Source: Streptosporangium amethystogenes
GTDB taxonomy: Bacteria; Actinomycetota; Actinomycetes; Streptosporangiales; Streptosporangiaceae
Assembly (NCBI RefSeq): GCF_000721075.1
Contig: NZ_JOEQ01000005.1
Span: 558,001-622,000 of the forward strand
Direction: 5' to 3'
Length of the DNA: 64,000 nt
Positions within the stretch are counted from its first letter, which is position 1. Each line of letters starts with the position of its first letter. This document shows positions 1 through 64,000 of the stretch, piece by piece. A program made the translations under genes and the position numbers. Below the pieces are notes generated by a model that was given only the letters and a program-made list of their open reading frames with translations, was not told where the DNA came from and did no database searches.

Positions 1-1
1 C

Positions 2-1069
2 GATCTGAACTGGGAGAACCCCGAGGTTCACGCGGAGTTCGAGTCGATCCTGCGGTTCTGGCTCGACCTGGGGGTCGACGGCTTCCGTATCGACGTCGCC
101 CACGGCATGGTCAAGGCCGAAGGGCTGCCCGACATCGGGCACGGCGACCAGATCCGGATGATCGGCACCGACGTGGTGCCGTTCTTCGACCAGGACGGCG
201 TACACGAGATCCACCGCGCCTGGCGCAGGCTGCTCGACTCCTACCCCGGAGAGCGGATCGGCGTCGCCGAGGCGTGGGCCCCGTCCCCGCAGCGGCTGGC
301 CAACTACGTCCGTCCCGACGAGCTGCACCAGGCGTTCAACTTCCACTTCCTCAACACCCCCTGGGAGGCGGAGGGGTTCCGCGCGGTCATCGAGGAGTCG
401 CTGGCGACCGCCGGGCTGGTCGGCGCGCCCAGCACCTGGGTGCTCTCCAACCACGACGTCAAGCGCCACCTCACCCGGTACGGGGGCGGCGAGGTCGGTC
501 TGCGCCGCTCCCGCGCCGCGGCCCTGCTGACGCTCTCCCTGCCCGGCTCGGCCTACGTCTACCAGGGCGAGGAACTCGGCCTGCCCGAGGTCCTCGACCT
601 TCCCGAGGAGTTCCTGCGCGACCCGCAGCGGTTCCGCAACCCCGACGACGGCCGTGACGGCTGCCGGGTGCCGCTCCCCTGGTCCGACGGCGAGCCGCAC
701 TTCGGCTTCAGTCTGTCGGGCGGCAACGGGACGTGGCTCCCCATACCGTCCTCCTGGGGCCCGCTCAGCGTCGAGTCCCAGCTGCAGGAGCCGCTCTCCA
801 CACTGAACCTGTACCGCGAAGCGCTTCGGATCAGGCGGGAACGAAGGGCCTTCGGCGAGATGCCGCTGGCCTGGCTCGACTCCCCGGAGGGAACGCTGGC
901 CTTCACCCGCGACGCCGGCTTCACCTGCACCGTCAACCTCACCGGCGACCCGGTGGAGCTGCCCGCCCCCGGGCGGGTCCTGCTGGCCAGTGCCGAGCCG
1001 GTCCTCCAGGGCGGCGTCGCGCGCCTCGCGCCCGACTCCGCCGTCTGGTGGCAACGTGATGACGCCTAG
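2..1069 (+). CDS. alpha-glucosidase, GH13 family (5' end outside window)
   Basis: This is the C-terminal three quarters of a retaining GH13 alpha-glucosidase or oligo-1,6-glucosidase, which releases glucose from alpha-glucosides in the cytoplasm. The reading frame is open from base 2. The conserved GFRIDVAHG block carries the nucleophile Asp, GVAEAW carries the acid/base Glu, and SNHDVKRH carries the third catalytic Asp. The chain ends with the small beta-domain usual for the family. Its stop overlaps the start of the LacI gene by 11 bases, so the two were probably co-transcribed and sugar-controlled. The exact substrate (maltose, isomaltose, trehalose, sucrose) cannot be told from this part. 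Confidence 0.9.
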   Translation, partial: DLNWENPEVHAEFESILRFWLDLGVDGFRIDVAHGMVKAEGLPDIGHGDQIRMIGTDVVPFFDQDGVHEIHRAWRRLLDSYPGERIGVAEAWAPSPQRLANYVRPDELHQAFNFHFLNTPWEAEGFRAVIEESLATAGLVGAPSTWVLSNHDVKRHLTRYGGGEVGLRRSRAAALLTLSLPGSAYVYQGEELGLPEVLDLPEEFLRDPQRFRNPDDGRDGCRVPLPWSDGEPHFGFSLSGGNGTWLPIPSSWGPLSVESQLQEPLSTLNLYREALRIRRERRAFGEMPLAWLDSPEGTLAFTRDAGFTCTVNLTGDPVELPAPGRVLLASAEPVLQGGVARLAPDSAVWWQRDDA

Positions 1070-1804
1070 TGCCGTCGGCCCGCTCGGCAACGGCACCGCC
1101 CGGCTGACCGACATCGCCGCGCAGGCCGGGGTCAGCGAGGCCACGGTCAGCCGGGTGCTCAACGGCAAGCCGGGGGTCTCCGGCGCCACCCGGCGCTCGG
1201 TGCTGGCCGCGCTGGACGTCATGGGGTATGAGCGTCCGCAGCGGTTGCGCCAGCGCAGCAACGGGCTGATCGGCCTGGTCACCCCGGAACTGGACAACCC
1301 GATCTTCCCGGCGTTCGCCCAGGCGTTCGAGAAGACACTGACCCAGTACGGTTACACCCCGGTGCTCTGCACCCAGCTGCCCGGCGGCGCGGTCGAGGAC
1401 GAGTTCACCGAGCTGCTCGTGGAGCGCGGGGTCAGCGGCATCATCTTCGTCTCCGGGCTGCACGCCGACGTCACCGCGCGTTCGGACCGCTACACCCAGC
1501 TGATCGGGCAGGGCGTGCCCATCGTCCTGCTCAACGGCTGGGCGCGATCCGGGCCTGCCGGGACCGGGGGCTCTCGGTGCCGGGGGAGGTGTCGGTGGTG
1601 GGGTTCGACGACTCGCCGCTGATCGCGTTCACCGATCCGCCGCTGACCACCGTGCGCCAGCCGGTCCAGTCGATGGTGACCGCCGCCGTCCACACCCTGC
1701 TGGAGGCCATCGCCGGCACACCGGGACAGCACTCCGAACTGATCTTCCAGCCCGAGTTCATCGTCAGGGGATCGACGGGATCCGGCCCCAAGGTGCTCCG
1801 GTGA
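1059..1804 (+). pseudogene. LacI-family repressor, frame-shifted with central deletion
   Basis: The N-terminal part reads as a LacI regulator: helix-turn-helix with DIAAQAGVSEATVSRVLNGK, hinge, and the first half of the sugar-binding domain as far as PIVLLNG at about 1536. Directly after that the sequence jumps to the second subdomain (GAIRACRDRG, then GEVSVVGFDDSP). About 85-90 residues that LacI proteins normally have between these points are absent, and the join is out of frame. The upstream frame therefore runs to a nonsense stop at 1622, while the true C-terminus is in another frame up to 1804. The paralogue at 20724 has nearly the same join but in frame. The product here cannot be a working sugar-responsive repressor unless the join is a sequence error. 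Confidence 0.85.
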
Positions 1805-1983
1805 CGACCTTTCTCCCCTGACCCCTCTCCCGTCGCTCGAATCCATCCCCTCCCCGCTCCTCAACGGAACCGGCGTCACCGCCGGTCCCTCTCCCCGGCA
1901 TGTGCGCCATCCGGCCCGCCCACGGTCCGGACCCTCACTCTCGTTCGATCCAGCGATCTCGCGCGCCCGCCCAGGAGGCCGGC

Positions 1984-4563
1984 ATGAGTGTGCACGACCC
2001 GGCTCCGCCCACCGTTCCCCGGCTGCTCGCAGCACGGGCGGAGACCGATCCCGACCGCCCCGCCCTCGTCGCCGGTGAGCCCGGCGACGGATCGGGCGAC
2101 CTGACCTTCGGCCAGTGGGAACGGCGTTCCAACGCCGCCGCCCGCGGCCTGTTCGCACGCGGACTCCGCCCCGGAGACCGCGTCGGCCTGCTGTTCGGCG
2201 GGGACGAGTGGCCCGCCTTCGCCGTCGCCTTCTGCGCCGTGCTCAAGGCCGGCGGCGTGGCGGTGCCGCTCTCGGCCCGCCTCGGCGACCATGAGTTACG
2301 CGACACCCTGCGGCGTTGCGCCGCCACGGGCGTGCTGCACGGGCGGGAGGTTCCCGCATCCGCCCGGGAGGACCCCGGGCGGTGGTGGTCACCGGTGCCG
2401 GACAGCGGCGACGGCTCGCCGATCGGCGGCGTCGAGGCGCGGCCGGGCGACCTCGCCCAGATCATCTACACCTCCGGCACGACCGGCACTCCCAAGGGCG
2501 TCGGCGCCACCCACGCCAACCTGACCCACGGCCGCCCGCTACGTCCTCGCCGCCGGGCCTACGCCCACTCCGAGCGCTTCCTGCACGCCTTCCCCATCGG
2601 GACGAACGCCGCGCAGATGATGCTGATGGACGCCCTCACCGCCCACCCGGCCGCGCTCACCCTGCCCGGATTCGAGCCCGAGGAATTCTGCCGCCTCGTC
2701 GAGGCCCACCGCGCGGGCACCGTCTTCCTCGTCCCGTCCATGGCCATCGAACTACTCGGTTCCGGCGCCCATCGCAGACACGACCTGTCCGGGGTGCTGC
2801 TGCTCAGCTCCTCGGCCGCCGCGCTGCCTCCGTCCGTCGCCCAGGACCTGGCCGTCGCCTTCCCGGGAGCGACGCTGGTCAACTACTACACCTCGACCGA
2901 GGCGGTCCCCGCCCAGACCACCATGATCGTCGATCCCGCCAGGCCCACCTCCCTGGGCCGCGCCACCGACCCCGGTGACCTGCGCATCCTCGGTGAGAAC
3001 GGGGAGAGGCTGCCTGCGGGCGAGACGGGTGAGGTCTGGCTCCGCTCCCCGGCGCCGCCGCGCTCCTACGTGGGCGACCCCGAAGGCAGCGCGCTGGTCT
3101 TCCGCGACGGCTGGGTCCGGATGGGCGACGTCGGCCACCTTGACGCCGACGGCTACCTCTACCTGTCCGACAGGGAGACGGACGTCATCAAGTCGGGTGC
3201 CCTGAAGGTCTCGACCGTGCGGATCGAGGCGGTGCTGCACGAGCACCCGGCGGTGGCGGAGGCCGCCGTCGTCGGCGTTCCCCACCCCGTGATGGGCGCG
3301 CTGCCCGCCGCCGCCGTACGGCTGGCGTACCCGGTGCCGGTGGACGAGATCCGCGACTTCCTGTCCGGGCGGCTGGCCCGCCACGAGCTGCCGACCAGGA
3401 TCGTGCCGGTCGAGGAGTTCCCCCGCAACGACCTAGGGAAGATCCTGAAGTCCGGGGTCCGCGAGCTGTTCGCCGCGCGGGGCCGCCGGGTCCCGCTGAC
3501 CGCGGGGCAGGCCGGACCGCCGGCCCACGAGGAGACGGTCCGGGTGGCGATGCGGGTGCGCGACAGCGTCGACCCGGGGATCCTGCGCAGGGCGCTCCGC
3601 GAGGTCGCCGCCGCCCACGAGGCACTGAGGCTCACCTTCCCAGTGCTGGACGGCGCCCGCGTCGCCGAGATCGCGCCGGAGGCGGAGCCCGAGCTGGTCC
3701 GCGTCCCGGTGGAGGCCGCCGTCGAGCACGAGCTGTCCCGGGGCTTCGACCTCGAACGGGGGCCGCTGCTCAGGACGATCCTGACCGACCCCGCCCCCGA
3801 CGGGTCCCTGCTGGTGCTCTGCGCCTCCGCGCTGGCCTGTGACGACTGGTCACTGGAGACGGTCCTGTACGAGCTCGGCACCGCCTACGCCGCCGCTCTC
3901 GCGGGGCGTACGGCACCGGCCCCGCCGGCCACCGCGAGCTACTCCGGCTGGGCGGCCACCCGCCCCCCTGCCCCGGGCGTCCCCCCATCCCGGTCCTCGT
4001 CGCCGTTCCCGCACCTCCCGGCCGGCGCCGCCGGGGCATACGGCTTCAGCCTGCCGCCCGAGACGGCCGGGCGGCTGCGGCAGGTGGCGCGGGCCCGCCG
4101 GGTGGCACCCGCCGAGGTGGCCCTGGCCTGCTGGGCGGCCGCGCTGTCGCGGGCCGGGGGCCTGCCTGAGCCGACGGTGCTCGTGCGCGAGCCGGGGCGC
4201 TCGGAACCCGCCCACGCCACCCTGGTCGGCCCGCTCGCGCTGGACGTGCCCGTCCGGGTCACGATTCCCGGCGCCCCCGGCGATCCCGTCGATCCCGCCA
4301 CGCTGATCGGCCTCGCCGAAGCGGTGCCGGAAACGCCGGGGCACGCCGGCCGGTTCCGTTTCGAGGGCTTCCGTCCTGAGCCGTACCTGCCCGGCCTGAA
4401 GTCCGAACCGTACCCGCTGCCCGCGGCTCCGCCCGCCGACGGCGGGCCGTCCCTCACCCTCATCGAACAGCCGGACGGATCCATGTCCGGCGTCTGCGCG
4501 GGGCCCGCAGCCGATGACCTCGGCCGGGGGTTCCAGCGCCTGTGCGACCTCCTCGCTCCCTGA
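1984..4563 (+). CDS. acyl/aryl-AMP ligase fused to a degenerate condensation domain
   Basis: An 859-residue protein opening the NRPS operon. The start is chosen at an ATG preceded by AGGAGG. Residues ~1-500 are an AMP-forming ligase: P-loop-like YTSGTTGTPKG near residue 162, an STE-type A5 region in place of the usual YGPTE, GDVGHLDADGY, and the C-terminal Lys in LGKILKSG. It looks more like acyl-CoA or fatty/aryl acid ligases than amino-acid adenylation domains. Residues ~505-859 resemble a condensation domain, but the HHxxxDG motif reads SALACDD, so both His are gone, and the usual N-terminal motif is missing. There is no carrier domain, so the activated acid must go to a carrier elsewhere, perhaps that of 14168-15766. 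A rare TTA Leu codon lies at 2296. Confidence 0.8.
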   Translation: MSVHDPAPPTVPRLLAARAETDPDRPALVAGEPGDGSGDLTFGQWERRSNAAARGLFARGLRPGDRVGLLFGGDEWPAFAVAFCAVLKAGGVAVPLSARLGDHELRDTLRRCAATGVLHGREVPASAREDPGRWWSPVPDSGDGSPIGGVEARPGDLAQIIYTSGTTGTPKGVGATHANLTHGRPLRPRRRAYAHSERFLHAFPIGTNAAQMMLMDALTAHPAALTLPGFEPEEFCRLVEAHRAGTVFLVPSMAIELLGSGAHRRHDLSGVLLLSSSAAALPPSVAQDLAVAFPGATLVNYYTSTEAVPAQTTMIVDPARPTSLGRATDPGDLRILGENGERLPAGETGEVWLRSPAPPRSYVGDPEGSALVFRDGWVRMGDVGHLDADGYLYLSDRETDVIKSGALKVSTVRIEAVLHEHPAVAEAAVVGVPHPVMGALPAAAVRLAYPVPVDEIRDFLSGRLARHELPTRIVPVEEFPRNDLGKILKSGVRELFAARGRRVPLTAGQAGPPAHEETVRVAMRVRDSVDPGILRRALREVAAAHEALRLTFPVLDGARVAEIAPEAEPELVRVPVEAAVEHELSRGFDLERGPLLRTILTDPAPDGSLLVLCASALACDDWSLETVLYELGTAYAAALAGRTAPAPPATASYSGWAATRPPAPGVPPSRSSSPFPHLPAGAAGAYGFSLPPETAGRLRQVARARRVAPAEVALACWAAALSRAGGLPEPTVLVREPGRSEPAHATLVGPLALDVPVRVTIPGAPGDPVDPATLIGLAEAVPETPGHAGRFRFEGFRPEPYLPGLKSEPYPLPAAPPADGGPSLTLIEQPDGSMSGVCAGPAADDLGRGFQRLCDLLAP

Positions 4564-4625
4564 TCGACCCCCTGACTCCCCCTGATGAGCTCTCTGCGCC
4601 GAGCCCTCATCTGAGATCGGAAGTG

Positions 4626-7721
<3,096 letters not shown>

Positions 7722-7725
7722 GTAC

Positions 7726-10700
7726 GTGCTGACCCACCTGCGGGACGCCGCCCGCGCCGACGGCGTCCCGCTCTCGCCCGGCCAGGAACGGCTCTGGTTC
7801 CTGGATCAGCTCAACCCCGGTGACGCCGCCTACAACGTCTACGTCTCGGAACGGCTGCGCGGACCGCTGGACGCCGCGGCGCTGGCCCGCGCCTTCGAGG
7901 AGGTCGTGGCCAGGCACGACGTGCTGCGCACCCGTTACCCGAGCATGGACGGCCGTCCGGTCCAGGTCGCAGAGGAGTCCGGACCAGACCTGGAGCAGGT
8001 CGACCTGTCCGGTGGGACCGCGCCGGATCCGGTCGGGCGGGCGCGGGAGCTGGTGGCCGAGCTGACCAACCGGGGATTCGACCTGGGGGCAGGGCCGGTG
8101 CTGCGCGCCGTCCTCATCCGGCTGGCCGCCGACGACCACGTGTTCTGCCTCGTCGTCCACCACATCGCGGTGGACGGCTGGTCGCTGGGCGTGCTCCGCG
8201 GCGAGCTGACCGCCCTGTACGAGGCGTTCGCCGCGGGGCTGTCCTCACCGCTCCCGCCGCCCGCACTGCAGTACGCCGAGTACGCCGTGGCCCGCCGCGA
8301 GGCCCCCGCCGAGGAGGACCTGAAGTACTGGCGGGCCAAGCTCGCCGATCCGCCGGTTCTCGCGCTGCCCACCGACCGCCCGCGCCCCCGGATCAGGACC
8401 GCGCGCGGCGCCCACGTCTCGCGGATCATCCCCGGGCCGCTGGCGGCCGAGGTGGCCAGGCTGGCCAGGAGCGAGCGCTGCACGCTGTTCATGACGCTCA
8501 CCGCCGCCTTCCAGGCACTGCTGGCCCGCCACACCGGGCAGGAGGACATCTGCCTGGGCACCCCGGTCGCGGCCAGGGACCGGCCCGAGCTGGAGGGAAT
8601 GATCGGTTTCGTCGTCAACACGCTCGTGCTGCGGGGCGATCTGTCGGGCGACCCGACCTTCCGCGACCTGCTGCGCCGTACCCGCGCGACCGCGCTGGAG
8701 GCGTACCAGCGCCAGGACACGCCCTTCGACGTCCTGGTCAACGAGCTCGGGGTGGACCGGGACCTGTCGCGCACCCCGGTCTTCCAGGCCCAGCTGGTCC
8801 TGCACGGCCGGGACCAGGAGGGGCCGCCGCTGCCCGGGATCACCACCGAGCTGTTCGAGGGCGGCTTCGCCCTGTCCAAGTTCGACCTCTCCCTGGAGAT
8901 CGGGCACGACGGCGACGGGCTGCGGGCGCACCTCTCCTACAACGCGGACCTGTTCGAACCCGGCACCGCCGCACGGCTCGCCGCCCACTTCGAGAACCTG
9001 CTGCGTTGCGCGACCGGTGCCCCGGACACCCGGCTGTCGGAGCTGGAACTGCTCGGCGAGGACGAACGCGAGCTCGTCCTGGAACGATGGAACGGCAGGG
9101 CGTCACGTCCGGACGCCGCCGGGGAGGTCACCACCCTGCACGGGCTCGTGGAGCGTGCCGCGGCCCGCTCACCGGAGGCCGTCGCGGTCGTCTTCGGCGC
9201 CACCGAGCTGACCTACGGTGAACTCGACTCCCGGGCCGACCGGCTCGCCCGGGTACTACGTGGTCACGGGGTCGGCAGGGACGACCGCGTCGCCGTCTGC
9301 CTGGAGCACTCGCCCGACCTGGCGGTGGCCGTGCTGGCCGTGCTCAAGGCGGGGGGCGCCTACCTGCCGCTCGACCCGGAGCAGCCCGCGGACCGGCTCG
9401 CCCACCTGGTCTCCGACTCGGGGACGACGGTGCTGGTGACCGCTCCGGCGCTGGCCGATCTGCTCCGTGCCCGGGTCACGGTCCTGCTCGACGGAGGCGA
9501 GGTCGTGGACCCGGGAGATCCCGCGGATCCCCAGGACCTCGCGGGAGCGGGACCGGACGACCTGGCCTACGTGATCTACACCTCGGGCTCCACCGGCCTG
9601 CCCAAGGGCGTCGCCGTGCAGCACAGGCAGGTCCTCAACTACCTCGCCGACGTGCGCGAGCGATTCGAGATCGTGGACGGCGCCCGGTACGCCCTGCTGC
9701 AGTCGCTCTCCTTCGACTTCGGAGTCACGATCTTCTACCTGGCCCTGGCCACGGGTGGATGCCTGCACCTCGTCCCGTCGCGGATCTCCGGCCCGGACCT
9801 CGCCGACTACGCGGACCGGGTGGGAATCGACTACCTGAAGATCACTCCCTCGCACCTGGGAGCGCTCACCGCCGAGGTCGACCCGCGCCGGATCCTGCCC
9901 CGCCGCATGCTCGTTCTCGGCGGCGAGGGTTCGGCCTGGGAGTGGACCCGCGAGCTGGCCGCCCTCGGCGTCTGCCGGGTGGTGAACCACTACGGCCCCA
10001 CCGAGGCGACCGTCGGCGCGACCACATACGAGGTGGGGGCCACCGACGACGTCCGGGGGCCGATCACCCCGATCGGGCGGCCGCTCGGCCACGTCCGGGC
10101 CTACGTCCTGGACGCCGGCCTCAGGCCGGTGCCGATCGGCGTGGTCGGTGAGCTCTGCCTCGGCGGCGACCGGCTGGCACGCGGGTATCTCGGCCGCCCG
10201 GACCTGACCGCCGCCGCCTTCGTCCCCGACCCCTACGGCGGGCCGGGGGACAGGCTCTACCGCACCGGCGACCTGGCCCGCAGGCTGCCCAGCGGTGACC
10301 TGGAGTTCCTGGGCCGCCGCGACCTCCAGGTCAAGATCCGTGGGTACCGGGTCGAGCTGGGCGAGGTAGACGAGGCGCTCCGCGCCCTCCCCGGCGTCGC
10401 CCACGCGGTGGTGGACGCCCGAGGCCGGCCCGGGGCACTGGAACTGGTCGCCTACCTGGTCGCGGCGGGGACATCCGGGGAACCCGAGACCGAAGGCACC
10501 GGCCGGGCCCCCGCCGGACCGGGCGTGGCCGAGCTGCGCGGGCGGCTGCGGGCCGTGCTGCCCGACTACATGGTGCCGACCCGCTACGTCTGGCTGGAGC
10601 GGCTGCCGCTGAAGTCGCACGGCAAGGTCGACAGGGCCGCGCTTCCCGACCCCGGGGCGGCCGGGCCGGATCGGGCCGGAGAGTTCGAGCAGCCCTCCGG

Positions 10701-13200
10701 GATGGTCGAGGAGGCCGTCGCGGCGGCGTTCGCGCAGGTGCTCGGGGTGGACCGGGTCGGTGCCGGGGACGACTTCTTCGATCTGGGCGGGCACTCGCTG
10801 CTCGCCGTGCGGGTGGTCGCCAGGCTCCGCCGGAGCCTGGACGGCATGCGGCCGGTCAGCGTGATGGACCTGTTCGGCCATCCGAGCCCGCGAGCCCTGG
10901 CCGCCCTCGTCGAGTCGGACGACGGCGGGCCGCGCGGCCTGCTGTACGAGCTGACACCTCCGACCGCCACACCCGAGCTGTCCCTGGTGTGCGTGCCGTA
11001 CGGCGGTGGCAGCGCGGTGGTCTACCAGCCGCTCGCCGACGCCCTGCCCGCCGGGTGCGCGCTGCACGCGGTGGCGGTGCCCGGCCACGACCTGGGGCTG
11101 GCCGAGGAGCCACGCCCGCTGGCCGAGGTCGCCGCCGAGTGCGTGACCGAGATCCTGGCCAAGGTGTCCGGGCCGCTGGTGCTCTACGGCCACTGCGGGG
11201 TGGGTGGCGCGCTGACCGTCGAGATCGCCCGCAGGGTGGAGGCCGCGGGGCGCCCACTTGAGGCGGTCTACCTCGGCGGGCTCTTCCCGTTCGCCCGGCC
11301 CACCCGCGGAGTGCTCGGCCGCTGGGCCCGTCTCACCCGGCTGGAACGGCTGCGCGCCGACCGGGGCCAGGTGAACTGGCTGACCGGAATGGGCGCCGAC
11401 CTGTCCGGGCTGACCGAGGAGCAGCTGGCGTTCGTCGTGCGCAACATGCGGCACGACTCCCGCGAGGCGGAGGACTACTTCACCCGGCTGGTCGAGGAGG
11501 GGGCGGAACCACTGAGGGCCCCGATCATCTCGGTGGTCGGCGAGCGTGACCCCAGCACCGAGTTCCACCGCGAGCGCTACACCGAATGGGGTTTCCTGTC
11601 GCCCCGTACCGCCCTCGCCGTGCTCGACGAGGGCGGCCACTACTTCCTCAAGTACCGGGCCGAGGAACTGGCCGAGATCGTCACCACGGTCCACCCGGCC
11701 CTCGCGGAACCTCCGGTATCGGGAACGCCGGAATGCACCGGCGGCACCTGGCGCCTCGCCGCCGATTCCGGCGCTCCGGACGCTCCGGAGGGCCTGGATC
11801 GCTTCGGCGGGCCAGATGGCCGGGAGGCGCCTGAACCGAGCCTGGCGCGCTTTCTGACGATCGCGGTCGGGCAGCTGGTCACCATCGTGGGTGCCACACT
11901 CACCGAGTTCGCGATCCCCATCTCCACCTACCTGGACGGCGGATCGCTCACCCGGTTCGCCGTGCTCCAGGTGCTCGCGCTGATCCCCGGAATCCTGGTC
12001 GCCCCGCTGGCCGGAGCGATCGTGGACCGGTCGAGCAGGCGGGCCGTCATGCTCGGCGGCAACGTCGCTGCGCTCGTCGTGCAGCTGATCACCGGCATCC
12101 TGGTGTGGAGCGGCGGCCTGGCGGTCTGGCACCTGTACCCGTTGCTCACCGCCCTGTCCGTCGCGCTGACCTTCCAGCGGCTGGCCTATGTCTCGGCCAT
12201 CCCGCAACTGGTCCCCAAACGCTATCTCGGGCACGCCAACGGGGTGGTCCAGGCGACCACCGGCGTGGCGCAGTTCATCGCGCCGCTCGGCGCGGTCGGG
12301 CTGCTCGCGCTCACCGGGCTGGGCGGCATCCTGGTGCTCGACGTCGCCGGGTACGTCGCGGGTGTGATCGTGCTGCTCTGCGTCGCCTTCCCCGCGACGC
12401 TGGCCGGCGAGCGCCACGAGTCCGTCGCGGCGGAGATCGCCGGGGGCTTCCGGCTGCAGATGGGCCGGCCCGGCTTCCGGGCCATGCTGGTCTTCTTCGC
12501 GTTCTTCAACCTGGTGCTCTCCCCGGTGTTCCTGCTCTTCTCGCCGCTGGTGCTCTCCTTCGGGACGCTCGGCGACGCCGGGTTCGTCGCGCTGCTCGGC
12601 GGCGCGGGCGCGGTGACCGGCGGCCTGGTCATGAGCGTGTGGGGCGGGCCGGCGCGCCGCCGGATGTTCGGCGTGCTCATGGGGACGCTGGCGCTGGCGA
12701 CCTGCTGTCTGGTGACCGGCGCGCACGAGTCGCTGCTGTTCGTCGGGGCCGGTGCGTTCGGGGTGTCCTGCTCGCTCGCGCTCGTCAACGGCGTCTACGC
12801 CACCATCGTCCAGGTCAAGGTGCCCCAGCGGTTCCACGGCCGGGTCTTCGCGCTCAACCAGATGGTCGCGCTGTCGACGATCCCGCTCGGCGTGGCCCTG
12901 ATCGCGCCGTTCGGCGAGCGCCTGCTGGAGCCGATGTTCCTGCCGGGCGGCCTGCTGGCCGATACGGCGGGCGCGGTCATTGGGGTGGGGCCGGGCCGGG
13001 GCATCGCGTTCATGTACATCGTGTGCGGCCTGCTGGTCGCGCTGATCGCGGCCGGAGCGCTGCGCAGCCGGGCACTGTCCCGTTTCGACGACGAGGTGCC
13101 GGACGCCGTGGCAGACGACCTGGTCGGTATCGAGGCCCTGAGCCGAAGGACCGGGCCGGACGGAAGAACAACGAGAAAGGAGCCGGTCCAGTGTCCCTGA
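7726..13200 (+). CDS. NRPS C-A-T-thioesterase fused to an MFS exporter, predicted Asp
   Basis: An 1824-residue fusion; the GTG start follows GGGAGGG. Order: condensation domain with intact HHIAVDG (~145); adenylation domain with YTSGSTGLPKG (~618) and pocket residues read as D-F-T-K-V-G-H-V-G-K, close to the aspartate code DLTKVGHIGK; carrier LGGHSL (~1021); thioesterase (~1070-1320); then about 12 membrane helices of an MFS exporter (~1373-1800). The thioesterase elbow reads GHCGVG, placing Cys1157 where Ser is usual; Asp1275 (GERDPS) and His1305 (GGHYF) complete the triad. Cys thioesterases are known from beta-lactone and beta-lactam forming NRPSs, so release may be a cyclisation. The fused exporter suggests peptide release beside the membrane. 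Its end overlaps the next start by 10 bases. Confidence 0.9.
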   Translation: MLTHLRDAARADGVPLSPGQERLWFLDQLNPGDAAYNVYVSERLRGPLDAAALARAFEEVVARHDVLRTRYPSMDGRPVQVAEESGPDLEQVDLSGGTAPDPVGRARELVAELTNRGFDLGAGPVLRAVLIRLAADDHVFCLVVHHIAVDGWSLGVLRGELTALYEAFAAGLSSPLPPPALQYAEYAVARREAPAEEDLKYWRAKLADPPVLALPTDRPRPRIRTARGAHVSRIIPGPLAAEVARLARSERCTLFMTLTAAFQALLARHTGQEDICLGTPVAARDRPELEGMIGFVVNTLVLRGDLSGDPTFRDLLRRTRATALEAYQRQDTPFDVLVNELGVDRDLSRTPVFQAQLVLHGRDQEGPPLPGITTELFEGGFALSKFDLSLEIGHDGDGLRAHLSYNADLFEPGTAARLAAHFENLLRCATGAPDTRLSELELLGEDERELVLERWNGRASRPDAAGEVTTLHGLVERAAARSPEAVAVVFGATELTYGELDSRADRLARVLRGHGVGRDDRVAVCLEHSPDLAVAVLAVLKAGGAYLPLDPEQPADRLAHLVSDSGTTVLVTAPALADLLRARVTVLLDGGEVVDPGDPADPQDLAGAGPDDLAYVIYTSGSTGLPKGVAVQHRQVLNYLADVRERFEIVDGARYALLQSLSFDFGVTIFYLALATGGCLHLVPSRISGPDLADYADRVGIDYLKITPSHLGALTAEVDPRRILPRRMLVLGGEGSAWEWTRELAALGVCRVVNHYGPTEATVGATTYEVGATDDVRGPITPIGRPLGHVRAYVLDAGLRPVPIGVVGELCLGGDRLARGYLGRPDLTAAAFVPDPYGGPGDRLYRTGDLARRLPSGDLEFLGRRDLQVKIRGYRVELGEVDEALRALPGVAHAVVDARGRPGALELVAYLVAAGTSGEPETEGTGRAPAGPGVAELRGRLRAVLPDYMVPTRYVWLERLPLKSHGKVDRAALPDPGAAGPDRAGEFEQPSGMVEEAVAAAFAQVLGVDRVGAGDDFFDLGGHSLLAVRVVARLRRSLDGMRPVSVMDLFGHPSPRALAALVESDDGGPRGLLYELTPPTATPELSLVCVPYGGGSAVVYQPLADALPAGCALHAVAVPGHDLGLAEEPRPLAEVAAECVTEILAKVSGPLVLYGHCGVGGALTVEIARRVEAAGRPLEAVYLGGLFPFARPTRGVLGRWARLTRLERLRADRGQVNWLTGMGADLSGLTEEQLAFVVRNMRHDSREAEDYFTRLVEEGAEPLRAPIISVVGERDPSTEFHRERYTEWGFLSPRTALAVLDEGGHYFLKYRAEELAEIVTTVHPALAEPPVSGTPECTGGTWRLAADSGAPDAPEGLDRFGGPDGREAPEPSLARFLTIAVGQLVTIVGATLTEFAIPISTYLDGGSLTRFAVLQVLALIPGILVAPLAGAIVDRSSRRAVMLGGNVAALVVQLITGILVWSGGLAVWHLYPLLTALSVALTFQRLAYVSAIPQLVPKRYLGHANGVVQATTGVAQFIAPLGAVGLLALTGLGGILVLDVAGYVAGVIVLLCVAFPATLAGERHESVAAEIAGGFRLQMGRPGFRAMLVFFAFFNLVLSPVFLLFSPLVLSFGTLGDAGFVALLGGAGAVTGGLVMSVWGGPARRRMFGVLMGTLALATCCLVTGAHESLLFVGAGAFGVSCSLALVNGVYATIVQVKVPQRFHGRVFALNQMVALSTIPLGVALIAPFGERLLEPMFLPGGLLADTAGAVIGVGPGRGIAFMYIVCGLLVALIAAGALRSRALSRFDDEVPDAVADDLVGIEALSRRTGPDGRTTRKEPVQCP

Positions 13201-14171
13201 CCGTCCCCGCAGTCCACGTCAACTGGACCGGCCCGTACCGGGCCGGTCTCCGCCGCCACCGGGACCGGGCGCTGGAGAACGGACCCTACGGCCTGCCGGT
13301 CGAGGAGATCCTCACCTGCGTGCACAGCGTCCATGCCTGGCGCTCCTTCCACGGAGGCGTCGAGCTGGTGACCGACGAGCTGGGAGCCTCCTACGCCGCC
13401 GCGCAGGGGCTCGACGCGCTCTACGACCGGGTCGACACCCGCCTGGACGAGCTGGACGCCATTGACGTCGACCCGCTCCTGTACTTCGCGGCGGGCAAGA
13501 GCCACGCGGCCCTGTCGCGGACCGCGCCGTTCGCCGTGGTCGACACCGACCTCTACCTGCGCCGCCCCATCGACCACCTGGAGCGCGGCGGGTTCGTCTT
13601 CGCGCACTGGGAGTCGGTCGGCAACTCCGTCTACCCGCCGATCGAGGAGATCCCCAATCCCGCGGGCCTGGACCTGTCCCGCTGGACGTTCGACACCCCG
13701 GCCGCGAACATGGCCGTCTCGGTCTTTCTCGACGACCGGCACCGCGCCGAGTACGCCGAGGCGGCGATGGCGTTCATGACCGGCAACGCGGGCCCTTCGA
13801 GCACCGACCCGATCGTCCGCCAGACCTTCGCCGAGCAGCGCATCGCCCCCGCGGTCGCCCGCTCCCTCGGCGTGGACCCGCGCCCGGTCACCGAGCGCTT
13901 CTGGATCGTGGAGACCGAGGAGTGGGACGGGCCCTCCTATGCCGACCGGTTCCACCACACCTGGAACCAGAAGCGCCAGCTGCGCCAGTTCCCCGAGCTG
14001 CGCCCGGCCTACTGGCGCTACCTGCTGGAGGACCTGCTCTGGAACCACCCTTCCGCCGCCGACCTGCTCCTGTCGGTGCCCGCGCTCGAAGAGTGCGCCG
14101 ACCTCATCCGGGCCGTCCGGCGCGAGCTGGCCGCACACGGCCCCAGCATCCTCGACTGGAGGAGACCGTGA
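13191..14171 (+). CDS. glycosyltransferase-like protein (resembles DUF6734) in NRPS operon
   Basis: A 326-residue soluble protein; the GTG start is preceded by AAAGGAG and lies inside the end of the NRPS-MFS gene. The N-terminal pattern (ELVTDELGA, then LDELDAIDVDPLLYFAAGK, then FAVVDTDLYL near residue 117) resembles the DUF6734 family as I remember it, which has a GT-A-like layout; VDTD would be the DxD-type metal and nucleotide-sugar site. No membrane segment or signal peptide is seen. Its tight position between two NRPS genes implies tailoring of the peptide, possibly by adding a sugar. The family match and the activity are both inference; it could instead be an unrelated tailoring enzyme. 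Confidence 0.6.
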   Translation: MSLTVPAVHVNWTGPYRAGLRRHRDRALENGPYGLPVEEILTCVHSVHAWRSFHGGVELVTDELGASYAAAQGLDALYDRVDTRLDELDAIDVDPLLYFAAGKSHAALSRTAPFAVVDTDLYLRRPIDHLERGGFVFAHWESVGNSVYPPIEEIPNPAGLDLSRWTFDTPAANMAVSVFLDDRHRAEYAEAAMAFMTGNAGPSSTDPIVRQTFAEQRIAPAVARSLGVDPRPVTERFWIVETEEWDGPSYADRFHHTWNQKRQLRQFPELRPAYWRYLLEDLLWNHPSAADLLLSVPALEECADLIRAVRRELAAHGPSILDWRRP

Positions 14172-15766
14172 CCCCGTACCGAGACCGAACCCGGCTGGAG
14201 GAGAAGGTGACCGCGCAGAGCACCGAGACGGAGCTGGGCGCCCTGTGGCGTCAGGTGCTCCGTGTCCCCGAGGTCGCCCCGGGCGACAATTTCTTCGAGC
14301 TGGGCGGCGACTCCTTCAGGGCCGCCCAGCTGGCCTCCCTGATCGGCGACCGCCTGGGCGTGCCCGTCACCCCGGCCCTGGCCTTCGACCGGCCCGAACT
14401 GGGAGGACAGGCCCGCTGGATCGACGACGCCCGCGCCTCGGCCGCCCCGGCCGCCGCCGCCCCGGCGACGGGCGGGGGAGCGGCGCTCAGCACCCAGCAG
14501 GAGGAGTTCCTGCACTGGATGTTCGAAAGCGAGCCGGTCCGCGACATAGGATCCTGCGCCACCGCGATCCGTATCCGGGACGCCCTCGACGTGTCGCTTC
14601 TCACCCGGGCGCTGGAGGCGGTGATCGCTCGGCACGAGCCGCTGCGCACCGTCGTCACCGCGTCGGGGCGGGTCCTGGTCGCGGACGAGCTGCCTCCCGA
14701 GGTCGCCGAGGTCGCGGCCTCCGGTGACACGCCGTCGGAGCGCGAGCGCGACGCCGAGCGGATCGTCTGGCACGAGCGCATGCGCCTGGACAGCGTGCTG
14801 CGCGGCCCGCTCGTCCGGGCGCTGGTGGTGCGCGTCGACGAGGACGACCACGTGCTGGTCCTCGCCGTGCACCACTTCGCCTTCGACGGCTTTTCGCTGG
14901 GCGTCATGCTCAGGGAACTGGGCGTCGTCTACTCGGCGTTGCGCACCGGCCACCCCAGCCCGCTGCGCCCGCTGCCCGTGACCTACGCCGATTACTGCGC
15001 CTTCGCCCGGGAGCAGTGGCCGCGCAACCGGGCCTACTGGGACCGGGTCCTGGAGGGCGCCCCCCGCGCCCTCACGCCGTTCCCCGGCCGCCGGGACACC
15101 GCCCTGTTCTCCCGGCGCAGGCACGCCTTCGAGATCGACGTGGGGCTGGCCCGCGGGTTGCGGGAGACGGCCCAGGCGCGGGGCGCGACCACGTTCATGG
15201 CGGTGGCGGCCTGCTGGACCTGGCTGCTCCGCCAGTGGACGGGGATGACGGACCTGGTGGTGATGTCACCCGTGCCGGGCCGTACCGCACCCGAGCACGA
15301 GGCGCTGATCGGCTGCCTGGTGCAGTCGCTCGTGCTGCGCTTCGACGCCTCGGGGGAGCCCGCCTACTCCGAGCTGCTGGACCGGGTCCGGGAGGTGTCG
15401 GTGGGGGCGGTGACGCACCAGTTCCACTCCTACCTGGAGACCAGGCTGCGGGTGCCGTTCCCGTCGCGGATCCACTACGAGAGCTTCGGCGCCCCGCACT
15501 TCCCCGGCCTGATGTCGGAGGCGTTCCCCTTTCCACGCGAACAGGAGGGGCTCGACTGGGCGGCGAACCCGGGCGAACTCGATCTCAGCGCTCCCGAGCT
15601 GATCGTCGAGGAGCAGCGGGACGGCTCGATGCTCGCCGCCGTGGTCTACAACCACTACGGGTACGACCCCGAGACGGCCGCCGAGCTCGCCGGGGCCTTC
15701 CAGCGCTACGCCCGTATCGCGACCGAGCACCCGGACCGGCCCCTCCCCAGGCTGGGGGCGTCCTGA
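14168..15766 (+). CDS. NRPS-like carrier-condensation (T-C) protein
   Basis: A 532-residue didomain protein: carrier domain with LGGDSF near residue 45, an Ala/Pro-rich linker, then a condensation domain with intact HHFAFDG near residue 234. There is no adenylation domain, so the carrier must be loaded in trans, plausibly by the ligase of 1984-4563. Its C domain could condense the loaded acid onto the Gly module or onto a free acceptor. The GTG start overlaps the previous stop (GTGA). A second GTG at 14207 has a nearly identical Shine-Dalgarno context, GGAGGAGA before both, so the true start is ambiguous; either keeps the whole carrier domain. Confidence 0.85.
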   Translation: MTPYRDRTRLEEKVTAQSTETELGALWRQVLRVPEVAPGDNFFELGGDSFRAAQLASLIGDRLGVPVTPALAFDRPELGGQARWIDDARASAAPAAAAPATGGGAALSTQQEEFLHWMFESEPVRDIGSCATAIRIRDALDVSLLTRALEAVIARHEPLRTVVTASGRVLVADELPPEVAEVAASGDTPSERERDAERIVWHERMRLDSVLRGPLVRALVVRVDEDDHVLVLAVHHFAFDGFSLGVMLRELGVVYSALRTGHPSPLRPLPVTYADYCAFAREQWPRNRAYWDRVLEGAPRALTPFPGRRDTALFSRRRHAFEIDVGLARGLRETAQARGATTFMAVAACWTWLLRQWTGMTDLVVMSPVPGRTAPEHEALIGCLVQSLVLRFDASGEPAYSELLDRVREVSVGAVTHQFHSYLETRLRVPFPSRIHYESFGAPHFPGLMSEAFPFPREQEGLDWAANPGELDLSAPELIVEEQRDGSMLAAVVYNHYGYDPETAAELAGAFQRYARIATEHPDRPLPRLGAS

Positions 15767-16084
15767 CCTCATCTTTCAAACTGCTCTGGGCGTCGCTGTG
15801 GCACTGCCGGCCGGCACCCATGCGGCGGTGATGAGACGGCGGGCACCTTCCGGCGGGGCGCTTGCTTTCCCCACGTGGGCCGGTACGAGACCGTGACGGA
15901 GGCTCCTCCCGGCGGCCGGGCCGCCGTGGGGTCCACGCCGTCGCCGACCCGCCCCGGAGGCCCGCGGGTGAAGCGGAGGTAACGGCTGGCTGTGGGTCCG
16001 TCCTTGCGGATCGCTGACCAAACCCCGGTTGTGCGAAGATCTGCGCCTGACACACCTGTGGTGACGGCGATGGAGCGTACCAGC
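15767..16084. other. intergenic region between NRPS operon and beta-helix gene
   Basis: This is 318 bases with no convincing gene. It must hold the end of the NRPS transcript and the promoter of the beta-helix gene. I see no strong terminator hairpin, no clear -35/-10 pair and no match to a riboswitch that I can recognise. Confidence 0.5.
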
Positions 16085-17353
16085 ATGAGATCGACGAGAC
16101 GGTGGGCCACTCCGGTGGCAGGGGCTTTCCTGGCAGGAGGCATGCTCGTCGCACTGCCCGAGGCCACCGTGGCGGCGGCGGGCACCGTTTACTACGTCGA
16201 CTCCAGGGCGGGGGACGACGCCGCGGCGGGTACCTCGGCCGCGGCGCCCTGGCGCAGCCTGGACAACGTCAACGCCGCCCCCCTTCGTCCCGGTGACATC
16301 GTGCGCCTCAAGCGCGGCAGCGGCTGGCCGGGGGCGCTGAGGTTGTCCGGCCGGGGCACCGCCGCCGGCCCCATCCTGGTCGAACCGTACGGCAAGGGCG
16401 CGGCCCCGAAGATCAGCGGCAGGGACGAGGACTGCGTGGTGATCTCGGGATCCTACGTGCGGGTGGTGGGGGTGCGGGCCAGCAACTGCCGGTGGGCCGG
16501 CTTCGAGGTCGGCGGCAGCCACAACGAGCTCGACCGGATCATCGCCGACCGTAACGTCACCGGTGTCCACTTCATCAGCGCGTACAACGTGGTCAGGAAC
16601 AGCGTGCTGAGCGACAACAACCGGATGAGCGTCAACGACGAGGGCGGTGACAACGACTCCGGAGCCTTCGGCGTGCTGCTCAACGGCGACGACAACCTCG
16701 TCACCGGGAACCTGATCACCGGCAGCTACGCGAGCAGCAAGGACTACGGCACCGACGGCGCCGCGGTCGAGGTGTTCAACGGCGACCGCAACCGGATCAC
16801 CCACAACGTGGCCAGGGAGAACAAGACCTTCGTCGAACTGGGCGCGCAGAAGGGCAAGACCGCCGAGGGCAACGTCTTCGCCCACAACGTGGTGACCGCC
16901 TCGCGCAAGAGCACCTCCTTCCTCATCACGCGCGGCGCCCGCCACGCGGTCGGGCCGGTGAAGGGCACCATCGCGGTGCACAACTCGGTCTACCTGCCCG
17001 CCCGCAGCACCCTCGGCTGGGCCTGCCACGACGGTTGCTCGCCGAACATCCTGAAGCTGCGCAACAACATCATCGTGGTCGGCGGGCAGGTGGGCTTCGA
17101 GGACGGCAAGGGAGCCGATGAGGACGCCGGTGTCTACAAGGGCCGTTCCCTCAGGTTCAAGCTCGGTCCCAGGTCGATCGTGGCCGATCCCCGCTTCAAA
17201 AGCCGGAAGGACCTGCGCCTGAGCCCCGGCTCCCCGGCACTCGGCCGCGGTGTCAAGCTCGACCCCGCCTGGTACGGGGGTGCGAGCCTGGCCAGGGACC
17301 TTTCCGGTGCCGCACTGCCCGTAGTCCCCGCCGCCGGGGCATATCAATCCTGA
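16085..17353 (+). CDS. secreted right-handed parallel beta-helix protein
   Basis: About 422 residues. The chosen ATG has GGAG nine bases upstream; an ATG at 16070 is an alternative. Residues 1-~32 form a signal peptide: RSTRR, a hydrophobic core, then VAAAG. The mature N-terminus reads YYVDSRAGDDAAAGTS, typical of pectate-lyase-like and NosD-like beta-helix proteins, followed by repeated coils with Asn ladders (NELDRI, NVVRNSV, DNLVTGNLI, NRITHN, GNVFAHN). These proteins usually bind or cleave acidic polysaccharide outside the cell. No catalytic set could be assigned. It stands alone, downstream of the NRPS operon on the same strand, without evidence that it belongs to it. Confidence 0.8.
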   Translation: MRSTRRWATPVAGAFLAGGMLVALPEATVAAAGTVYYVDSRAGDDAAAGTSAAAPWRSLDNVNAAPLRPGDIVRLKRGSGWPGALRLSGRGTAAGPILVEPYGKGAAPKISGRDEDCVVISGSYVRVVGVRASNCRWAGFEVGGSHNELDRIIADRNVTGVHFISAYNVVRNSVLSDNNRMSVNDEGGDNDSGAFGVLLNGDDNLVTGNLITGSYASSKDYGTDGAAVEVFNGDRNRITHNVARENKTFVELGAQKGKTAEGNVFAHNVVTASRKSTSFLITRGARHAVGPVKGTIAVHNSVYLPARSTLGWACHDGCSPNILKLRNNIIVVGGQVGFEDGKGADEDAGVYKGRSLRFKLGPRSIVADPRFKSRKDLRLSPGSPALGRGVKLDPAWYGGASLARDLSGAALPVVPAAGAYQS

Positions 17354-17445
17354 TTTTTACCTGCTTTGGGTCTTAAGCTGGACATCTCTCCGGAACCTTC
17401 GTGAAACCTGGCTAGGACAGTCTGGTGCGCAGAGCGAGGTGATCG

Positions 17446-18093
17446 GTGATGATGTTGCGGCTCCGTGTTTCCTTCCCTGACAGGCCGGGTGCCCTGGGCC
17501 AGGCGGCCCGGGTGCTCGGCACGCTGGGCGCGGACATCCTCCAGGTGACGGTCCTGGAACGTGAGGTCGGCCGGGCGGTGGACGACTTCACGGTCTCCTG
17601 GCCCGGCAGCGTGGACGCCGAGACGGTCAGGGACCGTCTCTCCGGCGTCCCCGGAATGAGGGTGGAGGGCGTCTGGCCCACCCGTGAGATCCCCGGTGCC
17701 GCTCCGGACTACGACCTGCTCAAGCACGTCGCCGCCGATCCGGGCAGGGCGCTGGCCACCCTCGTGGACGCCATGCCGGACCTGGTGAGCGCCGAGTGGG
17801 CGGTGACCATGTCCTCGGGGAGCGGGGAGTTCGTCCACCGCAGCTGGCAGGCGCCGGCCGGCCTCGACGGGACGGGCGGTCTCGCCGGCGTCAAGTGGAC
17901 GGACCTCGCGCCGCTGCGACCGGCCGTCCTCGGGACGGGCGATCACCAGCTGATGAGCGTTCCCGTGCCGGAGATGAGCCTGCACCTGGTCCTCGCCCGC
18001 ACCGGAGGCCCGCCCTTCCACCGTGTCGAGCTGGACCGTGCCATCCGCGTCCTGGAGATCGTCTCCATCCTGGGGCGGGCCTCCCGGGCCTGA
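17446..18093 (+). CDS. ACT-domain protein
   Basis: A 215-residue cytoplasmic protein. The N-terminal ~75 residues are an ACT domain (LRVSFPDRPGALGQAARVL, then GADILQVTVLE), the fold that usually binds small ligands, mostly amino acids, in regulatory proteins. The remaining ~140 residues resemble nothing I can name; PDYDLLKHVAADP and a later V/L-rich segment recur in actinobacterial ACT proteins of unknown role. The start codon is one of GTG-ATG-ATG in a row at 17446-17454. It stands alone with 92 bases of spacer before it. Confidence 0.75.
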   Translation: MMMLRLRVSFPDRPGALGQAARVLGTLGADILQVTVLEREVGRAVDDFTVSWPGSVDAETVRDRLSGVPGMRVEGVWPTREIPGAAPDYDLLKHVAADPGRALATLVDAMPDLVSAEWAVTMSSGSGEFVHRSWQAPAGLDGTGGLAGVKWTDLAPLRPAVLGTGDHQLMSVPVPEMSLHLVLARTGGPPFHRVELDRAIRVLEIVSILGRASRA

Positions 18094-18318
18094 GTGTTTC
18101 CGATATGTCGGCTATTGGGTAGAAAGCGAGAAGCGGTGTGCTGCCACTTCCCGCGACCGTGCCTTGCCGCCCGTCGCGACCGGCTCCGTCGGGGCCGTCC
18201 GGCTACGGCCTGGCAGGCGGGTGACCACCGTCGCACGTCGGCGTCAGCTCTCCCCCCGATAGACAGCGCAGGTCATATCGGTACCGGGCCCTCGCGGGTC
18301 CGCGAGGAGGGCAGCCTG

Positions 18319-19062
18319 ATGCCTAACCGCCACCACACCGTGGCCATGAGCCTGCTGGGGCTCTGCCTGGGAACGAGTACCGCCTGCGGGAGCGGGGAGT
18401 GGATCGCCGGGGCCGGGGTTCCCGCCGACCTCGCGCGAAACCCCGGCCCCGGGCAGAGCGCCACCTCCACCGCGAGCCCCGGTTCCGCGAGCCCCACTCC
18501 CGGGGGGAGCACCGGTGCGGCACCCGTTCCCAAGGGTTTCAAAACGATCGGCGGCCCCGCCAACGGCGTCAGCGTCGCGGTCCCGAAGGAGTGGGTCGCG
18601 ATCGACCTGACCAAGGACGATCTCAACAAGGGGCTGAAGAGCAGCGGGCTGTCCGGCCCCACCCTGGAGCAGGCCAAGAAGAGCCTGCAGACCCTGGTCG
18701 ACAACAAGGGAATCTGGGCGGCCGACCCCGGGTCGGCCAAGACCTCCCCGAACGGGTTCCCGACCAACCTCAACGGCTTCTGCCAGGCCGGGCGGCAGAT
18801 CTCGACGGAACAGCTGATCAAGGAGACCAGATCCCAGTTGGAGCAGCTCAAGGCCAAGGTCGTCGCGGCGGGGAAGGTGACGATCGGCTCCAGGGAGGCG
18901 GCACGGATCGTCTACACCTTCCCGACCAACGGCGTCGACGTCAGGGGCACTCAGTACTACGTGCCGACCAAGGACAAGACCTGCATCGTCACGCTCAGCA
19001 CCGACGTCGACGGCAAGCAGGAGCTGTTCGACAAGATAGGCCAGACGATCCGGCCGGTCTGA
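18319..19062 (+). CDS. putative lipoprotein of unknown function
   Basis: 247 residues with a good ribosome site (GAGGAGGG, eight bases before ATG). The N-terminus is short and basic, then hydrophobic (SLLGLCLGTSTACGSG); the Cys at about residue 23 in STAC is a plausible lipidation site, although -3 is Ser rather than Leu. A Pro/Ser/Thr/Gly-rich linker (~40-75) leads to a compact C-terminal domain containing GVSVAVPKEWVAIDLT and ending near IGQTIRPV. Similar small lipoproteins are common in actinomycetes without known role. It converges on the ABC ATPase gene. Confidence 0.7.
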   Translation: MPNRHHTVAMSLLGLCLGTSTACGSGEWIAGAGVPADLARNPGPGQSATSTASPGSASPTPGGSTGAAPVPKGFKTIGGPANGVSVAVPKEWVAIDLTKDDLNKGLKSSGLSGPTLEQAKKSLQTLVDNKGIWAADPGSAKTSPNGFPTNLNGFCQAGRQISTEQLIKETRSQLEQLKAKVVAAGKVTIGSREAARIVYTFPTNGVDVRGTQYYVPTKDKTCIVTLSTDVDGKQELFDKIGQTIRPV

Positions 19063-19088
19063 CGGCCGCCCCGTATCCTCGGCGGCCG
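19063..19088 (+). terminator. possible terminator hairpin
   Basis: Directly after the lipoprotein stop, CGGCCGCC and GGCGGCCG form an 8-bp stem around a 10-base loop, between two convergent genes. There is no T run, as is usual in such GC-rich genomes. Confidence 0.45.
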
Positions 19089-19135
19089 CCACCGCGTTGC
19101 CGGATCCACGATCACCCTTTCGGGGGCGCTCCGGA

Positions 19136-20428
<1,293 letters not shown>

Positions 20429-20630
20429 GCTCGCTCGTTCCTCCCGGGCGCCCCCGCCCGGATCCCAGCCGTGTGATTGATGAGGTAGTACATCGCGACA
20501 CTTGCCCATGTGTCCATAGATGTCGTTAGAAATCGCTCATCTGATGGTTACTTCTACGTTCCCTGATGTGACGGTCAGTCGTGACCGGAGGGCTTTACTG
20601 AAATGCCACTGTGGGGGTTGAGATGTTACA

Positions 20631-20653
20631 GTTTGCGAAAAGTTGCAGAAACG
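20631..20653. promoter_or_regulatory. candidate LacI-type half-sites
   Basis: In the 295-base divergent spacer between the ABC ATPase and the LacI gene, the minus strand reads TTTCTGCAA and, about 11 bases on, TTTTCGCAAA. These look like two direct half-sites of the TTGCA/TTTC type bound by actinobacterial LacI repressors of maltose genes. They are not a palindrome, so the assignment is tentative. Confidence 0.3.
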
Positions 20654-20723
20654 AATTTCACAGCGGGTGTCGGATGCCGATCGGCTTGCGCCTGATTCGG
20701 CCGCATGGTGGGGTGGCTCATTG

Positions 20724-21482
20724 ATGGACGGTGAACTCGCGCAGACCTCACGCTCCCGCTCCGACGGGACGGCGATTCGGCTGGCCGACATCGCCGCGCA
20801 GGCCGGGGTCAGCGAGGCGACGGTCAGCCGGGTGCTCAACGGCAAGCCCAGTGTGTCGCAGGCGACCAGGCAGGCGGTGCTGACCGCGCTCGACCTGATG
20901 GGGTACGAGCGCCCGCAGCGGTTGCGCCAGCGCAGCAACGGGCTGATCGGCCTGGTCACCCCGGAACTGGACAACCCGATCTTCCCGGCGTTCGCCCAGG
21001 CCATCGAGAAGGCGCTCACCCAGCACGGTTACACCCCGGTGCTCTGCACCCAGCTGCCCGGCGGTGCTCCCGAGGACGAGTTCACCGAGCTGCTGATGGA
21101 CCGCGGGGTCAGCGGCATCGTCTTCGTCTCCGGGCTGCACGCCGACACCACGGCCAAGATGGACCGTTACACCCGGTTGACCGAGCGTGGGCTGCCGATC
21201 GTCCTGCTGGACGGGCTGGGCGCGATCCGGGCCTGCCGGGACCGGGGGCTCTCGGTGCCGGGGGAGGTGTCGGTGGTGGGGTTCGACGACTCGCCGCTGA
21301 TCGCGTTCACCGACCCGCCGCTGACCACCGTGCGCAAGCCCATCGGCGCCATGGCCTCGGCGGCGGTGGCCACCCTCCTGGAAGAGATCAACGGAGTCCG
21401 CGCCAAGCACGTCGAGCTGATGTTCCAGCCCGAGCTCGTCGTGCGCCGCTCCACCGGTTCGGGCCCGCTGGTCAACCGCTAG
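20724..21482 (+). CDS. LacI-family regulator with in-frame deletion of central domain
   Basis: 252 residues against the usual ~335-345. The DNA-binding domain is intact and nearly identical to that of 1059-1804 (DIAAQAGVSEATVSRVLNGK), as is the start of the sugar-binding domain (LVTPELDNPIFPAFAQ). At VLLDGLGAIRACRDRG, around 21210-21225, the chain jumps from the first subdomain to the ALGAIRA segment of the second, so ~85-90 residues holding much of the ligand pocket are missing. Unlike the other copy the frame is kept, so a protein could be made and might still bind DNA. The ATG has only a weak GGGGTGG upstream. Beside a MalK-like ATPase and a sugar kinase it would normally be a sugar-responsive repressor. 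Confidence 0.8.
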   Translation: MDGELAQTSRSRSDGTAIRLADIAAQAGVSEATVSRVLNGKPSVSQATRQAVLTALDLMGYERPQRLRQRSNGLIGLVTPELDNPIFPAFAQAIEKALTQHGYTPVLCTQLPGGAPEDEFTELLMDRGVSGIVFVSGLHADTTAKMDRYTRLTERGLPIVLLDGLGAIRACRDRGLSVPGEVSVVGFDDSPLIAFTDPPLTTVRKPIGAMASAAVATLLEEINGVRAKHVELMFQPELVVRRSTGSGPLVNR

Positions 21483-21508
21483 CCCCGCTCACCGGTGAAA
21501 GGTCCGAG

Positions 21509-22432
21509 ATGAACAGTGGTCACGACGTCGTCGTCATCGGCGGAACCGGGGTCGACACCACCGCCTACGTGCCCTCGCTGCCCCTGCCGTACGCCGACAC
21601 CTACGCGGTCCCTCCGGTGGTGGACCGGATCGGCAACACCGGTAGCGGGGTCGCCCTCGGCTGCCACGCGCTCGGGTTGAGGGTCAGGCTGGTCGACCTG
21701 ATCGGAGACGATCCGCAGGGCCGCTTCATCCGGGCCCATTTCGAGGCCAGGGGTGTGGAGGCAGGCTGGGCGCTCGCCCCGCAGGGGACCCGGCGCAGCA
21801 TCCTGCTCGTCGGCCCCGACGGGCGGCGCACCTCGCTGTTCGACCCGCGCGCCGCGGCGGGCGAGCGGCTGCCCAGGGAGCTCTACCTGGACGCGGTCCG
21901 CGCGGCCCGGCACGTCCACGTGTCGATCACCGACTTCTCCCGGCACGTCTACCCCGACCTGGGCTCCGGGTCCGTCTCCACCGACCTGCACGACTGGGAC
22001 GGCGAGAACGACCACCACAGAGACTTCGCCTACTCCTCCGACCTGGTCTTCCTGTCGGCCACCGCCCTCGGCCCGCGCCGCGACGAGGTCATGCGCGACA
22101 TCCTGGCGCGCGGCCGGGCCAGGGCCGTGGTCTGCACCAAGGGCGCGGAGGGCTGCCACGTCCTCGACGAGAACGGCCTGCGAGGCTTCCCCGCGGCACC
22201 GCTGCCGGGGCCGGTGGTCGACAGCAACGGAGCCGGGGACGCGTTCGTCTCCGGCGTACTGTACGGCCTGCTCTCCGGGCGCTCCCTCGACGACTCCATC
22301 GGTCTCGGGGCTCTCGCCGGGGCCCACGCCTGCACGTCGGAGGGCACCCACGAGAACCCCATCGGAGAGCAGGACCTCCTCGGCCGCGCCGAGCGGCTCG
22401 CCTGTCTCCCGTCATCGGATGTCCGCCGATGA
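21509..22432 (+). CDS. PfkB-family carbohydrate kinase
   Basis: A 307-residue ribokinase-type enzyme that phosphorylates a sugar or nucleoside with ATP. Seen: the N-terminal GGTGVDTTAYV strand, the substrate-loop GNTGSGVALGCHALG with D-x-IGDD, and the family signature VDSNGAGDAFVSGVLYG near residue 240, whose Asp is the catalytic base. Length fits the family. It starts 26 bases after the LacI-family stop on the same strand, so it may share that transcript. The exact sugar cannot be read from the sequence. Confidence 0.85.
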   Translation: MNSGHDVVVIGGTGVDTTAYVPSLPLPYADTYAVPPVVDRIGNTGSGVALGCHALGLRVRLVDLIGDDPQGRFIRAHFEARGVEAGWALAPQGTRRSILLVGPDGRRTSLFDPRAAAGERLPRELYLDAVRAARHVHVSITDFSRHVYPDLGSGSVSTDLHDWDGENDHHRDFAYSSDLVFLSATALGPRRDEVMRDILARGRARAVVCTKGAEGCHVLDENGLRGFPAAPLPGPVVDSNGAGDAFVSGVLYGLLSGRSLDDSIGLGALAGAHACTSEGTHENPIGEQDLLGRAERLACLPSSDVRR

Positions 22433-22618
22433 CGGGGCAGGACAATGCAGTTATCACCCCCATCGGCGTCACGGTCCCCCGCCTCTGCTCGTCCCTCGTC
22501 TGACGGAGGGGGCCGGCGGACGCCCCCCGGGCGGGGCGGCCGCGTCCGGGGAACGGGAACCGTCAGGATCGGACGGAGGAGGACGGTGGTCATCCGCCGG
22601 GCGTGCCCCGGGCAGGCC

Positions 22619-22945
22619 TCATACGGAGATGTTGACGACGCTGGTGAGGATGACCGCCGAATCCTCGTCGGCCTCCACCGAGTGACGTCGCTGCGGGATC
22701 GGGGTGGCCTGCCCCGCGCCGACCTCGACGCTCCGCCCCTCCTCGACGATCCGTACCCGCCCGGACAGGACGTGCAGGCTCGCGGCCGGCGGGGCGTCGT
22801 GGTCACCGAGGACGGTTCCGGCGATCAGCGCGATGACCGCCTGGCGTAGCGTGCCCTCGTTGAGGTAGGTGTGGGCGCTACGGCCGTGCGCGCTCTCGCT
22901 GGCGAGGGCGAGATGTTCCTCGGCGAGGGCCAGTACGTCGATCAT
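22619..22945 (-). CDS. small cupin-domain protein
   Basis: 108 residues with one cupin barrel: HVLSGRVRIVEEGRSVEVGAGQATPIPQRRHSV matches the two cupin motifs loosely, with a late His but few other metal ligands, so metal binding is doubtful. Its ATG overlaps the stop of the upstream ATPase gene (ATGA), so the two are translationally coupled. Such cupins often bind small ligands or protect against stress; no function can be assigned here. Confidence 0.7.
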   Translation of the reverse strand: MIDVLALAEEHLALASESAHGRSAHTYLNEGTLRQAVIALIAGTVLGDHDAPPAASLHVLSGRVRIVEEGRSVEVGAGQATPIPQRRHSVEADEDSAVILTSVVNISV

Positions 22946-23631
22946 TGAGGTTTCCTCCCGGTCGTTCTGAACCTGCCCTGGGTGAGGAATGCGCAGCGCC
23001 AGGCGGAGGTAAAGTCATCCGGCCCGCGCGGGGGGCGTTCGTCGAAACTGATGGCCCGGAGCAGGTCCGCGGCGGGACGGTCGAGGATCGTGACGCCCGT
23101 GGCCGGGGGGAGCACGCCGCCGCGGGCGTGTTCGACGAGCACCCGCCAGCGGCGGCAGTGCCGGGCGAAGGTGGCGCCCGTGACGACCCGGCCGCGCGAG
23201 AGCTGTCCCTCACGGGCCGCGCCCGGCTCCACGTCGAGCAGGATCAGATGGATCTCGCTGCCGACCCCGCGCGCCAGCCAGGCGAAGCCGTACAGGATGT
23301 GCGGCCAGGTGCCCCGGGTGTGCGCGACGACGCCGTGCCCCCGCAGCAGGGCGCGGGCGATCCGCGCCACATGGGTGGCGTGCACGATCGGGGTGCGGGC
23401 TCGCGGGGGGATCGGGCCGAGATAGCGGGCCCACCAGTTGCGGGACTGGCGGGAGTCGATGACGCGGACCTCGCCGGCGCGGACCGGTTCCCTCTCGTCG
23501 CCGCGCAGCCCGTACAGCCGGTCGAGCAGGGTGCTCTTGCCCGCGCCGGGGAGCCCCGCGAGGAGCACCAGCGTCCCGGCCGGATAGCGCAGCTCCTCGA
23601 CGGAGGACTGGCCGGCCGATGTGGTGGCCAT
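22942..23631 (-). CDS. P-loop AAA-type ATPase/kinase-like protein
   Basis: 229 residues. Walker A GLPGAGKSTLLDRLYG lies near residue 25. Later VIDSRQSRNWWARYLG, a central HATHVARIARALLRG and LILLDVEPGAAREGQ (Walker-B-like) resemble small AAA/zeta-toxin-like nucleotide kinases common in actinomycetes. The substrate is unknown. The start chosen here has GAGG eight bases upstream. A start at 23820 has a better site (AAGGAG), but the extra 63 residues are low-complexity with unbiased third positions, so I prefer 23631. The cupin gene overlaps its stop by four bases. Confidence 0.65.
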   Translation of the reverse strand: MATTSAGQSSVEELRYPAGTLVLLAGLPGAGKSTLLDRLYGLRGDEREPVRAGEVRVIDSRQSRNWWARYLGPIPPRARTPIVHATHVARIARALLRGHGVVAHTRGTWPHILYGFAWLARGVGSEIHLILLDVEPGAAREGQLSRGRVVTGATFARHCRRWRVLVEHARGGVLPPATGVTILDRPAADLLRAISFDERPPRGPDDFTSAWRCAFLTQGRFRTTGRKPQ

Positions 23632-23922
23632 CGCGTGCACCTCGCAGGAAAGGGGACTCCTCCCATCATGCGTCCCGGGGCACTGCCGCGGTGGGATCGG
23701 GTTCGCCGCCGATCCGGAGGGCGCCGGAGGGGACTGCGCCCGAACGGAGGAACGCCGGGAAGGTGGTACCTGTGGGAGACCGTCGGTGGGCATGCTCGCT
23801 CCTCGAATGCGCTCGGTCATTCGAGGTCTCCTTCACCCGCACTTCGCGGGCAGCCGTCCGGGGACGCCACAGGGCGTCCGTACTGACCGGGGCGGCTCTT
23901 GGGAAGTACTCCCCTCGTTCGT

Positions 23923-24315
23923 TCAAGGGTAGGGGAATCCGAGCGGTGGCGCGGTCACCGGAAGGAGACTCTCCGGTAAACGCGCGGCGCCGGCACCTTG
24001 TGGCGGTGGGGTGCCGGCGCCGCCGGAGTAGACCGTGGCCAGGCCGCTGCCCATGGCCAGTCCCCACGGGTTGATCAGCGTGGGGTCGGTGACCGCCGCC
24101 CGTCCGCTGACGTCCGAGACCAGGTTGGCGACCGAGAAACGGCCCTGCGTGCGTTGCGTTCCGGCCTGCGCGTGGCCGGTCCAGGATTTCGCCGGACCGG
24201 TTCCGGTTCGGGCCTGTTTTGCGCCGTTCTGTGCCTGCCCGGTTCCGCCGGACGCCGTACCGGCGACGCCCATGACCAGAACCGTGGCGCAGATCGTGAC
24301 GATGCGTACTCGCAT
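23923..24315 (-). pseudogene. truncated secreted-protein gene (TIGR03118-like N-terminus)
   Basis: A 130-residue reading frame with a very good start (AGAGGAG before ATG) and a classic signal peptide (MRVRIVTICATVLVMGVAGTASG). After a low-complexity linker it shows NLVSDVSGRAAVTDPTLINPWGLAMG, which I recognise as the start of the ~350-residue TIGR03118 family of secreted proteins. The next residues (SGLATVYSGGAG) look like a later part of the same domain after a deletion, and a Pro/Gly-rich tail then reaches a stop. Nearly the whole domain is missing, so I regard it as a gene remnant whose start signals survive. Confidence 0.6.
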
Positions 24316-24433
24316 TCGTGGCTCCTCTGTGCGGGAGTGCCTTTCGCCGCGAGATAGGCGCGAGGTCCGTACCCGGTTCAGCCCGTTTCCCGGTGGCCGG
24401 GACCGGCGAGGAGCCGGCCGGGCGAAAAGGGAG

Positions 24434-24467
24434 GGCCCATGGCCGCCGGGTAGGGCGGCCATGGGCC
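24434..24467. other. 14-bp perfect stem-loop
   Basis: A perfect inverted repeat (GGCCCATGGCCGCC and its complement) around a six-base loop lies between the eda operon end and the start of the truncated secreted-protein gene. It may be a second terminator for the minus-strand operon or a leader structure. Confidence 0.5.
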
Positions 24468-24508
24468 GGATCTCACGAGTGCCACACCGGGTCACGGCCG
24501 GCTCGTGA

Positions 24509-24545
24509 CCGCGGGCGGGCCAAGGGAGGATGGTCCCGCCCGCGG
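24509..24545 (-). terminator. terminator of the zwf-edd-glk-eda operon
   Basis: Fifteen bases after the eda stop, CCGCGGGCGGG pairs perfectly with CCCGCCCGCGG, and inner bases extend the stem. Its position and strength fit a rho-independent-type terminator of GC-rich bacteria that lacks a U tract. Confidence 0.7.
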
Positions 24546-24560
24546 AGTCCTGCCGGCGAG

Positions 24561-25178
24561 CTAGCGGCGCAGGGCGGCCGCCTCGGCGGCCAGCTTCTCG
24601 ATCCGCGGGTAGTCACCGGTGGCGAGCGCGTCGGCGGGGGTCAGCCAGGTACCGCCCACGCAGCCCACATTCGGCAGTGCCAGGTAGTCGGGGGCGGTCG
24701 CGAGCCTGATGCCGCCCGTCGGGCAGAACCTGATCTGCGGCAGCGGGCCGCCGAGCGCCTTCAGATACGGCAGGCCGCCGGCGGCCTCGGCCGGGAAGAA
24801 CTTCATCTCGGTCACCCCGCGCTCGGCCAGCGCCATGACCTCGGACGCGGTCGCCGCGCCGGGCAGGAACGGCACCCCGCCGACCTCAAGGGCGTCGAGA
24901 AGTTTCGGGGTGGTTCCCGGGCTGACCAGGAAGGCGGAACCGGCCGCCACCGAGGCGGCCACGTCGGCCGGGGTGCGGACGGTGCCCGCGCCGACCACCG
25001 CCTCGGGGACCTCGGCGGCGATGCGCGCGATGGCGTCCAGGGCGGCGGCGGTGCGGAGGGTGACCTCGATGGCCGGCAGGCCGCCCGCTACCAGGGCGCG
25101 GGCCAGGGGGACCGCGGTCTCCGGGTCGTCGATCACGACCACCGGGATGACGGGGGCGATGTCGAGCAGGCTACTCAC
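24561..25178 (-). CDS. eda: KDPG/KHG aldolase
   Basis: 205 residues, the normal length for Eda. It splits 2-keto-3-deoxy-6-phosphogluconate into pyruvate and glyceraldehyde-3-phosphate, the last step of the Entner-Doudoroff pathway. Seen: AIEVTLRT with the active-site Glu, [18 protein letters not shown], and the Schiff-base Lys in EMKFFPAE, then CPTGGI for phosphate binding. The GTG start overlaps the glk stop by four bases (GTGA), so it is the last gene of the operon, followed by a strong hairpin. Confidence 0.93.
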
Positions 25179-26131
25179 ACGTACTCCAGGTTGGACAGGT
25201 GTTGGTTCAGCCACGCCGCCGCGCCGACCAGGGCGGGCTGTGGGGCCACGATCAGCGTGGTGGCGATGCCGGAAAGGTAGTCGTTCAGGGTGGGGGTGGC
25301 TTCGAAGCGGCGGCGGAAGTCGCTGGAGCGGACCCGGTCCACGATACGTGGCAGCACGCCGCCGCCCAGGTAGACCCCGCCCCGGGCACCGAGGGTCAGG
25401 GCGACGTTGCCGGCGAAGGTGCCGAGCATGGCGCAGAAGACCTCGATGGTCTGCGCGCACAGCGAGTCGTCCATCCGGGCCACGATGTCGGAGGCCGACA
25501 GCCTCGGCGCGTCCACCCCGCGGACGAGGGCGAGCCCCCGGTGCAGGCGCGACAAACCCGGTCCGGAGAGCAGGTGCTCGGCCACCACGTGCTCCATGCC
25601 GTCCGCGCGCAGCGCCCGGACGATCTCGTGGTCGCGCTCGTCGAGGAGCGGCATGGTCACGTGGCCGCCCTCCCCGGGGATCGGCACCCAGCCCTCGGCG
25701 GCGGGCACCAGGCCGCCCACGCCGAGGCCGGTTCCGGGCCCGAGCACGGCCTTGACGCCGCGCGAGGGCTCCGGGCCGCCCAGACAGACCAGGTCCTCGC
25801 CTCGCAGGTACGGCAGGGACGCGGCCAGGGCCTCGAAGTCGTTGAGCAGCCAGGCGTTCGGGATGCCCAGCTCGCTCACCGACCCCGTCCACCCGGCGTT
25901 GGTGAGCCGGTAGCGGTCGCCGTCCACGGGTCCTGCGATCGCGATGCATGCGGCTCCCGGCCGAACTCCGCCCGCATGGTCTGCGAGATAAGCGGCTACG
26001 GCTTCGGGAAGGCCGTCGTGTTCCGCGCCCGCGAGCACGGCCACCGTGTCGGGCTGACCACCGGCCTCGGTGACCAGTCCGAACCGGGCGTTGGTGCCGC
26101 CGACGTCCGCGACGAGCCAGGGAAGGCTCAC
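25175..26131 (-). CDS. glk: glucokinase, Glk (E. coli) type
   Basis: 318 residues, making glucose-6-phosphate from glucose and ATP. It is the non-ROK, E. coli-like glucokinase: [13 protein letters not shown] phosphate loop, [19 protein letters not shown] and GEGGHVTMP are all present, and the ROK zinc motif is absent. Actinomycetes more often use ROK-type glucokinases, so this type is a minor oddity that fits its place in an Entner-Doudoroff operon between edd (40-base gap) and eda (overlap). It supplies the substrate for zwf. Confidence 0.92.
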
Positions 26132-26171
26132 CTGATCTCCTTCGGCCGAACCGGGGAGACGGTGTGCGCGA

Positions 26172-28040
<1,869 letters not shown>

Positions 28041-28090
28041 CCGGCCTCCTGCGTCACGGTCGGTTCGGTCTGTGTGCTGTTCCCGGCCGC

Positions 28091-29566
28091 TCACGCCAGT
28101 CCCTCCCCGTGCCAGGTGCGGCCGCTGCGGCCGACGAGTTCGTGGGCCGAGGCGGGGCCCGCGCTGCCCGCCGGGTACGGCTCGGGGGCCGTGCCCCGCG
28201 ACTCCCACTCGCTGATGATCGGATCGATCCACCGCCAGGCGGCCTCGACCTCGTCACGTCGCATGAACAGGGTCGGGTTGCCCGCCAGGACGTCCATGAG
28301 GAGTCGCTCGTAGGCGTCGGGCACCCGGCCGGTGAAGGTCTCGGCGAAGCTGAGGCCGAGCGGGACCGGCTTGAGCGCCACCTCGCCCGCGCCGGGCTCC
28401 TTGGCCATGATGTTCAGCTGGATGCCCTCGCTCGGCTGCAGCCGCAGCACCAGCCGGTTGGGCGTGCTGCCCGGGAAGATCGAGTGGGGCACGTCCTTGA
28501 ACTGCACGACGATCTCCGAGCAGCGGTACGGCATCCGCTTGCCGGTGCGCAGATAGAACGGCACCCCCGCCCAGCGCCAGTTCTTCACCTCGGCGCGGAT
28601 CGCGGCGAAGGTCTCCACCCGCCGGGAGGCCTCGGTGGGGGCGGTGCGGTCGGGCTCGTCGAGATAGCCGGGGACCCGGGCACCGCCGGACTCACCCGCC
28701 GTGTACTGGCCGCGTACGGTGAAACGGTCGACCTCGCCGCCGGTGACGGCCCGCAGCGACTGGAGGACCTTGACCTTCTCGTCGCGGATCGACTCGCGGT
28801 CGTTGCGCGAGGGCGGCTCCATCGCGACCAGGCAGAGCAGCTGGAGCAGGTGGTTCTGCACCATGTCGCGGAGCGCGCCCGCGTGGTCGTAGTAGCCGCG
28901 CCGGCCAGGGGTGCCCACGGTCTCGGCGACGGTGATCTGGACGTGGTCGATCCAGAGGGAGTTCCAGATCGGCTCCAGGAACGCGTTGGCGAACCGGAGC
29001 ACGAGGAGGTTCTGGACCGTCTCCTTACCCAGGTAGTGGTCGATGCGGTAGACCTGCCGCTCGTCGAAGATGGCGCCGACCTCGTCGTTGATGCGCAGTG
29101 CGCTGGCCAGGTCGCGCCCGAGGGGTTTCTCCAGCACCACTCGTGAGGCGGGGGTGACCAGACCCGCGTGGTGTGCCTCCCGGCAGAACGGGCCGAACGT
29201 CATGGGCGGGCTGGCCAGGTAGAAGACCCGGGCGCGGTGCTCGTACCCGGCGAGCAGCCCGGTGAGCCTCGCCCACCCGGTCGGGTCCTGGCCGCCGATG
29301 TCGACGCTGACGTGGTGCAGGCGGCCGAGGAAGCGCTGCCAGGTGCCCGGATCGTCCACCGGCACCGAGCCGCGCACCTCCGCGTCCACCTTGCCGCGGA
29401 AGTCGGCGTCGTCGAGCCCGCCGCGGGACATCGCGATGACGCGGGTGGCGGGGGCGAGGAGGCCGGCGCGATCGGAGTGGTAGAGCGCCGGGAGGAGTTT
29501 CCGCATGGAGAGGTCACCTGTGCCACCGAAGACGATGAGGTCGGCGGGTTGCGGGGTCTCGGACAT
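28091..29566 (-). CDS. zwf: glucose-6-phosphate 1-dehydrogenase
   Basis: 491 residues. It oxidises glucose-6-phosphate to 6-phosphogluconolactone with NAD(P)+. Seen: N-terminal dinucleotide fold [17 protein letters not shown], catalytic RIDHYLGKE near residue 170, and [19 protein letters not shown] lies nine bases before the ATG. It is the first gene of the zwf-edd-glk-eda operon and diverges from a ROK regulator across a 146-base spacer. A lactonase gene is not in the window. Many actinomycetes have a second zwf with tal, gnd and opcA, so this copy is likely dedicated to the Entner-Doudoroff route. Confidence 0.95.
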
Positions 29567-29686
29567 GGGGGAGCGCTCCGTGATGATCTACCGAAATTGG
29601 GGATAGATCGGACAGTAGCCATATCTTGCGCTCCACACAAGCCGAGTTTTGTCATTTGAGATGAGAAAGTGCGACGTTTTCATTTC

Positions 29687-29709
29687 CTAAGTAGGTGTGG
29701 TTCACTTAG
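29687..29709. promoter_or_regulatory. candidate ROK operator
   Basis: CTAAGT and ACTTAG form an inverted repeat with an 11-base spacer, ending three bases before the ROK start codon in the zwf/ROK divergent spacer. Its place suits an autoregulatory operator. The spacer upstream is unusually AT-rich for this genome. Confidence 0.4.
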
Positions 29710-29712
29710 CCG

Positions 29713-30915
29713 ATGCCTCGACGTCCCGCTGCCGCGCTGGCCACCAGCGGTGAGGTGCTACGCCTCATCCGCTCCGGTGAGGCGGTCACGCGCGCCGACA
29801 TAGGGCGAGTCACCGGCCTGTCCAGGCCGGCCGTTTCCCTGCGCGTCACCGAGCTGCTGGAGCAGGGTCTCGTCGTGGAGGACAGCGAGGGCCCCTCCAC
29901 CGGAGGCCGTCCGCCCACCCGACTGGTCCTGAACGCCTCGGGTGGCCTCGTCCTGGTCGGCTCGCTGGGTGCGAGCCGCGCGCAGGTCGCCGTCTGCGAC
30001 CTGGCGGGCAAGGTGGTGGCCCGCGCGGAACTGTCCGTGGACGTGGAGGAGGGCCCTGACGTCGTCCTCCCGCTGGTCATGCAGACCTGGAGTGAACTGC
30101 TCGGCGACCGCCCCACCTCCCTGGTCCGCGGCGTCGGCCTGGGTGTCCCGGCCACCGTCGAGTTCGCGGCCGGGCGTACCGAGAGCGCCCGGATCATGGC
30201 CAGCTGGACAGGGGTGGCCATCCCGCCGATCATCGCCGAGCGCTTTCCCGTTCCCGTCCTCCTCGACAACGACGTGAACGTCATCGCCATCGGCGAGCAC
30301 CGCGCGATCTACGCGGGTGAGGCCGACGACCTGCTGTTCATCAAGGTCTCCACCCGGATCGGCTCCGGCGTCATCGCCGGCGGCGAGATCCTGCGGGGGG
30401 CCCTGGGCGCCGCCGGGGAGATCGGGCACATCCCGGTTCGCGACGGCGGGGGAGTGCTCTGCCGCTGCGGCAACATTGACTGCGTCGACTCGGTCGCCAG
30501 CGGCACCGCGATCCTGCGCGAGCTCCGTGCCCGGGGGCACGAGGTCAAGACCATGGCCGATGTGGTGAGCCTGGTCCGGGCCGGCGACGCGGAGACCATG
30601 ACCGTGGTCCGCAACGCCGCCCGGATGCTCGGCGAGGTCGTCGCCAGCGCGGTCAACCTGCTCAACCCCGCCGTGGTCGTGCTCGGCGGCGACGTGGCGG
30701 AGACCTTCCAGCCGATGGTCTCGGGGGTTCGCGAGGTGATCCACCGCCGCTCGACGGCCCTGGCGACCCGTAACCTGCGCATCGAGCGCAGCCGCCTCGG
30801 CCCGGGCGCCGGGATCGTCGGCTGCGCCCACATGGTCCTGGATCACATCCTCTCCCCCGAGGCCGTCGACTCCGCCGTCTGGCAGGCGGTCCGCCCCGTC
30901 CGCTCCCTGGCCTGA
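29713..30915 (+). CDS. ROK-family transcriptional regulator
   Basis: 400 residues. The N-terminal ~70 residues are a winged helix-turn-helix (ADIGRVTGLSRPAVSLRVTELLEQGLV), followed by a ROK sugar-kinase fold with the zinc motif CRCGNIDCVDSV and the phosphate-loop-like LGVPATVEF. In the first kinase motif SLGASRAQVAV replaces the usual DxGxT, so it is probably a sensor and not an enzyme. It diverges from zwf and likely controls the Entner-Doudoroff operon in response to glucose or a phosphorylated sugar. No Shine-Dalgarno is visible before the ATG, so the message may be leaderless. Confidence 0.88.
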   Translation: MPRRPAAALATSGEVLRLIRSGEAVTRADIGRVTGLSRPAVSLRVTELLEQGLVVEDSEGPSTGGRPPTRLVLNASGGLVLVGSLGASRAQVAVCDLAGKVVARAELSVDVEEGPDVVLPLVMQTWSELLGDRPTSLVRGVGLGVPATVEFAAGRTESARIMASWTGVAIPPIIAERFPVPVLLDNDVNVIAIGEHRAIYAGEADDLLFIKVSTRIGSGVIAGGEILRGALGAAGEIGHIPVRDGGGVLCRCGNIDCVDSVASGTAILRELRARGHEVKTMADVVSLVRAGDAETMTVVRNAARMLGEVVASAVNLLNPAVVVLGGDVAETFQPMVSGVREVIHRRSTALATRNLRIERSRLGPGAGIVGCAHMVLDHILSPEAVDSAVWQAVRPVRSLA

Positions 30916-30931
30916 CGGTCCTCGGCCGCCC

Positions 30932-30954
30932 CCGCCGGCTCCGCCGTCCGGCGG
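30932..30954. terminator. possible bidirectional terminator
   Basis: CCGCCGG and CCGGCGG form a 7-bp stem with a nine-base loop between the converging ROK and egtD genes. Confidence 0.4.
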
Positions 30955-31935
30955 TCAGGTCCCGGCCAGGGCGAGGCTGAAGTCACCGGTCGGGTCGGTG
31001 TACTGGCTGATCATCCCGAATCCGGCGTTGACCAGCTCTTGCCGCAGGCCCTCAGGGCGGAACTTGGCGCTGATCTCGGTGCGCATCTCCTCCCCGGCCA
31101 CGAAGGAGACCCGCAGGCCGAGATCGGGAATCCGCACGCGCATGGCGCGGCTCGCGCGCAGCCGCATCTCGATCCACTCGTGCCGCGCGTCGTACAGCGC
31201 GACGTGCTCGAAGGCGTCCGGGTCGAAGTCGGCGCCCAGCTCCCTGTTGATCACTTGCAGGACGTTCCGGTTGAAGGCGGCGGTCACCCCGCTCCCGTCG
31301 TCGTAGGCCGCGACCAGCCGGTCGGTGTCCTTGACCAGGTCCGCGCCGAGCAGGAAGGTGTCGCCGGGGCGTAGCGTGGCGCGCAGCTCCTTCAGGAAGA
31401 CCTCGCGTGCCACCGGGGCGAGGTTGCCGACGGTGCCGCCGAGGAAGGCCACCAACCGCCGTCCGGTACGGGGCAGCAGCGCCAGGTGCGCCTCGAAGTC
31501 GGCGCAGATCGCGCGGACGGTCAGGCCGCGATAGCGCCAGGCGAGCCACCGCGCGGCGTCGCCCAGGGTCGCCGCGTCGACGTCCACCGGGGTGTAGACG
31601 CGCAGCGTCCCCGTCGCGGAGAGGGCGTCGAGCAGCAGCACGGTCTTCTCGCTGGTCCCCGAGCCGAGCTCGACCAGGGTGTCGGCGCCGGAGCGCGTGG
31701 CGATGTCGAGGGCGTACCGACGCAGGATGGCCAGCTCGCGGCGGGTGGGGTAGTACTCGGGCAACCGGGTGATCCGGGAGAACAGCTCGCTGCCGGCCTC
31801 GTCGTAGAACCACTTGGGCGGCAGCCACTTGGGCGTCGACGTCAGCCCGGTGCGGACGTCGTGTTGGAGTGCCTGGTGAAGGTGGTCGCGGCCGAGATGG
31901 TCCACCAGGTGTACGGCTGACTGGCTGACTGACAC
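30955..31935 (-). CDS. egtD: L-histidine N-alpha-methyltransferase (EgtD)
   Basis: 326 residues. It trimethylates histidine to hercynine with three S-adenosylmethionine, the first step of ergothioneine synthesis. Seen: PPKWFYDEAGSELFSRIT and PEYYPTRRE for histidine binding, ELGSGTSEKT for SAM, FLGGTVGN, and a late EEMRTEISAKF region. The GTG start is preceded by AGGAGG. It is last in egtABCD and sits 121 bases after egtC, a wider gap than between the other genes; that gap holds a 7-bp inverted repeat at 31956-31984. Confidence 0.95.
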   Translation of the reverse strand: MSVSQSAVHLVDHLGRDHLHQALQHDVRTGLTSTPKWLPPKWFYDEAGSELFSRITRLPEYYPTRRELAILRRYALDIATRSGADTLVELGSGTSEKTVLLLDALSATGTLRVYTPVDVDAATLGDAARWLAWRYRGLTVRAICADFEAHLALLPRTGRRLVAFLGGTVGNLAPVAREVFLKELRATLRPGDTFLLGADLVKDTDRLVAAYDDGSGVTAAFNRNVLQVINRELGADFDPDAFEHVALYDARHEWIEMRLRASRAMRVRIPDLGLRVSFVAGEEMRTEISAKFRPEGLRQELVNAGFGMISQYTDPTGDFSLALAGT

Positions 31936-32056
31936 GGGGCCTCCTGGGGCTGTGGGTCACGGGTGCCGCTCGCCGGTCCGTGACCGGGGTGCTGTGTTTT
32001 CCTGTGGTCCGGCTCCTCTCCGTCACGGTGCTGTCGTGGTGCTGCCCGCGGCCCGG

Positions 32057-32773
32057 TCACAGCGGCTGGACGCGCACGCCGTCCGCGGCGGCGAGGACCA
32101 GGGTCCGATCCGGTACGGCCTGCCAGCCGGGCCGGTCGTCCAGCGGTTCGCTCGCCACGAGCACGCCGTCGCGCGGATGGTCCCCGAGGTGGAGGAAGAG
32201 CGTGTCGCCCCAGGCGGTCGCGGCGATCGACCGGCCGTCGCAGGCGAGCAGGTTCAGCCGGGCGTCGGGATCCTTCCCCCCGGCGTGGGTGAGGACCTCC
32301 ACCAGGGCCTCGCCGAGCGGGTCGCCCACCCGCCGCCGGGCGAACACCGCGGCGGCGAGCCACGCCGAGTCGCAGGAGCTCTCCGCGTCCTCGGCGAGTT
32401 CCCTGACCGCCTCCCGCGCCACCCGGCCGTTGTGGCTGAGCAGCCAGGGCCCGTCGGCGAAGGGCGCGGTCGCGCTCTCCTCGATCGGCATCCCGGCGGT
32501 GGCCGACCGTACGGCGGCCAGCAGGCAGCCGGAGCGGGCGACCCGTGCGAGGTCCGTCAGGTTGGCGTCCGCCCAGATGGGGATCGTACGGCGGTAGCGG
32601 AGCGGTTCGGCGCGGGAGACGTCGTACCAGCCCATGCCGAAGCCGTCGGCGTTGACGGTGCCGTAGCGCTGCAGGCGCGGGGCGTGGGCCTGACGGAGCA
32701 GGCCGTGGCCGGGCTCGTGGATCAGCGAGGTCAGCGGACGGGGGGCGCCCAGCCAGGCCGCGTGGCGGCACAT
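32057..32773 (-). CDS. egtC: gamma-glutamyl hercynylcysteine S-oxide hydrolase (EgtC)
   Basis: 238 residues of the class II glutamine amidotransferase family. It removes the gamma-glutamyl group during ergothioneine synthesis. Cys2 after the initiator Met (MCRHAAWLG) is the N-terminal nucleophile, and NADGFGMGWY and LLSHNGRV are family motifs. Its ATG immediately follows the egtB stop codon, so translation is coupled. Confidence 0.93.
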   Translation of the reverse strand: MCRHAAWLGAPRPLTSLIHEPGHGLLRQAHAPRLQRYGTVNADGFGMGWYDVSRAEPLRYRRTIPIWADANLTDLARVARSGCLLAAVRSATAGMPIEESATAPFADGPWLLSHNGRVAREAVRELAEDAESSCDSAWLAAAVFARRRVGDPLGEALVEVLTHAGGKDPDARLNLLACDGRSIAATAWGDTLFLHLGDHPRDGVLVASEPLDDRPGWQAVPDRTLVLAAADGVRVQPL

Positions 32774-34111
32774 CTACCGCTGCCCCGGCGAGCGCCCGGA
32801 GAAGTGCTCCGGGGATTCCCCTGGTGAGGCCGAGCGGGCACACCGGAAGCCGGAGAAGATCTGCCTGCGGGCGGGACGGTCCCAGTTCCGGAACGTGGTG
32901 CGGACCACGGCCGGGTCGGACGCCCAGGACCCGCCGCGCAGCACCCGGTATCGAGAGTCGAAGAACACCTCGCTGTACTCGGGGTAGGGGAAGCTGCGGA
33001 AGCCGGGGTGGGGCAGGAACCACGAGCCGGTCCACTCCCACACGTCCCCGATCATCTGCTCGGCGCCGTAGGCGCCCGCCCCCGCGGGCAAGGCACCGAG
33101 CGGTGCGGGCCGTGCCGCCCGGTGCCCGAGGTTCGCCGTGGCGGGCCCGGGATCGTCGTCCCCCCACGGATATCTCCGCGCCCGCCCGGCCTCGGGGTCC
33201 CAGCCGCAGGCCTTCTCCCACTCGGCCTCGGTGGGCAGTCGCCTGCCGGCCCACCGGGCGTAGGCGTCGGCCTCGTACCAGCACACGTGCTGGACGGGCT
33301 CGTCCATGGGGACGGGCTCGGTCCGGCCGAAGCGGGTGCGCCACCAGGTGCCGCCATCGGAGTTCCAGAAAAGCGGGGCGAAGGCGCGGCTCCGCTGCAG
33401 CCAGAGCCGGCCCTGCGGAGACCACCAGCGCGGGTCGTCGTAGCCGCCGTCGGCGATGAAGTCCGCATAGGCGCGGTTGCCGACGGGGAGCCTGTCGATC
33501 CAGTAGCCGGGCAGGTCGAGCCGGTGGGCGGGGCGTTCGTTGTCGTAGGCCCACGGCAGGGTGTCGGTGCCCATCGTGAAGGGACCCGCGGGAACGAACA
33601 CCTCGTCGGCACCCGAGGGGCGGCCGGATGGCAGTTCGCCGTCGCGGACCAGGCCGGGTGCACCGGACAGCTGCAGGGTGGCCAGCATCGTCTCGTCGTG
33701 CTGGTGCTCGTGCTGGATCACCAGGCCGAAGACGAAACCGTCCCGGTGCAGGGGGTCGGGACCGTGCGGGTCGATCGCGGCCAGGGCGTCCAGCACCCGG
33801 CCGCGCACGCCCTCGATGTAGCGGCGCGCCTCCAACGGTCCCAGGATGGGCAGGGCCGTGCGGTTCGCACGCGGATGCCGGAACGCGTCGTACAGGTCGT
33901 CGATCTCCGGGCGGAGCGGGGTGATCCCGCAGGCCTGCCGCAGCACCCACAGCTCCTCGTAGTTGCCGACGTGCGCCAGATCCCACACCAGTGGCGACAT
34001 CAGTGGCGAGTGCTGCCTGACCAGCAGGTCGTCCTCGGCGTCGGTGTAGGCGGTGGACCGGCTCCGCGCGGCGGTCAGCCCGGCGGCGATCCTTTCCTTG
34101 AGGTCGCTCAT
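32774..34111 (-). CDS. egtB: hercynine oxygenase (EgtB), non-haem iron
   Basis: 445 residues. It joins gamma-glutamylcysteine (or cysteine) to hercynine using O2 to give the sulfoxide. The N-terminal DinB-like half carries iron ligands: HVGNYEELW and the HxxxHxE motif in QHEHQHDET. The C-terminal half is a formylglycine-generating/sulfatase-modifying fold (DVWEWTGSWF, YRVLRGGSWAS). Presence of egtA upstream suggests the gamma-glutamylcysteine-using type. It is followed directly by egtC. Confidence 0.94.
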   Translation of the reverse strand: MSDLKERIAAGLTAARSRSTAYTDAEDDLLVRQHSPLMSPLVWDLAHVGNYEELWVLRQACGITPLRPEIDDLYDAFRHPRANRTALPILGPLEARRYIEGVRGRVLDALAAIDPHGPDPLHRDGFVFGLVIQHEHQHDETMLATLQLSGAPGLVRDGELPSGRPSGADEVFVPAGPFTMGTDTLPWAYDNERPAHRLDLPGYWIDRLPVGNRAYADFIADGGYDDPRWWSPQGRLWLQRSRAFAPLFWNSDGGTWWRTRFGRTEPVPMDEPVQHVCWYEADAYARWAGRRLPTEAEWEKACGWDPEAGRARRYPWGDDDPGPATANLGHRAARPAPLGALPAGAGAYGAEQMIGDVWEWTGSWFLPHPGFRSFPYPEYSEVFFDSRYRVLRGGSWASDPAVVRTTFRNWDRPARRQIFSGFRCARSASPGESPEHFSGRSPGQR

Positions 34112-34181
34112 CAGATACCTCCGTGCTGGAGACTCCGCTCCCCGGTCCCGGGCAGGTCCCGAGCCGGCCTCGGTGAGGGCG

Positions 34182-35441
34182 TCAGATCCGTCCTTCCTGG
34201 GCCAGCCAGTCGGGCAGGCGCCGTTCCGGCCCGCCGGCCAGGTACAGCAGGTCGGCGGCCGGGGAGCGGCCGGGGCTCACATGGCGGTTGGCGAACGCGG
34301 CGACCTCGCAGACCAGGGCCGGTGTCGCTCCCAGCCTCGGCAGCGCCGCGAGGGCGGCGCGGAAACAGGCGTCGGCGGCCCTTCGCAGCAGGGGGTCGGC
34401 CAGGCCGCGCCGCGCCGCCCGCAGCCACATCCCCGCACACGGCTCGGCCGCGGCCAGCGCCGCGTCGGCCGCGCGGTCGTCCGTCACCAGGGCGTAGGTC
34501 ACCGCCGCGCACACCGGCCAGCTCGCCGGGTGCTGGGCGTCGAGATAGCGGATCTCCAGCCAGCCGCGTGGCCGTACGGGCGGGAAGAGCGTCGTGGCGT
34601 GGTAGGTCAGGTCCGCCAGGGTCGGCGGACGCGCGGACGCGGTCAGCCGGTCGCGGAAGGTCGAGCCATCACGGACCGGGCGATACCGCGCGTCCCCGTG
34701 ACTCTCCGGATCCTCCGGGTCCTCCGGGGCCTCGCGCACGGCCATGAGGCGGGCGTCGAGCAGGTACTCGGCCCAGTCGGCGGCGGGGTCGCCGCCGGCG
34801 GGGACGGCGGCCGTCCGGGTGCGGTCGAGCCGATCCCACACCGCCTGGCGGCCCGACATCCACCCGCACGGTCGGCTCCCACTGAGCGGCGAGTTGGCGA
34901 AGGCCGCCACCAGGACGGGACCCAGCAGGTGGGCGCGGTCCCACCGGGTCGCGGGTCTGGTGCCCAGGTCCAGGTTGACCTGGATCGAGGCCGTCGAGCA
35001 CATCATCAGCGCCCCGTACGGCCTGCCGAGGAACTCCGCCATCGCCTCGTACCGGGGCAGGCGCAGCTGCCGCCACGCCGGACGCAGCGGGTCGAGTCCC
35101 ACCCCGGCGGGCACCAGGCCGGCGTCCCGCAGCGCTCCGCGCGCGGCGTCCACATCGGCGGTGAGGCGGGTGATCGCGTCGGGCAGCGAGCCCGGTGGCC
35201 CGGAGAGCTCCAGTTGGCCGCCCGGCTCGAAGGTCACCACACTCCCGCCGGGTAGCGGCGGCAGGACTTCGGCGATCCTGGTCCACGGAACCTGGCGGGC
35301 GGGAGCCGTGCGGTCGAAGACCAGGAACTCCAGCTCGACTCCCACCTGCTCGCCGGGGGAGGCGAGAAAGCACTGTCGTGCGAAGGCCTCCACGTCCGAG
35401 GCGTTCCGGATCAGCGTGTTCTCGGTCGCCAGACCGGTCAT
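34182..35441 (-). CDS. egtA: glutamate-cysteine ligase (EgtA)
   Basis: 419 residues of the GCS2-type ligase family, making gamma-glutamylcysteine for EgtB. Seen: GVELEFLVFD near the N-terminus, TFEPGGQLELSGPP, an MMCSTASIQVNLD block, and LEIRYLDAQ near residue 300, all in the positions expected. It heads the minus-strand egtABCD operon; the spacer to egtB is 70 bases. No egtE (the C-S lyase) is nearby, which is common, as egtE often lies elsewhere. Confidence 0.92.
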   Translation of the reverse strand: MTGLATENTLIRNASDVEAFARQCFLASPGEQVGVELEFLVFDRTAPARQVPWTRIAEVLPPLPGGSVVTFEPGGQLELSGPPGSLPDAITRLTADVDAARGALRDAGLVPAGVGLDPLRPAWRQLRLPRYEAMAEFLGRPYGALMMCSTASIQVNLDLGTRPATRWDRAHLLGPVLVAAFANSPLSGSRPCGWMSGRQAVWDRLDRTRTAAVPAGGDPAADWAEYLLDARLMAVREAPEDPEDPESHGDARYRPVRDGSTFRDRLTASARPPTLADLTYHATTLFPPVRPRGWLEIRYLDAQHPASWPVCAAVTYALVTDDRAADAALAAAEPCAGMWLRAARRGLADPLLRRAADACFRAALAALPRLGATPALVCEVAAFANRHVSPGRSPAADLLYLAGGPERRLPDWLAQEGRI

Positions 35442-35734
35442 CCCCGTCCCCTTTCAACATTTATCTGTGGATCTACAGACTTGTGTGATGTTCAGGGGGT
35501 GGGTGGTATCGGTAAGTCACGATGGTGTGGCGCTCTGTTCCGACTCCCGGGCATCACGGTGCCATGTCCGGTGAGACGCTCAGGGAAGCGACGATGTGCC
35601 TAGGGGAAAAGTTCCCATTACGGGCGATTTCGACACATTTCTCCGTCCGGCTGACCGGTCACCCGCCTACGGCGTCCTGTGACCGGGCCGGAGACCGGGG
35701 GCCGCCGGCCGTGCCGCTGTGCCACTCGGTGTCG

Positions 35735-37600
35735 TCAGCGGTCCCCAAAGGGGTGGCCGCCGGGGAGAAACGCGGAGATCTCCTCCGGGCCGGGCGGCTC
35801 CGGCCAGCCCGGGGCCGGTCCGGTGCCGGAGGGGGCGGGGCCGGAAGACCACGGGCCGGAGAGGCCGAGGACCGCGCAGGCCAGCCAGTGCTCGCCAGGC
35901 TCGTGCTCGCCGCGCAGCGTGGGAATGACCGTACGCGGGACGATGACGTTGGTACCCGGCAGGGGGAGGACCAGCTCCCCGCTCCGGGCCCCGCGGAGGT
36001 CCTCGATCACGCACAGCCCGGCGGGGGAGTCGAGGCGGGCGTGGCCGGGGCCCTCGGTGGCGCGGTGTGCGGCGGGGTCTCGGTCGACGGCGAACGCCCC
36101 CTCGGCTGACAGCAGCCCGCGCCCCGACCGCAGCCGGTGCACCCGTATGTGCCATGGAGGGCGCGGGAGCAGCCAGGTGTCGACCTCCACGTCCGGCCAC
36201 GGCGTCCAGCGGGCGTGGAGCAGGCCGTCGTCTGAGGAGAGGTCCTCGGGTACCTCGCAGGGCCGCCAGTGCGTCCCGTCGTCGCTCATCGCCAGGGTGC
36301 TGTCGAAGGCACCCTGCTCCAGCCCCCACGAGCCGCCCGGCACGCTGAACCCGAAGGACGTCGAGTAGGCGAACTTGGCGTACTTCGCCGCGCCGTGCCG
36401 CACCCACGTGTGGTGCTGCCCCGCGCTCAGCATGACGACCTGCCGCCCCCGCTCGCACCGCATCAGCGCGACTCCCGCCTCCGGCTGGACGCTGGTCGCG
36501 GCGAGTTCCCGCGCCGCCTTCTCCTCGGCGGTCCAGAAGGGATGCCCGGGGGCGAGTGCCAGCGGCAGGAACGCCTTCAGCGCCCAGTACGGGGAGCCGG
36601 GGGCGTTGTACTGCTCGGTGAGAGCGGGCTGGGCGTAGCCGTATCCCAGGGTGAGCAGGCCGGCGCGGTCGCGGATCGGCCGCCCGAACCACCAGCGCAG
36701 ATGCCGCATCAGATGCCCCTTCACCTCCCCCCACGGCAGGGCCTCGACTCCGGCGAAGGCGAGGGCGCCCCAGAAGGCTCCCTGTGCGAAGCGGTAGGTC
36801 AGGCTCCGGCCGAAGGGCACGGCGGCTCCGCCGGAGGTGAACCAGTGCTGGAAGTCCAGCGCGAAGGCCGCCGCCCGCTCACGCAGGCGCCCGGCGCGGA
36901 CGGAATCACGGTCGGCGGCCAGGGTGGCGTAGACCAGGCCGTAGTAGTGCATCGCGAAGGGGACGTAGTAGTCGCGCTGGGCGGTGGGGCCGTCGCTGTA
37001 CCAGCCGCCGCCCAGCGCGAAGGACTCCAGCCGCTCCAGCCGGGCGAGGTTGGGCCCGGGGTCGAAGCGCACCCCGACGCGGTCCAGGCCGAGCCCCACC
37101 ATGACGGGGAAGAACTGCCAGTTGTTGTCGACGGCCTCGACGGTCATCGAGCGGAGCAGCCAGGACGCGAGACCGTCGCGTTCCCGGTCGCTGAGCGGGT
37201 CCCACACGACCTCGGGCGCGAGGGCCAGCGCCAGGCCGATCGCGGCGGCCTCCACCAGCCGCTGGTCGACGTCGGTCACCGCCCCCCAGAACTCCTCGTG
37301 CCCGGGATCCGTCCCGGCGGCGAGTCCCCGGCGCCAGAGCTCCCAGTGCTCGAAGGCCCCCCCTCCAGCCGCCAGCGGCGCCAGTCCCCACAGCGGGCGG
37401 GCGAACGCCTCCAGCTCGGCGGCCGCGTCGTCGTAGTGGGCCGTGTTGCCGCCGAGCCGAAGTCGCGCCCGCCCCGGACCGAGGTGGGGGACCAGCGGCA
37501 GGACGAGTTCGGTCACGAGCCGGCGCATGTCCTCGCGGTCACGCGGTGTCCCGCCCCCGTCCGTCCCCGGTGACGCCGATGACGTGGCTGATCGTTCCAC
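35735..37600 (-). CDS. DUF2264 protein, probable uronide-type glycosidase
   Basis: 621 residues without signal peptide. The alpha/alpha-barrel-like N-terminal ~350 residues (NNWQFFPVMVGLGLDRVG, GGGWYSDGPTAQRDYYVPFAMHYYGLVYA) are diagnostic of DUF2264, and a C-terminal beta-rich part follows (RCERGRQVVMLSAGQHHTW). Members of this family cluster with oligosaccharide importers, and some are linked to removal of uronic acid from plant-type glycans; that activity is recalled, not shown here. It lies 84 bases after the permease genes and is likely the intracellular hydrolase of the imported sugar. GTG is used as start; an ATG at 37528 is an alternative. Confidence 0.75.
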   Translation of the reverse strand: MERSATSSASPGTDGGGTPRDREDMRRLVTELVLPLVPHLGPGRARLRLGGNTAHYDDAAAELEAFARPLWGLAPLAAGGGAFEHWELWRRGLAAGTDPGHEEFWGAVTDVDQRLVEAAAIGLALALAPEVVWDPLSDRERDGLASWLLRSMTVEAVDNNWQFFPVMVGLGLDRVGVRFDPGPNLARLERLESFALGGGWYSDGPTAQRDYYVPFAMHYYGLVYATLAADRDSVRAGRLRERAAAFALDFQHWFTSGGAAVPFGRSLTYRFAQGAFWGALAFAGVEALPWGEVKGHLMRHLRWWFGRPIRDRAGLLTLGYGYAQPALTEQYNAPGSPYWALKAFLPLALAPGHPFWTAEEKAARELAATSVQPEAGVALMRCERGRQVVMLSAGQHHTWVRHGAAKYAKFAYSTSFGFSVPGGSWGLEQGAFDSTLAMSDDGTHWRPCEVPEDLSSDDGLLHARWTPWPDVEVDTWLLPRPPWHIRVHRLRSGRGLLSAEGAFAVDRDPAAHRATEGPGHARLDSPAGLCVIEDLRGARSGELVLPLPGTNVIVPRTVIPTLRGEHEPGEHWLACAVLGLSGPWSSGPAPSGTGPAPGWPEPPGPEEISAFLPGGHPFGDR

Positions 37601-37684
37601 TGTCGAGGATTCCTCCTCCGGTGATCGGCGACCGTGGCCGCCGGAGGCCCTGCCGTCCGGGCCGGACCCGCGCCGAAAGCGCGG

Positions 37685-38533
37685 TCAGCTCTTGAGCCCG
37701 GTGAACGCGATCCCCTGCATGATGCGGCGCTGGAAGATCAACAGGACCACGATGACCGGGATGACCGCCAGGGCGGCACCCGCCATGATGTAGTACGCCC
37801 GCCCGGACTCGCTGCTGGCCAGCTGTTGCAGGGCCAGCGGCAGCGTGTAGAGCTCGGGGTCGTTGAGCACCACCAGGGGCCAGACCAGGTCGTTCCAGTG
37901 GAAGATGAAGCTGGTGATCGTCACGACCGCGAGCACCGGCTTCGACAGCGGGATGATGATGCGCCAGAAGATCTGCATCCGTCCCGCGCCGTCGATGCGC
38001 GCCGCCTCCTCCAGCTCGCCGGGCAGCGACATGAAGAACTGGCGCAGCAGGAAGATGTCCAGGACCGAGGCGACGTTGGGCAGGATCAGGCCCCATCCGG
38101 AGTCGAACATGCCGAGCGCCTGGGTGACGTGGATGCGTGGCACCAGCAGCGTGATCGTGGGGACCATCATGCCCGCGAGCAGCACGACGAACAGCTTGTC
38201 CCTGCCGGGAAAGGGGATCCTGGCAAAGGCGTAGGCGGCCAGCGCGTCCACCAGGAGCTTGCCCGGAACCAGTATCAGGCAGACCCAGACGCTGTTGAGG
38301 AACGCCTGGCCCAGCCCGCCGACCTGCAGGACGTGCTCGTAGTTCTCCAGCGTGGGCGACCACTCACCGGTCTTGCGATCCAGCGGAAGCAGGCTGGGCA
38401 CCTTGGTGTAGACGTCCGAGCCGTGTTTGAAAGAGGTCGCCAGCATCCACAGGAACGGGATCACCGATATGGCCGCCAGCAGTACCAGCGCGATGTAGAC
38501 GGGCGCGAGCCGTGCTTTACCGGCCGTCCTCAC
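37685..38533 (-). CDS. sugar ABC transporter permease, MalG type
   Basis: 282 residues with six predicted membrane helices. The EAA loop reads EAARIDGAGRMQIFWRIIIP, which docks to the MalK-type ATPase. It pairs with the MalF-type permease and overlaps its stop by four bases (GTGA). No ATPase is encoded in the operon. Confidence 0.92.
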   Translation of the reverse strand: MRTAGKARLAPVYIALVLLAAISVIPFLWMLATSFKHGSDVYTKVPSLLPLDRKTGEWSPTLENYEHVLQVGGLGQAFLNSVWVCLILVPGKLLVDALAAYAFARIPFPGRDKLFVVLLAGMMVPTITLLVPRIHVTQALGMFDSGWGLILPNVASVLDIFLLRQFFMSLPGELEEAARIDGAGRMQIFWRIIIPLSKPVLAVVTITSFIFHWNDLVWPLVVLNDPELYTLPLALQQLASSESGRAYYIMAGAALAVIPVIVVLLIFQRRIMQGIAFTGLKS

Positions 38534-39495
38534 GACGCCTCCTGCTTGACGAACCTGAACTGCAGCGCAGTGATGATCATGATGAAGAGGAACAGGATGA
38601 ATGACATCGCGCAGGCCGCGCCCATCGCGTCGTAGCGGAACGCGAACAGGTACAGGTGCAGGACGTAGGTCAGGCCCGACTGCTCGGGGCCGCCGGTGAC
38701 GCTCCTGCCGCCGCCGCCCGAGAAGATCACATACACCAGGCCGAAGACCTGCAACGCCGCGATCACGCCGGTGACCAGCAGGTAGAAGGTGGTGGGACGC
38801 AGCATCGGCACGACGATCCTCCGGAACCGCTGGACGGGGCCCGCACCGTCGATGATCGCGGCCTCGCGGATCGAGTCGGGGATGCCCTTGAGCCCGGCGA
38901 GGTAGATGATCATTGAGATGCCGCACTGCCAGGCGGCGATGAACGACAGGGCCGGGATGACCAGCTCGGGGGTGTTGAGCCAGTTCTGCCCGGGGATGCC
39001 GAACAGGCCGAGAAAGCTGTTGACCAGCCCGTACTGCGGGTCGTACAGCCAGCGCCAGATGGCGCCCACCGCGGCCTCGGCGGTCACCACCGGCAGGAAC
39101 AGCAGCAGCCGGAAGAGGTTGGAACCACGGCGGATCGTGTTGATCAGCAGTGCCTGGGCGAGCGCGGTGACCAGGGTCAGCGGCACGGCGATCAGCGTGT
39201 ACTGCAGGGTGACCCGGATCGACTTCCAGAAGTGCGGATACCGTACGTCGTCGAAGAGCAGGTCGAAGTAGTTGGCCGGCCCCACCCAGTTGGGCGCCGA
39301 CCGCAGGTTCCAGTCGGTGAAGCTGTAGTACAGCGCGGCCAGCGCGGGGTAGAGCAGGAAGATCACGAAATAAATCACCGCGGGGGCGATCAGGAGCCAC
39401 CCGATGACGTGGTCGCGCCGCCCGGAACCCGGGCGGCGCCGCCGCCCGGGGAGGGGCGTCACGGCGGGCTTGTCAGCCAGCACCGGAGATGCCAC
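38530..39495 (-). CDS. sugar ABC transporter permease, MalF type
   Basis: 321 residues; a basic N-terminus (GRRRRPGSGRR) precedes six membrane helices. The EAA loop reads EAAIIDGAGPVQRFRRIVVP. It forms the heteromeric channel with the next permease and sits 18 bases after the binding-protein gene. GTG start. Confidence 0.92.
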   Translation of the reverse strand: MASPVLADKPAVTPLPGRRRRPGSGRRDHVIGWLLIAPAVIYFVIFLLYPALAALYYSFTDWNLRSAPNWVGPANYFDLLFDDVRYPHFWKSIRVTLQYTLIAVPLTLVTALAQALLINTIRRGSNLFRLLLFLPVVTAEAAVGAIWRWLYDPQYGLVNSFLGLFGIPGQNWLNTPELVIPALSFIAAWQCGISMIIYLAGLKGIPDSIREAAIIDGAGPVQRFRRIVVPMLRPTTFYLLVTGVIAALQVFGLVYVIFSGGGGRSVTGGPEQSGLTYVLHLYLFAFRYDAMGAACAMSFILFLFIMIITALQFRFVKQEAS

Positions 39496-39513
39496 GTTTG
39501 CCTCGCTTTCGCG

Positions 39514-40731
39514 TTAGCCGTTCCAGCCGAGCAGCGCGCGGGTCTTGGTCGCCGCCTCGGTCAGCGCCTGCTGGGAGGTGACCTTGCCGCTCAGCGCGGA
39601 CTCGATCGCGGGAGCGATGATCTCGTCGTTGATCTGGATCCACTCCGGCAGGGCCGGCCTGGCATGGGCGACCTTGAGCTGCTCCAGGAAGGCCGCCTGG
39701 TCGGGCCCGAAGGTGGCCGCGTCCCTCTCCGCCGCCGCCACATTGGTCGGGAAGCCCCCCAGCGCCTGCGCCAGCGCGGTGTTGTTGTCGGCGTTGGTCA
39801 GGAAGGTGAGCCACTTCCACGCCAGCTCGGGGTTCTTGCCCTTACTGAAGACCACCGCGTTCTCGCCGCCGATGTTGCCGGCGGGCTCGGTCTTGTACGG
39901 CAGCGGGGCGGTGCCGAACTCCAGGTCGGGGAACTGCTCCTTGATGTTGGCCACGTCCCACGGGCCGGAGATCATCATGCCGGCCAGGCCGTTCTCGAAG
40001 GCCTTGTCCGAGTCGGTGATCGCCCTGGGGGAGGACGGCAGCAGATCCACCCAGAGCTGGAGCGCGTCGACGCCGGGCTGCTGGTCAAACAGGATCTTCT
40101 TGTCCTTCTCGTCGACGAGGGAGCCGCCGGCGCCCGCGAGGAAGCCGGGCCACATCCAGCCGCCGTAGCCGTCACCCTTGGGCACCACCATGCCCGCGAT
40201 CTTTGGATCGTCCTGGTGGACCTTCGCGGCCGTCTGCTTGAGCTCGTCCCAGGTCTTGGGCGGCGTCGGCACCAGTTTCTTGTTGTGGAAGAGCGCCACC
40301 GCGGTGTGGTCCAGCGGCAGGCCGTAGATCTTGTCGTTCACCTTGTTGGTGTTCAGGGCACCCGCGTAGTACGTCTTCTCGTCGACGGTGCCGGCGGGCA
40401 TCTCGCTGACGGTGCCGTCGAGTGCGTACCTGGCCACCAGCGGCTGGTCCAGGATGCCGACGTCGGGGACGGTGCCGGCGGCGACGGCGCTGCCCAGCTT
40501 GGTGTTGTAGTCGTCCTTGGGGATCTTGACGATCTTGACGGTGACGTTGTTGGCCTTCTCGAAGTCGGTGCGCAGCTTCTCGACGACCTCCCCCGCCTGC
40601 GGGGTGCGGTCCTGAAACATCCAGTAGGTCAGTGTGGTGGCCTCCGAGGCCGTCCCGTTGTCGCCGCCGCATGCGACAAGCCCGGCCAGCAGCGCCATGC
40701 CCGCCGCGGCCCCTGTGACTCTCCTGATCAT
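39514..40731 (-). CDS. extracellular sugar-binding lipoprotein of ABC importer
   Basis: 405 residues, family 1 solute-binding protein. The lipobox LVAC places the lipidated Cys at about residue 21. YWMFQDRTPQAGEVVEKL, DVGILDQPLVARYA, YGLPLDHTAVALFHNK and GMMISGPWDV are typical of sugar-binding proteins of oligosaccharide importers. AGGAGGAAG lies just before the ATG. First gene of the importer operon, so it is the one under direct promoter control; the ligand is unknown, but the DUF2264 partner suggests an acidic oligosaccharide. Confidence 0.93.
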   Translation of the reverse strand: MIRRVTGAAAGMALLAGLVACGGDNGTASEATTLTYWMFQDRTPQAGEVVEKLRTDFEKANNVTVKIVKIPKDDYNTKLGSAVAAGTVPDVGILDQPLVARYALDGTVSEMPAGTVDEKTYYAGALNTNKVNDKIYGLPLDHTAVALFHNKKLVPTPPKTWDELKQTAAKVHQDDPKIAGMVVPKGDGYGGWMWPGFLAGAGGSLVDEKDKKILFDQQPGVDALQLWVDLLPSSPRAITDSDKAFENGLAGMMISGPWDVANIKEQFPDLEFGTAPLPYKTEPAGNIGGENAVVFSKGKNPELAWKWLTFLTNADNNTALAQALGGFPTNVAAAERDAATFGPDQAAFLEQLKVAHARPALPEWIQINDEIIAPAIESALSGKVTSQQALTEAATKTRALLGWNG

Positions 40732-40762
40732 TTCTTCCTCCTGTTGGGGGGTGCAACGGAGG

Positions 40763-40810
40763 ATAATGTAAGGTGTGAAAAAAGTTCAGTCCCCTTGAGA
40801 AACGCTTTGG
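40763..40810 (-). promoter_or_regulatory. probable promoter and LacI-type operator of the importer operon
   Basis: On the minus strand a TACATTAT box (40770-40763) lies about 30 bases before the binding-protein start, and a CTGAAC box (40789-40784) precedes it with a short spacer. Upstream, GAGAAACGCTTTGG (40797-40810, plus strand) is centred on CG like LacI-family operators. No regulator gene is adjacent. Confidence 0.35.
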
Positions 40811-40869
40811 TAACACGGAGGAGAGAGAGGTGTGGGTCATTCGTGAGGTGTGCTCCCCGGGGAGCGGGG

Positions 40870-40901
40870 CGTGGACGCCCCGTCGCGACGGGGCGTCCAC
40901 G
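40870..40901 (-). terminator. terminator of S1 peptidase gene, 32-bp perfect palindrome
   Basis: Eleven bases after the peptidase stop the sequence forms a perfect 16-bp-per-arm palindrome (GTGGACGCCCCGTCG then its complement, plus one flanking pair). In RNA the centre must open into a small loop. It also insulates the importer promoter. Confidence 0.7.
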
Positions 40902-40911
40902 GCACGGGACC

Positions 40912-42444
40912 CTAGGGCGTCTTGTACCTCAGGGTGTAGGAGCCGGAGCCGCTCGCGGAGGTCACGCGGTAGCGGTAGTAGCCGCGTGTGCCGGTGTAGT
41001 TGATCCGCTCGTCGGGTCCGGGGCTGTCGGAGGTGGCGACGGTGACCCAGTTGGTGCCGCTCCATTTTTGGAGGAAGAGGTCGAAGTCGACGTTGTCATC
41101 GCTGTCCAGGCAGGCGGACTGCTGGCCGGGGGCCGCCGTCTGGTAGTACCTGTTGTTCGGCTGGTAGGCGGACTGGCCGTCGTTCAGCTTGCCGGTGGCG
41201 CTCTTCGGGTAGCCGGTGCAGGGGGATGCGCTCGGCGGGGTGGTGCCAGGAGGGGTGGTGCCAGGAGGGGGGGTGCTCGCACCCACGGTCGTCAGGGTCA
41301 GGCCGTAGGCGGAGAGGATCTCGGCGACCGGCTGGAAGTAGGTGACGCCCCCCGAGGTGCAGTCACCGGAGCCGCCGGAGGTGACCCCCTGGGCCTGGTC
41401 CACCGAGATGAACGAGCCGCCCGAGTCGCCCGGCTCGGCACAGACACTGGTACGGGCCAACTGGTAGACGGTGCCCTGGGGGTAGGTGACGCTGGTGTCG
41501 CGCTGCTGGATGGTGCCGCAGTGCCAGCCGGTGGTGGAGCCGGACCGGCAGACCGAGGCGCCCTCGATGGCCGGCCTGGCGCCGGCGACGGGCACGGTGC
41601 CGCCGGAGCCGTTGTTGACCGCGGGTTTGGGGGTCCAGTTGGCGTTCACCGAGACCCAGGCGTAGTCGCTGTCGGGGAAGACCGACCCCTGGAAGACGCC
41701 CTGGGCGCTCCAGTTGGAGCCGCTCGTGGTGTCGCCCTGCTTGCCGCAGTGACCGGCGCTGACGAAACCGTTCTGGGGGCTACGGGTCACCGAGAAGCCG
41801 ATCGAGCAGCGCTCCGTGGTGCCGATGTAGTAGGCGTTACCGCCCACGAGGTCGTCGAGCAGGCGAGGGGTCTCGTCGGAGGGTTCCACCTTCACCGCGA
41901 CCGGGTCCGCGCCGGAGGCCTCCAGGGCGTTCGAGGCTACCGCGACATCCTTGGAGAGGACGACCACCTTGTTGGTCCGCACGTCGATGTAGCGCACGGC
42001 TCCGGTGTCCTTGTGGGCGGCCGGAGTGCTGTCCACCTGGTTCTTGATGGCGATCAGGTCCGACAGGGAGCGGGTGACGATCTCGGCTCGGGCGCCGGTG
42101 GCGACGATCTGGGGGATGTCGGCCTCGGAGGTGGTGGCGACCACGAGTCGCTGCGCGACGGTTCCGACGAACCAGGAACCGGCGAAGCGCGCACCGAGCT
42201 TTCCGCGCAGGTCCGCCTCGACCGTCGCCAGGCGGGTCTCGTTGACCAGGCGGGTCTGGGCCTGCTCCTTGGTGAGGTGCAGGTCGCGCTGGAGTGCCTC
42301 GATCATGCCCGCCGGGGGTTTCCAGGCGCCCGGGACGGCGGGAGCGTTCGCGGCCAGGACCTGGGCGATGGCCGGGACGGGCGTCGGCGTGAGCGCGGTG
42401 ATCACTAGGACGCATCCCGTGGTGATGGCGTGTCTGCGGGACAT
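40912..42444 (-). CDS. secreted S1 (streptogrisin/alpha-lytic-like) serine peptidase
   Basis: 510 residues with ATG after GAGGAGAG. A signal peptide (~1-30) is followed by an alpha-lytic-type propeptide (~35-190, with LTKEQAQTRLVNETRLATVEADLRGKL in parts) and the chymotrypsin-fold domain. The triad is visible: His in SAGHC, Asp in DSDYAWV, Ser in GDSGG. Cys pairs are as in streptogrisins. A Pro/Thr linker (PPPGTTPPGTTPP) leads to a ~95-residue C-terminal beta domain (DNVDFDLFLQKWSG, GYYRYRVTSASGSGSYTLRY) resembling pre-peptidase C-terminal domains that bind substrate. It would digest protein outside the cell. Confidence 0.92.
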   Translation of the reverse strand: MSRRHAITTGCVLVITALTPTPVPAIAQVLAANAPAVPGAWKPPAGMIEALQRDLHLTKEQAQTRLVNETRLATVEADLRGKLGARFAGSWFVGTVAQRLVVATTSEADIPQIVATGARAEIVTRSLSDLIAIKNQVDSTPAAHKDTGAVRYIDVRTNKVVVLSKDVAVASNALEASGADPVAVKVEPSDETPRLLDDLVGGNAYYIGTTERCSIGFSVTRSPQNGFVSAGHCGKQGDTTSGSNWSAQGVFQGSVFPDSDYAWVSVNANWTPKPAVNNGSGGTVPVAGARPAIEGASVCRSGSTTGWHCGTIQQRDTSVTYPQGTVYQLARTSVCAEPGDSGGSFISVDQAQGVTSGGSGDCTSGGVTYFQPVAEILSAYGLTLTTVGASTPPPGTTPPGTTPPSASPCTGYPKSATGKLNDGQSAYQPNNRYYQTAAPGQQSACLDSDDNVDFDLFLQKWSGTNWVTVATSDSPGPDERINYTGTRGYYRYRVTSASGSGSYTLRYKTP

Positions 42445-42731
42445 GGGTCTCTCCTCGACCTCGGCTTTCCGGGCGTGAGGGGGGAGAACACCACGTATCG
42501 CAGGTTGATCATGCGATGTGGGCGACGCCATGCTAATCCAGCCGTTGCCGGTCAAGGCCTCAACGCCGCGCGCCACGCGGAGGGTGATTTCAGCTGAGGT
42601 CCGCTCGTGGCCCGGTCATCCGGCTGCTCGTCGGCTGCGCCGAGGTGACGGCCGTCCGCCGTCACCGGGACGCGGCCGATGCCGGCACCGCTCATGGGGC
42701 AGGGCGGCCTCGCGGGATCGTGCGCGGCGGC

Positions 42732-42998
42732 TCAGCCCGCTTCCGCCGTCGTGTTCGGGGCGGCGTGCGACTGGCGGCGCACCGCGAGGGCGATGTCCAC
42801 GATCACCATCACGGCCAGTACGGCCATCACGACGGTGAGCCAGGTGATACCGGCCACGAGGCCGAGCACCCCCAGGGCGATCACCGCTACCAGGGCGAAC
42901 GAGCCCAGGCGAATGTGGGCCACATCGCGCGGGGTCGCACCGACCATGGGCTTCCCGGTCGCCGAGGTCTCTTCGGGCAGCTGTTCTTCGGAAGTCAC
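42732..42998 (-). CDS. small two-helix membrane protein
   Basis: 88 residues; the GTG start follows AAGGAGAG. An acidic N-terminus (TSEEQLPEETSATG) precedes two close hydrophobic helices (LGSFALVAVIALGVLGLVAGI and WLTVVMAVLAVMVIVDIALAV, partly quoted) and a short basic tail. I do not recognise a family. It lies alone between two gene ends, downstream of the large palindrome at 43080. Confidence 0.6.
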   Translation of the reverse strand: MTSEEQLPEETSATGKPMVGATPRDVAHIRLGSFALVAVIALGVLGLVAGITWLTVVMAVLAVMVIVDIALAVRRQSHAAPNTTAEAG

Positions 42999-43079
42999 AC
43001 TCTCTCCTTGGTCGCGAACGCCCCCTGTACCCGGATGTCGCCTCGTCAAGCGTCCGGGCTCGCATTTCACGCGACGAGT

Positions 43080-43135
43080 GGAGTGCCCCTGTCCGGTTCC
43101 GCGCACCGGTGCGCGGAACCGGACAGGGGCACTCC
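43080..43135. repeat. 56-bp perfect palindrome
   Basis: GAGTGCCCCTGTCCGG and the following bases are mirrored exactly about 43107/43108, giving 28 paired positions without a mismatch or spacer. It lies in the 356-base gene-free stretch 42999-43354, 82 bases before the small membrane protein start and 220 bases after the end of the gene at 43355. It may be a very strong terminator, a protein-binding site or a recombination relic. The rest of this stretch shows nothing recognisable. Confidence 0.85.
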
Positions 43136-43354
43136 CGGTCTGGTCTTCGCGGTCCGATGCCCTGCCACGGCGCGTACGGGCCGTCACGGGGGTACCGGCG
43201 ACGTCGGGCAGGGGCGTGCCGCGGTGACCATGGGCCGAAGCGGGCCGCGAACCCGCCCCCGGTTACGTCGGCGAGGGCTCTGCCGGAGCCGGCTCAGAGC
43301 GGCGGCGGTGTCCGTCGGGCCGGGGCGAAACCGAACGCGAGACGCGCGATCGGG

Positions 43355-43720
43355 TCAGTGCTCCCAGGGAGGGGGCTCGCCCATCTTCGCGTAGTACTTG
43401 GCCAGGTGGGACTTGATCCTGCCGACGTCCTCCGCCGGCACCTTGATCCCGCCCCGCGCCCCATTCATGATCGCCGCCGCGGCGTGCACGGCACGCGGAA
43501 CCGCCCTGAGTTCGCCGTCGATCACGTCGGCGACGGGCAGCTTGTAGCTTCCGAAGTTCTCCGGCTCGTCACCGTCGTACCAGAGGTGGGCCTCCCGGTA
43601 GCGGGCATTGGGCTCCTCCTCCGCGCCGGCCCACGCGCGAACGCGCCGGTCGGCCGCTTCGCTGTCCCACTCCCTGTCGTGATCGGCCAGCGGCAGATCA
43701 TGAAATCGGGTGACTGTCAT
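43355..43720 (-). CDS. small protein resembling a phage prohead-protease-associated domain
   Basis: 121 residues, AGGGAG eight bases before ATG. The segment NFGSYKLPVADVIDGELRAVPRAV, then GARGGIKVPAEDVGRIKSHLAKYY and PPPWE at the end, resembles a domain I know next to HK97-type prohead proteases in actinophage genomes. Here it stands alone, without capsid, portal or protease genes. It may be a domesticated phage module or a widespread cellular domain of unknown role. Confidence 0.5.
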   Translation of the reverse strand: MTVTRFHDLPLADHDREWDSEAADRRVRAWAGAEEEPNARYREAHLWYDGDEPENFGSYKLPVADVIDGELRAVPRAVHAAAAIMNGARGGIKVPAEDVGRIKSHLAKYYAKMGEPPPWEH

Positions 43721-43817
43721 GCCCCTGCTCCCTTCGTCGAGATTCCCACTACCCCGCTCACCGGCTCGATGTCCTGTCCGGCGACATATTCGGCCCCTGC
43801 CAGGGGAGAGGCTTGGC

Positions 43818-44123
43818 ATGACCGACAACCCTGAGGTGAACGAGAACACGGCGGAGCGCGACGTCTCGGAACAGGCCCTGCCTCCCGCCGGTCCACGAGG
43901 CGCCGACGGCGAGACCAGGATCGTGGCGGAGCGGTCGGGAGCGGACACCACCTTCCCCGAGCGGCCGCTCCTGGCGGATCCGGACGACGTGCGCCGCACT
44001 CCGGGAGAGGAGGGTGCAGAGGGGGTGAGCCAGGCCGAGCGGGGCGTCGAGGACGCGAAGGACGAGGCGGAGGACAGGGAGAGGTCCGGGTCCCCCGAGC
44101 CGGAGGTCGGCCCCGCCTCCTAA
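43818..44123 (+). CDS. small acidic, probably disordered protein
   Basis: 101 residues, very rich in Glu, Asp, Gly and Pro, with no predicted fold. GGGAGAGG precedes the ATG. Codon third positions remain GC-rich. It is convergent with the CsbD gene; both could be stress-induced. Confidence 0.55.
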   Translation: MTDNPEVNENTAERDVSEQALPPAGPRGADGETRIVAERSGADTTFPERPLLADPDDVRRTPGEEGAEGVSQAERGVEDAKDEAEDRERSGSPEPEVGPAS

Positions 44124-44158
44124 AGGCCCCGTCCGTCCCTTCGAGGCGGGACCGGACA

Positions 44159-44195
44159 TGGCGGCGGGGGCCCCGGAAGGCCGGGACCCCCGCCA
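44159..44195. terminator. terminator between convergent small genes
   Basis: A GC-rich stem with one bulge (TGGCGGCGGGGGCCCCGG against CCGGGACCCCCGCCA) with an AAGG loop lies between the two convergent stops. Confidence 0.6.
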
Positions 44196-44210
44196 CGGGG
44201 TGGTCGTGGG

Positions 44211-44405
44211 TCAGCTCTTGAAGGCGTCCTTGACCTTCTTCGCGCTGTCCTTCGCCTTCTCGCCGGCCTGCTTGAAGCGGCTTCCGGCCTGGTCGTCCTT
44301 GCCGCTGGCCTCAAGGCGCTCGTCGCCGGTGGCGCGGCCCACGCCTTCCTTGATCTTGCCCTTGGCCTCTTGCGCCTTGTTGGAAAGCTTGTCGTCGGCA
44401 CCCAT
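44211..44405 (-). CDS. CsbD-family stress protein
   Basis: 64 residues. NKAQEAKGKIKEGVGRATGD is the CsbD signature, and the C-terminal half is Lys-rich and helical (KQAGEKAKDSAKKVKDAF). The family is induced by general stress in many bacteria; the molecular role is unknown. GGGAGGAA precedes the ATG. Confidence 0.9.
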   Translation of the reverse strand: MGADDKLSNKAQEAKGKIKEGVGRATGDERLEASGKDDQAGSRFKQAGEKAKDSAKKVKDAFKS

Positions 44406-44734
44406 GATGTAATTCCTCCCGTTATGTGGAGTTTGGTCCACGCAATCCCTTTCTCCGCTGTGGGAGGAAGTAAACATGTCCGATGCCCGGACCCGGCCGG
44501 ACTCGGCGCCGATCGGCCGGTGACAACGCCTCCGCGGCACGGGCGGGCCATTGGAATCCGGTCCGGGGCGCACCGCGCCGGCGTAAGGGGCGGAGACGGT
44601 GTGGTGAGCGTCATGTGTGGCGAGATCGCCCTCGGACGTCGCGCGATGAGGGGGGGGACATCCATGCCTCGCGAGTGAGACCGCCGTCTCCGGCGTAAAA
44701 ACGAAATGATCGGTTCTCTGCTTTCAGCGGAAAG

Positions 44735-44748
44735 CGCTCACAGCGAAC
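44735..44748 (-). promoter_or_regulatory. ClgR-type box upstream of clpP
   Basis: The minus strand reads GTTCGC-N5-GCG exactly, the motif reported for the ClgR activator of Clp genes in Streptomyces. It lies 84 bases before the clpP start in the 426-base spacer 44406-44831. A second, weaker, palindromic site (GTTCGTTATTCGCAAAC) is at 44790-44806. No other feature is evident in the spacer. Confidence 0.6.
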
Positions 44749-44831
44749 GAACGGAAATCATGCTTCCGGGCGGGGCTATGGTCACGGGTGTTCGTTATTC
44801 GCAAACCTCGGGTTCGGAGTAGGTGGAGAAC

Positions 44832-45410
44832 ATGAGCGGTCCCCAGATCGTCCCCGAAGACCAGCTGTACCAGCGGCTGCTGCGCAAGCGGATCGTCGTG
44901 CTCGGCAGCGAGGTGAACGACGAGGTCGCCAACCGGATCTGCGGGGAGTTGCTCCTGCTCTCCGCCGACGACGAACAGCGCGACATCTGGCTCTACATCA
45001 ACTCACCCGGCGGTTCGGTGTCGGCGGGCATGGCCATCTACGACGTGATGCAGTACATCCCCAACGACGTCGCCACCGTGGCCATGGGCATCGCCGGGTC
45101 GATGGGGCAGTTCCTGCTCTGTTCGGGTGCGCCCGGCAAGCGTTACGTGCTGCCGCACGCCAGAGTGATCATGCATCAGCCCTCCGGGGGGCTGGGCGGT
45201 ACGGCTGCCGACATCGCCATCCAGGCCGAGCAGATGCTCTACACCAAGCAGATGATGCGCGAGCGGATCGCCTTCCACACCGGCCAGCCGCTGGAGCGGA
45301 TCGAGGAGGACTGGGACCGCGACCGCTGGTTCACCGCCACCGAGGCCAGGGACTACGGTTTCGTCGACCAGGTCATCAGGAACACCAGCGAGGTGGTGTC
45401 CGAGAAGTGA
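44832..45410 (+). CDS. clpP: ATP-dependent Clp protease proteolytic subunit
   Basis: 192 residues. It forms the barrel peptidase that works with ClpX or ClpC. Seen: the catalytic Ser in GSMGQFLL, His in VIMHQPSGG, and the Asp of the DRDRWF region; INSPGGSVSAGMAIYDVMQ is also canonical. There is no clpX or second clpP next to it, so it is one of the extra ClpPs that actinomycetes carry, perhaps of the stress-induced ClpP3/4 kind given the ClgR-type boxes. GGAG precedes the ATG; a GTG three codons earlier is possible. Confidence 0.93.
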   Translation: MSGPQIVPEDQLYQRLLRKRIVVLGSEVNDEVANRICGELLLLSADDEQRDIWLYINSPGGSVSAGMAIYDVMQYIPNDVATVAMGIAGSMGQFLLCSGAPGKRYVLPHARVIMHQPSGGLGGTAADIAIQAEQMLYTKQMMRERIAFHTGQPLERIEEDWDRDRWFTATEARDYGFVDQVIRNTSEVVSEK

Positions 45411-45483
45411 TATTCCGTTCCCGAGGCGATTTTCACCTGGGATGGTTTTCACGGAGAGCGAGCCCGCGCTCCGCGTGGAATAG

Positions 45484-45523
45484 CGTGGCCTCATTTCCGG
45501 CCGCTGCCGGAAATGAGGCCACG
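45484..45523 (+). terminator. terminator of clpP
   Basis: A perfect 18-bp stem (CGTGGCCTCATTTCCGGC and its complement) with a CGCT loop lies 73 bases after the clpP stop. It is the clearest terminator in the window. Confidence 0.8.
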
Positions 45524-45623
45524 GGGTAAAGCGCCGTCGGTCGTTCTCGAACGCTTCCTCCGCGCTTCCCCGGCTGTTCGGCCGGCCTTTTCCGGCCGCT
45601 GACCGGCGTACTCGGCCGCTCCG

Positions 45624-46349
45624 TCAACGGTGGCAGAGTAGGCAGCGTACGGCGTGCTCGAGAGACTCGGCGTCGGTCATGGGCGAGGGCCAGGGGAGCC
45701 GGATCAGAGTCGGGTCCTCGACGCCGCAGCGGACCGTCGCGCCGAAGCGGTCGAGCTCCCAGAGCCAGGCCCCCGGCACCGGCTCGGCGAGCAGGGAGCC
45801 CAGTGCGGTTTCCAACTGCCTGCGATGGGCGCCGTTGACGTGCTGGACCATACGCTCGGCCTCGCCCATCAGCGGGTCGGGGGTGGCGCCGAGATACTCC
45901 TCGGCGTCCAGCACACCTGACTCGGGGCCGGTCAGATAGATCACCCTGCTGACGTCGACACGTAGCAGCCTGGGGCCGTCCGTCCCCTCCAGCACCTCGA
46001 ACAGCGCCTCGTCGGGGCAGCGCTCGGCGATCGCCACAGCGGTCCGCCGTACCTCGGCCACGGGCACGGCCTGTGCCCATCCCTGCACCTTGAGCAGGCC
46101 GCGCGAGAGCTCGTGCTTCCCCAGTGAGCGGTTCGACGTCAGGTCCACGGTCACCACGGGCTCATCTCGGGCGTCATAGAGCGGATCGCCCGGTAGGACG
46201 AGCAGCACCGGCCGGCCGGCGGTGTCCACGCCCCCTCTGGCGGGCAGCGCGGGGCTGGTGTCTCCGGCGATGGACACGTGGGTGGGAGCGGCGCCGGCGG
46301 CGAGGGTGCGGACCCGCTCGGGGATCGGCGGGGCGATGACTGGCGGCAT
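45624..46349 (-). CDS. DUF2470 protein, haem-utilisation-like
   Basis: 241 residues. The fold reads as a split-barrel flavin/haem-type domain (VLLVLPGDPLYDARDEPVVTVDL, GRPV), followed by a DUF2470 helix-rich domain (GEAERMVQHVNGAHRRQLETAL). HugZ/HutZ haem-degrading proteins have this order. A CLLCHR motif at the end could bind a metal or haem. It diverges from rpsD across an iron-box-like region, which supports a role in iron or haem use. Confidence 0.7.
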   Translation of the reverse strand: MPPVIAPPIPERVRTLAAGAAPTHVSIAGDTSPALPARGGVDTAGRPVLLVLPGDPLYDARDEPVVTVDLTSNRSLGKHELSRGLLKVQGWAQAVPVAEVRRTAVAIAERCPDEALFEVLEGTDGPRLLRVDVSRVIYLTGPESGVLDAEEYLGATPDPLMGEAERMVQHVNGAHRRQLETALGSLLAEPVPGAWLWELDRFGATVRCGVEDPTLIRLPWPSPMTDAESLEHAVRCLLCHR

Positions 46350-46392
46350 GGACCGGCTCTCCTTGAGGTCGGGGAGAAACTGCTGTATAAGA

Positions 46393-46421
46393 TTAGCCTT
46401 GCCTAACTAAGGTAAACCTAA
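46393..46421. promoter_or_regulatory. IdeR/DmdR-like iron box between DUF2470 gene and rpsD
   Basis: TTAGCCTTGCCTAACTAA and the following GGTAAACCTAA form two overlapping imperfect copies of the DtxR/IdeR consensus TTAGGTTAGGCTAACCTAA. The site is about 45 bases from the DUF2470 start and 17 bases from the rpsD start, so it could repress either gene when iron is plentiful. Confidence 0.6.
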
Positions 46422-46437
46422 CCATAGAGGAGCGAGC

Positions 46438-47052
46438 ATGCGCTACACCGGACCGAAGGTGCGTCTGTCCCGCCGGGCGGGCGTGCCGCTGACCCGCAAG
46501 GCCGTCCGATACTTCGAGGAGCGCCCCTACCCGCCGGGTGAGCACGGTCGCAAGACCAACCGGCGGCAGACCGGTGACTACGGGCTGCGGTTGATGGAGA
46601 AGCAGAAGCTGCGCTGGTACTACGACGTCTCCGAGCGCCAGATGCGTCGTTACTGGGACCTGGCGCTGCGCGGCGGTGGCCGTGCGGGCGCCGAGCTGGT
46701 GGTGCTGCTGGAGACGCGTCTGGCCTCCCTGGTGCTACGGTCCGGCCTCGCCCCGTCCATCTACGCGGCCCGGCAGTACGTCGCCCACGGTCACATCACC
46801 GTGGACGGCCGCAAGGTCGACATTCCCAGCTATCTGGTCAGGCCGGGCCAGGTCGTCGCGGTGCGCGAGAAGTCGCGCCGGATGCAACCCTTCGTCGCCG
46901 CCTCCGAGGGGGTGTACGCGGACGACAGGGGCGCCGCCTATCTCGGCGTCGACCACGCCGAGCTTCGGTTCACCCTGCTGGGCCGCCCACTGCGCGAGCA
47001 GGTCGTGGTCCCGGTGGACGAACAGCTCGTGGTGGAGTTCTACTCGCGCTGA
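46438..47052 (+). CDS. rpsD: 30S ribosomal protein S4
   Basis: 204 residues. It nucleates assembly of the small subunit. MRYTGPKVRLSRRAGVPLT, YPPGEHGR and the S4 RNA-binding domain (LASLVLRSGLAPSIYAARQY, GHITVDGRKVDIPSYLV) are clear. It lacks N-terminal zinc Cys residues, as in Streptomyces S4, and stands alone as it does there. GAGGAG precedes the ATG. The adjacent iron-box-like sequence is unexpected for a ribosomal gene. Confidence 0.95.
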   Translation: MRYTGPKVRLSRRAGVPLTRKAVRYFEERPYPPGEHGRKTNRRQTGDYGLRLMEKQKLRWYYDVSERQMRRYWDLALRGGGRAGAELVVLLETRLASLVLRSGLAPSIYAARQYVAHGHITVDGRKVDIPSYLVRPGQVVAVREKSRRMQPFVAASEGVYADDRGAAYLGVDHAELRFTLLGRPLREQVVVPVDEQLVVEFYSR

Positions 47053-47063
47053 CCCGACGCCGG

Positions 47064-48035
47064 TCAGCGGCGCCGGCCCGCCACCTTCCGGGTGGCGGGC
47101 TTTCTCACGCCGTTGCCTTCCGCGCCGTTGTTCCCCGCGCCGTTGCCTCCCGCACCATTGCTTCCCGTACCGTTGTTTCTCGCGCCGTTGCTCCCCGCGC
47201 CGTTGTCTCCCGGCCTGCCGTTCGCGGCCGTACCCGGATCGCTGCCGCGCGTCGCGGGGACCTGGTCCCGCAGTTCCCGCACCTCGGCCCGGAGCGCGGC
47301 CAACTCGGCGAGCACCGTTCTCCCCAACTCCGTGGTCGCCTGCACGGACTCCTCGGTGTGCTCCTCCTCCATCGCGCTGACCACCACCGCGATGAACAGG
47401 TTCAGCACCACGAACGTGCACACCAGCATGAACACCACGAAGAACACCCACGCCTCCGGGTGCTCGACCATCACCTCGCGGGTGATGTCGGACCAGGCGT
47501 CCCCGGTCATCATCTGGAACAGGGTGAACAGCGAGGTGGGCAGGTCGCCGAAATACTCAGGAGCGGTGGTGTGGTAGAGCTTCGTGCCCATCACCGCCGC
47601 GACGTAGAGCACAAGTCCCAGCAGCAGCACGATCGAGCTCATCCCCGGCATCGCGGTGAGCAGCGCGGTCACCACCCTGCGCAGGCTCGGCACCACGGAG
47701 ATCAGCCGTAGCGCCCGCAGGATCCGCAGCGCCCGCAGCACCGAGAGTCCACCCGCGGTGGGCAGCAGCGAGACCGCCACGATCGCGGCGTCGAACAGGT
47801 TCCACGGGTTGCGGAAGAATCGCCAGCCCTGGGCGTAGAGCTTGACGGCCAGTTCGGCGACGAAGATGTAGAGCGCCAGATGGTCGATCACGGTGAGCGC
47901 CGTGCCGTACCGCTCGACGGCCGTGGCCGAGGTCTCCAACCCGAGTGTGGCCGCGTTGATCACGATGATGGCGGTGATGACCTGCTGGAAACGGGAGGTT
48001 TCCAGCAGGGTGCGGAGACGCTCGCGCGTCGACAC
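47064..48035 (-). CDS. voltage-gated-type ion channel with repeat tail
   Basis: 323 residues; GTG after GGAG. Six membrane helices: S4 carries the positive series LRALRILRALRLISVVPSLRR, and the pore has TGDAWSD in the place of the NaChBac filter TLESWAS. This is a one-domain bacterial cation channel; Asp residues in the filter leave ion selectivity open. After S6 (VVLNLFIAVVVSAM) comes a coiled coil (ELGRTVLAELAALRAEVREL), a likely tetramerisation tail, then Asn/Gly pentapeptide repeats and a basic end. A TTG start at 48074 is less likely. Confidence 0.85.
   Translation of the reverse strand: MSTRERLRTLLETSRFQQVITAIIVINAATLGLETSATAVERYGTALTVIDHLALYIFVAELAVKLYAQGWRFFRNPWNLFDAAIVAVSLLPTAGGLSVLRALRILRALRLISVVPSLRRVVTALLTAMPGMSSIVLLLGLVLYVAAVMGTKLYHTTAPEYFGDLPTSLFTLFQMMTGDAWSDITREVMVEHPEAWVFFVVFMLVCTFVVLNLFIAVVVSAMEEEHTEESVQATTELGRTVLAELAALRAEVRELRDQVPATRGSDPGTAANGRPGDNGAGSNGARNNGTGSNGAGGNGAGNNGAEGNGVRKPATRKVAGRRR
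47100..47204 (-). repeat. 15-bp tandem repeat coding NGAGS-like pentapeptides
   Basis: Seven degenerate copies of a 15-bp unit encode NGAGS, NGARN, NGTGS, NGAGG, NGAGN, NGAEG and NGVRK at the end of the channel. Copy number may vary between strains. Confidence 0.85.
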
Positions 48036-48124
48036 GGAGGGCTCCAGGGGGTCGGAGGGCCAAGGACAAGGCAAGATCGTAACGCCTTGTCGACGGTCCG
48101 GCTCCGCCGGGAAGGCGGGTCAGG

Positions 48125-48775
48125 TCACTCCGGGGCGCTCCGCGGCCCGGCGCAGTAGTCGCCGATGCCGGACTCCAGGAGTTCGAAGCCACGCTCGGCC
48201 TGCCGTCGCAGGTCGGGGGCGATGGCATTGAGGTCTTCGCCCGCGAGCATGCGCTGGACGGCATGGGTCATCAGCCTGTGCAGTACCGCGCAGATCTGGG
48301 CGGCGGCGAACGCGGGGGTGAGGTCGTCCGGGTCGGCGTTGGTCTCGTCGGCGAGTGTCCTGGCCAGGGCCTGCTCGCGCGCCGCGTTCATCTCCCTGAT
48401 CCGGGCGTTGAGGGACGGGCTCTCGGCGACCATGCGGGTGAAGGCGTCACTCCCCTCGTGGAAGCCGTAACGGTGGTGCCGGCTGTCGAGTGCGTCCAAG
48501 AAGTCGCGGCGCAGCGCCTGTAGAGCGCTCTCCCGCGGCCTCCGCTCCCGGACGACCCTGCTTGGCAGGTCCTCCACCTCCCCCTGCCGGTCGAAGAGCA
48601 GGTCCTCCTTGGTGCTGAAGTAGTTGAAGACCGTGTTGACCGACACGTCGGCGGCTCTGGCCACCTCGGCCACCGTCACGTTGTCGAAGCCGTTCGTCAC
48701 GAACAGCCACATGGCGATGTCGGAGATGCGCTGCCTGGTCTCCCGTTTCTTGCGCTCACGCAGGCCCTCGCTCAT
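48125..48775 (-). CDS. TetR-family repressor
   Basis: 216 residues. The N-terminal helix-turn-helix (ISDIAMWLFVTNGFDNVTVAEVARAADVSVNTVFNYF) is typical, with a ligand-binding helical C-terminus. It diverges from a drug-type ABC exporter, with a clear palindromic operator between them, so it most likely represses the exporter and itself until a toxic ligand binds. Confidence 0.92.
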   Translation of the reverse strand: MSEGLRERKKRETRQRISDIAMWLFVTNGFDNVTVAEVARAADVSVNTVFNYFSTKEDLLFDRQGEVEDLPSRVVRERRPRESALQALRRDFLDALDSRHHRYGFHEGSDAFTRMVAESPSLNARIREMNAAREQALARTLADETNADPDDLTPAFAAAQICAVLHRLMTHAVQRMLAGEDLNAIAPDLRRQAERGFELLESGIGDYCAGPRSAPE

Positions 48776-48807
48776 GAGGTCATTCTATGGGGTCGGATAA
48801 ATTTTGC

Positions 48808-48831
48808 AGTGACACCAAATTTGGTGTTACT
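48808..48831. promoter_or_regulatory. TetR operator
   Basis: AGTGACACCAAA and TTTGGTGTTACT form a 24-bp palindrome with one mismatch, midway between the divergent starts of the TetR and ABC genes. This is the best operator in the window. Confidence 0.8.
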
Positions 48832-48851
48832 TTACCAATGGAGGCGATCAA

Positions 48852-49733
48852 ATGATCAAGACATCAGCTCTGAGCAAGACCTTCCCCGGCGGTGTCGAGG
48901 CCGTCCGGGGCGTCGACCTGACGGTGGAGGCCGGGGAGATCGTCGGGTTCCTCGGTCCCAACGGCGCGGGAAAGACGACCACGATGCACATGCTGACCAC
49001 ACTGCTCCGTCCCACCGGGGGCAGTGCCACGGTTGCCGGGCACGACCTGATCACCGACCCGAGGGGCGTGCGGCGGAGCATCGGCTACGTGTCCCAGGGG
49101 GGCGGGATCGCCCCGGCGAACCCGGTGGGGGAGGAGTTGGAACTCCACGCGATGCTCTACGGCATGCGCCCGGCCGAGGCGCGGGACCGGGTCGCCGAGG
49201 TGCTCGGCCGACTCGAACTGACCGCACTGCGGGAGCGGCCGGGCGGGGCTCTCTCCGGTGGCCAGCGCCGCCGGTTCGACCTCGCGTTCGGGCTGGTTCA
49301 CAACCCGCCACTGCTCTTCCTTGACGAGCCCACCACGGGCCTGGACCCCCAGAGCCGGGCCGTCCTCTGGGACCGGATCAGAGACCTGCGCGACGATGCC
49401 GGCCTCACGGTCTTCCTGACCACGCACTATCTCGAAGAGGCGGACATGCTCGCCGACCGTCTGTTCGTCATCGACCACGGGGTGATCGTCGCCCAGGGCA
49501 CCCCGGTCGAGCTCAAGGGGGGCACCGGCACCCTCGACGATGTCTTCCTGTCCATCACCGGCCGCTCGCTGAGAGACGATCCGCCGGGCGGTGAGCCGCC
49601 CGGCGGTCCCAGCCGGGCAGGCGTAACGGCTTTCGAAGCCTGTGCCGCCGACCGAACGACCGAGGGCTCGGCGCTCACCGCTGGAACGGCAGGCGAGCGG
49701 CGAGGGGTCTGCGCGGCGGGTGAGGAGCGGTGA
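48852..49733 (+). CDS. ABC exporter ATPase, DrrA-like
   Basis: 293 residues. Walker A GPNGAGKTTT, Q-loop YVSQGGG, signature LSGGQRRR, Walker B LLFLDEPTTGLD and TTHYLEEAD are seen. The DrrA-type C-terminus with LDDVFLSITGR is present. A Gly/Pro/Ala-rich tail of ~50 residues follows. GGAGGCGATC precedes the ATG. The next gene overlaps its stop by four bases. It probably exports a lipophilic drug. Confidence 0.93.
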   Translation: MIKTSALSKTFPGGVEAVRGVDLTVEAGEIVGFLGPNGAGKTTTMHMLTTLLRPTGGSATVAGHDLITDPRGVRRSIGYVSQGGGIAPANPVGEELELHAMLYGMRPAEARDRVAEVLGRLELTALRERPGGALSGGQRRRFDLAFGLVHNPPLLFLDEPTTGLDPQSRAVLWDRIRDLRDDAGLTVFLTTHYLEEADMLADRLFVIDHGVIVAQGTPVELKGGTGTLDDVFLSITGRSLRDDPPGGEPPGGPSRAGVTAFEACAADRTTEGSALTAGTAGERRGVCAAGEER

Positions 49734-50473
49734 AAGGCTCGACGGGCATCGTCCGCGACACCTGGCTGATCTTCCGGCACAACGTCCGGATCTCCCTGCG
49801 GCAAAAGGCGGGGATCGTCTTCGGGGTCCTGCAACCCCTGCTCTACCTGGTGCTGTTCGGCCCGCTGTTCGCCACGATCGGCACCTGGGAGACGCTGATC
49901 CCCGGCCTGCTGATCCAGGTCGGGCTGTTCAGTGCAGGTCTGTCCGGCTTCGGCATCGTGTTCGACGCCCGGGCGGGTGTGCTGGACCGGCTGCGGGTCA
50001 CCCCGGCACACCGTGTCTCGCTGCTGCTCGGCCGGGTGCTGGCCGGCTCGCTCACCCTGCTGATCCAGTCGATCATGCTGATCGCGGTGGGTTACGCCTT
50101 CGGCCTGCGTGCGGCGCTCCCCGGCGTGCTGCTCGCGCTCGCCCTGATGACGCTGCTCGGGGTCAGCCTGGCCGCGCTCTCCAACGCGATCGCGCTCGTC
50201 ATGGATCCCGACGCGTTCGCGCCGGTCATGAGTACGGCGGTGGTCCCGCTGGTCCTGCTGTCCGGCGCGTTCCTGCCGATGTCGATGGCGCCCGGCTGGC
50301 TGGACACGCTGTCACGCCTCACGCCGTTCCGCTACGTGCTGGAGGCCATACGAGAGCTGTTCGTCGGCCACTACGCGACGACGACCGTGGTCGCGGGCAT
50401 CGCCGTGACCGCGGTCCTCTCCGTGCTCTGTGTCCTGGTGGGCACCCGCGTCTTCAACCGAGAGAACGCCTGA
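49730..50473 (+). CDS. ABC-2-type exporter permease, DrrB-like
   Basis: 247 residues with six membrane helices (QPLLYLVLFGPLFATIG, GLSGFGIVFD, LLIQSIMLIAVGYAFGL). ALSNAIALVMDPDAFAPVMSTAVVPLVLLSGAFLPMS, quoted in part, is the ABC-2 signature. GTG start overlapping the ATPase stop. Forms the exporter with the preceding ATPase. Confidence 0.92.
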   Translation: MKGSTGIVRDTWLIFRHNVRISLRQKAGIVFGVLQPLLYLVLFGPLFATIGTWETLIPGLLIQVGLFSAGLSGFGIVFDARAGVLDRLRVTPAHRVSLLLGRVLAGSLTLLIQSIMLIAVGYAFGLRAALPGVLLALALMTLLGVSLAALSNAIALVMDPDAFAPVMSTAVVPLVLLSGAFLPMSMAPGWLDTLSRLTPFRYVLEAIRELFVGHYATTTVVAGIAVTAVLSVLCVLVGTRVFNRENA

Positions 50474-50530
50474 CCGTCGAGATCGCCGGATACCGCTCCT
50501 CCGCCACGAACCCGGCCTGGCGGTACGCGT

Positions 50531-50836
50531 TCAGCGGGCCAGGTCGCGGGGGTGTCCCAGCAGCGCACCGTGCCGGCTGAGAAGCCGCGTGATGACCGAC
50601 GTCAGCCGATCCCTGTCGGCGTCCGGCAGTTCACCCGCCAGGGCGTCCAGGCGCACGGTCACGTCGCGGTGCGCCTCGACGGCGAGCCGCGTGCCCTCGT
50701 CGGTCAACGCGACCTGGCAGGCGCGCCGGTCGCGGGCGTCACGGGCCCGGGCGACCAGACCGCGACGCTCCACCCGATCCACGAGCCCGGTGAGGCTGGA
50801 CCTCTCCAGGTGCAGGAACCGGCTGAGATCGGTCAT
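50531..50836 (-). pseudogene. MarR-family regulator, 5' end deleted
   Basis: About 101 residues of MarR C-terminus: LHLERSSLTGLVDRVERRGLV (recognition helix and wing), then RDARDRRACQVALTDEGTRL. The ~45 residues that normally precede are missing; the reading frame upstream turns into antisense of an MFS gene. An ATG lies at the break but has no visible ribosome site. Confidence 0.75.
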
Positions 50837-51368
50837 GCCGACCGTGGTGGTTCCCGCCCTGCGGCTGCTGGAGCGCGAGCTGGGCACCACCCCCACCTGG
50901 TCGGCCTGGATCCTCAGTGCCTTCCTGCTCTCCAGCGCCGTGCTGACCCCGCTCCTCGGCCGGATGGGAGACCCGTACGGCAGGCGGAGAGTGATGACCG
51001 CCGTGCTCGTCGCCTACGCGGTCGGGATGGCCGGAGCGGCGCTCGCCCAGAACATCGGCCAGCTCATCGCCGCCCGCGTCGTCCAGGGGGCGGCACTGGC
51101 GGTGGTGCTGCTGTCGATGGCGATCCTGCGCGAGGCGCTGCCCCGTGAACGGCTTCCGTTCGCGATGGGCCTGGTCTCCGGCATCGTCGGAGCCGGAGGA
51201 GGGACGGGTCTGGTGGTCGGCGGGCTGCTGGCCGATGGTCGCCAGGGAGCGGGCCTGATGTTCCGCCCGGAGCCGGAGCAAGGAGATCCGGCGATCCCGT
51301 CCCGCGGGCCGACCTCAAGGTGGCCGGGCCGGTCCGGCGGCACGCGCCGCGCCCCCGGTCGGCTCTGA
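50835..51368 (+). pseudogene. MFS drug transporter fragment
   Basis: The frame codes for TM1-TM5 of a DHA2-type multidrug transporter: VVVPALRLLERELGTTPTWSAWILSAFLLSSA, GRMGDPYGRRRVM (motif A), AARVVQGAALAVVLLSMAI, GLVSGIVGAGGGTGLVVGGLLAD, all abbreviated. TM1 is cut at its start and the chain loses homology after ~51240, ending 51368. An intact transporter has ~450 residues. Its broken 5' end abuts the broken 5' end of the MarR gene. Confidence 0.75.
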
Positions 51369-51399
51369 CACACGACGACCTCCGGGGCCTCCGGGAGGC

Positions 51400-51633
51400 T
51401 CAGGCCGGAGGGCCGTACGGCTCGATCCTCGGATCGGCGTAGGGGCCCTCGCCCGCCGCGGGATCGACGCGGCGGGCCGCGGCCTCGGTCACCCGCAGCC
51501 CGTACAGGCCCTGATCGGGGTCGATGAGCACCAGGCCGTAGCCGGTGTCGACCTCCTCCTCCGGCAGCCTCAGGTGCCGCATGGCCTGCGCGAGCGTCGC
51601 GTCGGGCGGGAGCCGTACGGTGATCAGGAGCAT
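51400..51633 (-). CDS. 77-residue partner protein of a subtilase locus
   Basis: It begins MLLITVRLPPDATLAQAMRH, and later segments (VDTGYGLVLIDPDQGLYGLRVTEAAARRV) suggest an alpha/beta fold. Upstream lies the last dozen codons of a lost S8 peptidase; a second broken copy follows the intact S8 gene at 56220. The pair layout implies that the small protein works with the peptidase, perhaps as an inhibitor, chaperone or sensor. I do not recognise a family. Confidence 0.65.
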   Translation of the reverse strand: MLLITVRLPPDATLAQAMRHLRLPEEEVDTGYGLVLIDPDQGLYGLRVTEAAARRVDPAAGEGPYADPRIEPYGPPA

Positions 51634-51637
51634 GACC

Positions 51638-51672
51638 TCACGGTACGCGTTCGGCGCGGCGCCGCAACGAGG
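51638..51672 (-). pseudogene. remnant of S8 peptidase C-terminus
   Basis: The minus strand reads SLRRRAERVP-stop just before the 77-residue gene, matching SLRRRAERAL-stop at the end of the intact subtilase (56220). Homology ends abruptly at about 51672. Confidence 0.7.
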
Positions 51673-51737
51673 GGTGCCGGTAAGAAATGTGTCATGAGCC
51701 CCAAACGAGCTTGATCGCGGGACCAACGACTTGAGCG

Positions 51738-54236
51738 TCAGGCACTGGGGCTGAGGACAGCTTCCTCCACTTCCAGGAGCGGCAGGCCCGCCGCGTACCG
51801 CCGGAAGAAACCGGCGGTCGGGGTGTCCGCGGTCGCGACGGCGTCCGGGGTGCCCTCCGCGACCACCGCACCCCCTTCCGGACCGGCTCCCGGCCCCAGA
51901 TCGATCACCCAGTCCGCGGACGCGGCGACGGGGATGTCATGTTCGGCCACGACGACGGTGTTGCCCGAGTCGAGCAACACATCGAGCGCATCCACCACAC
52001 GCTGGATGTCAGACGGGTGCAGGCCCGAGACGGGTTCGTCGAGAACGACAAGGCCGGCCTTGCGGCCCGCTGCACCGCGCTGGATCGCGGACGCCAGCTT
52101 CAGCCGCTGCGCCTCACCGCCGGACAGCTCTGTGGCGCTCTGGCCGAGCTGGAGATAGCCAAGCCCGACCTGGTTCAAGGCTCCCAGGGTTTCCGCGAGT
52201 TGCCGGGGTTCGGAGAACCGCTCCACAGCCTCGGCGACGGTCAGCTCCAGCACCTGATCGATGGCCAGCCCCTGATACCTGATCTCCAAAGCCTCCGGCT
52301 TGTAGCGCCGACCCTCGCACGCGTCGCAGACCACCCACACATCCGGCAGGAAGTGCATGTCGACCAGCTTGCGGCCATAACCGGTGCAGGTTTCGCAGCG
52401 GCCGCCACCCGCGGTGTTGAAGCTGAACCAGGAGGCATTGACCCCGCGTCCGCACGCCACGTCGGTTTCGGCGAACAGCTTGCGGACAATGTCGAACGCC
52501 TTGCTGTAGGTGGCCGGGTTCGACCGCGGCGTCCGCCCGAGCGGTTCCTGATCGACGACCGCGACCCAGTCGAACCCCTCCAGACCGGTCACCTGTCGCA
52601 CCGTGTCGGTCGCCGTCCCGTTCAGGGCGGCCTCCACGCTCGCCGCGAGCGCGCCGAGCAGGCTGCTCTTGCCGCTGCCGCTCACCCCGGTCAGGCAGGT
52701 GAGCCGACCGGCGGGGAAACGCACCAGGTCCGCGGTCACGTTGTGCGCACGCAGGCCGTGCAGCTCCACCCAGCCGGTGTCATCCCCGGCCGGACGCCGG
52801 GTCCGGCGCAGCCGCGGCCCCTTACCGGCCAGATAGCGCCCGGTCAGCGACTCCGGGTGGGCGGCCGCGTCGGCGGGAGGCCCCGACACCAGGATCTCAC
52901 CGCCGAGGCGGCCCGCGCCGGGCCCCATATCGATCACCCAGTCGGCCCGGGCGATCAGTTCAGGGTCGTGCTCGACCAGGAGCACCGTGTTGCCGGCCTT
53001 GCGTAGCTCCAGGGCGATATCGAGCAGGTGCGCCTTGTCCGCCGGATGCAGTCCGGTCCCGGGCTCGTCCAGGACGAAGATGATGCCGCTCAGCTCGGTG
53101 CTGAGCTGCGCGGCGAGCCGGGTTCGCTGCAACTCACCCCCGGACAGCGTCGCCGCGCTCCGGGACAGCAGGAGATGGGCCAGGCCGAGCCGGTCGAGGA
53201 TCCCGAGCCTGCGGCCCAGGTCCTGCAGCAGCGGCTCACCCACCTCGCGCTGCCGGGCGTCCAGGCCGCCGGCCACGAGCTCCGCCCAGCTGCGCACTTC
53301 CCGTACATCCACCTCGAGCAGGTCGGGATAGGTCAGCCCGCCGAGCCGCACGGACCGGGCCACCTGGTCGTACCCGCTGCCGCCGCAGGTGCCGCACGGC
53401 TGCTTGCGCATGTACGGCAGGTAGCGCTGCTTGGCGCTGGAGGTCTGGGCGTTCACGAACACCCGCTCCACCTCGGCGAGCGCGCCCCGCAGCGGCTGGC
53501 TCGAGGTGTAGGTCACCGAGACCGTCTCCTTCTTGTTCGACATGTCGACGGTCGCTTCGACCTTCTCCTCACCCGTGCCGTACAGCACACAGCGGCGGAA
53601 CTCCTCAGGCAGCGACTGCCATGGCCGACCGAGGTCCACACCCCGCTTCTCAGCAAGCGCCGGTACGAACGCGTGCTCCCCCGACCGCCACTTCGCGTAC
53701 CAGGGCGAGGCCCCCGCGAAGAGTGGAAGCTCCGGATCGGTGATGACCAGGTCCTCCTGCGCCTGCCAGCGCCCGCCCACTCCGTGGCAGTCCGCACAGC
53801 TCCCTTCCGGCGTATTGCGGTTAAAATGAGCGGTCGTCAGATGCCCGTCCCCACTTTCCGCCGCCGGGTCCGCGCCGATCCCCGGAAGGCGCGAGTACAA
53901 CAGCCCCAGATGTCCGTCGATACCGGTGATCGTCGCGACCGTGGACCGGGGGTTGCGGTTCAGACGGCGCTGATCGACCGCGAGCGTCGCGCCGAGTCCC
54001 AGGATGCGGTCGACCTTCGGCCGATTGCGCTGGGTGATGTACTGCCGCACGAACGGCGAAAGCCCCTCCAGATACCGCAGCTGGGCCTCGTTGTGCAGGG
54101 TGTCGATGGCCAGTGAGGTCTTGCCGCTGCCGCTCACTCCGGTGAAGGCGATGAGCCGCCCCTTGGGGATGCTCACCGACACGTCCCGCAGATTGTTGGT
54201 ACGAGCCCCCACCACCTCGATGGCCTCGTACCCCAT
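51738..54236 (-). CDS. UvrA-like ABC ATPase (drug-resistance or repair type)
   Basis: 832 residues with two ATPase halves: Walker [10 protein letters not shown] and [10 protein letters not shown], signatures LSGGELQR and LSGGEAQR, Walker [11 protein letters not shown] and [10 protein letters not shown]. Zinc motifs [25 protein letters not shown] and CDAC are present. It is shorter than UvrA (~950) and lacks part of the UvrB-interacting region, as in UvrA2/DrrC-like proteins that protect DNA from intercalators. It stands alone. The ATG at 54236 is chosen because [11 protein letters not shown] then falls at the usual N-terminal position. Confidence 0.85.
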
Positions 54237-54438
54237 ACTCGCAACGTCCCGTACGAACGCAGTCAACCTTCGTCCATCCTCTCGTAACACAGCAGAACAT
54301 GGGCGGACAGGCACCCCACCCATGCCGAACAAACCGATCACGCCACTACGCGGTGGCCGCTCGTCACAATGGTGCTGAGCGGCCGCTTCACCAGGTCTCT
54401 CAGCACGTGGCCGGTCTCGATGCGGCCCGTGCTGCGGA

Positions 54439-54720
54439 TCAGGACCGGGACACCGCGGTGAGCTTGTCGATGTTGCGCGCCGTGCCGAAGTGCCACTTTC
54501 CGCGCGGGAAGTGCCCGTCCACACCGCTGATCCGCGGCTCGCCCTTCGCCGTCACGGTGGACAGGGCGAGGGGGCACATGCCGGTGAGGACCCCGGTGAG
54601 CTGCTCCGCGGTCAGGGTGCGCTCGCTGTTGATGATCGAGCGGAGGTGCGAGGTGGAGCGGGAGAGCGAGGCGTCGAGGGGAGCTCGAAGCTCTTTGAGA
54701 TCTTCTGGTGTTTCGCGCAT
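54439..54720 (-). pseudogene. PPOX (pyridoxamine phosphate oxidase) fold protein, 3' truncated
   Basis: 93 residues that read as the first half of an F420/FMN PPOX-fold protein: LTAEQLTGVLTGMCPLALSTVTAKGEPRIS, abbreviated, then GKWHFGTARN. Soon after, the frame ends with several stops close by, so the rest of the ~160-residue domain is lost. Confidence 0.65.
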
Positions 54721-55144
54721 CGCGGTCCTTGTCTATCCGTGGGGCTCCGGTCCACGCCCCCATCGGCGCCGACCGGTGAACCCATGATCGATCTAAAACC
54801 CGACGTCTTGTGTCATGTTTTTTCATCCGTTGGACTTGTCGGTAGCCGCCCAGATCGGCGAGCGGTCGGTCACGTGGTCTCGATGACGCCCCCGGTCTCG
54901 CGGCCGGGGTGGCGGCCGTTCGTGGGTGTTCCGGTAGGAGATCCCCTTACGGAACACCATCGCCTGCGCGAGGAGCGCGGTAGGCGCCCGGCGGGTGCCG
55001 GAGGAGGGCAGCCTCGTTTCCTGCGGGCCGATCTTGGCGCGGCGTGAGGCCGGGAACTCGCGATCTCAGCGGCATGGTCCACATCTGCCAGGTCAAGCGG
55101 CATCCCGCGGCGGAGGGGCACCCTGCCAGTACACCTTTCATCAG
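54721..55144. other. gene-free remnant DNA
   Basis: About 424 bases between the PPOX fragment and the SDR remnant. Short open frames exist but none has homology I can name, good third-position bias or a convincing start. I see no terminator or tRNA. Confidence 0.5.
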
Positions 55145-55470
55145 CGCCTTTGGTGGGTACCGGCCACCTCACCGGGCCTGGCGTTCGCACGCGAAGGCGC
55201 CGCCGTCGTGGTCGCCGACGTCACCGCCGGCGACAACGAGGACACCATCCGCATGATCGTTGCACAGGGCGGCCGGGCGCCGGCGGTGACCTGCGACGCC
55301 ACCGGCGACGACGACGTGCGGGTGGTTCTGGACACCGTGATCGGCCAGTTCGGGCGCATCGACATCGCCTTCGACGACGCCGGCGTCGAACAGCCTGTCA
55401 AACCGCTCACCGAGCTCACCGAAGCTTCAAAGGCATCTACACCTGCATGAAACATCAGATCCCGCCCGGG
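55145..55470 (+). pseudogene. short-chain dehydrogenase remnant
   Basis: The frame reads AFAREGAAVVVADVTAGDNEDT, IVAQGGRAPAVTCDATGDDD, FGRIDIAFDDAGVEQP, all from a classical SDR with the NNAG motif changed to DDAG. The glycine-rich start is gone, the segment before FKGIYTCMKHQIP is deleted and out of frame, and the catalytic Tyr part is absent. Confidence 0.8.
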
Positions 55471-55499
55471 AGTGTCGACGGCGCCGCAGGCGTGGCCGG

Positions 55500-55991
55500 T
55501 CAGCGGCGAGGAGAGAGGCGGAAGACGCGCAGTTCGCGGTCGCCCGCCCGCTCGGTGTAGCGCTCGTAGACCGGCCAGGCCCCGACCAGCCGCGCCCAGG
55601 CGTCGGCCCGTTCGTCACCCGTCAGCAGGCGGCCGGTGACCGGTGACACCCGGCCCCGGAAGCTCACCGTGGCCTCCGGGGTCGCGATGAGGTTGCCACT
55701 CCAGGCGGGGTGGTTCGGGCGGCCGAAGTTGGAGCCGACCAGCAGGAAGCCGCCGTCCTCCTCGGGCAGGCAGGAGACCGGCGCGACGCGCGGCTCGCCG
55801 CTTTTGCTGCCGGTCGTGGTGAGGATGAGGGTGGGCAGCATCTGGTCGCTCAGCACGACCCTGCCCCGGGTCAGGCGGTGCGCGGCCTGGTCCATTCCGG
55901 GCACGATCCCGGGCGCGATCCTGGCGAAGGCGTCGGTCGCCGACAGCCACTGGACGAACGGCCTGAGCATCCCGATGAGGCGTCGGCCCAC
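55500..55991 (-). CDS. F420-dependent (DDN-type) nitroreductase-family protein
   Basis: 163 residues of the deazaflavin-dependent nitroreductase split-barrel family: LILTTTGSKSGEPRVAPVSCLPEEDGGFLLVGSNFG and HPAWSGNLIATPEATV (quoted in part) are its signatures. Such enzymes use reduced F420, found mainly in actinobacteria, to reduce quinones or nitro compounds. GTG start; an ATG at 55970 is an alternative. It is intact within a zone of gene decay. Confidence 0.88.
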   Translation of the reverse strand: MGRRLIGMLRPFVQWLSATDAFARIAPGIVPGMDQAAHRLTRGRVVLSDQMLPTLILTTTGSKSGEPRVAPVSCLPEEDGGFLLVGSNFGRPNHPAWSGNLIATPEATVSFRGRVSPVTGRLLTGDERADAWARLVGAWPVYERYTERAGDRELRVFRLSPRR

Positions 55992-56136
55992 AGCGGTCTC
56001 GCAATCTCTCGCCCCGATCCGGCGTGCGTCCCACCGTAAGACGTAGCAAGCGCTAGGTCAATGCTCGGGCTCGGACGTTCGGCAGCGGGAGGCGTCCACG
56101 ACATCTTCATGGACCAGGCCCTCCTCGCGCGTGGTG

Positions 56137-56215
56137 CCGGCCGGGGGACCGTACGGCTCGATCCGGCCCGCGCGAGCGTCGCGTCGGGCGGGAGCCGTAC
56201 GGTGATCAGGAGCAT
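56137..56215 (-). pseudogene. collapsed copy of the 77-residue partner gene
   Basis: MLLITVRLPPDATLAR (16 codons) matches the start of the gene at 51633, then jumps to bases that match its last nine codons (ATCGAGCCGTACGG) out of frame. About 155 bases are missing. It begins five bases after the stop of the intact subtilase. Confidence 0.7.
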
Positions 56216-56219
56216 GGCC

Positions 56220-57578
56220 TCACAGCGCGCGTTCGGCGCGGCGTCGCAGCGAGGCGAGGATTCCGGCGGCGTCGACGACGCCGTAGCCGTGGTCGTGGTC
56301 GAAGCCGATGTCGCTCCGGTCGTCGGCGGTGCGCCGGAGCAGGGTGCGCAGCTGGGCGGGGGACAGGCGGGAGGAGGGCCACCGGGTGCGCACTGCCGCG
56401 ACCAGGCCGGCGGTGACGGGGCACGCGGCCGAGGTGCCCGAGTCCGCCTCGTCGTCGCCGAAGGCCCGGGAGCCGGAGAAGTGGGTGTAGGCGCACAGGT
56501 CCGGCTTGCGGGCGACGAGGCGGCCCGGCCCCTGAGAGGAGTAGCCGACCCGCTCGCCACGGGTGTCGACGCCGCCGATCGACAGGACGCGTGGGTGGGA
56601 GTTGGCGCCGGTGATCGGCCGGTCCGGATACGCGCACCGGCCGTCGGGGCAGTCGCGCCCGCAGTTCCCCGCGGCGAACAGCACGTCGGCGCCCGCCCGC
56701 TCCAGGCTGGAGACGATCAGGTTGAACGGGTGGGCCGGGTTGTCGGAGTAGTTGCCGGGATGGCCGACGGGGAAGTCCCAGCTGGGAGAGAAGGAGCCCC
56801 AGCTGTTGCTGACGACCAGGGACCGCGAAGCGGCGGGCTGGGCCTCCAGGACGGTGCGCAGGTGGGCGAAGGCCGCCACCGCGTCCGACAGCAGGCCGTC
56901 CAGGGCCGAGCCACCGGGGCGCCGGGAGAGCAGCACGGGCACGTCGATCAGTGACGCCCTCGGGGCGGCGATGAGCGCGTCGAAGGCGCACATCGTGCCG
57001 TGGTCGACAGGGAACTCACCCGCCCTGCCCTGCACCCCCGACGGTTTCCAGCTGCGTCGCTCGTCGACGGTGACATCGCGGCCGAGGTGCCGGGCGACGT
57101 GCGCGGAGTTGATCCCGGTGTCGAGCACCGCGAGCGCGACGCCCGAGCCGTCGAGGCCGTCACCGGACAGCTCGGCGACGCGGAGCAGCCGCTCCACGTC
57201 ACGCCAGTCGCCCACCGGGGGCGTGCCGCCGCAGGTGAGGCCCCGCTCGATCATCGGGTCGGCGAAGACGCCCACGACGTCGGGGCGGAGCGTGGGCAGC
57301 AGAGTGATCCGGGTGGATGTCTCGTCGTCGGAGATCTCCCCGCGGACCAGGACGGAGGCCTCGTCGGCGGCGAAGGAGAACGTCAGCGGCTGGTTGAGCG
57401 AGAGAGGGTCGCCTCCGGCGCCGGGCACCGGGCGGGGGACGACGACGGGTGAGAAGGAGGGGTCCACGACGACCCCCGGCAGCGGGTCGGCGACGTCGGC
57501 CGCCGCCGTGCTCACCGAGGGGTCGGCCACGGCCGCGACGACGTCGGGGGAGGGGCGGAGCTGGAGCAGGACTCGCAT
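56220..57578 (-). CDS. S8-family (subtilisin-like) serine peptidase
   Basis: 452 residues from the chosen ATG; an upstream ATG at 57617 is an alternative. The first ~160 residues form an unusual N-terminal region (VLLQLRPSPDVVAAV and a beta-rich part with EASVLVRGEISDDE). The subtilase domain shows Asp in AVLDTGINS, His in DHGTMCAF, Asn in FAAGNCGRD and Ser in SGTSAACP. No signal peptide is seen, so it may act inside the cell. Downstream lay a small partner gene, now collapsed (56137-56215); the intact partner is 4.6 kb away. Confidence 0.85.
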   Translation of the reverse strand: MRVLLQLRPSPDVVAAVADPSVSTAAADVADPLPGVVVDPSFSPVVVPRPVPGAGGDPLSLNQPLTFSFAADEASVLVRGEISDDETSTRITLLPTLRPDVVGVFADPMIERGLTCGGTPPVGDWRDVERLLRVAELSGDGLDGSGVALAVLDTGINSAHVARHLGRDVTVDERRSWKPSGVQGRAGEFPVDHGTMCAFDALIAAPRASLIDVPVLLSRRPGGSALDGLLSDAVAAFAHLRTVLEAQPAASRSLVVSNSWGSFSPSWDFPVGHPGNYSDNPAHPFNLIVSSLERAGADVLFAAGNCGRDCPDGRCAYPDRPITGANSHPRVLSIGGVDTRGERVGYSSQGPGRLVARKPDLCAYTHFSGSRAFGDDEADSGTSAACPVTAGLVAAVRTRWPSSRLSPAQLRTLLRRTADDRSDIGFDHDHGYGVVDAAGILASLRRRAERAL

Positions 57579-57748
57579 GTGCACCACCGGGACTCGGGGG
57601 ATCGGATCCCACCACATTCCTGCATCCACCTTGAGCACGTCCAGCCGCTGAAACCACCCTCTATCAGGCTCCACACCACCTAACCGGCGCAAATGGCGAG
57701 GGTGGATTTCCTTCCCTGAGCGGGTGCCGGTCACTAGCGTTGGACGGC

Positions 57749-59803
57749 ATGACCGCAGCGGCGGAGACGACGCCAACCTCCCATTCCGATGTCCGGCACA
57801 CGCACTGGCTGGGTACCCGTCCCAGGCTGATCGTGGCCAGTGGTTTCATGCTCTTCCTGGAACTGGCCCTGATCCGGTGGACCGGGTCGAACATCGTTCA
57901 TCTGAGTTACTTCACCAACTTTGTCCTGCTGGGGTCCTTCCTCGGTATCGGGCTTGGCTTCCTGCGTGTGGGGCGCAGCACCCGGCAGCCCTACTACTCG
58001 CCGATCGTGCTGGCGGTCCTGGTCCTGGTCGTGCTGCTCTTCCCGGTGACCGTGGACCGCCAGACCGAGGGTGTCCTGTACTGGACGAGCCTGAGCGCCA
58101 GCGGCCCGCCGCCCTGGCTGATCCTGCCAGTGATCTTCGCCGCGGCGGCGATCGTGCTGATGGGCCCGGCCGAGCTGGTCGGACGGTGCTTCCCCGAACT
58201 CGAACGGCTGGAGGCCTACCGCTACGACCTGATCGGCAGCCTCAGCGGCATCGGGCTGTTCACCGCGCTGTCGTTCCTCAGCGCGCCTCCGGTGGTGTGG
58301 GGGACGATCGCCGCGATCGCCTACGCGGTGCTGCTCTGGCCCCGCAGGGTCTGGGCCCGCGTGGCGCTGCTGGTCCCGTCGCTGGTCATCGTCGGTGCCC
58401 TCGCGACGGAGACGCTGACGGCGGGGGCGCTGTGGTCGCCCTACTACAAGGTGACCTACGTGCGCGGTTACTGGAACGACGTGCCGCTGATGGACATCAA
58501 GGTCAACGGCATCCCGCACCAGCAGGCCACCCCGGCGAAAAGCCGCCTGGAGTGGGAGCGCCAGTACGCCCTGCCGTACGAGCGGGCCGCCTCCGGCAGG
58601 CTGGACGACGTGCTGATCGTGGGCGCGGGCAGCGGCACCGACGTGTCGATCGCGCTGTCCAAGGGCGCCAAGCGCGTGGACGCCGTGGAGATCGACCCCA
58701 AGCTGTTGGAACTCGGCCGTTCCCACCACCCGGACAGGCCCTACGACGATCCCCGGGTCACCACCCACGTCACCGACGGCCGCGCCTTCCTGGAGAGGAC
58801 CTCCGGCAAGTACGACCTGATCCTCTTCGCGCTGCCCGACTCGCTCACCCTGGTCTCCGGGGCGAGTTCGCTGCGGCTGGAGAGCTACCTGTTCACCCAG
58901 CAGGCGATGGAGGCGGCCAGGGACCATCTCAAGCCGGGCGGGGCCTTCTCGATGTACAACTACTACCGCGAGACCTGGCTGGTCGACCGTCTCGGCGCGA
59001 CCATGCAGGCCGCCTTCGGCCACAAGCCCTGCGTCGACATCGTCAGCGAGACCGGCCAGCAGGCGGTGATCACCGCGGGCCTCACCACCGAGGCGCAGGC
59101 GTGCGGCACCGAATGGGCGGGAGCGACCGCCGACACCCCGCCACCGAGCGGTGACGACCGGCCTTTCCTCTACCTGAAGGACCGGACGATCCCGCAGATC
59201 TACCTCATCACCCTCGGATTGATCCTCCTCGTCAGCCTGCTCGCCGTCCGCGCCGTCGCCGGTCCGTACCGCCGGATGCGCCCGTACGCCGACCTCTTCC
59301 TGCTCGGCGTGGCGTTCCTGCTGCTGGAGACCAAGAGCGTCACCGGGTTCGCGCTGCTGTTCGGCACCACCTGGGTGGTGAACGCGATCGTGTTCGGCGG
59401 GGTGCTGATCGCCGTGCTCGCCGCGGTGGAGGTGACCCGCCGCTTCAGGGTGCCGTCCCTGCCGGTGATGTACGGTGTGCTGCTCGCCGGGCTGGTCCTG
59501 GCCTGGCTGGTGCCCAACTCCTGGCTGCTGGGCCTGCCGCTGCCGCTGCGCGCGGTGGTCGCCGTGGTCGTGGCGTTCCTGCCGATCTTCGCGGCCAACG
59601 TGGTGTTCGCCAAGCGCTTCGCCGACTCCGCCGATGCCACCGTGTCCTTCGGCGCCAACCTGCTGGGCGCGATGGTCGGTGGCTGCCTGGAGTATCTGGC
59701 GCTGGTCATCGGCTACCAGGCACTGCTGATCGTGGCGGGCCTGATCTATCTCGGCGCCTTCGCCCTGCTGCCCAGGACCGCCAGGACCGTCGGGGCCGGT
59801 TGA
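57749..59803 (+). CDS. membrane spermidine-synthase-like protein
   Basis: 684 residues. About seven membrane helices (residues ~25-230), a cytosolic Rossmann methyltransferase-like domain of the spermidine-synthase type (LIVGAGSGTDVSIALSKGAKRVDAVEIDPKLLELG, quoted in part; TDGRAFL; ILFALPDS), then six more helices. This fusion is widespread in bacteria as a SpeE-like membrane protein, but polyamine synthesis has rarely been shown for it. It ends at a strong bidirectional terminator. Confidence 0.82.
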   Translation: MTAAAETTPTSHSDVRHTHWLGTRPRLIVASGFMLFLELALIRWTGSNIVHLSYFTNFVLLGSFLGIGLGFLRVGRSTRQPYYSPIVLAVLVLVVLLFPVTVDRQTEGVLYWTSLSASGPPPWLILPVIFAAAAIVLMGPAELVGRCFPELERLEAYRYDLIGSLSGIGLFTALSFLSAPPVVWGTIAAIAYAVLLWPRRVWARVALLVPSLVIVGALATETLTAGALWSPYYKVTYVRGYWNDVPLMDIKVNGIPHQQATPAKSRLEWERQYALPYERAASGRLDDVLIVGAGSGTDVSIALSKGAKRVDAVEIDPKLLELGRSHHPDRPYDDPRVTTHVTDGRAFLERTSGKYDLILFALPDSLTLVSGASSLRLESYLFTQQAMEAARDHLKPGGAFSMYNYYRETWLVDRLGATMQAAFGHKPCVDIVSETGQQAVITAGLTTEAQACGTEWAGATADTPPPSGDDRPFLYLKDRTIPQIYLITLGLILLVSLLAVRAVAGPYRRMRPYADLFLLGVAFLLLETKSVTGFALLFGTTWVVNAIVFGGVLIAVLAAVEVTRRFRVPSLPVMYGVLLAGLVLAWLVPNSWLLGLPLPLRAVVAVVVAFLPIFAANVVFAKRFADSADATVSFGANLLGAMVGGCLEYLALVIGYQALLIVAGLIYLGAFALLPRTARTVGAG

Positions 59804-59848
59804 ACCGGGGACACGGCCTCGGCGGGCACGGATTCGAGAAAGAAGTGT

Positions 59849-59879
59849 GGCCCGTCCTCCTCTCGGAGGAGGACGGGCC
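59849..59879. terminator. bidirectional terminator
   Basis: GGCCCGTCCTCCTC pairs exactly with its complement around a TCG loop (14-bp stem), between the convergent spermidine-synthase-like and LCP genes. Confidence 0.75.
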
Positions 59880-59906
59880 GGTCGCGCGGGGTGGTCGCTG
59901 GACCGG

Positions 59907-61754
59907 TCAGAACCCGCAGGCCTCGTCCAGCGACTGGGCGGACTTACCGTTCTGGGTGGGGGTCTGGCTCGGCTGGACCGTCGTGCTCCTGGAGGGCTTG
60001 GGCGTGGCGGTGGGCGTCGCGCCGCTCGCGCCGGGGGAGGCGGTCACCCCCGCGGCCTGGGGGCGGCGGGCGGGCCGCACCGACTGGCGCAGTGTCCTGG
60101 CGGTCGCGGCGCGGATCTTCTGCCAGTCCGGCGAGCCGGTGTAGAACTCCGGCGGCACGAACTGGAGGCTGACGATCCTGGCGTCCTTGACCTTCAGCCC
60201 CAGTTCGGTGATGTGCTCAAGCAACTCGCGAGGAATGTCGGTCTTGGCGGACTTCTTGGCCACACCTGCGATCTTGGCGAAGTTGGTGAGCACCACCGAG
60301 GGGGTGGCCTGCTGGGCGAAGGCGCCGATGACGCAGCGCTGGCGGGCCATCCGGGAGAAGTCGTCACTGCCGACGCGGGAGCGCCCGTACCAGAGCGCCT
60401 CCTCGCCGGAGAGTTTCTGGTATCCGGCCTTGATGGTCCCTGCGGTGCCGTAGAGGCCGCCCCACGGGACGTCGCGCTCCACCTTGATCTTCAGGCCGCC
60501 GATGGCGTCGACCAGGTGGGCGAAGCCGTACATGTTCACCAGGGCGTAGTAGTCGATCTTCAGGTTGAGCGTGTAGCCGATGGCGTCCATGAGCGCCGCG
60601 GGGCCTCGCTGTCCCGTCTTCTTGCCGGGCACGACCTCGGGGTGGTCCTCGGCGTACTGCCAGACCTCGTTGAGCAGGCCGCCGTTCGGCAACTCGCGCA
60701 TGAAGCCGTTGGGGAACTGCTTGGCGAGCGGGGTGCCCGGTGTGAAGCGGACGTGCTGGAGGTTACGGGGAAGGCTGAACATGGCGGTGTTGCCGGTCGC
60801 GACGTGCACGCTGGCCACGTTCATGCTGTCGGTCCGCACACCTTCCCGGTTCCCGGCCCCGTCGCCGCCGATGAGCAGGAAGTTCACCCGATCGCGCCCG
60901 CCCCACGGGTCCTCGTGCTTGACGGGGGCGGCGGTGGGATTGCCCGCGTTGCTCTCGAAGATGGTGTTGGCCGCCTCCTTGAGGGTCAGCACGGTGCTCG
61001 CGGTCAGCGCGAACGGCGCCATCACCGACACGCACAGCACGCCCACCGCGATGCCCGACACGATCTGTCCCCGGCCGCTGAGTCTTTGCGGTCCCAGGGA
61101 GATGTAGGAGAAGAGCACCAGCAGGAACCAGGCGATCGCCCCGGCGATGGCCAGGACCGCCCCGGTCATCAGCGTGTTGTCCCGGGCGAGGAAGCCCGCG
61201 TTTCCTTCGCCGCCGAGGATGAGCGCGCCGACCAGGAGGGCGAGCAGCAACGCACCGAAGATCGTTAGCAGAATGTATCCGGCGCGGCGGCGTCCCGACC
61301 GCAGGTGCGCCGCACCGGGGAGGATCACCGACAGCGCGGTCCAGCCGATGAGCGCGCCGACCGTCAGCGGCCTGGCGAAGCGGGGCTGTCCCCCGGCCGG
61401 GCGGGACGGTCCGGCGGGCCCCGGACCCGTCCCGGTGTGCGAGAGGGGCCTCCCCTGCCCGTCGTGCGCGCCCTGTGGAGGAAGCGTCTCCTGCCCGTCG
61501 GAGAGGCCCTGCGTGCCGGGTTGAGTGCCAGGCTGAGCCTGCGGGGGAGGCGTTCCCCCCCCATCGGGGGCGCTCTGGGCACCGTCGGACACGTTGTGGA
61601 CCTGGGGCGTGGGAGGGGGAGAGGGAGGCTGCGTTTCGGCCGGACCCTGCGCGCCGCCGTGGTTCGCACCGGAACCCCCGCCGCGGCGCCGGGTGCGCCG
61701 TTTCCCGCTTTCGCCGGCGAGATCCCCCGAGTCTTGCCCAAGGCGCATCGTCAC
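59907..61754 (-). CDS. LytR-CpsA-Psr (LCP) family protein
   Basis: 615 residues. The N-terminal ~140 residues are Pro/Gly/Gln-rich and cytoplasmic, followed by about four helices (TVGALIGWTALSVILPGAA, AGYILLTIFGALLLALLV, LAIAGAIAWFLLVLF, IAVGVLCVSVMAPFAL). The extracellular LCP domain (~300-570) has NFLLIGGDGAG, RTDSMNVASVHV, SLPRNLQHV, SGEEALWYGRSR and DDFSRMARQR, which bind polyprenyl phosphate. LCP enzymes attach teichoic acids or arabinogalactan to peptidoglycan. A Thr/Pro-rich tail ends the chain. AGGA lies six bases before the GTG start. Confidence 0.88.
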   Translation of the reverse strand: MTMRLGQDSGDLAGESGKRRTRRRGGGSGANHGGAQGPAETQPPSPPPTPQVHNVSDGAQSAPDGGGTPPPQAQPGTQPGTQGLSDGQETLPPQGAHDGQGRPLSHTGTGPGPAGPSRPAGGQPRFARPLTVGALIGWTALSVILPGAAHLRSGRRRAGYILLTIFGALLLALLVGALILGGEGNAGFLARDNTLMTGAVLAIAGAIAWFLLVLFSYISLGPQRLSGRGQIVSGIAVGVLCVSVMAPFALTASTVLTLKEAANTIFESNAGNPTAAPVKHEDPWGGRDRVNFLLIGGDGAGNREGVRTDSMNVASVHVATGNTAMFSLPRNLQHVRFTPGTPLAKQFPNGFMRELPNGGLLNEVWQYAEDHPEVVPGKKTGQRGPAALMDAIGYTLNLKIDYYALVNMYGFAHLVDAIGGLKIKVERDVPWGGLYGTAGTIKAGYQKLSGEEALWYGRSRVGSDDFSRMARQRCVIGAFAQQATPSVVLTNFAKIAGVAKKSAKTDIPRELLEHITELGLKVKDARIVSLQFVPPEFYTGSPDWQKIRAATARTLRQSVRPARRPQAAGVTASPGASGATPTATPKPSRSTTVQPSQTPTQNGKSAQSLDEACGF

Positions 61755-62318
61755 ACCGCTTCCTACTACGTTTTGCCCCGGTCCACCTGGCAAAACAGCC
61801 AAGGCTCCCCGATTGAACGGAATTTGCCAGGATTCTAGTCCCCATACCTGGACATGACAGACAGATGACCAATCTACGGTAAATGGCCTCTTAACCTATG
61901 ACGCCAGTACGGGGTCGGTACCGGCCGGATATCGCACCGCCATGCCCCGCCCTTCTCTTGACCGATGCGGACACCGGGCGTCGCCCGCCGGAAAGCCGTG
62001 GTCACGGGGGTGTCGGGAGGTGGGGCGGGGGGCTCCCCGGGCCGGTGCGGTGCAGGCCGAGGGCGGCCCTGAGCAGCCCTCGCGGGTCGCTCGTCCCCGT
62101 GGCGGAGGGTGTCGTCCACCGGCTGTCAAGCTGTCTCCCCGCGAACCCAGGCTCCCGGTGTGCGCTACACGCCGGGACCTTTGCCGAATTTGGGGCGTAA
62201 GCATACTGATTTATCATCCGTCACGGATGTCGCTGCGTTCGATTACATTCCGAAATCAGCCGAGGTGATCTCCGCGATGTGCCGGACCGATCCGGGGCTC
62301 GTGACCTAGCTTCGAGGC
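61755..62318. other. divergent spacer between LCP and LysR genes
   Basis: 564 bases without a supported gene. The half near the LCP start is AT-richer. An inverted repeat CATCCG-TCA-CGGATG at 62215-62229, with ATC flanks of the T-N11-A kind, could be the LysR operator. No RNA gene is recognised. Confidence 0.5.
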
Positions 62319-63188
62319 ATGAATCTGCAGCAGCTCCGCTATGTGGTCGCGACGGCGGAGCATCGCACCATGACCGACGCGGCCAGATCGCTGTACATCG
62401 CACAACCCGCGCTCTCCCGTGCGATCAGGGATCTGGAACGAGAGCTCGGTATGACATTGTTCGCGCGTTCCGGACGTGGCGTGGTCGTCACGGCACAGGG
62501 GCGCCGGGTGGTCAAGCTGGCCAGGGAGGCACTCGATGCCGTTCGCGAGATCGAGGCACTGTCCACGCACGGCCACACCTCCGAGGCGGAGCTCCGCATC
62601 GCCTCGATACCCAGTCTCGAACCGGGGCTGGCCGGACGCCTTCTCCCCGCGTACACCGCGGAACATCCCGGGGTACGCATTCAGATTGTCCGCTGTGACG
62701 GGCGGGACGGCGTGGTGAGCGCCATCAGGGACCAGCGGGCCGACCTCGGCCTGACGGACCTGCCCGTCCCCACCGATCTGGTCAGCCACCCGCTGGAGCG
62801 CCAGGAGATCGTGCTGATCTCCCCGCCCGGCGTGGACCTGCCCGACCCGGTGCCGGTGAGGAGACTCAACGGCATGCGTCTGGTGCTGCCGGTTCCCGGC
62901 AGCTCCCGGCGCAGGGAGTTCGACGCGCTCTTCGCCAAACACGGTGTGGCCCCCGTGGTGGCGACGCAGCTCGACGAGCGCGGCAACTGGCTGAGCACCG
63001 TCCGTTCGGGTACGGCCTCGATGCTCTGGTACCGGGGGATGGCCGAGCAGGCCGCCCGCGCCGGACTCGTGGTCCGCACCCTCGATCCCTCGGTCCGCCG
63101 GGTGATCGCCATCGTTCACGCGCGACGGCGGCTGCCCGCCATCGCCCAGGAGTTCCTGTCCGTGGCCGAAAGTGGGTCGGCCGCGTAA
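62319..63188 (+). CDS. LysR-family transcriptional regulator
   Basis: 289 residues. The N-terminal winged helix (MNLQQLRYVVATAEHRTMTDAARSL then IAQPALSRAIRDLE) and a two-lobed effector domain (ELRIASIPSL, DLGLTDLPVP, VRRLNGMRLVLP) are standard. No obvious target gene is divergent from it, as the LCP gene is over 560 bases away. Ligand unknown. Confidence 0.9.
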   Translation: MNLQQLRYVVATAEHRTMTDAARSLYIAQPALSRAIRDLERELGMTLFARSGRGVVVTAQGRRVVKLAREALDAVREIEALSTHGHTSEAELRIASIPSLEPGLAGRLLPAYTAEHPGVRIQIVRCDGRDGVVSAIRDQRADLGLTDLPVPTDLVSHPLERQEIVLISPPGVDLPDPVPVRRLNGMRLVLPVPGSSRRREFDALFAKHGVAPVVATQLDERGNWLSTVRSGTASMLWYRGMAEQAARAGLVVRTLDPSVRRVIAIVHARRRLPAIAQEFLSVAESGSAA

Positions 63189-63275
63189 GGAGCCCTGAGG
63201 CTCGTCAGTTTCCCCCAGAGGCGGCGCAGGTGGGAGCGCCGTCCTCTCCGACACCGGGCTATAGGCTCGGTCTCG

Positions 63276-64000
63276 ATGACTACTCTGCACCTGCGAGGCC
63301 GTGAGTTCCGGCCCGGTGAGTTCGCGATCATGGCGGTGGTCAACCGCACCCCCGACTCCTTCTTCGACCGGGGAAGGACCTACGGTTTCGCGGCGGCCCT
63401 GGAGGCGGTGGACGGTGCCGTCGCCGGCGGCGCGGACATCGTCGACATCGGCGGCGTCAAGGCGGGTCCCGGTGACGAGGTCGACCCCGCGGAGGAGATC
63501 CGCAGGGTGGCCGATCTGGTCGCCGAGGTCAGGCGGCGCCACCCCCGGCTCGTCATCAGCGTCGACACCTGGCGTGCGGAGGTCGGCGAGGTCGTCGCGG
63601 AGGCGGGCGCCGACCTGCTCAACGACACCTGGGGCGGGGTCGACCCCAACCTGGCCTCCGTCGCGGCCAGGCACGGCATCGGCCTGGTCTGCGCGCACGC
63701 GGGACGGGTCGCCCCCCGCACCCGCCCGCACCGCGTCGCCTACGCCGACGTGGTCGCCGACGTCATCGGCTACACCGTCGACCTCGCCGAACGCGCCGTC
63801 GCCGCGGGAGTGTCCAGGGAGTCGATCCTCATCGACCCGGCGCACGACTTCGGCAAGAACACCTGGCACTCCCTGGAGATCAGCCGCCGCCTGGACGAGA
63901 TGGTCGCCACCGGCTGGCCGGTGCTCGTCGCGGTCTCCAACAAGGACTTCGTCGGTGAGACCCTCGGCGGGCTCCCGGTGGACGAGCGCCACGCGGGAAC
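63276..64000 (+). CDS. dihydropteroate synthase-like protein, FolP2 type (3' end outside)
   Basis: The frame from ATG at 63276 stays open to the window end (241 codons). AIMAVVNRTPDSFFDRGRTY, DIVDIGGVKAGPGDE, VISVDTW and ADLLNDTWGG match the DHPS family, which joins para-aminobenzoate to a pterin in folate synthesis. The NRTPDSF and GGVKAGPGD variants are those of actinobacterial FolP2, for which DHPS activity is doubtful in mycobacteria. Only the C-terminus is missing. Confidence 0.85.
   Translation, partial: MTTLHLRGREFRPGEFAIMAVVNRTPDSFFDRGRTYGFAAALEAVDGAVAGGADIVDIGGVKAGPGDEVDPAEEIRRVADLVAEVRRRHPRLVISVDTWRAEVGEVVAEAGADLLNDTWGGVDPNLASVAARHGIGLVCAHAGRVAPRTRPHRVAYADVVADVIGYTVDLAERAVAAGVSRESILIDPAHDFGKNTWHSLEISRRLDEMVATGWPVLVAVSNKDFVGETLGGLPVDERHAG

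Follow-up and report, generated by a model that had tools for sequence, protein, structure and literature searches.

The loss of one and the same central segment from two LacI-family genes, A and B, in a draft genome of Streptosporangium amethystogenes is almost certainly an assembly fault and not a real biological feature. We favour an assembly fault because the identical block retained at both joins has the length of the overlaps between the draft's own contigs, because both copies of a second repeat pair on that scaffold have suffered a similar loss, and because the draft of a congener, G011, carries an N gap at the same locus. We infer that the organism's own A and B are whole.

LacI Genes A and B as Assembled

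The window, by which we mean the whole stretch of 64,000 nucleotides analysed, comes from a draft of 9.4 Mb in 229 contigs, where it lies on scaffold C5 (782,858 bp, without N); positions given without a scaffold name are those of the window. Direct reading confirmed the two LacI genes at 1059-1804 (A) and 20724-21482 (B) with the shared central jump that the first-pass annotation had described, both genes passing, on reading and translation, from "...VLLNG/VLLDG" directly to the GAIRACRDRG segment. When A and B were aligned to their orthologues in the one-contig relative G003, the loss amounted to 102 codons of the effector domain, or about 306 bases, which corrects the earlier estimate of 85-90 residues and ~260 bases. 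The joins had been put at about 1538 and 21215; alignment to relatives keeps the latter, best placed between 21214 and 21215, and moves the former to between 1536 and 1537. It was also right that one copy is out of frame and the other in frame, A having lost 307 bp and B 306 bp.

Gene A starts in translation as a LacI-family protein, loses its frame near 1537, and has its GAIRACRDRG segment in another frame, with positions 1-479 of the gene at 94% DNA identity to gene A of G003. Gene B as assembled keeps an open frame of 252 codons. The N-terminal LacI helix-turn-helix (PF00356) is present in the frames of both genes, and a complete two-subdomain effector region is absent from both as assembled, half of PF13377 being gone in B and A being split over frames (Table 1). 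Directly after the joins, 99 bp are identical between the two genes (1537-1635 in A and 21215-21313 in B). The search for an intact third paralogue, which the first-pass annotation had proposed, found a more distant LacI gene with an unbroken 386-aa frame at scaffold C5:532968-533969, outside the window, with an N-terminal part that has about 63% identity to that of B.

Table 1. Features of the two LacI genes, their direct neighbours, and the contig overlaps of the draft (window positions, except in the last row)
Feature	Position	Strand	Evidence
Alpha-amylase-family glycosidase (profile positions 195-442 of 446), directly upstream of A	107..1069	+	PF00128 E=3.9e-25, PF11941 E=3.9e-8
LacI paralogue A, 5' part (LacI DNA-binding domain and first half of effector domain)	1059..1536	+	PF00356 E=1.5e-14
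Join in A, taken as false	1536..1537	+	307 bp of G003 missing, out of frame
LacI paralogue A, 3' part, in another frame as assembled	1537..1804	+	95% identity to G003 gene A
LacI paralogue B, 5' part	20724..21214	+	PF00356 E=1.9e-17; 95% identity to G003 gene B
Join in B, taken as false	21214..21215	+	306 bp of G003 missing, in frame
LacI paralogue B, 3' part	21215..21482	+	PF13377 positions 87-167 of 167 only
pfkB-family carbohydrate kinase, directly downstream of B	21509..22432	+	PF00294 E=8.1e-28
99-bp terminal overlaps between contigs	C3 start with C28 end; C6 end with C11 start; C6 start, C39 start and C8 end		

Judged from the sequence, the amylase-family and pfkB neighbours suggest a carbohydrate regulon for A and B. 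Between the two LacI genes, at 1900-15766 on the forward strand, the adenylation, condensation, carrier, thioesterase, and MFS transporter domains make up a non-ribosomal peptide synthetase cluster, in which two condensation matches are partial (profile positions 29-180 and 29-327 of 456) and could represent remnants of domains or additional errors of assembly. Upstream of gene B, at 19136-20509 on the reverse strand, lies an ABC transporter ATPase of 457 aa.

The Missing Stretch in Related Genomes

Alignment with the LacI orthologues of related genomes, the check put forward at the outset, found the missing stretch of about 306 bp present in the relatives. Both A and B are full length in seven congeners (G002, G003, G004, G005, G012, G014, and G015), and in 11 of 15 congeners (G002-G007, G010, and G012-G015) a single open frame spans the two halves of the B orthologue; of the remaining four, G001 and G009 have it cut by a contig end, G011 has an N gap in it, and G008 has no close orthologue. 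At a wider scale, 78 of the 80 B loci that we fetched run unbroken across the join point, the other two stop with their contig inside the core (Streptosporangium minutum L071 and S. pseudovulgare L078), and the deletion in B was found in none of these 80 other loci. At the protein level, the best 120 listed relatives of B (P0002) measure 330-369 aa, and the 252-codon length of assembled B is absent among them. A motif check on six further stretches found both motifs in an open frame in L290 and none in the other five; this check was not used, and for the genomes of those six stretches we relied instead on the open-frame listing of the congeners.

In the congeners, the missing stretch is part of a repeat. 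The core (codons 172-301, about 390 bp) is 97.9-100% identical between A and B within each of the same seven genomes, with longest exact A/B runs of 397 bp in G015, 371 bp in G014, 409 bp in G004, 387 bp in G002, and 308 bp in G012, and of only 112 and 149 bp in G003 and G005, respectively. Exact runs of 112-409 bp were thus found in all seven congeners examined, a figure that describes the relatives' core and not the strain's own. An orphan copy of the core was also sought in the draft's own readable genome, with the 306 bp that G003 has in gene B as the query, and this query matched only at 74% over 87 bp and over a further 28 bp; within the scope of this search, the six small contigs sampled (C100, C110, C130, C160, C190, and C229) read as N.

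Other drafts have trouble at the same locus. In gene B of G011 (L287, G011:C29:352500-354500), a run of 10 N stands in place of about 537 bp and is flanked by 95-bp blocks identical to G011's own gene A, which is itself whole; this gap supports the reading of the double loss as an assembly fault. In the drafts G009 (L156, L155) and G001 (L158, L157), one contig runs from an A-like front into a B-like back, and a second contig stops within the core; these A-front/B-back genes could be repeat misassemblies or real recombinants lacking the interval between the genes.

Probable Fingerprint of the Assembly at the Joins

Counted from CTGG after the joins, A and B agree over 98 bases, or over 100 if the two Gs preceding CTGG are included, the first difference being at 1636 in A and 21314 in B. 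Because the relatives have GCG before CTGG, the core can account for 99 of the 100 bases, which leaves one G that probably matches by chance. This retained block of 99-100 bp matches the length at which the contigs of the draft overlap. Among the 36 contig ends compared, seven have an exact 99-bp terminal block in common with another end (Table 1), two share 98 bp, two share 96-97 bp offset by 1-2 bases, two share 51 bp, and 23 share none, so that 99 bp is the commonest terminal overlap in this comparison.

The same length recurs within scaffold C5, which holds 20 exact direct repeat pairs of at least 45 bp, none of them (0/20) longer than 100 bp, and the three longest measure 100 (the LacI pair), 99, and 99 bp. 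As a control, 400 kb of G003 gave 1062 exact direct repeat pairs of at least 45 bp, of which 140 exceed 100 bp, although this control is partial, in that most of the 140 sit in two repeat-rich stretches; the six outside those stretches are two of the LacI pair and four short-period tandem repeats.

The second exact 99-bp pair on C5 belongs to a different repeat, lies outside the window at scaffold positions 274157-274255 and 274932-275030, and is followed directly after the 99-bp block by losses of 147 and 112 bp relative to G003, with comparable gaps at both points relative to G005, G014, and G004. Its joins resemble those of the LacI genes, with an exact block of ~99 bp on one side and slightly different cut points on the other. 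Its two copies resemble each other less in G003, where identity is 85% over 383 bp and no exact run is longer than 84 bp, so a collapse at this place rests on the 99-bp identity in the draft itself; the sequence comparison indicates that this place is probably misassembled too. The earlier argument that two independent deletions at one point are unlikely stands as far as the coincidence is concerned, which would be great, yet an unrelated repeat on the same scaffold has a like double loss, and this speaks for the assembly as the source. The third pair, at 545815 and 546423, was compared with four congeners, of which only G005 aligned well and with a different arrangement, and we did not count it either way. 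A repeat in three copies, with exact blocks of 84-99 bp, occupies scaffold positions 545501-546521 and may mark a further doubtful spot in the assembly. Losses in themselves are not rare on C5, which relative to G003 has a further 12, of 58-1755 bp, that may be natural.

Explanations for the Shared Loss

The organism most probably carries two full-length LacI-family regulators with a near-identical effector-binding core, kept so by gene conversion. To a de Bruijn assembler of short reads working with a k of about 99, the two cores would have been indistinguishable and would have been collapsed, so that each downstream contig started with the final 99 bp of the core common to both, and scaffolding or gap closing would then have fused the upstream contigs directly to the downstream ones, dropping about 306 bp at both places. 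It is presumably a program of this type, and a step of this type, that dropped the core. Placed on the sequences of the relatives, the joins fall about 20-30 bp upstream of the start of A/B identity, which is further back than plain k-mer trimming predicts, and the left joins are offset by one base between A and B; plain collapse does not account for the dropping step, and an extra trimming step presumably acted at the upstream sides.

Gene conversion and excision had been offered as alternatives to an assembly fault. The first would require a real deletion in one paralogue that was then copied to the other, and the homogenisation of A and B in most of the relatives examined speaks in its favour; a copied deletion would, however, carry one join, whereas the left joins differ by one base, leaving one gene in frame and the other out, and the paralogue-specific bases persist until only a few bases before each join. 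As it also gives no account of the match between the retained block and the contig overlap, or of the like double loss at the unrelated repeat, we consider a copied deletion very improbable. Gene conversion probably does occur at this locus, making the genes too alike to assemble, without being the carrier of the deletion. A recurrent process of site-specific or recombinational excision that takes the core out of each gene would by its nature give two events at one homologous point, but the direct repeats across the joins of the window are weak and imperfect (e.g., 17 nt at 82%), none of the 80 other B loci has the deletion, and the loss in G011 is an N gap and not a join. Weak repeats at the joins together with no deletion in the 80 other loci led us to reject excision, whose probability we regard as minimal. 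Among the three options, then, the assembly fault is strongly supported, recurrent excision is discarded, and gene conversion is retained only as the probable cause of the likeness between the genes.

The in-frame copy had also been interpreted as a repressor blind to its sugar. As assembled, B does have an open frame of 252 codons, as would suit a real, shortened LacI protein able to bind DNA and insensitive to its sugar, but that length is unmatched among the best 120 listed relatives, half of PF13377 is gone (positions 87-167 of 167 are kept), and the evidence for an assembly fault covers B as much as A. A sugar-blind repressor is left unsupported, and a genuine short protein is hardly credible.

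Probable Concerted Evolution of the A/B Pair

The homogenisation of the two genes was followed in a sample of 18 genomes with both genes in hand. Within a genome, the core of A and the core of B (codons 172-301) are on average 95.3% identical (range 80.1-100, n=18), compared with 86.0% (A-A) and 85.9% (B-B) between genomes. In the flanks (codons 136-171 and 302-352), the identity is 71% within a genome versus about 86% between orthologues. The nearest sequence is the paralogue of the same genome in 25 of 36 cases for the core, or 28 of 36 when third positions are compared, and in 0 of 36 cases for the flanks. Likewise, the core tree places A and B of one genome as sisters in 12 of the 18 genomes, and the flank tree does so in 0 of 18, with a clean split of A versus B at a support of 1.0. 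The extent of the process varies: L111 is without homogenisation, with 80.1% in the core, and the DNA-binding domain has a weaker signal, in 6 of the 18 genomes.

From these sequence comparisons, the A/B pair in the relatives seems to be under concerted evolution, most simply by gene conversion. Our literature search on gene conversion of LacI paralogues in Actinobacteria found nothing, and neither did the one on LacI/MalR in Streptosporangium; for both topics, we make no wider claim on what is in print. As a tentative and rather doubtful generalisation, neighbouring LacI paralogues of Streptosporangiaceae might share one effector-binding core through repeated conversion while keeping their flanks private, and selection might in this way maintain two regulators that have a sugar signal in common yet neither pair with one another nor act at the same sites. 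The selective reason for the homogenised core is speculation on our part.

Implications and Comparison with Known Systems

Repeat collapse can mimic striking biology, here a deletion shared by two paralogues and in frame in one, with a plausible truncated protein as its product, and a cheap test helps to separate the two, namely comparing the length of the identical block at a join with the terminal overlaps of the contigs of the same assembly. The present case suggests that homogenised regulator pairs are liable to misassembly, and truncated or chimeric LacI genes in drafts of Streptosporangiaceae should therefore be taken with caution. The deletion as it was first described is of low interest, and the homogenised core is a modest side result.

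The proteins of A and B match, by sequence, solved LacI-family structures such as CcpA and PurR, and we take their core to correspond to the C-terminal effector subdomain of the LacI family. They resemble the LacI carbohydrate regulators in their LacI DNA-binding domain, their effector domain, their amylase-family neighbour, and the presence of intact orthologues in many Streptosporangiaceae, some relatives bearing the annotation label "HTH-type transcriptional regulator MalR"; they differ from those regulators in that A and B as assembled are without 102 effector-domain codons.

Among published misassemblies, passages of a report on Porphyromonas gingivalis (PMC5771137) describe how unbridgeable repeats, paralogous coding regions included, cause false joins and breaks in bacterial drafts. 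The LacI joins are like the cases in those passages in being, in all likelihood, false joins at repeats that the assembler could not bridge, and unlike them in that here the same coding segment was lost from two paralogues and a block of the length of the contig overlap was left behind. It is because the same segment is gone from both genes, with an overlap-length block remaining, that the LacI double loss looks like a biological event.
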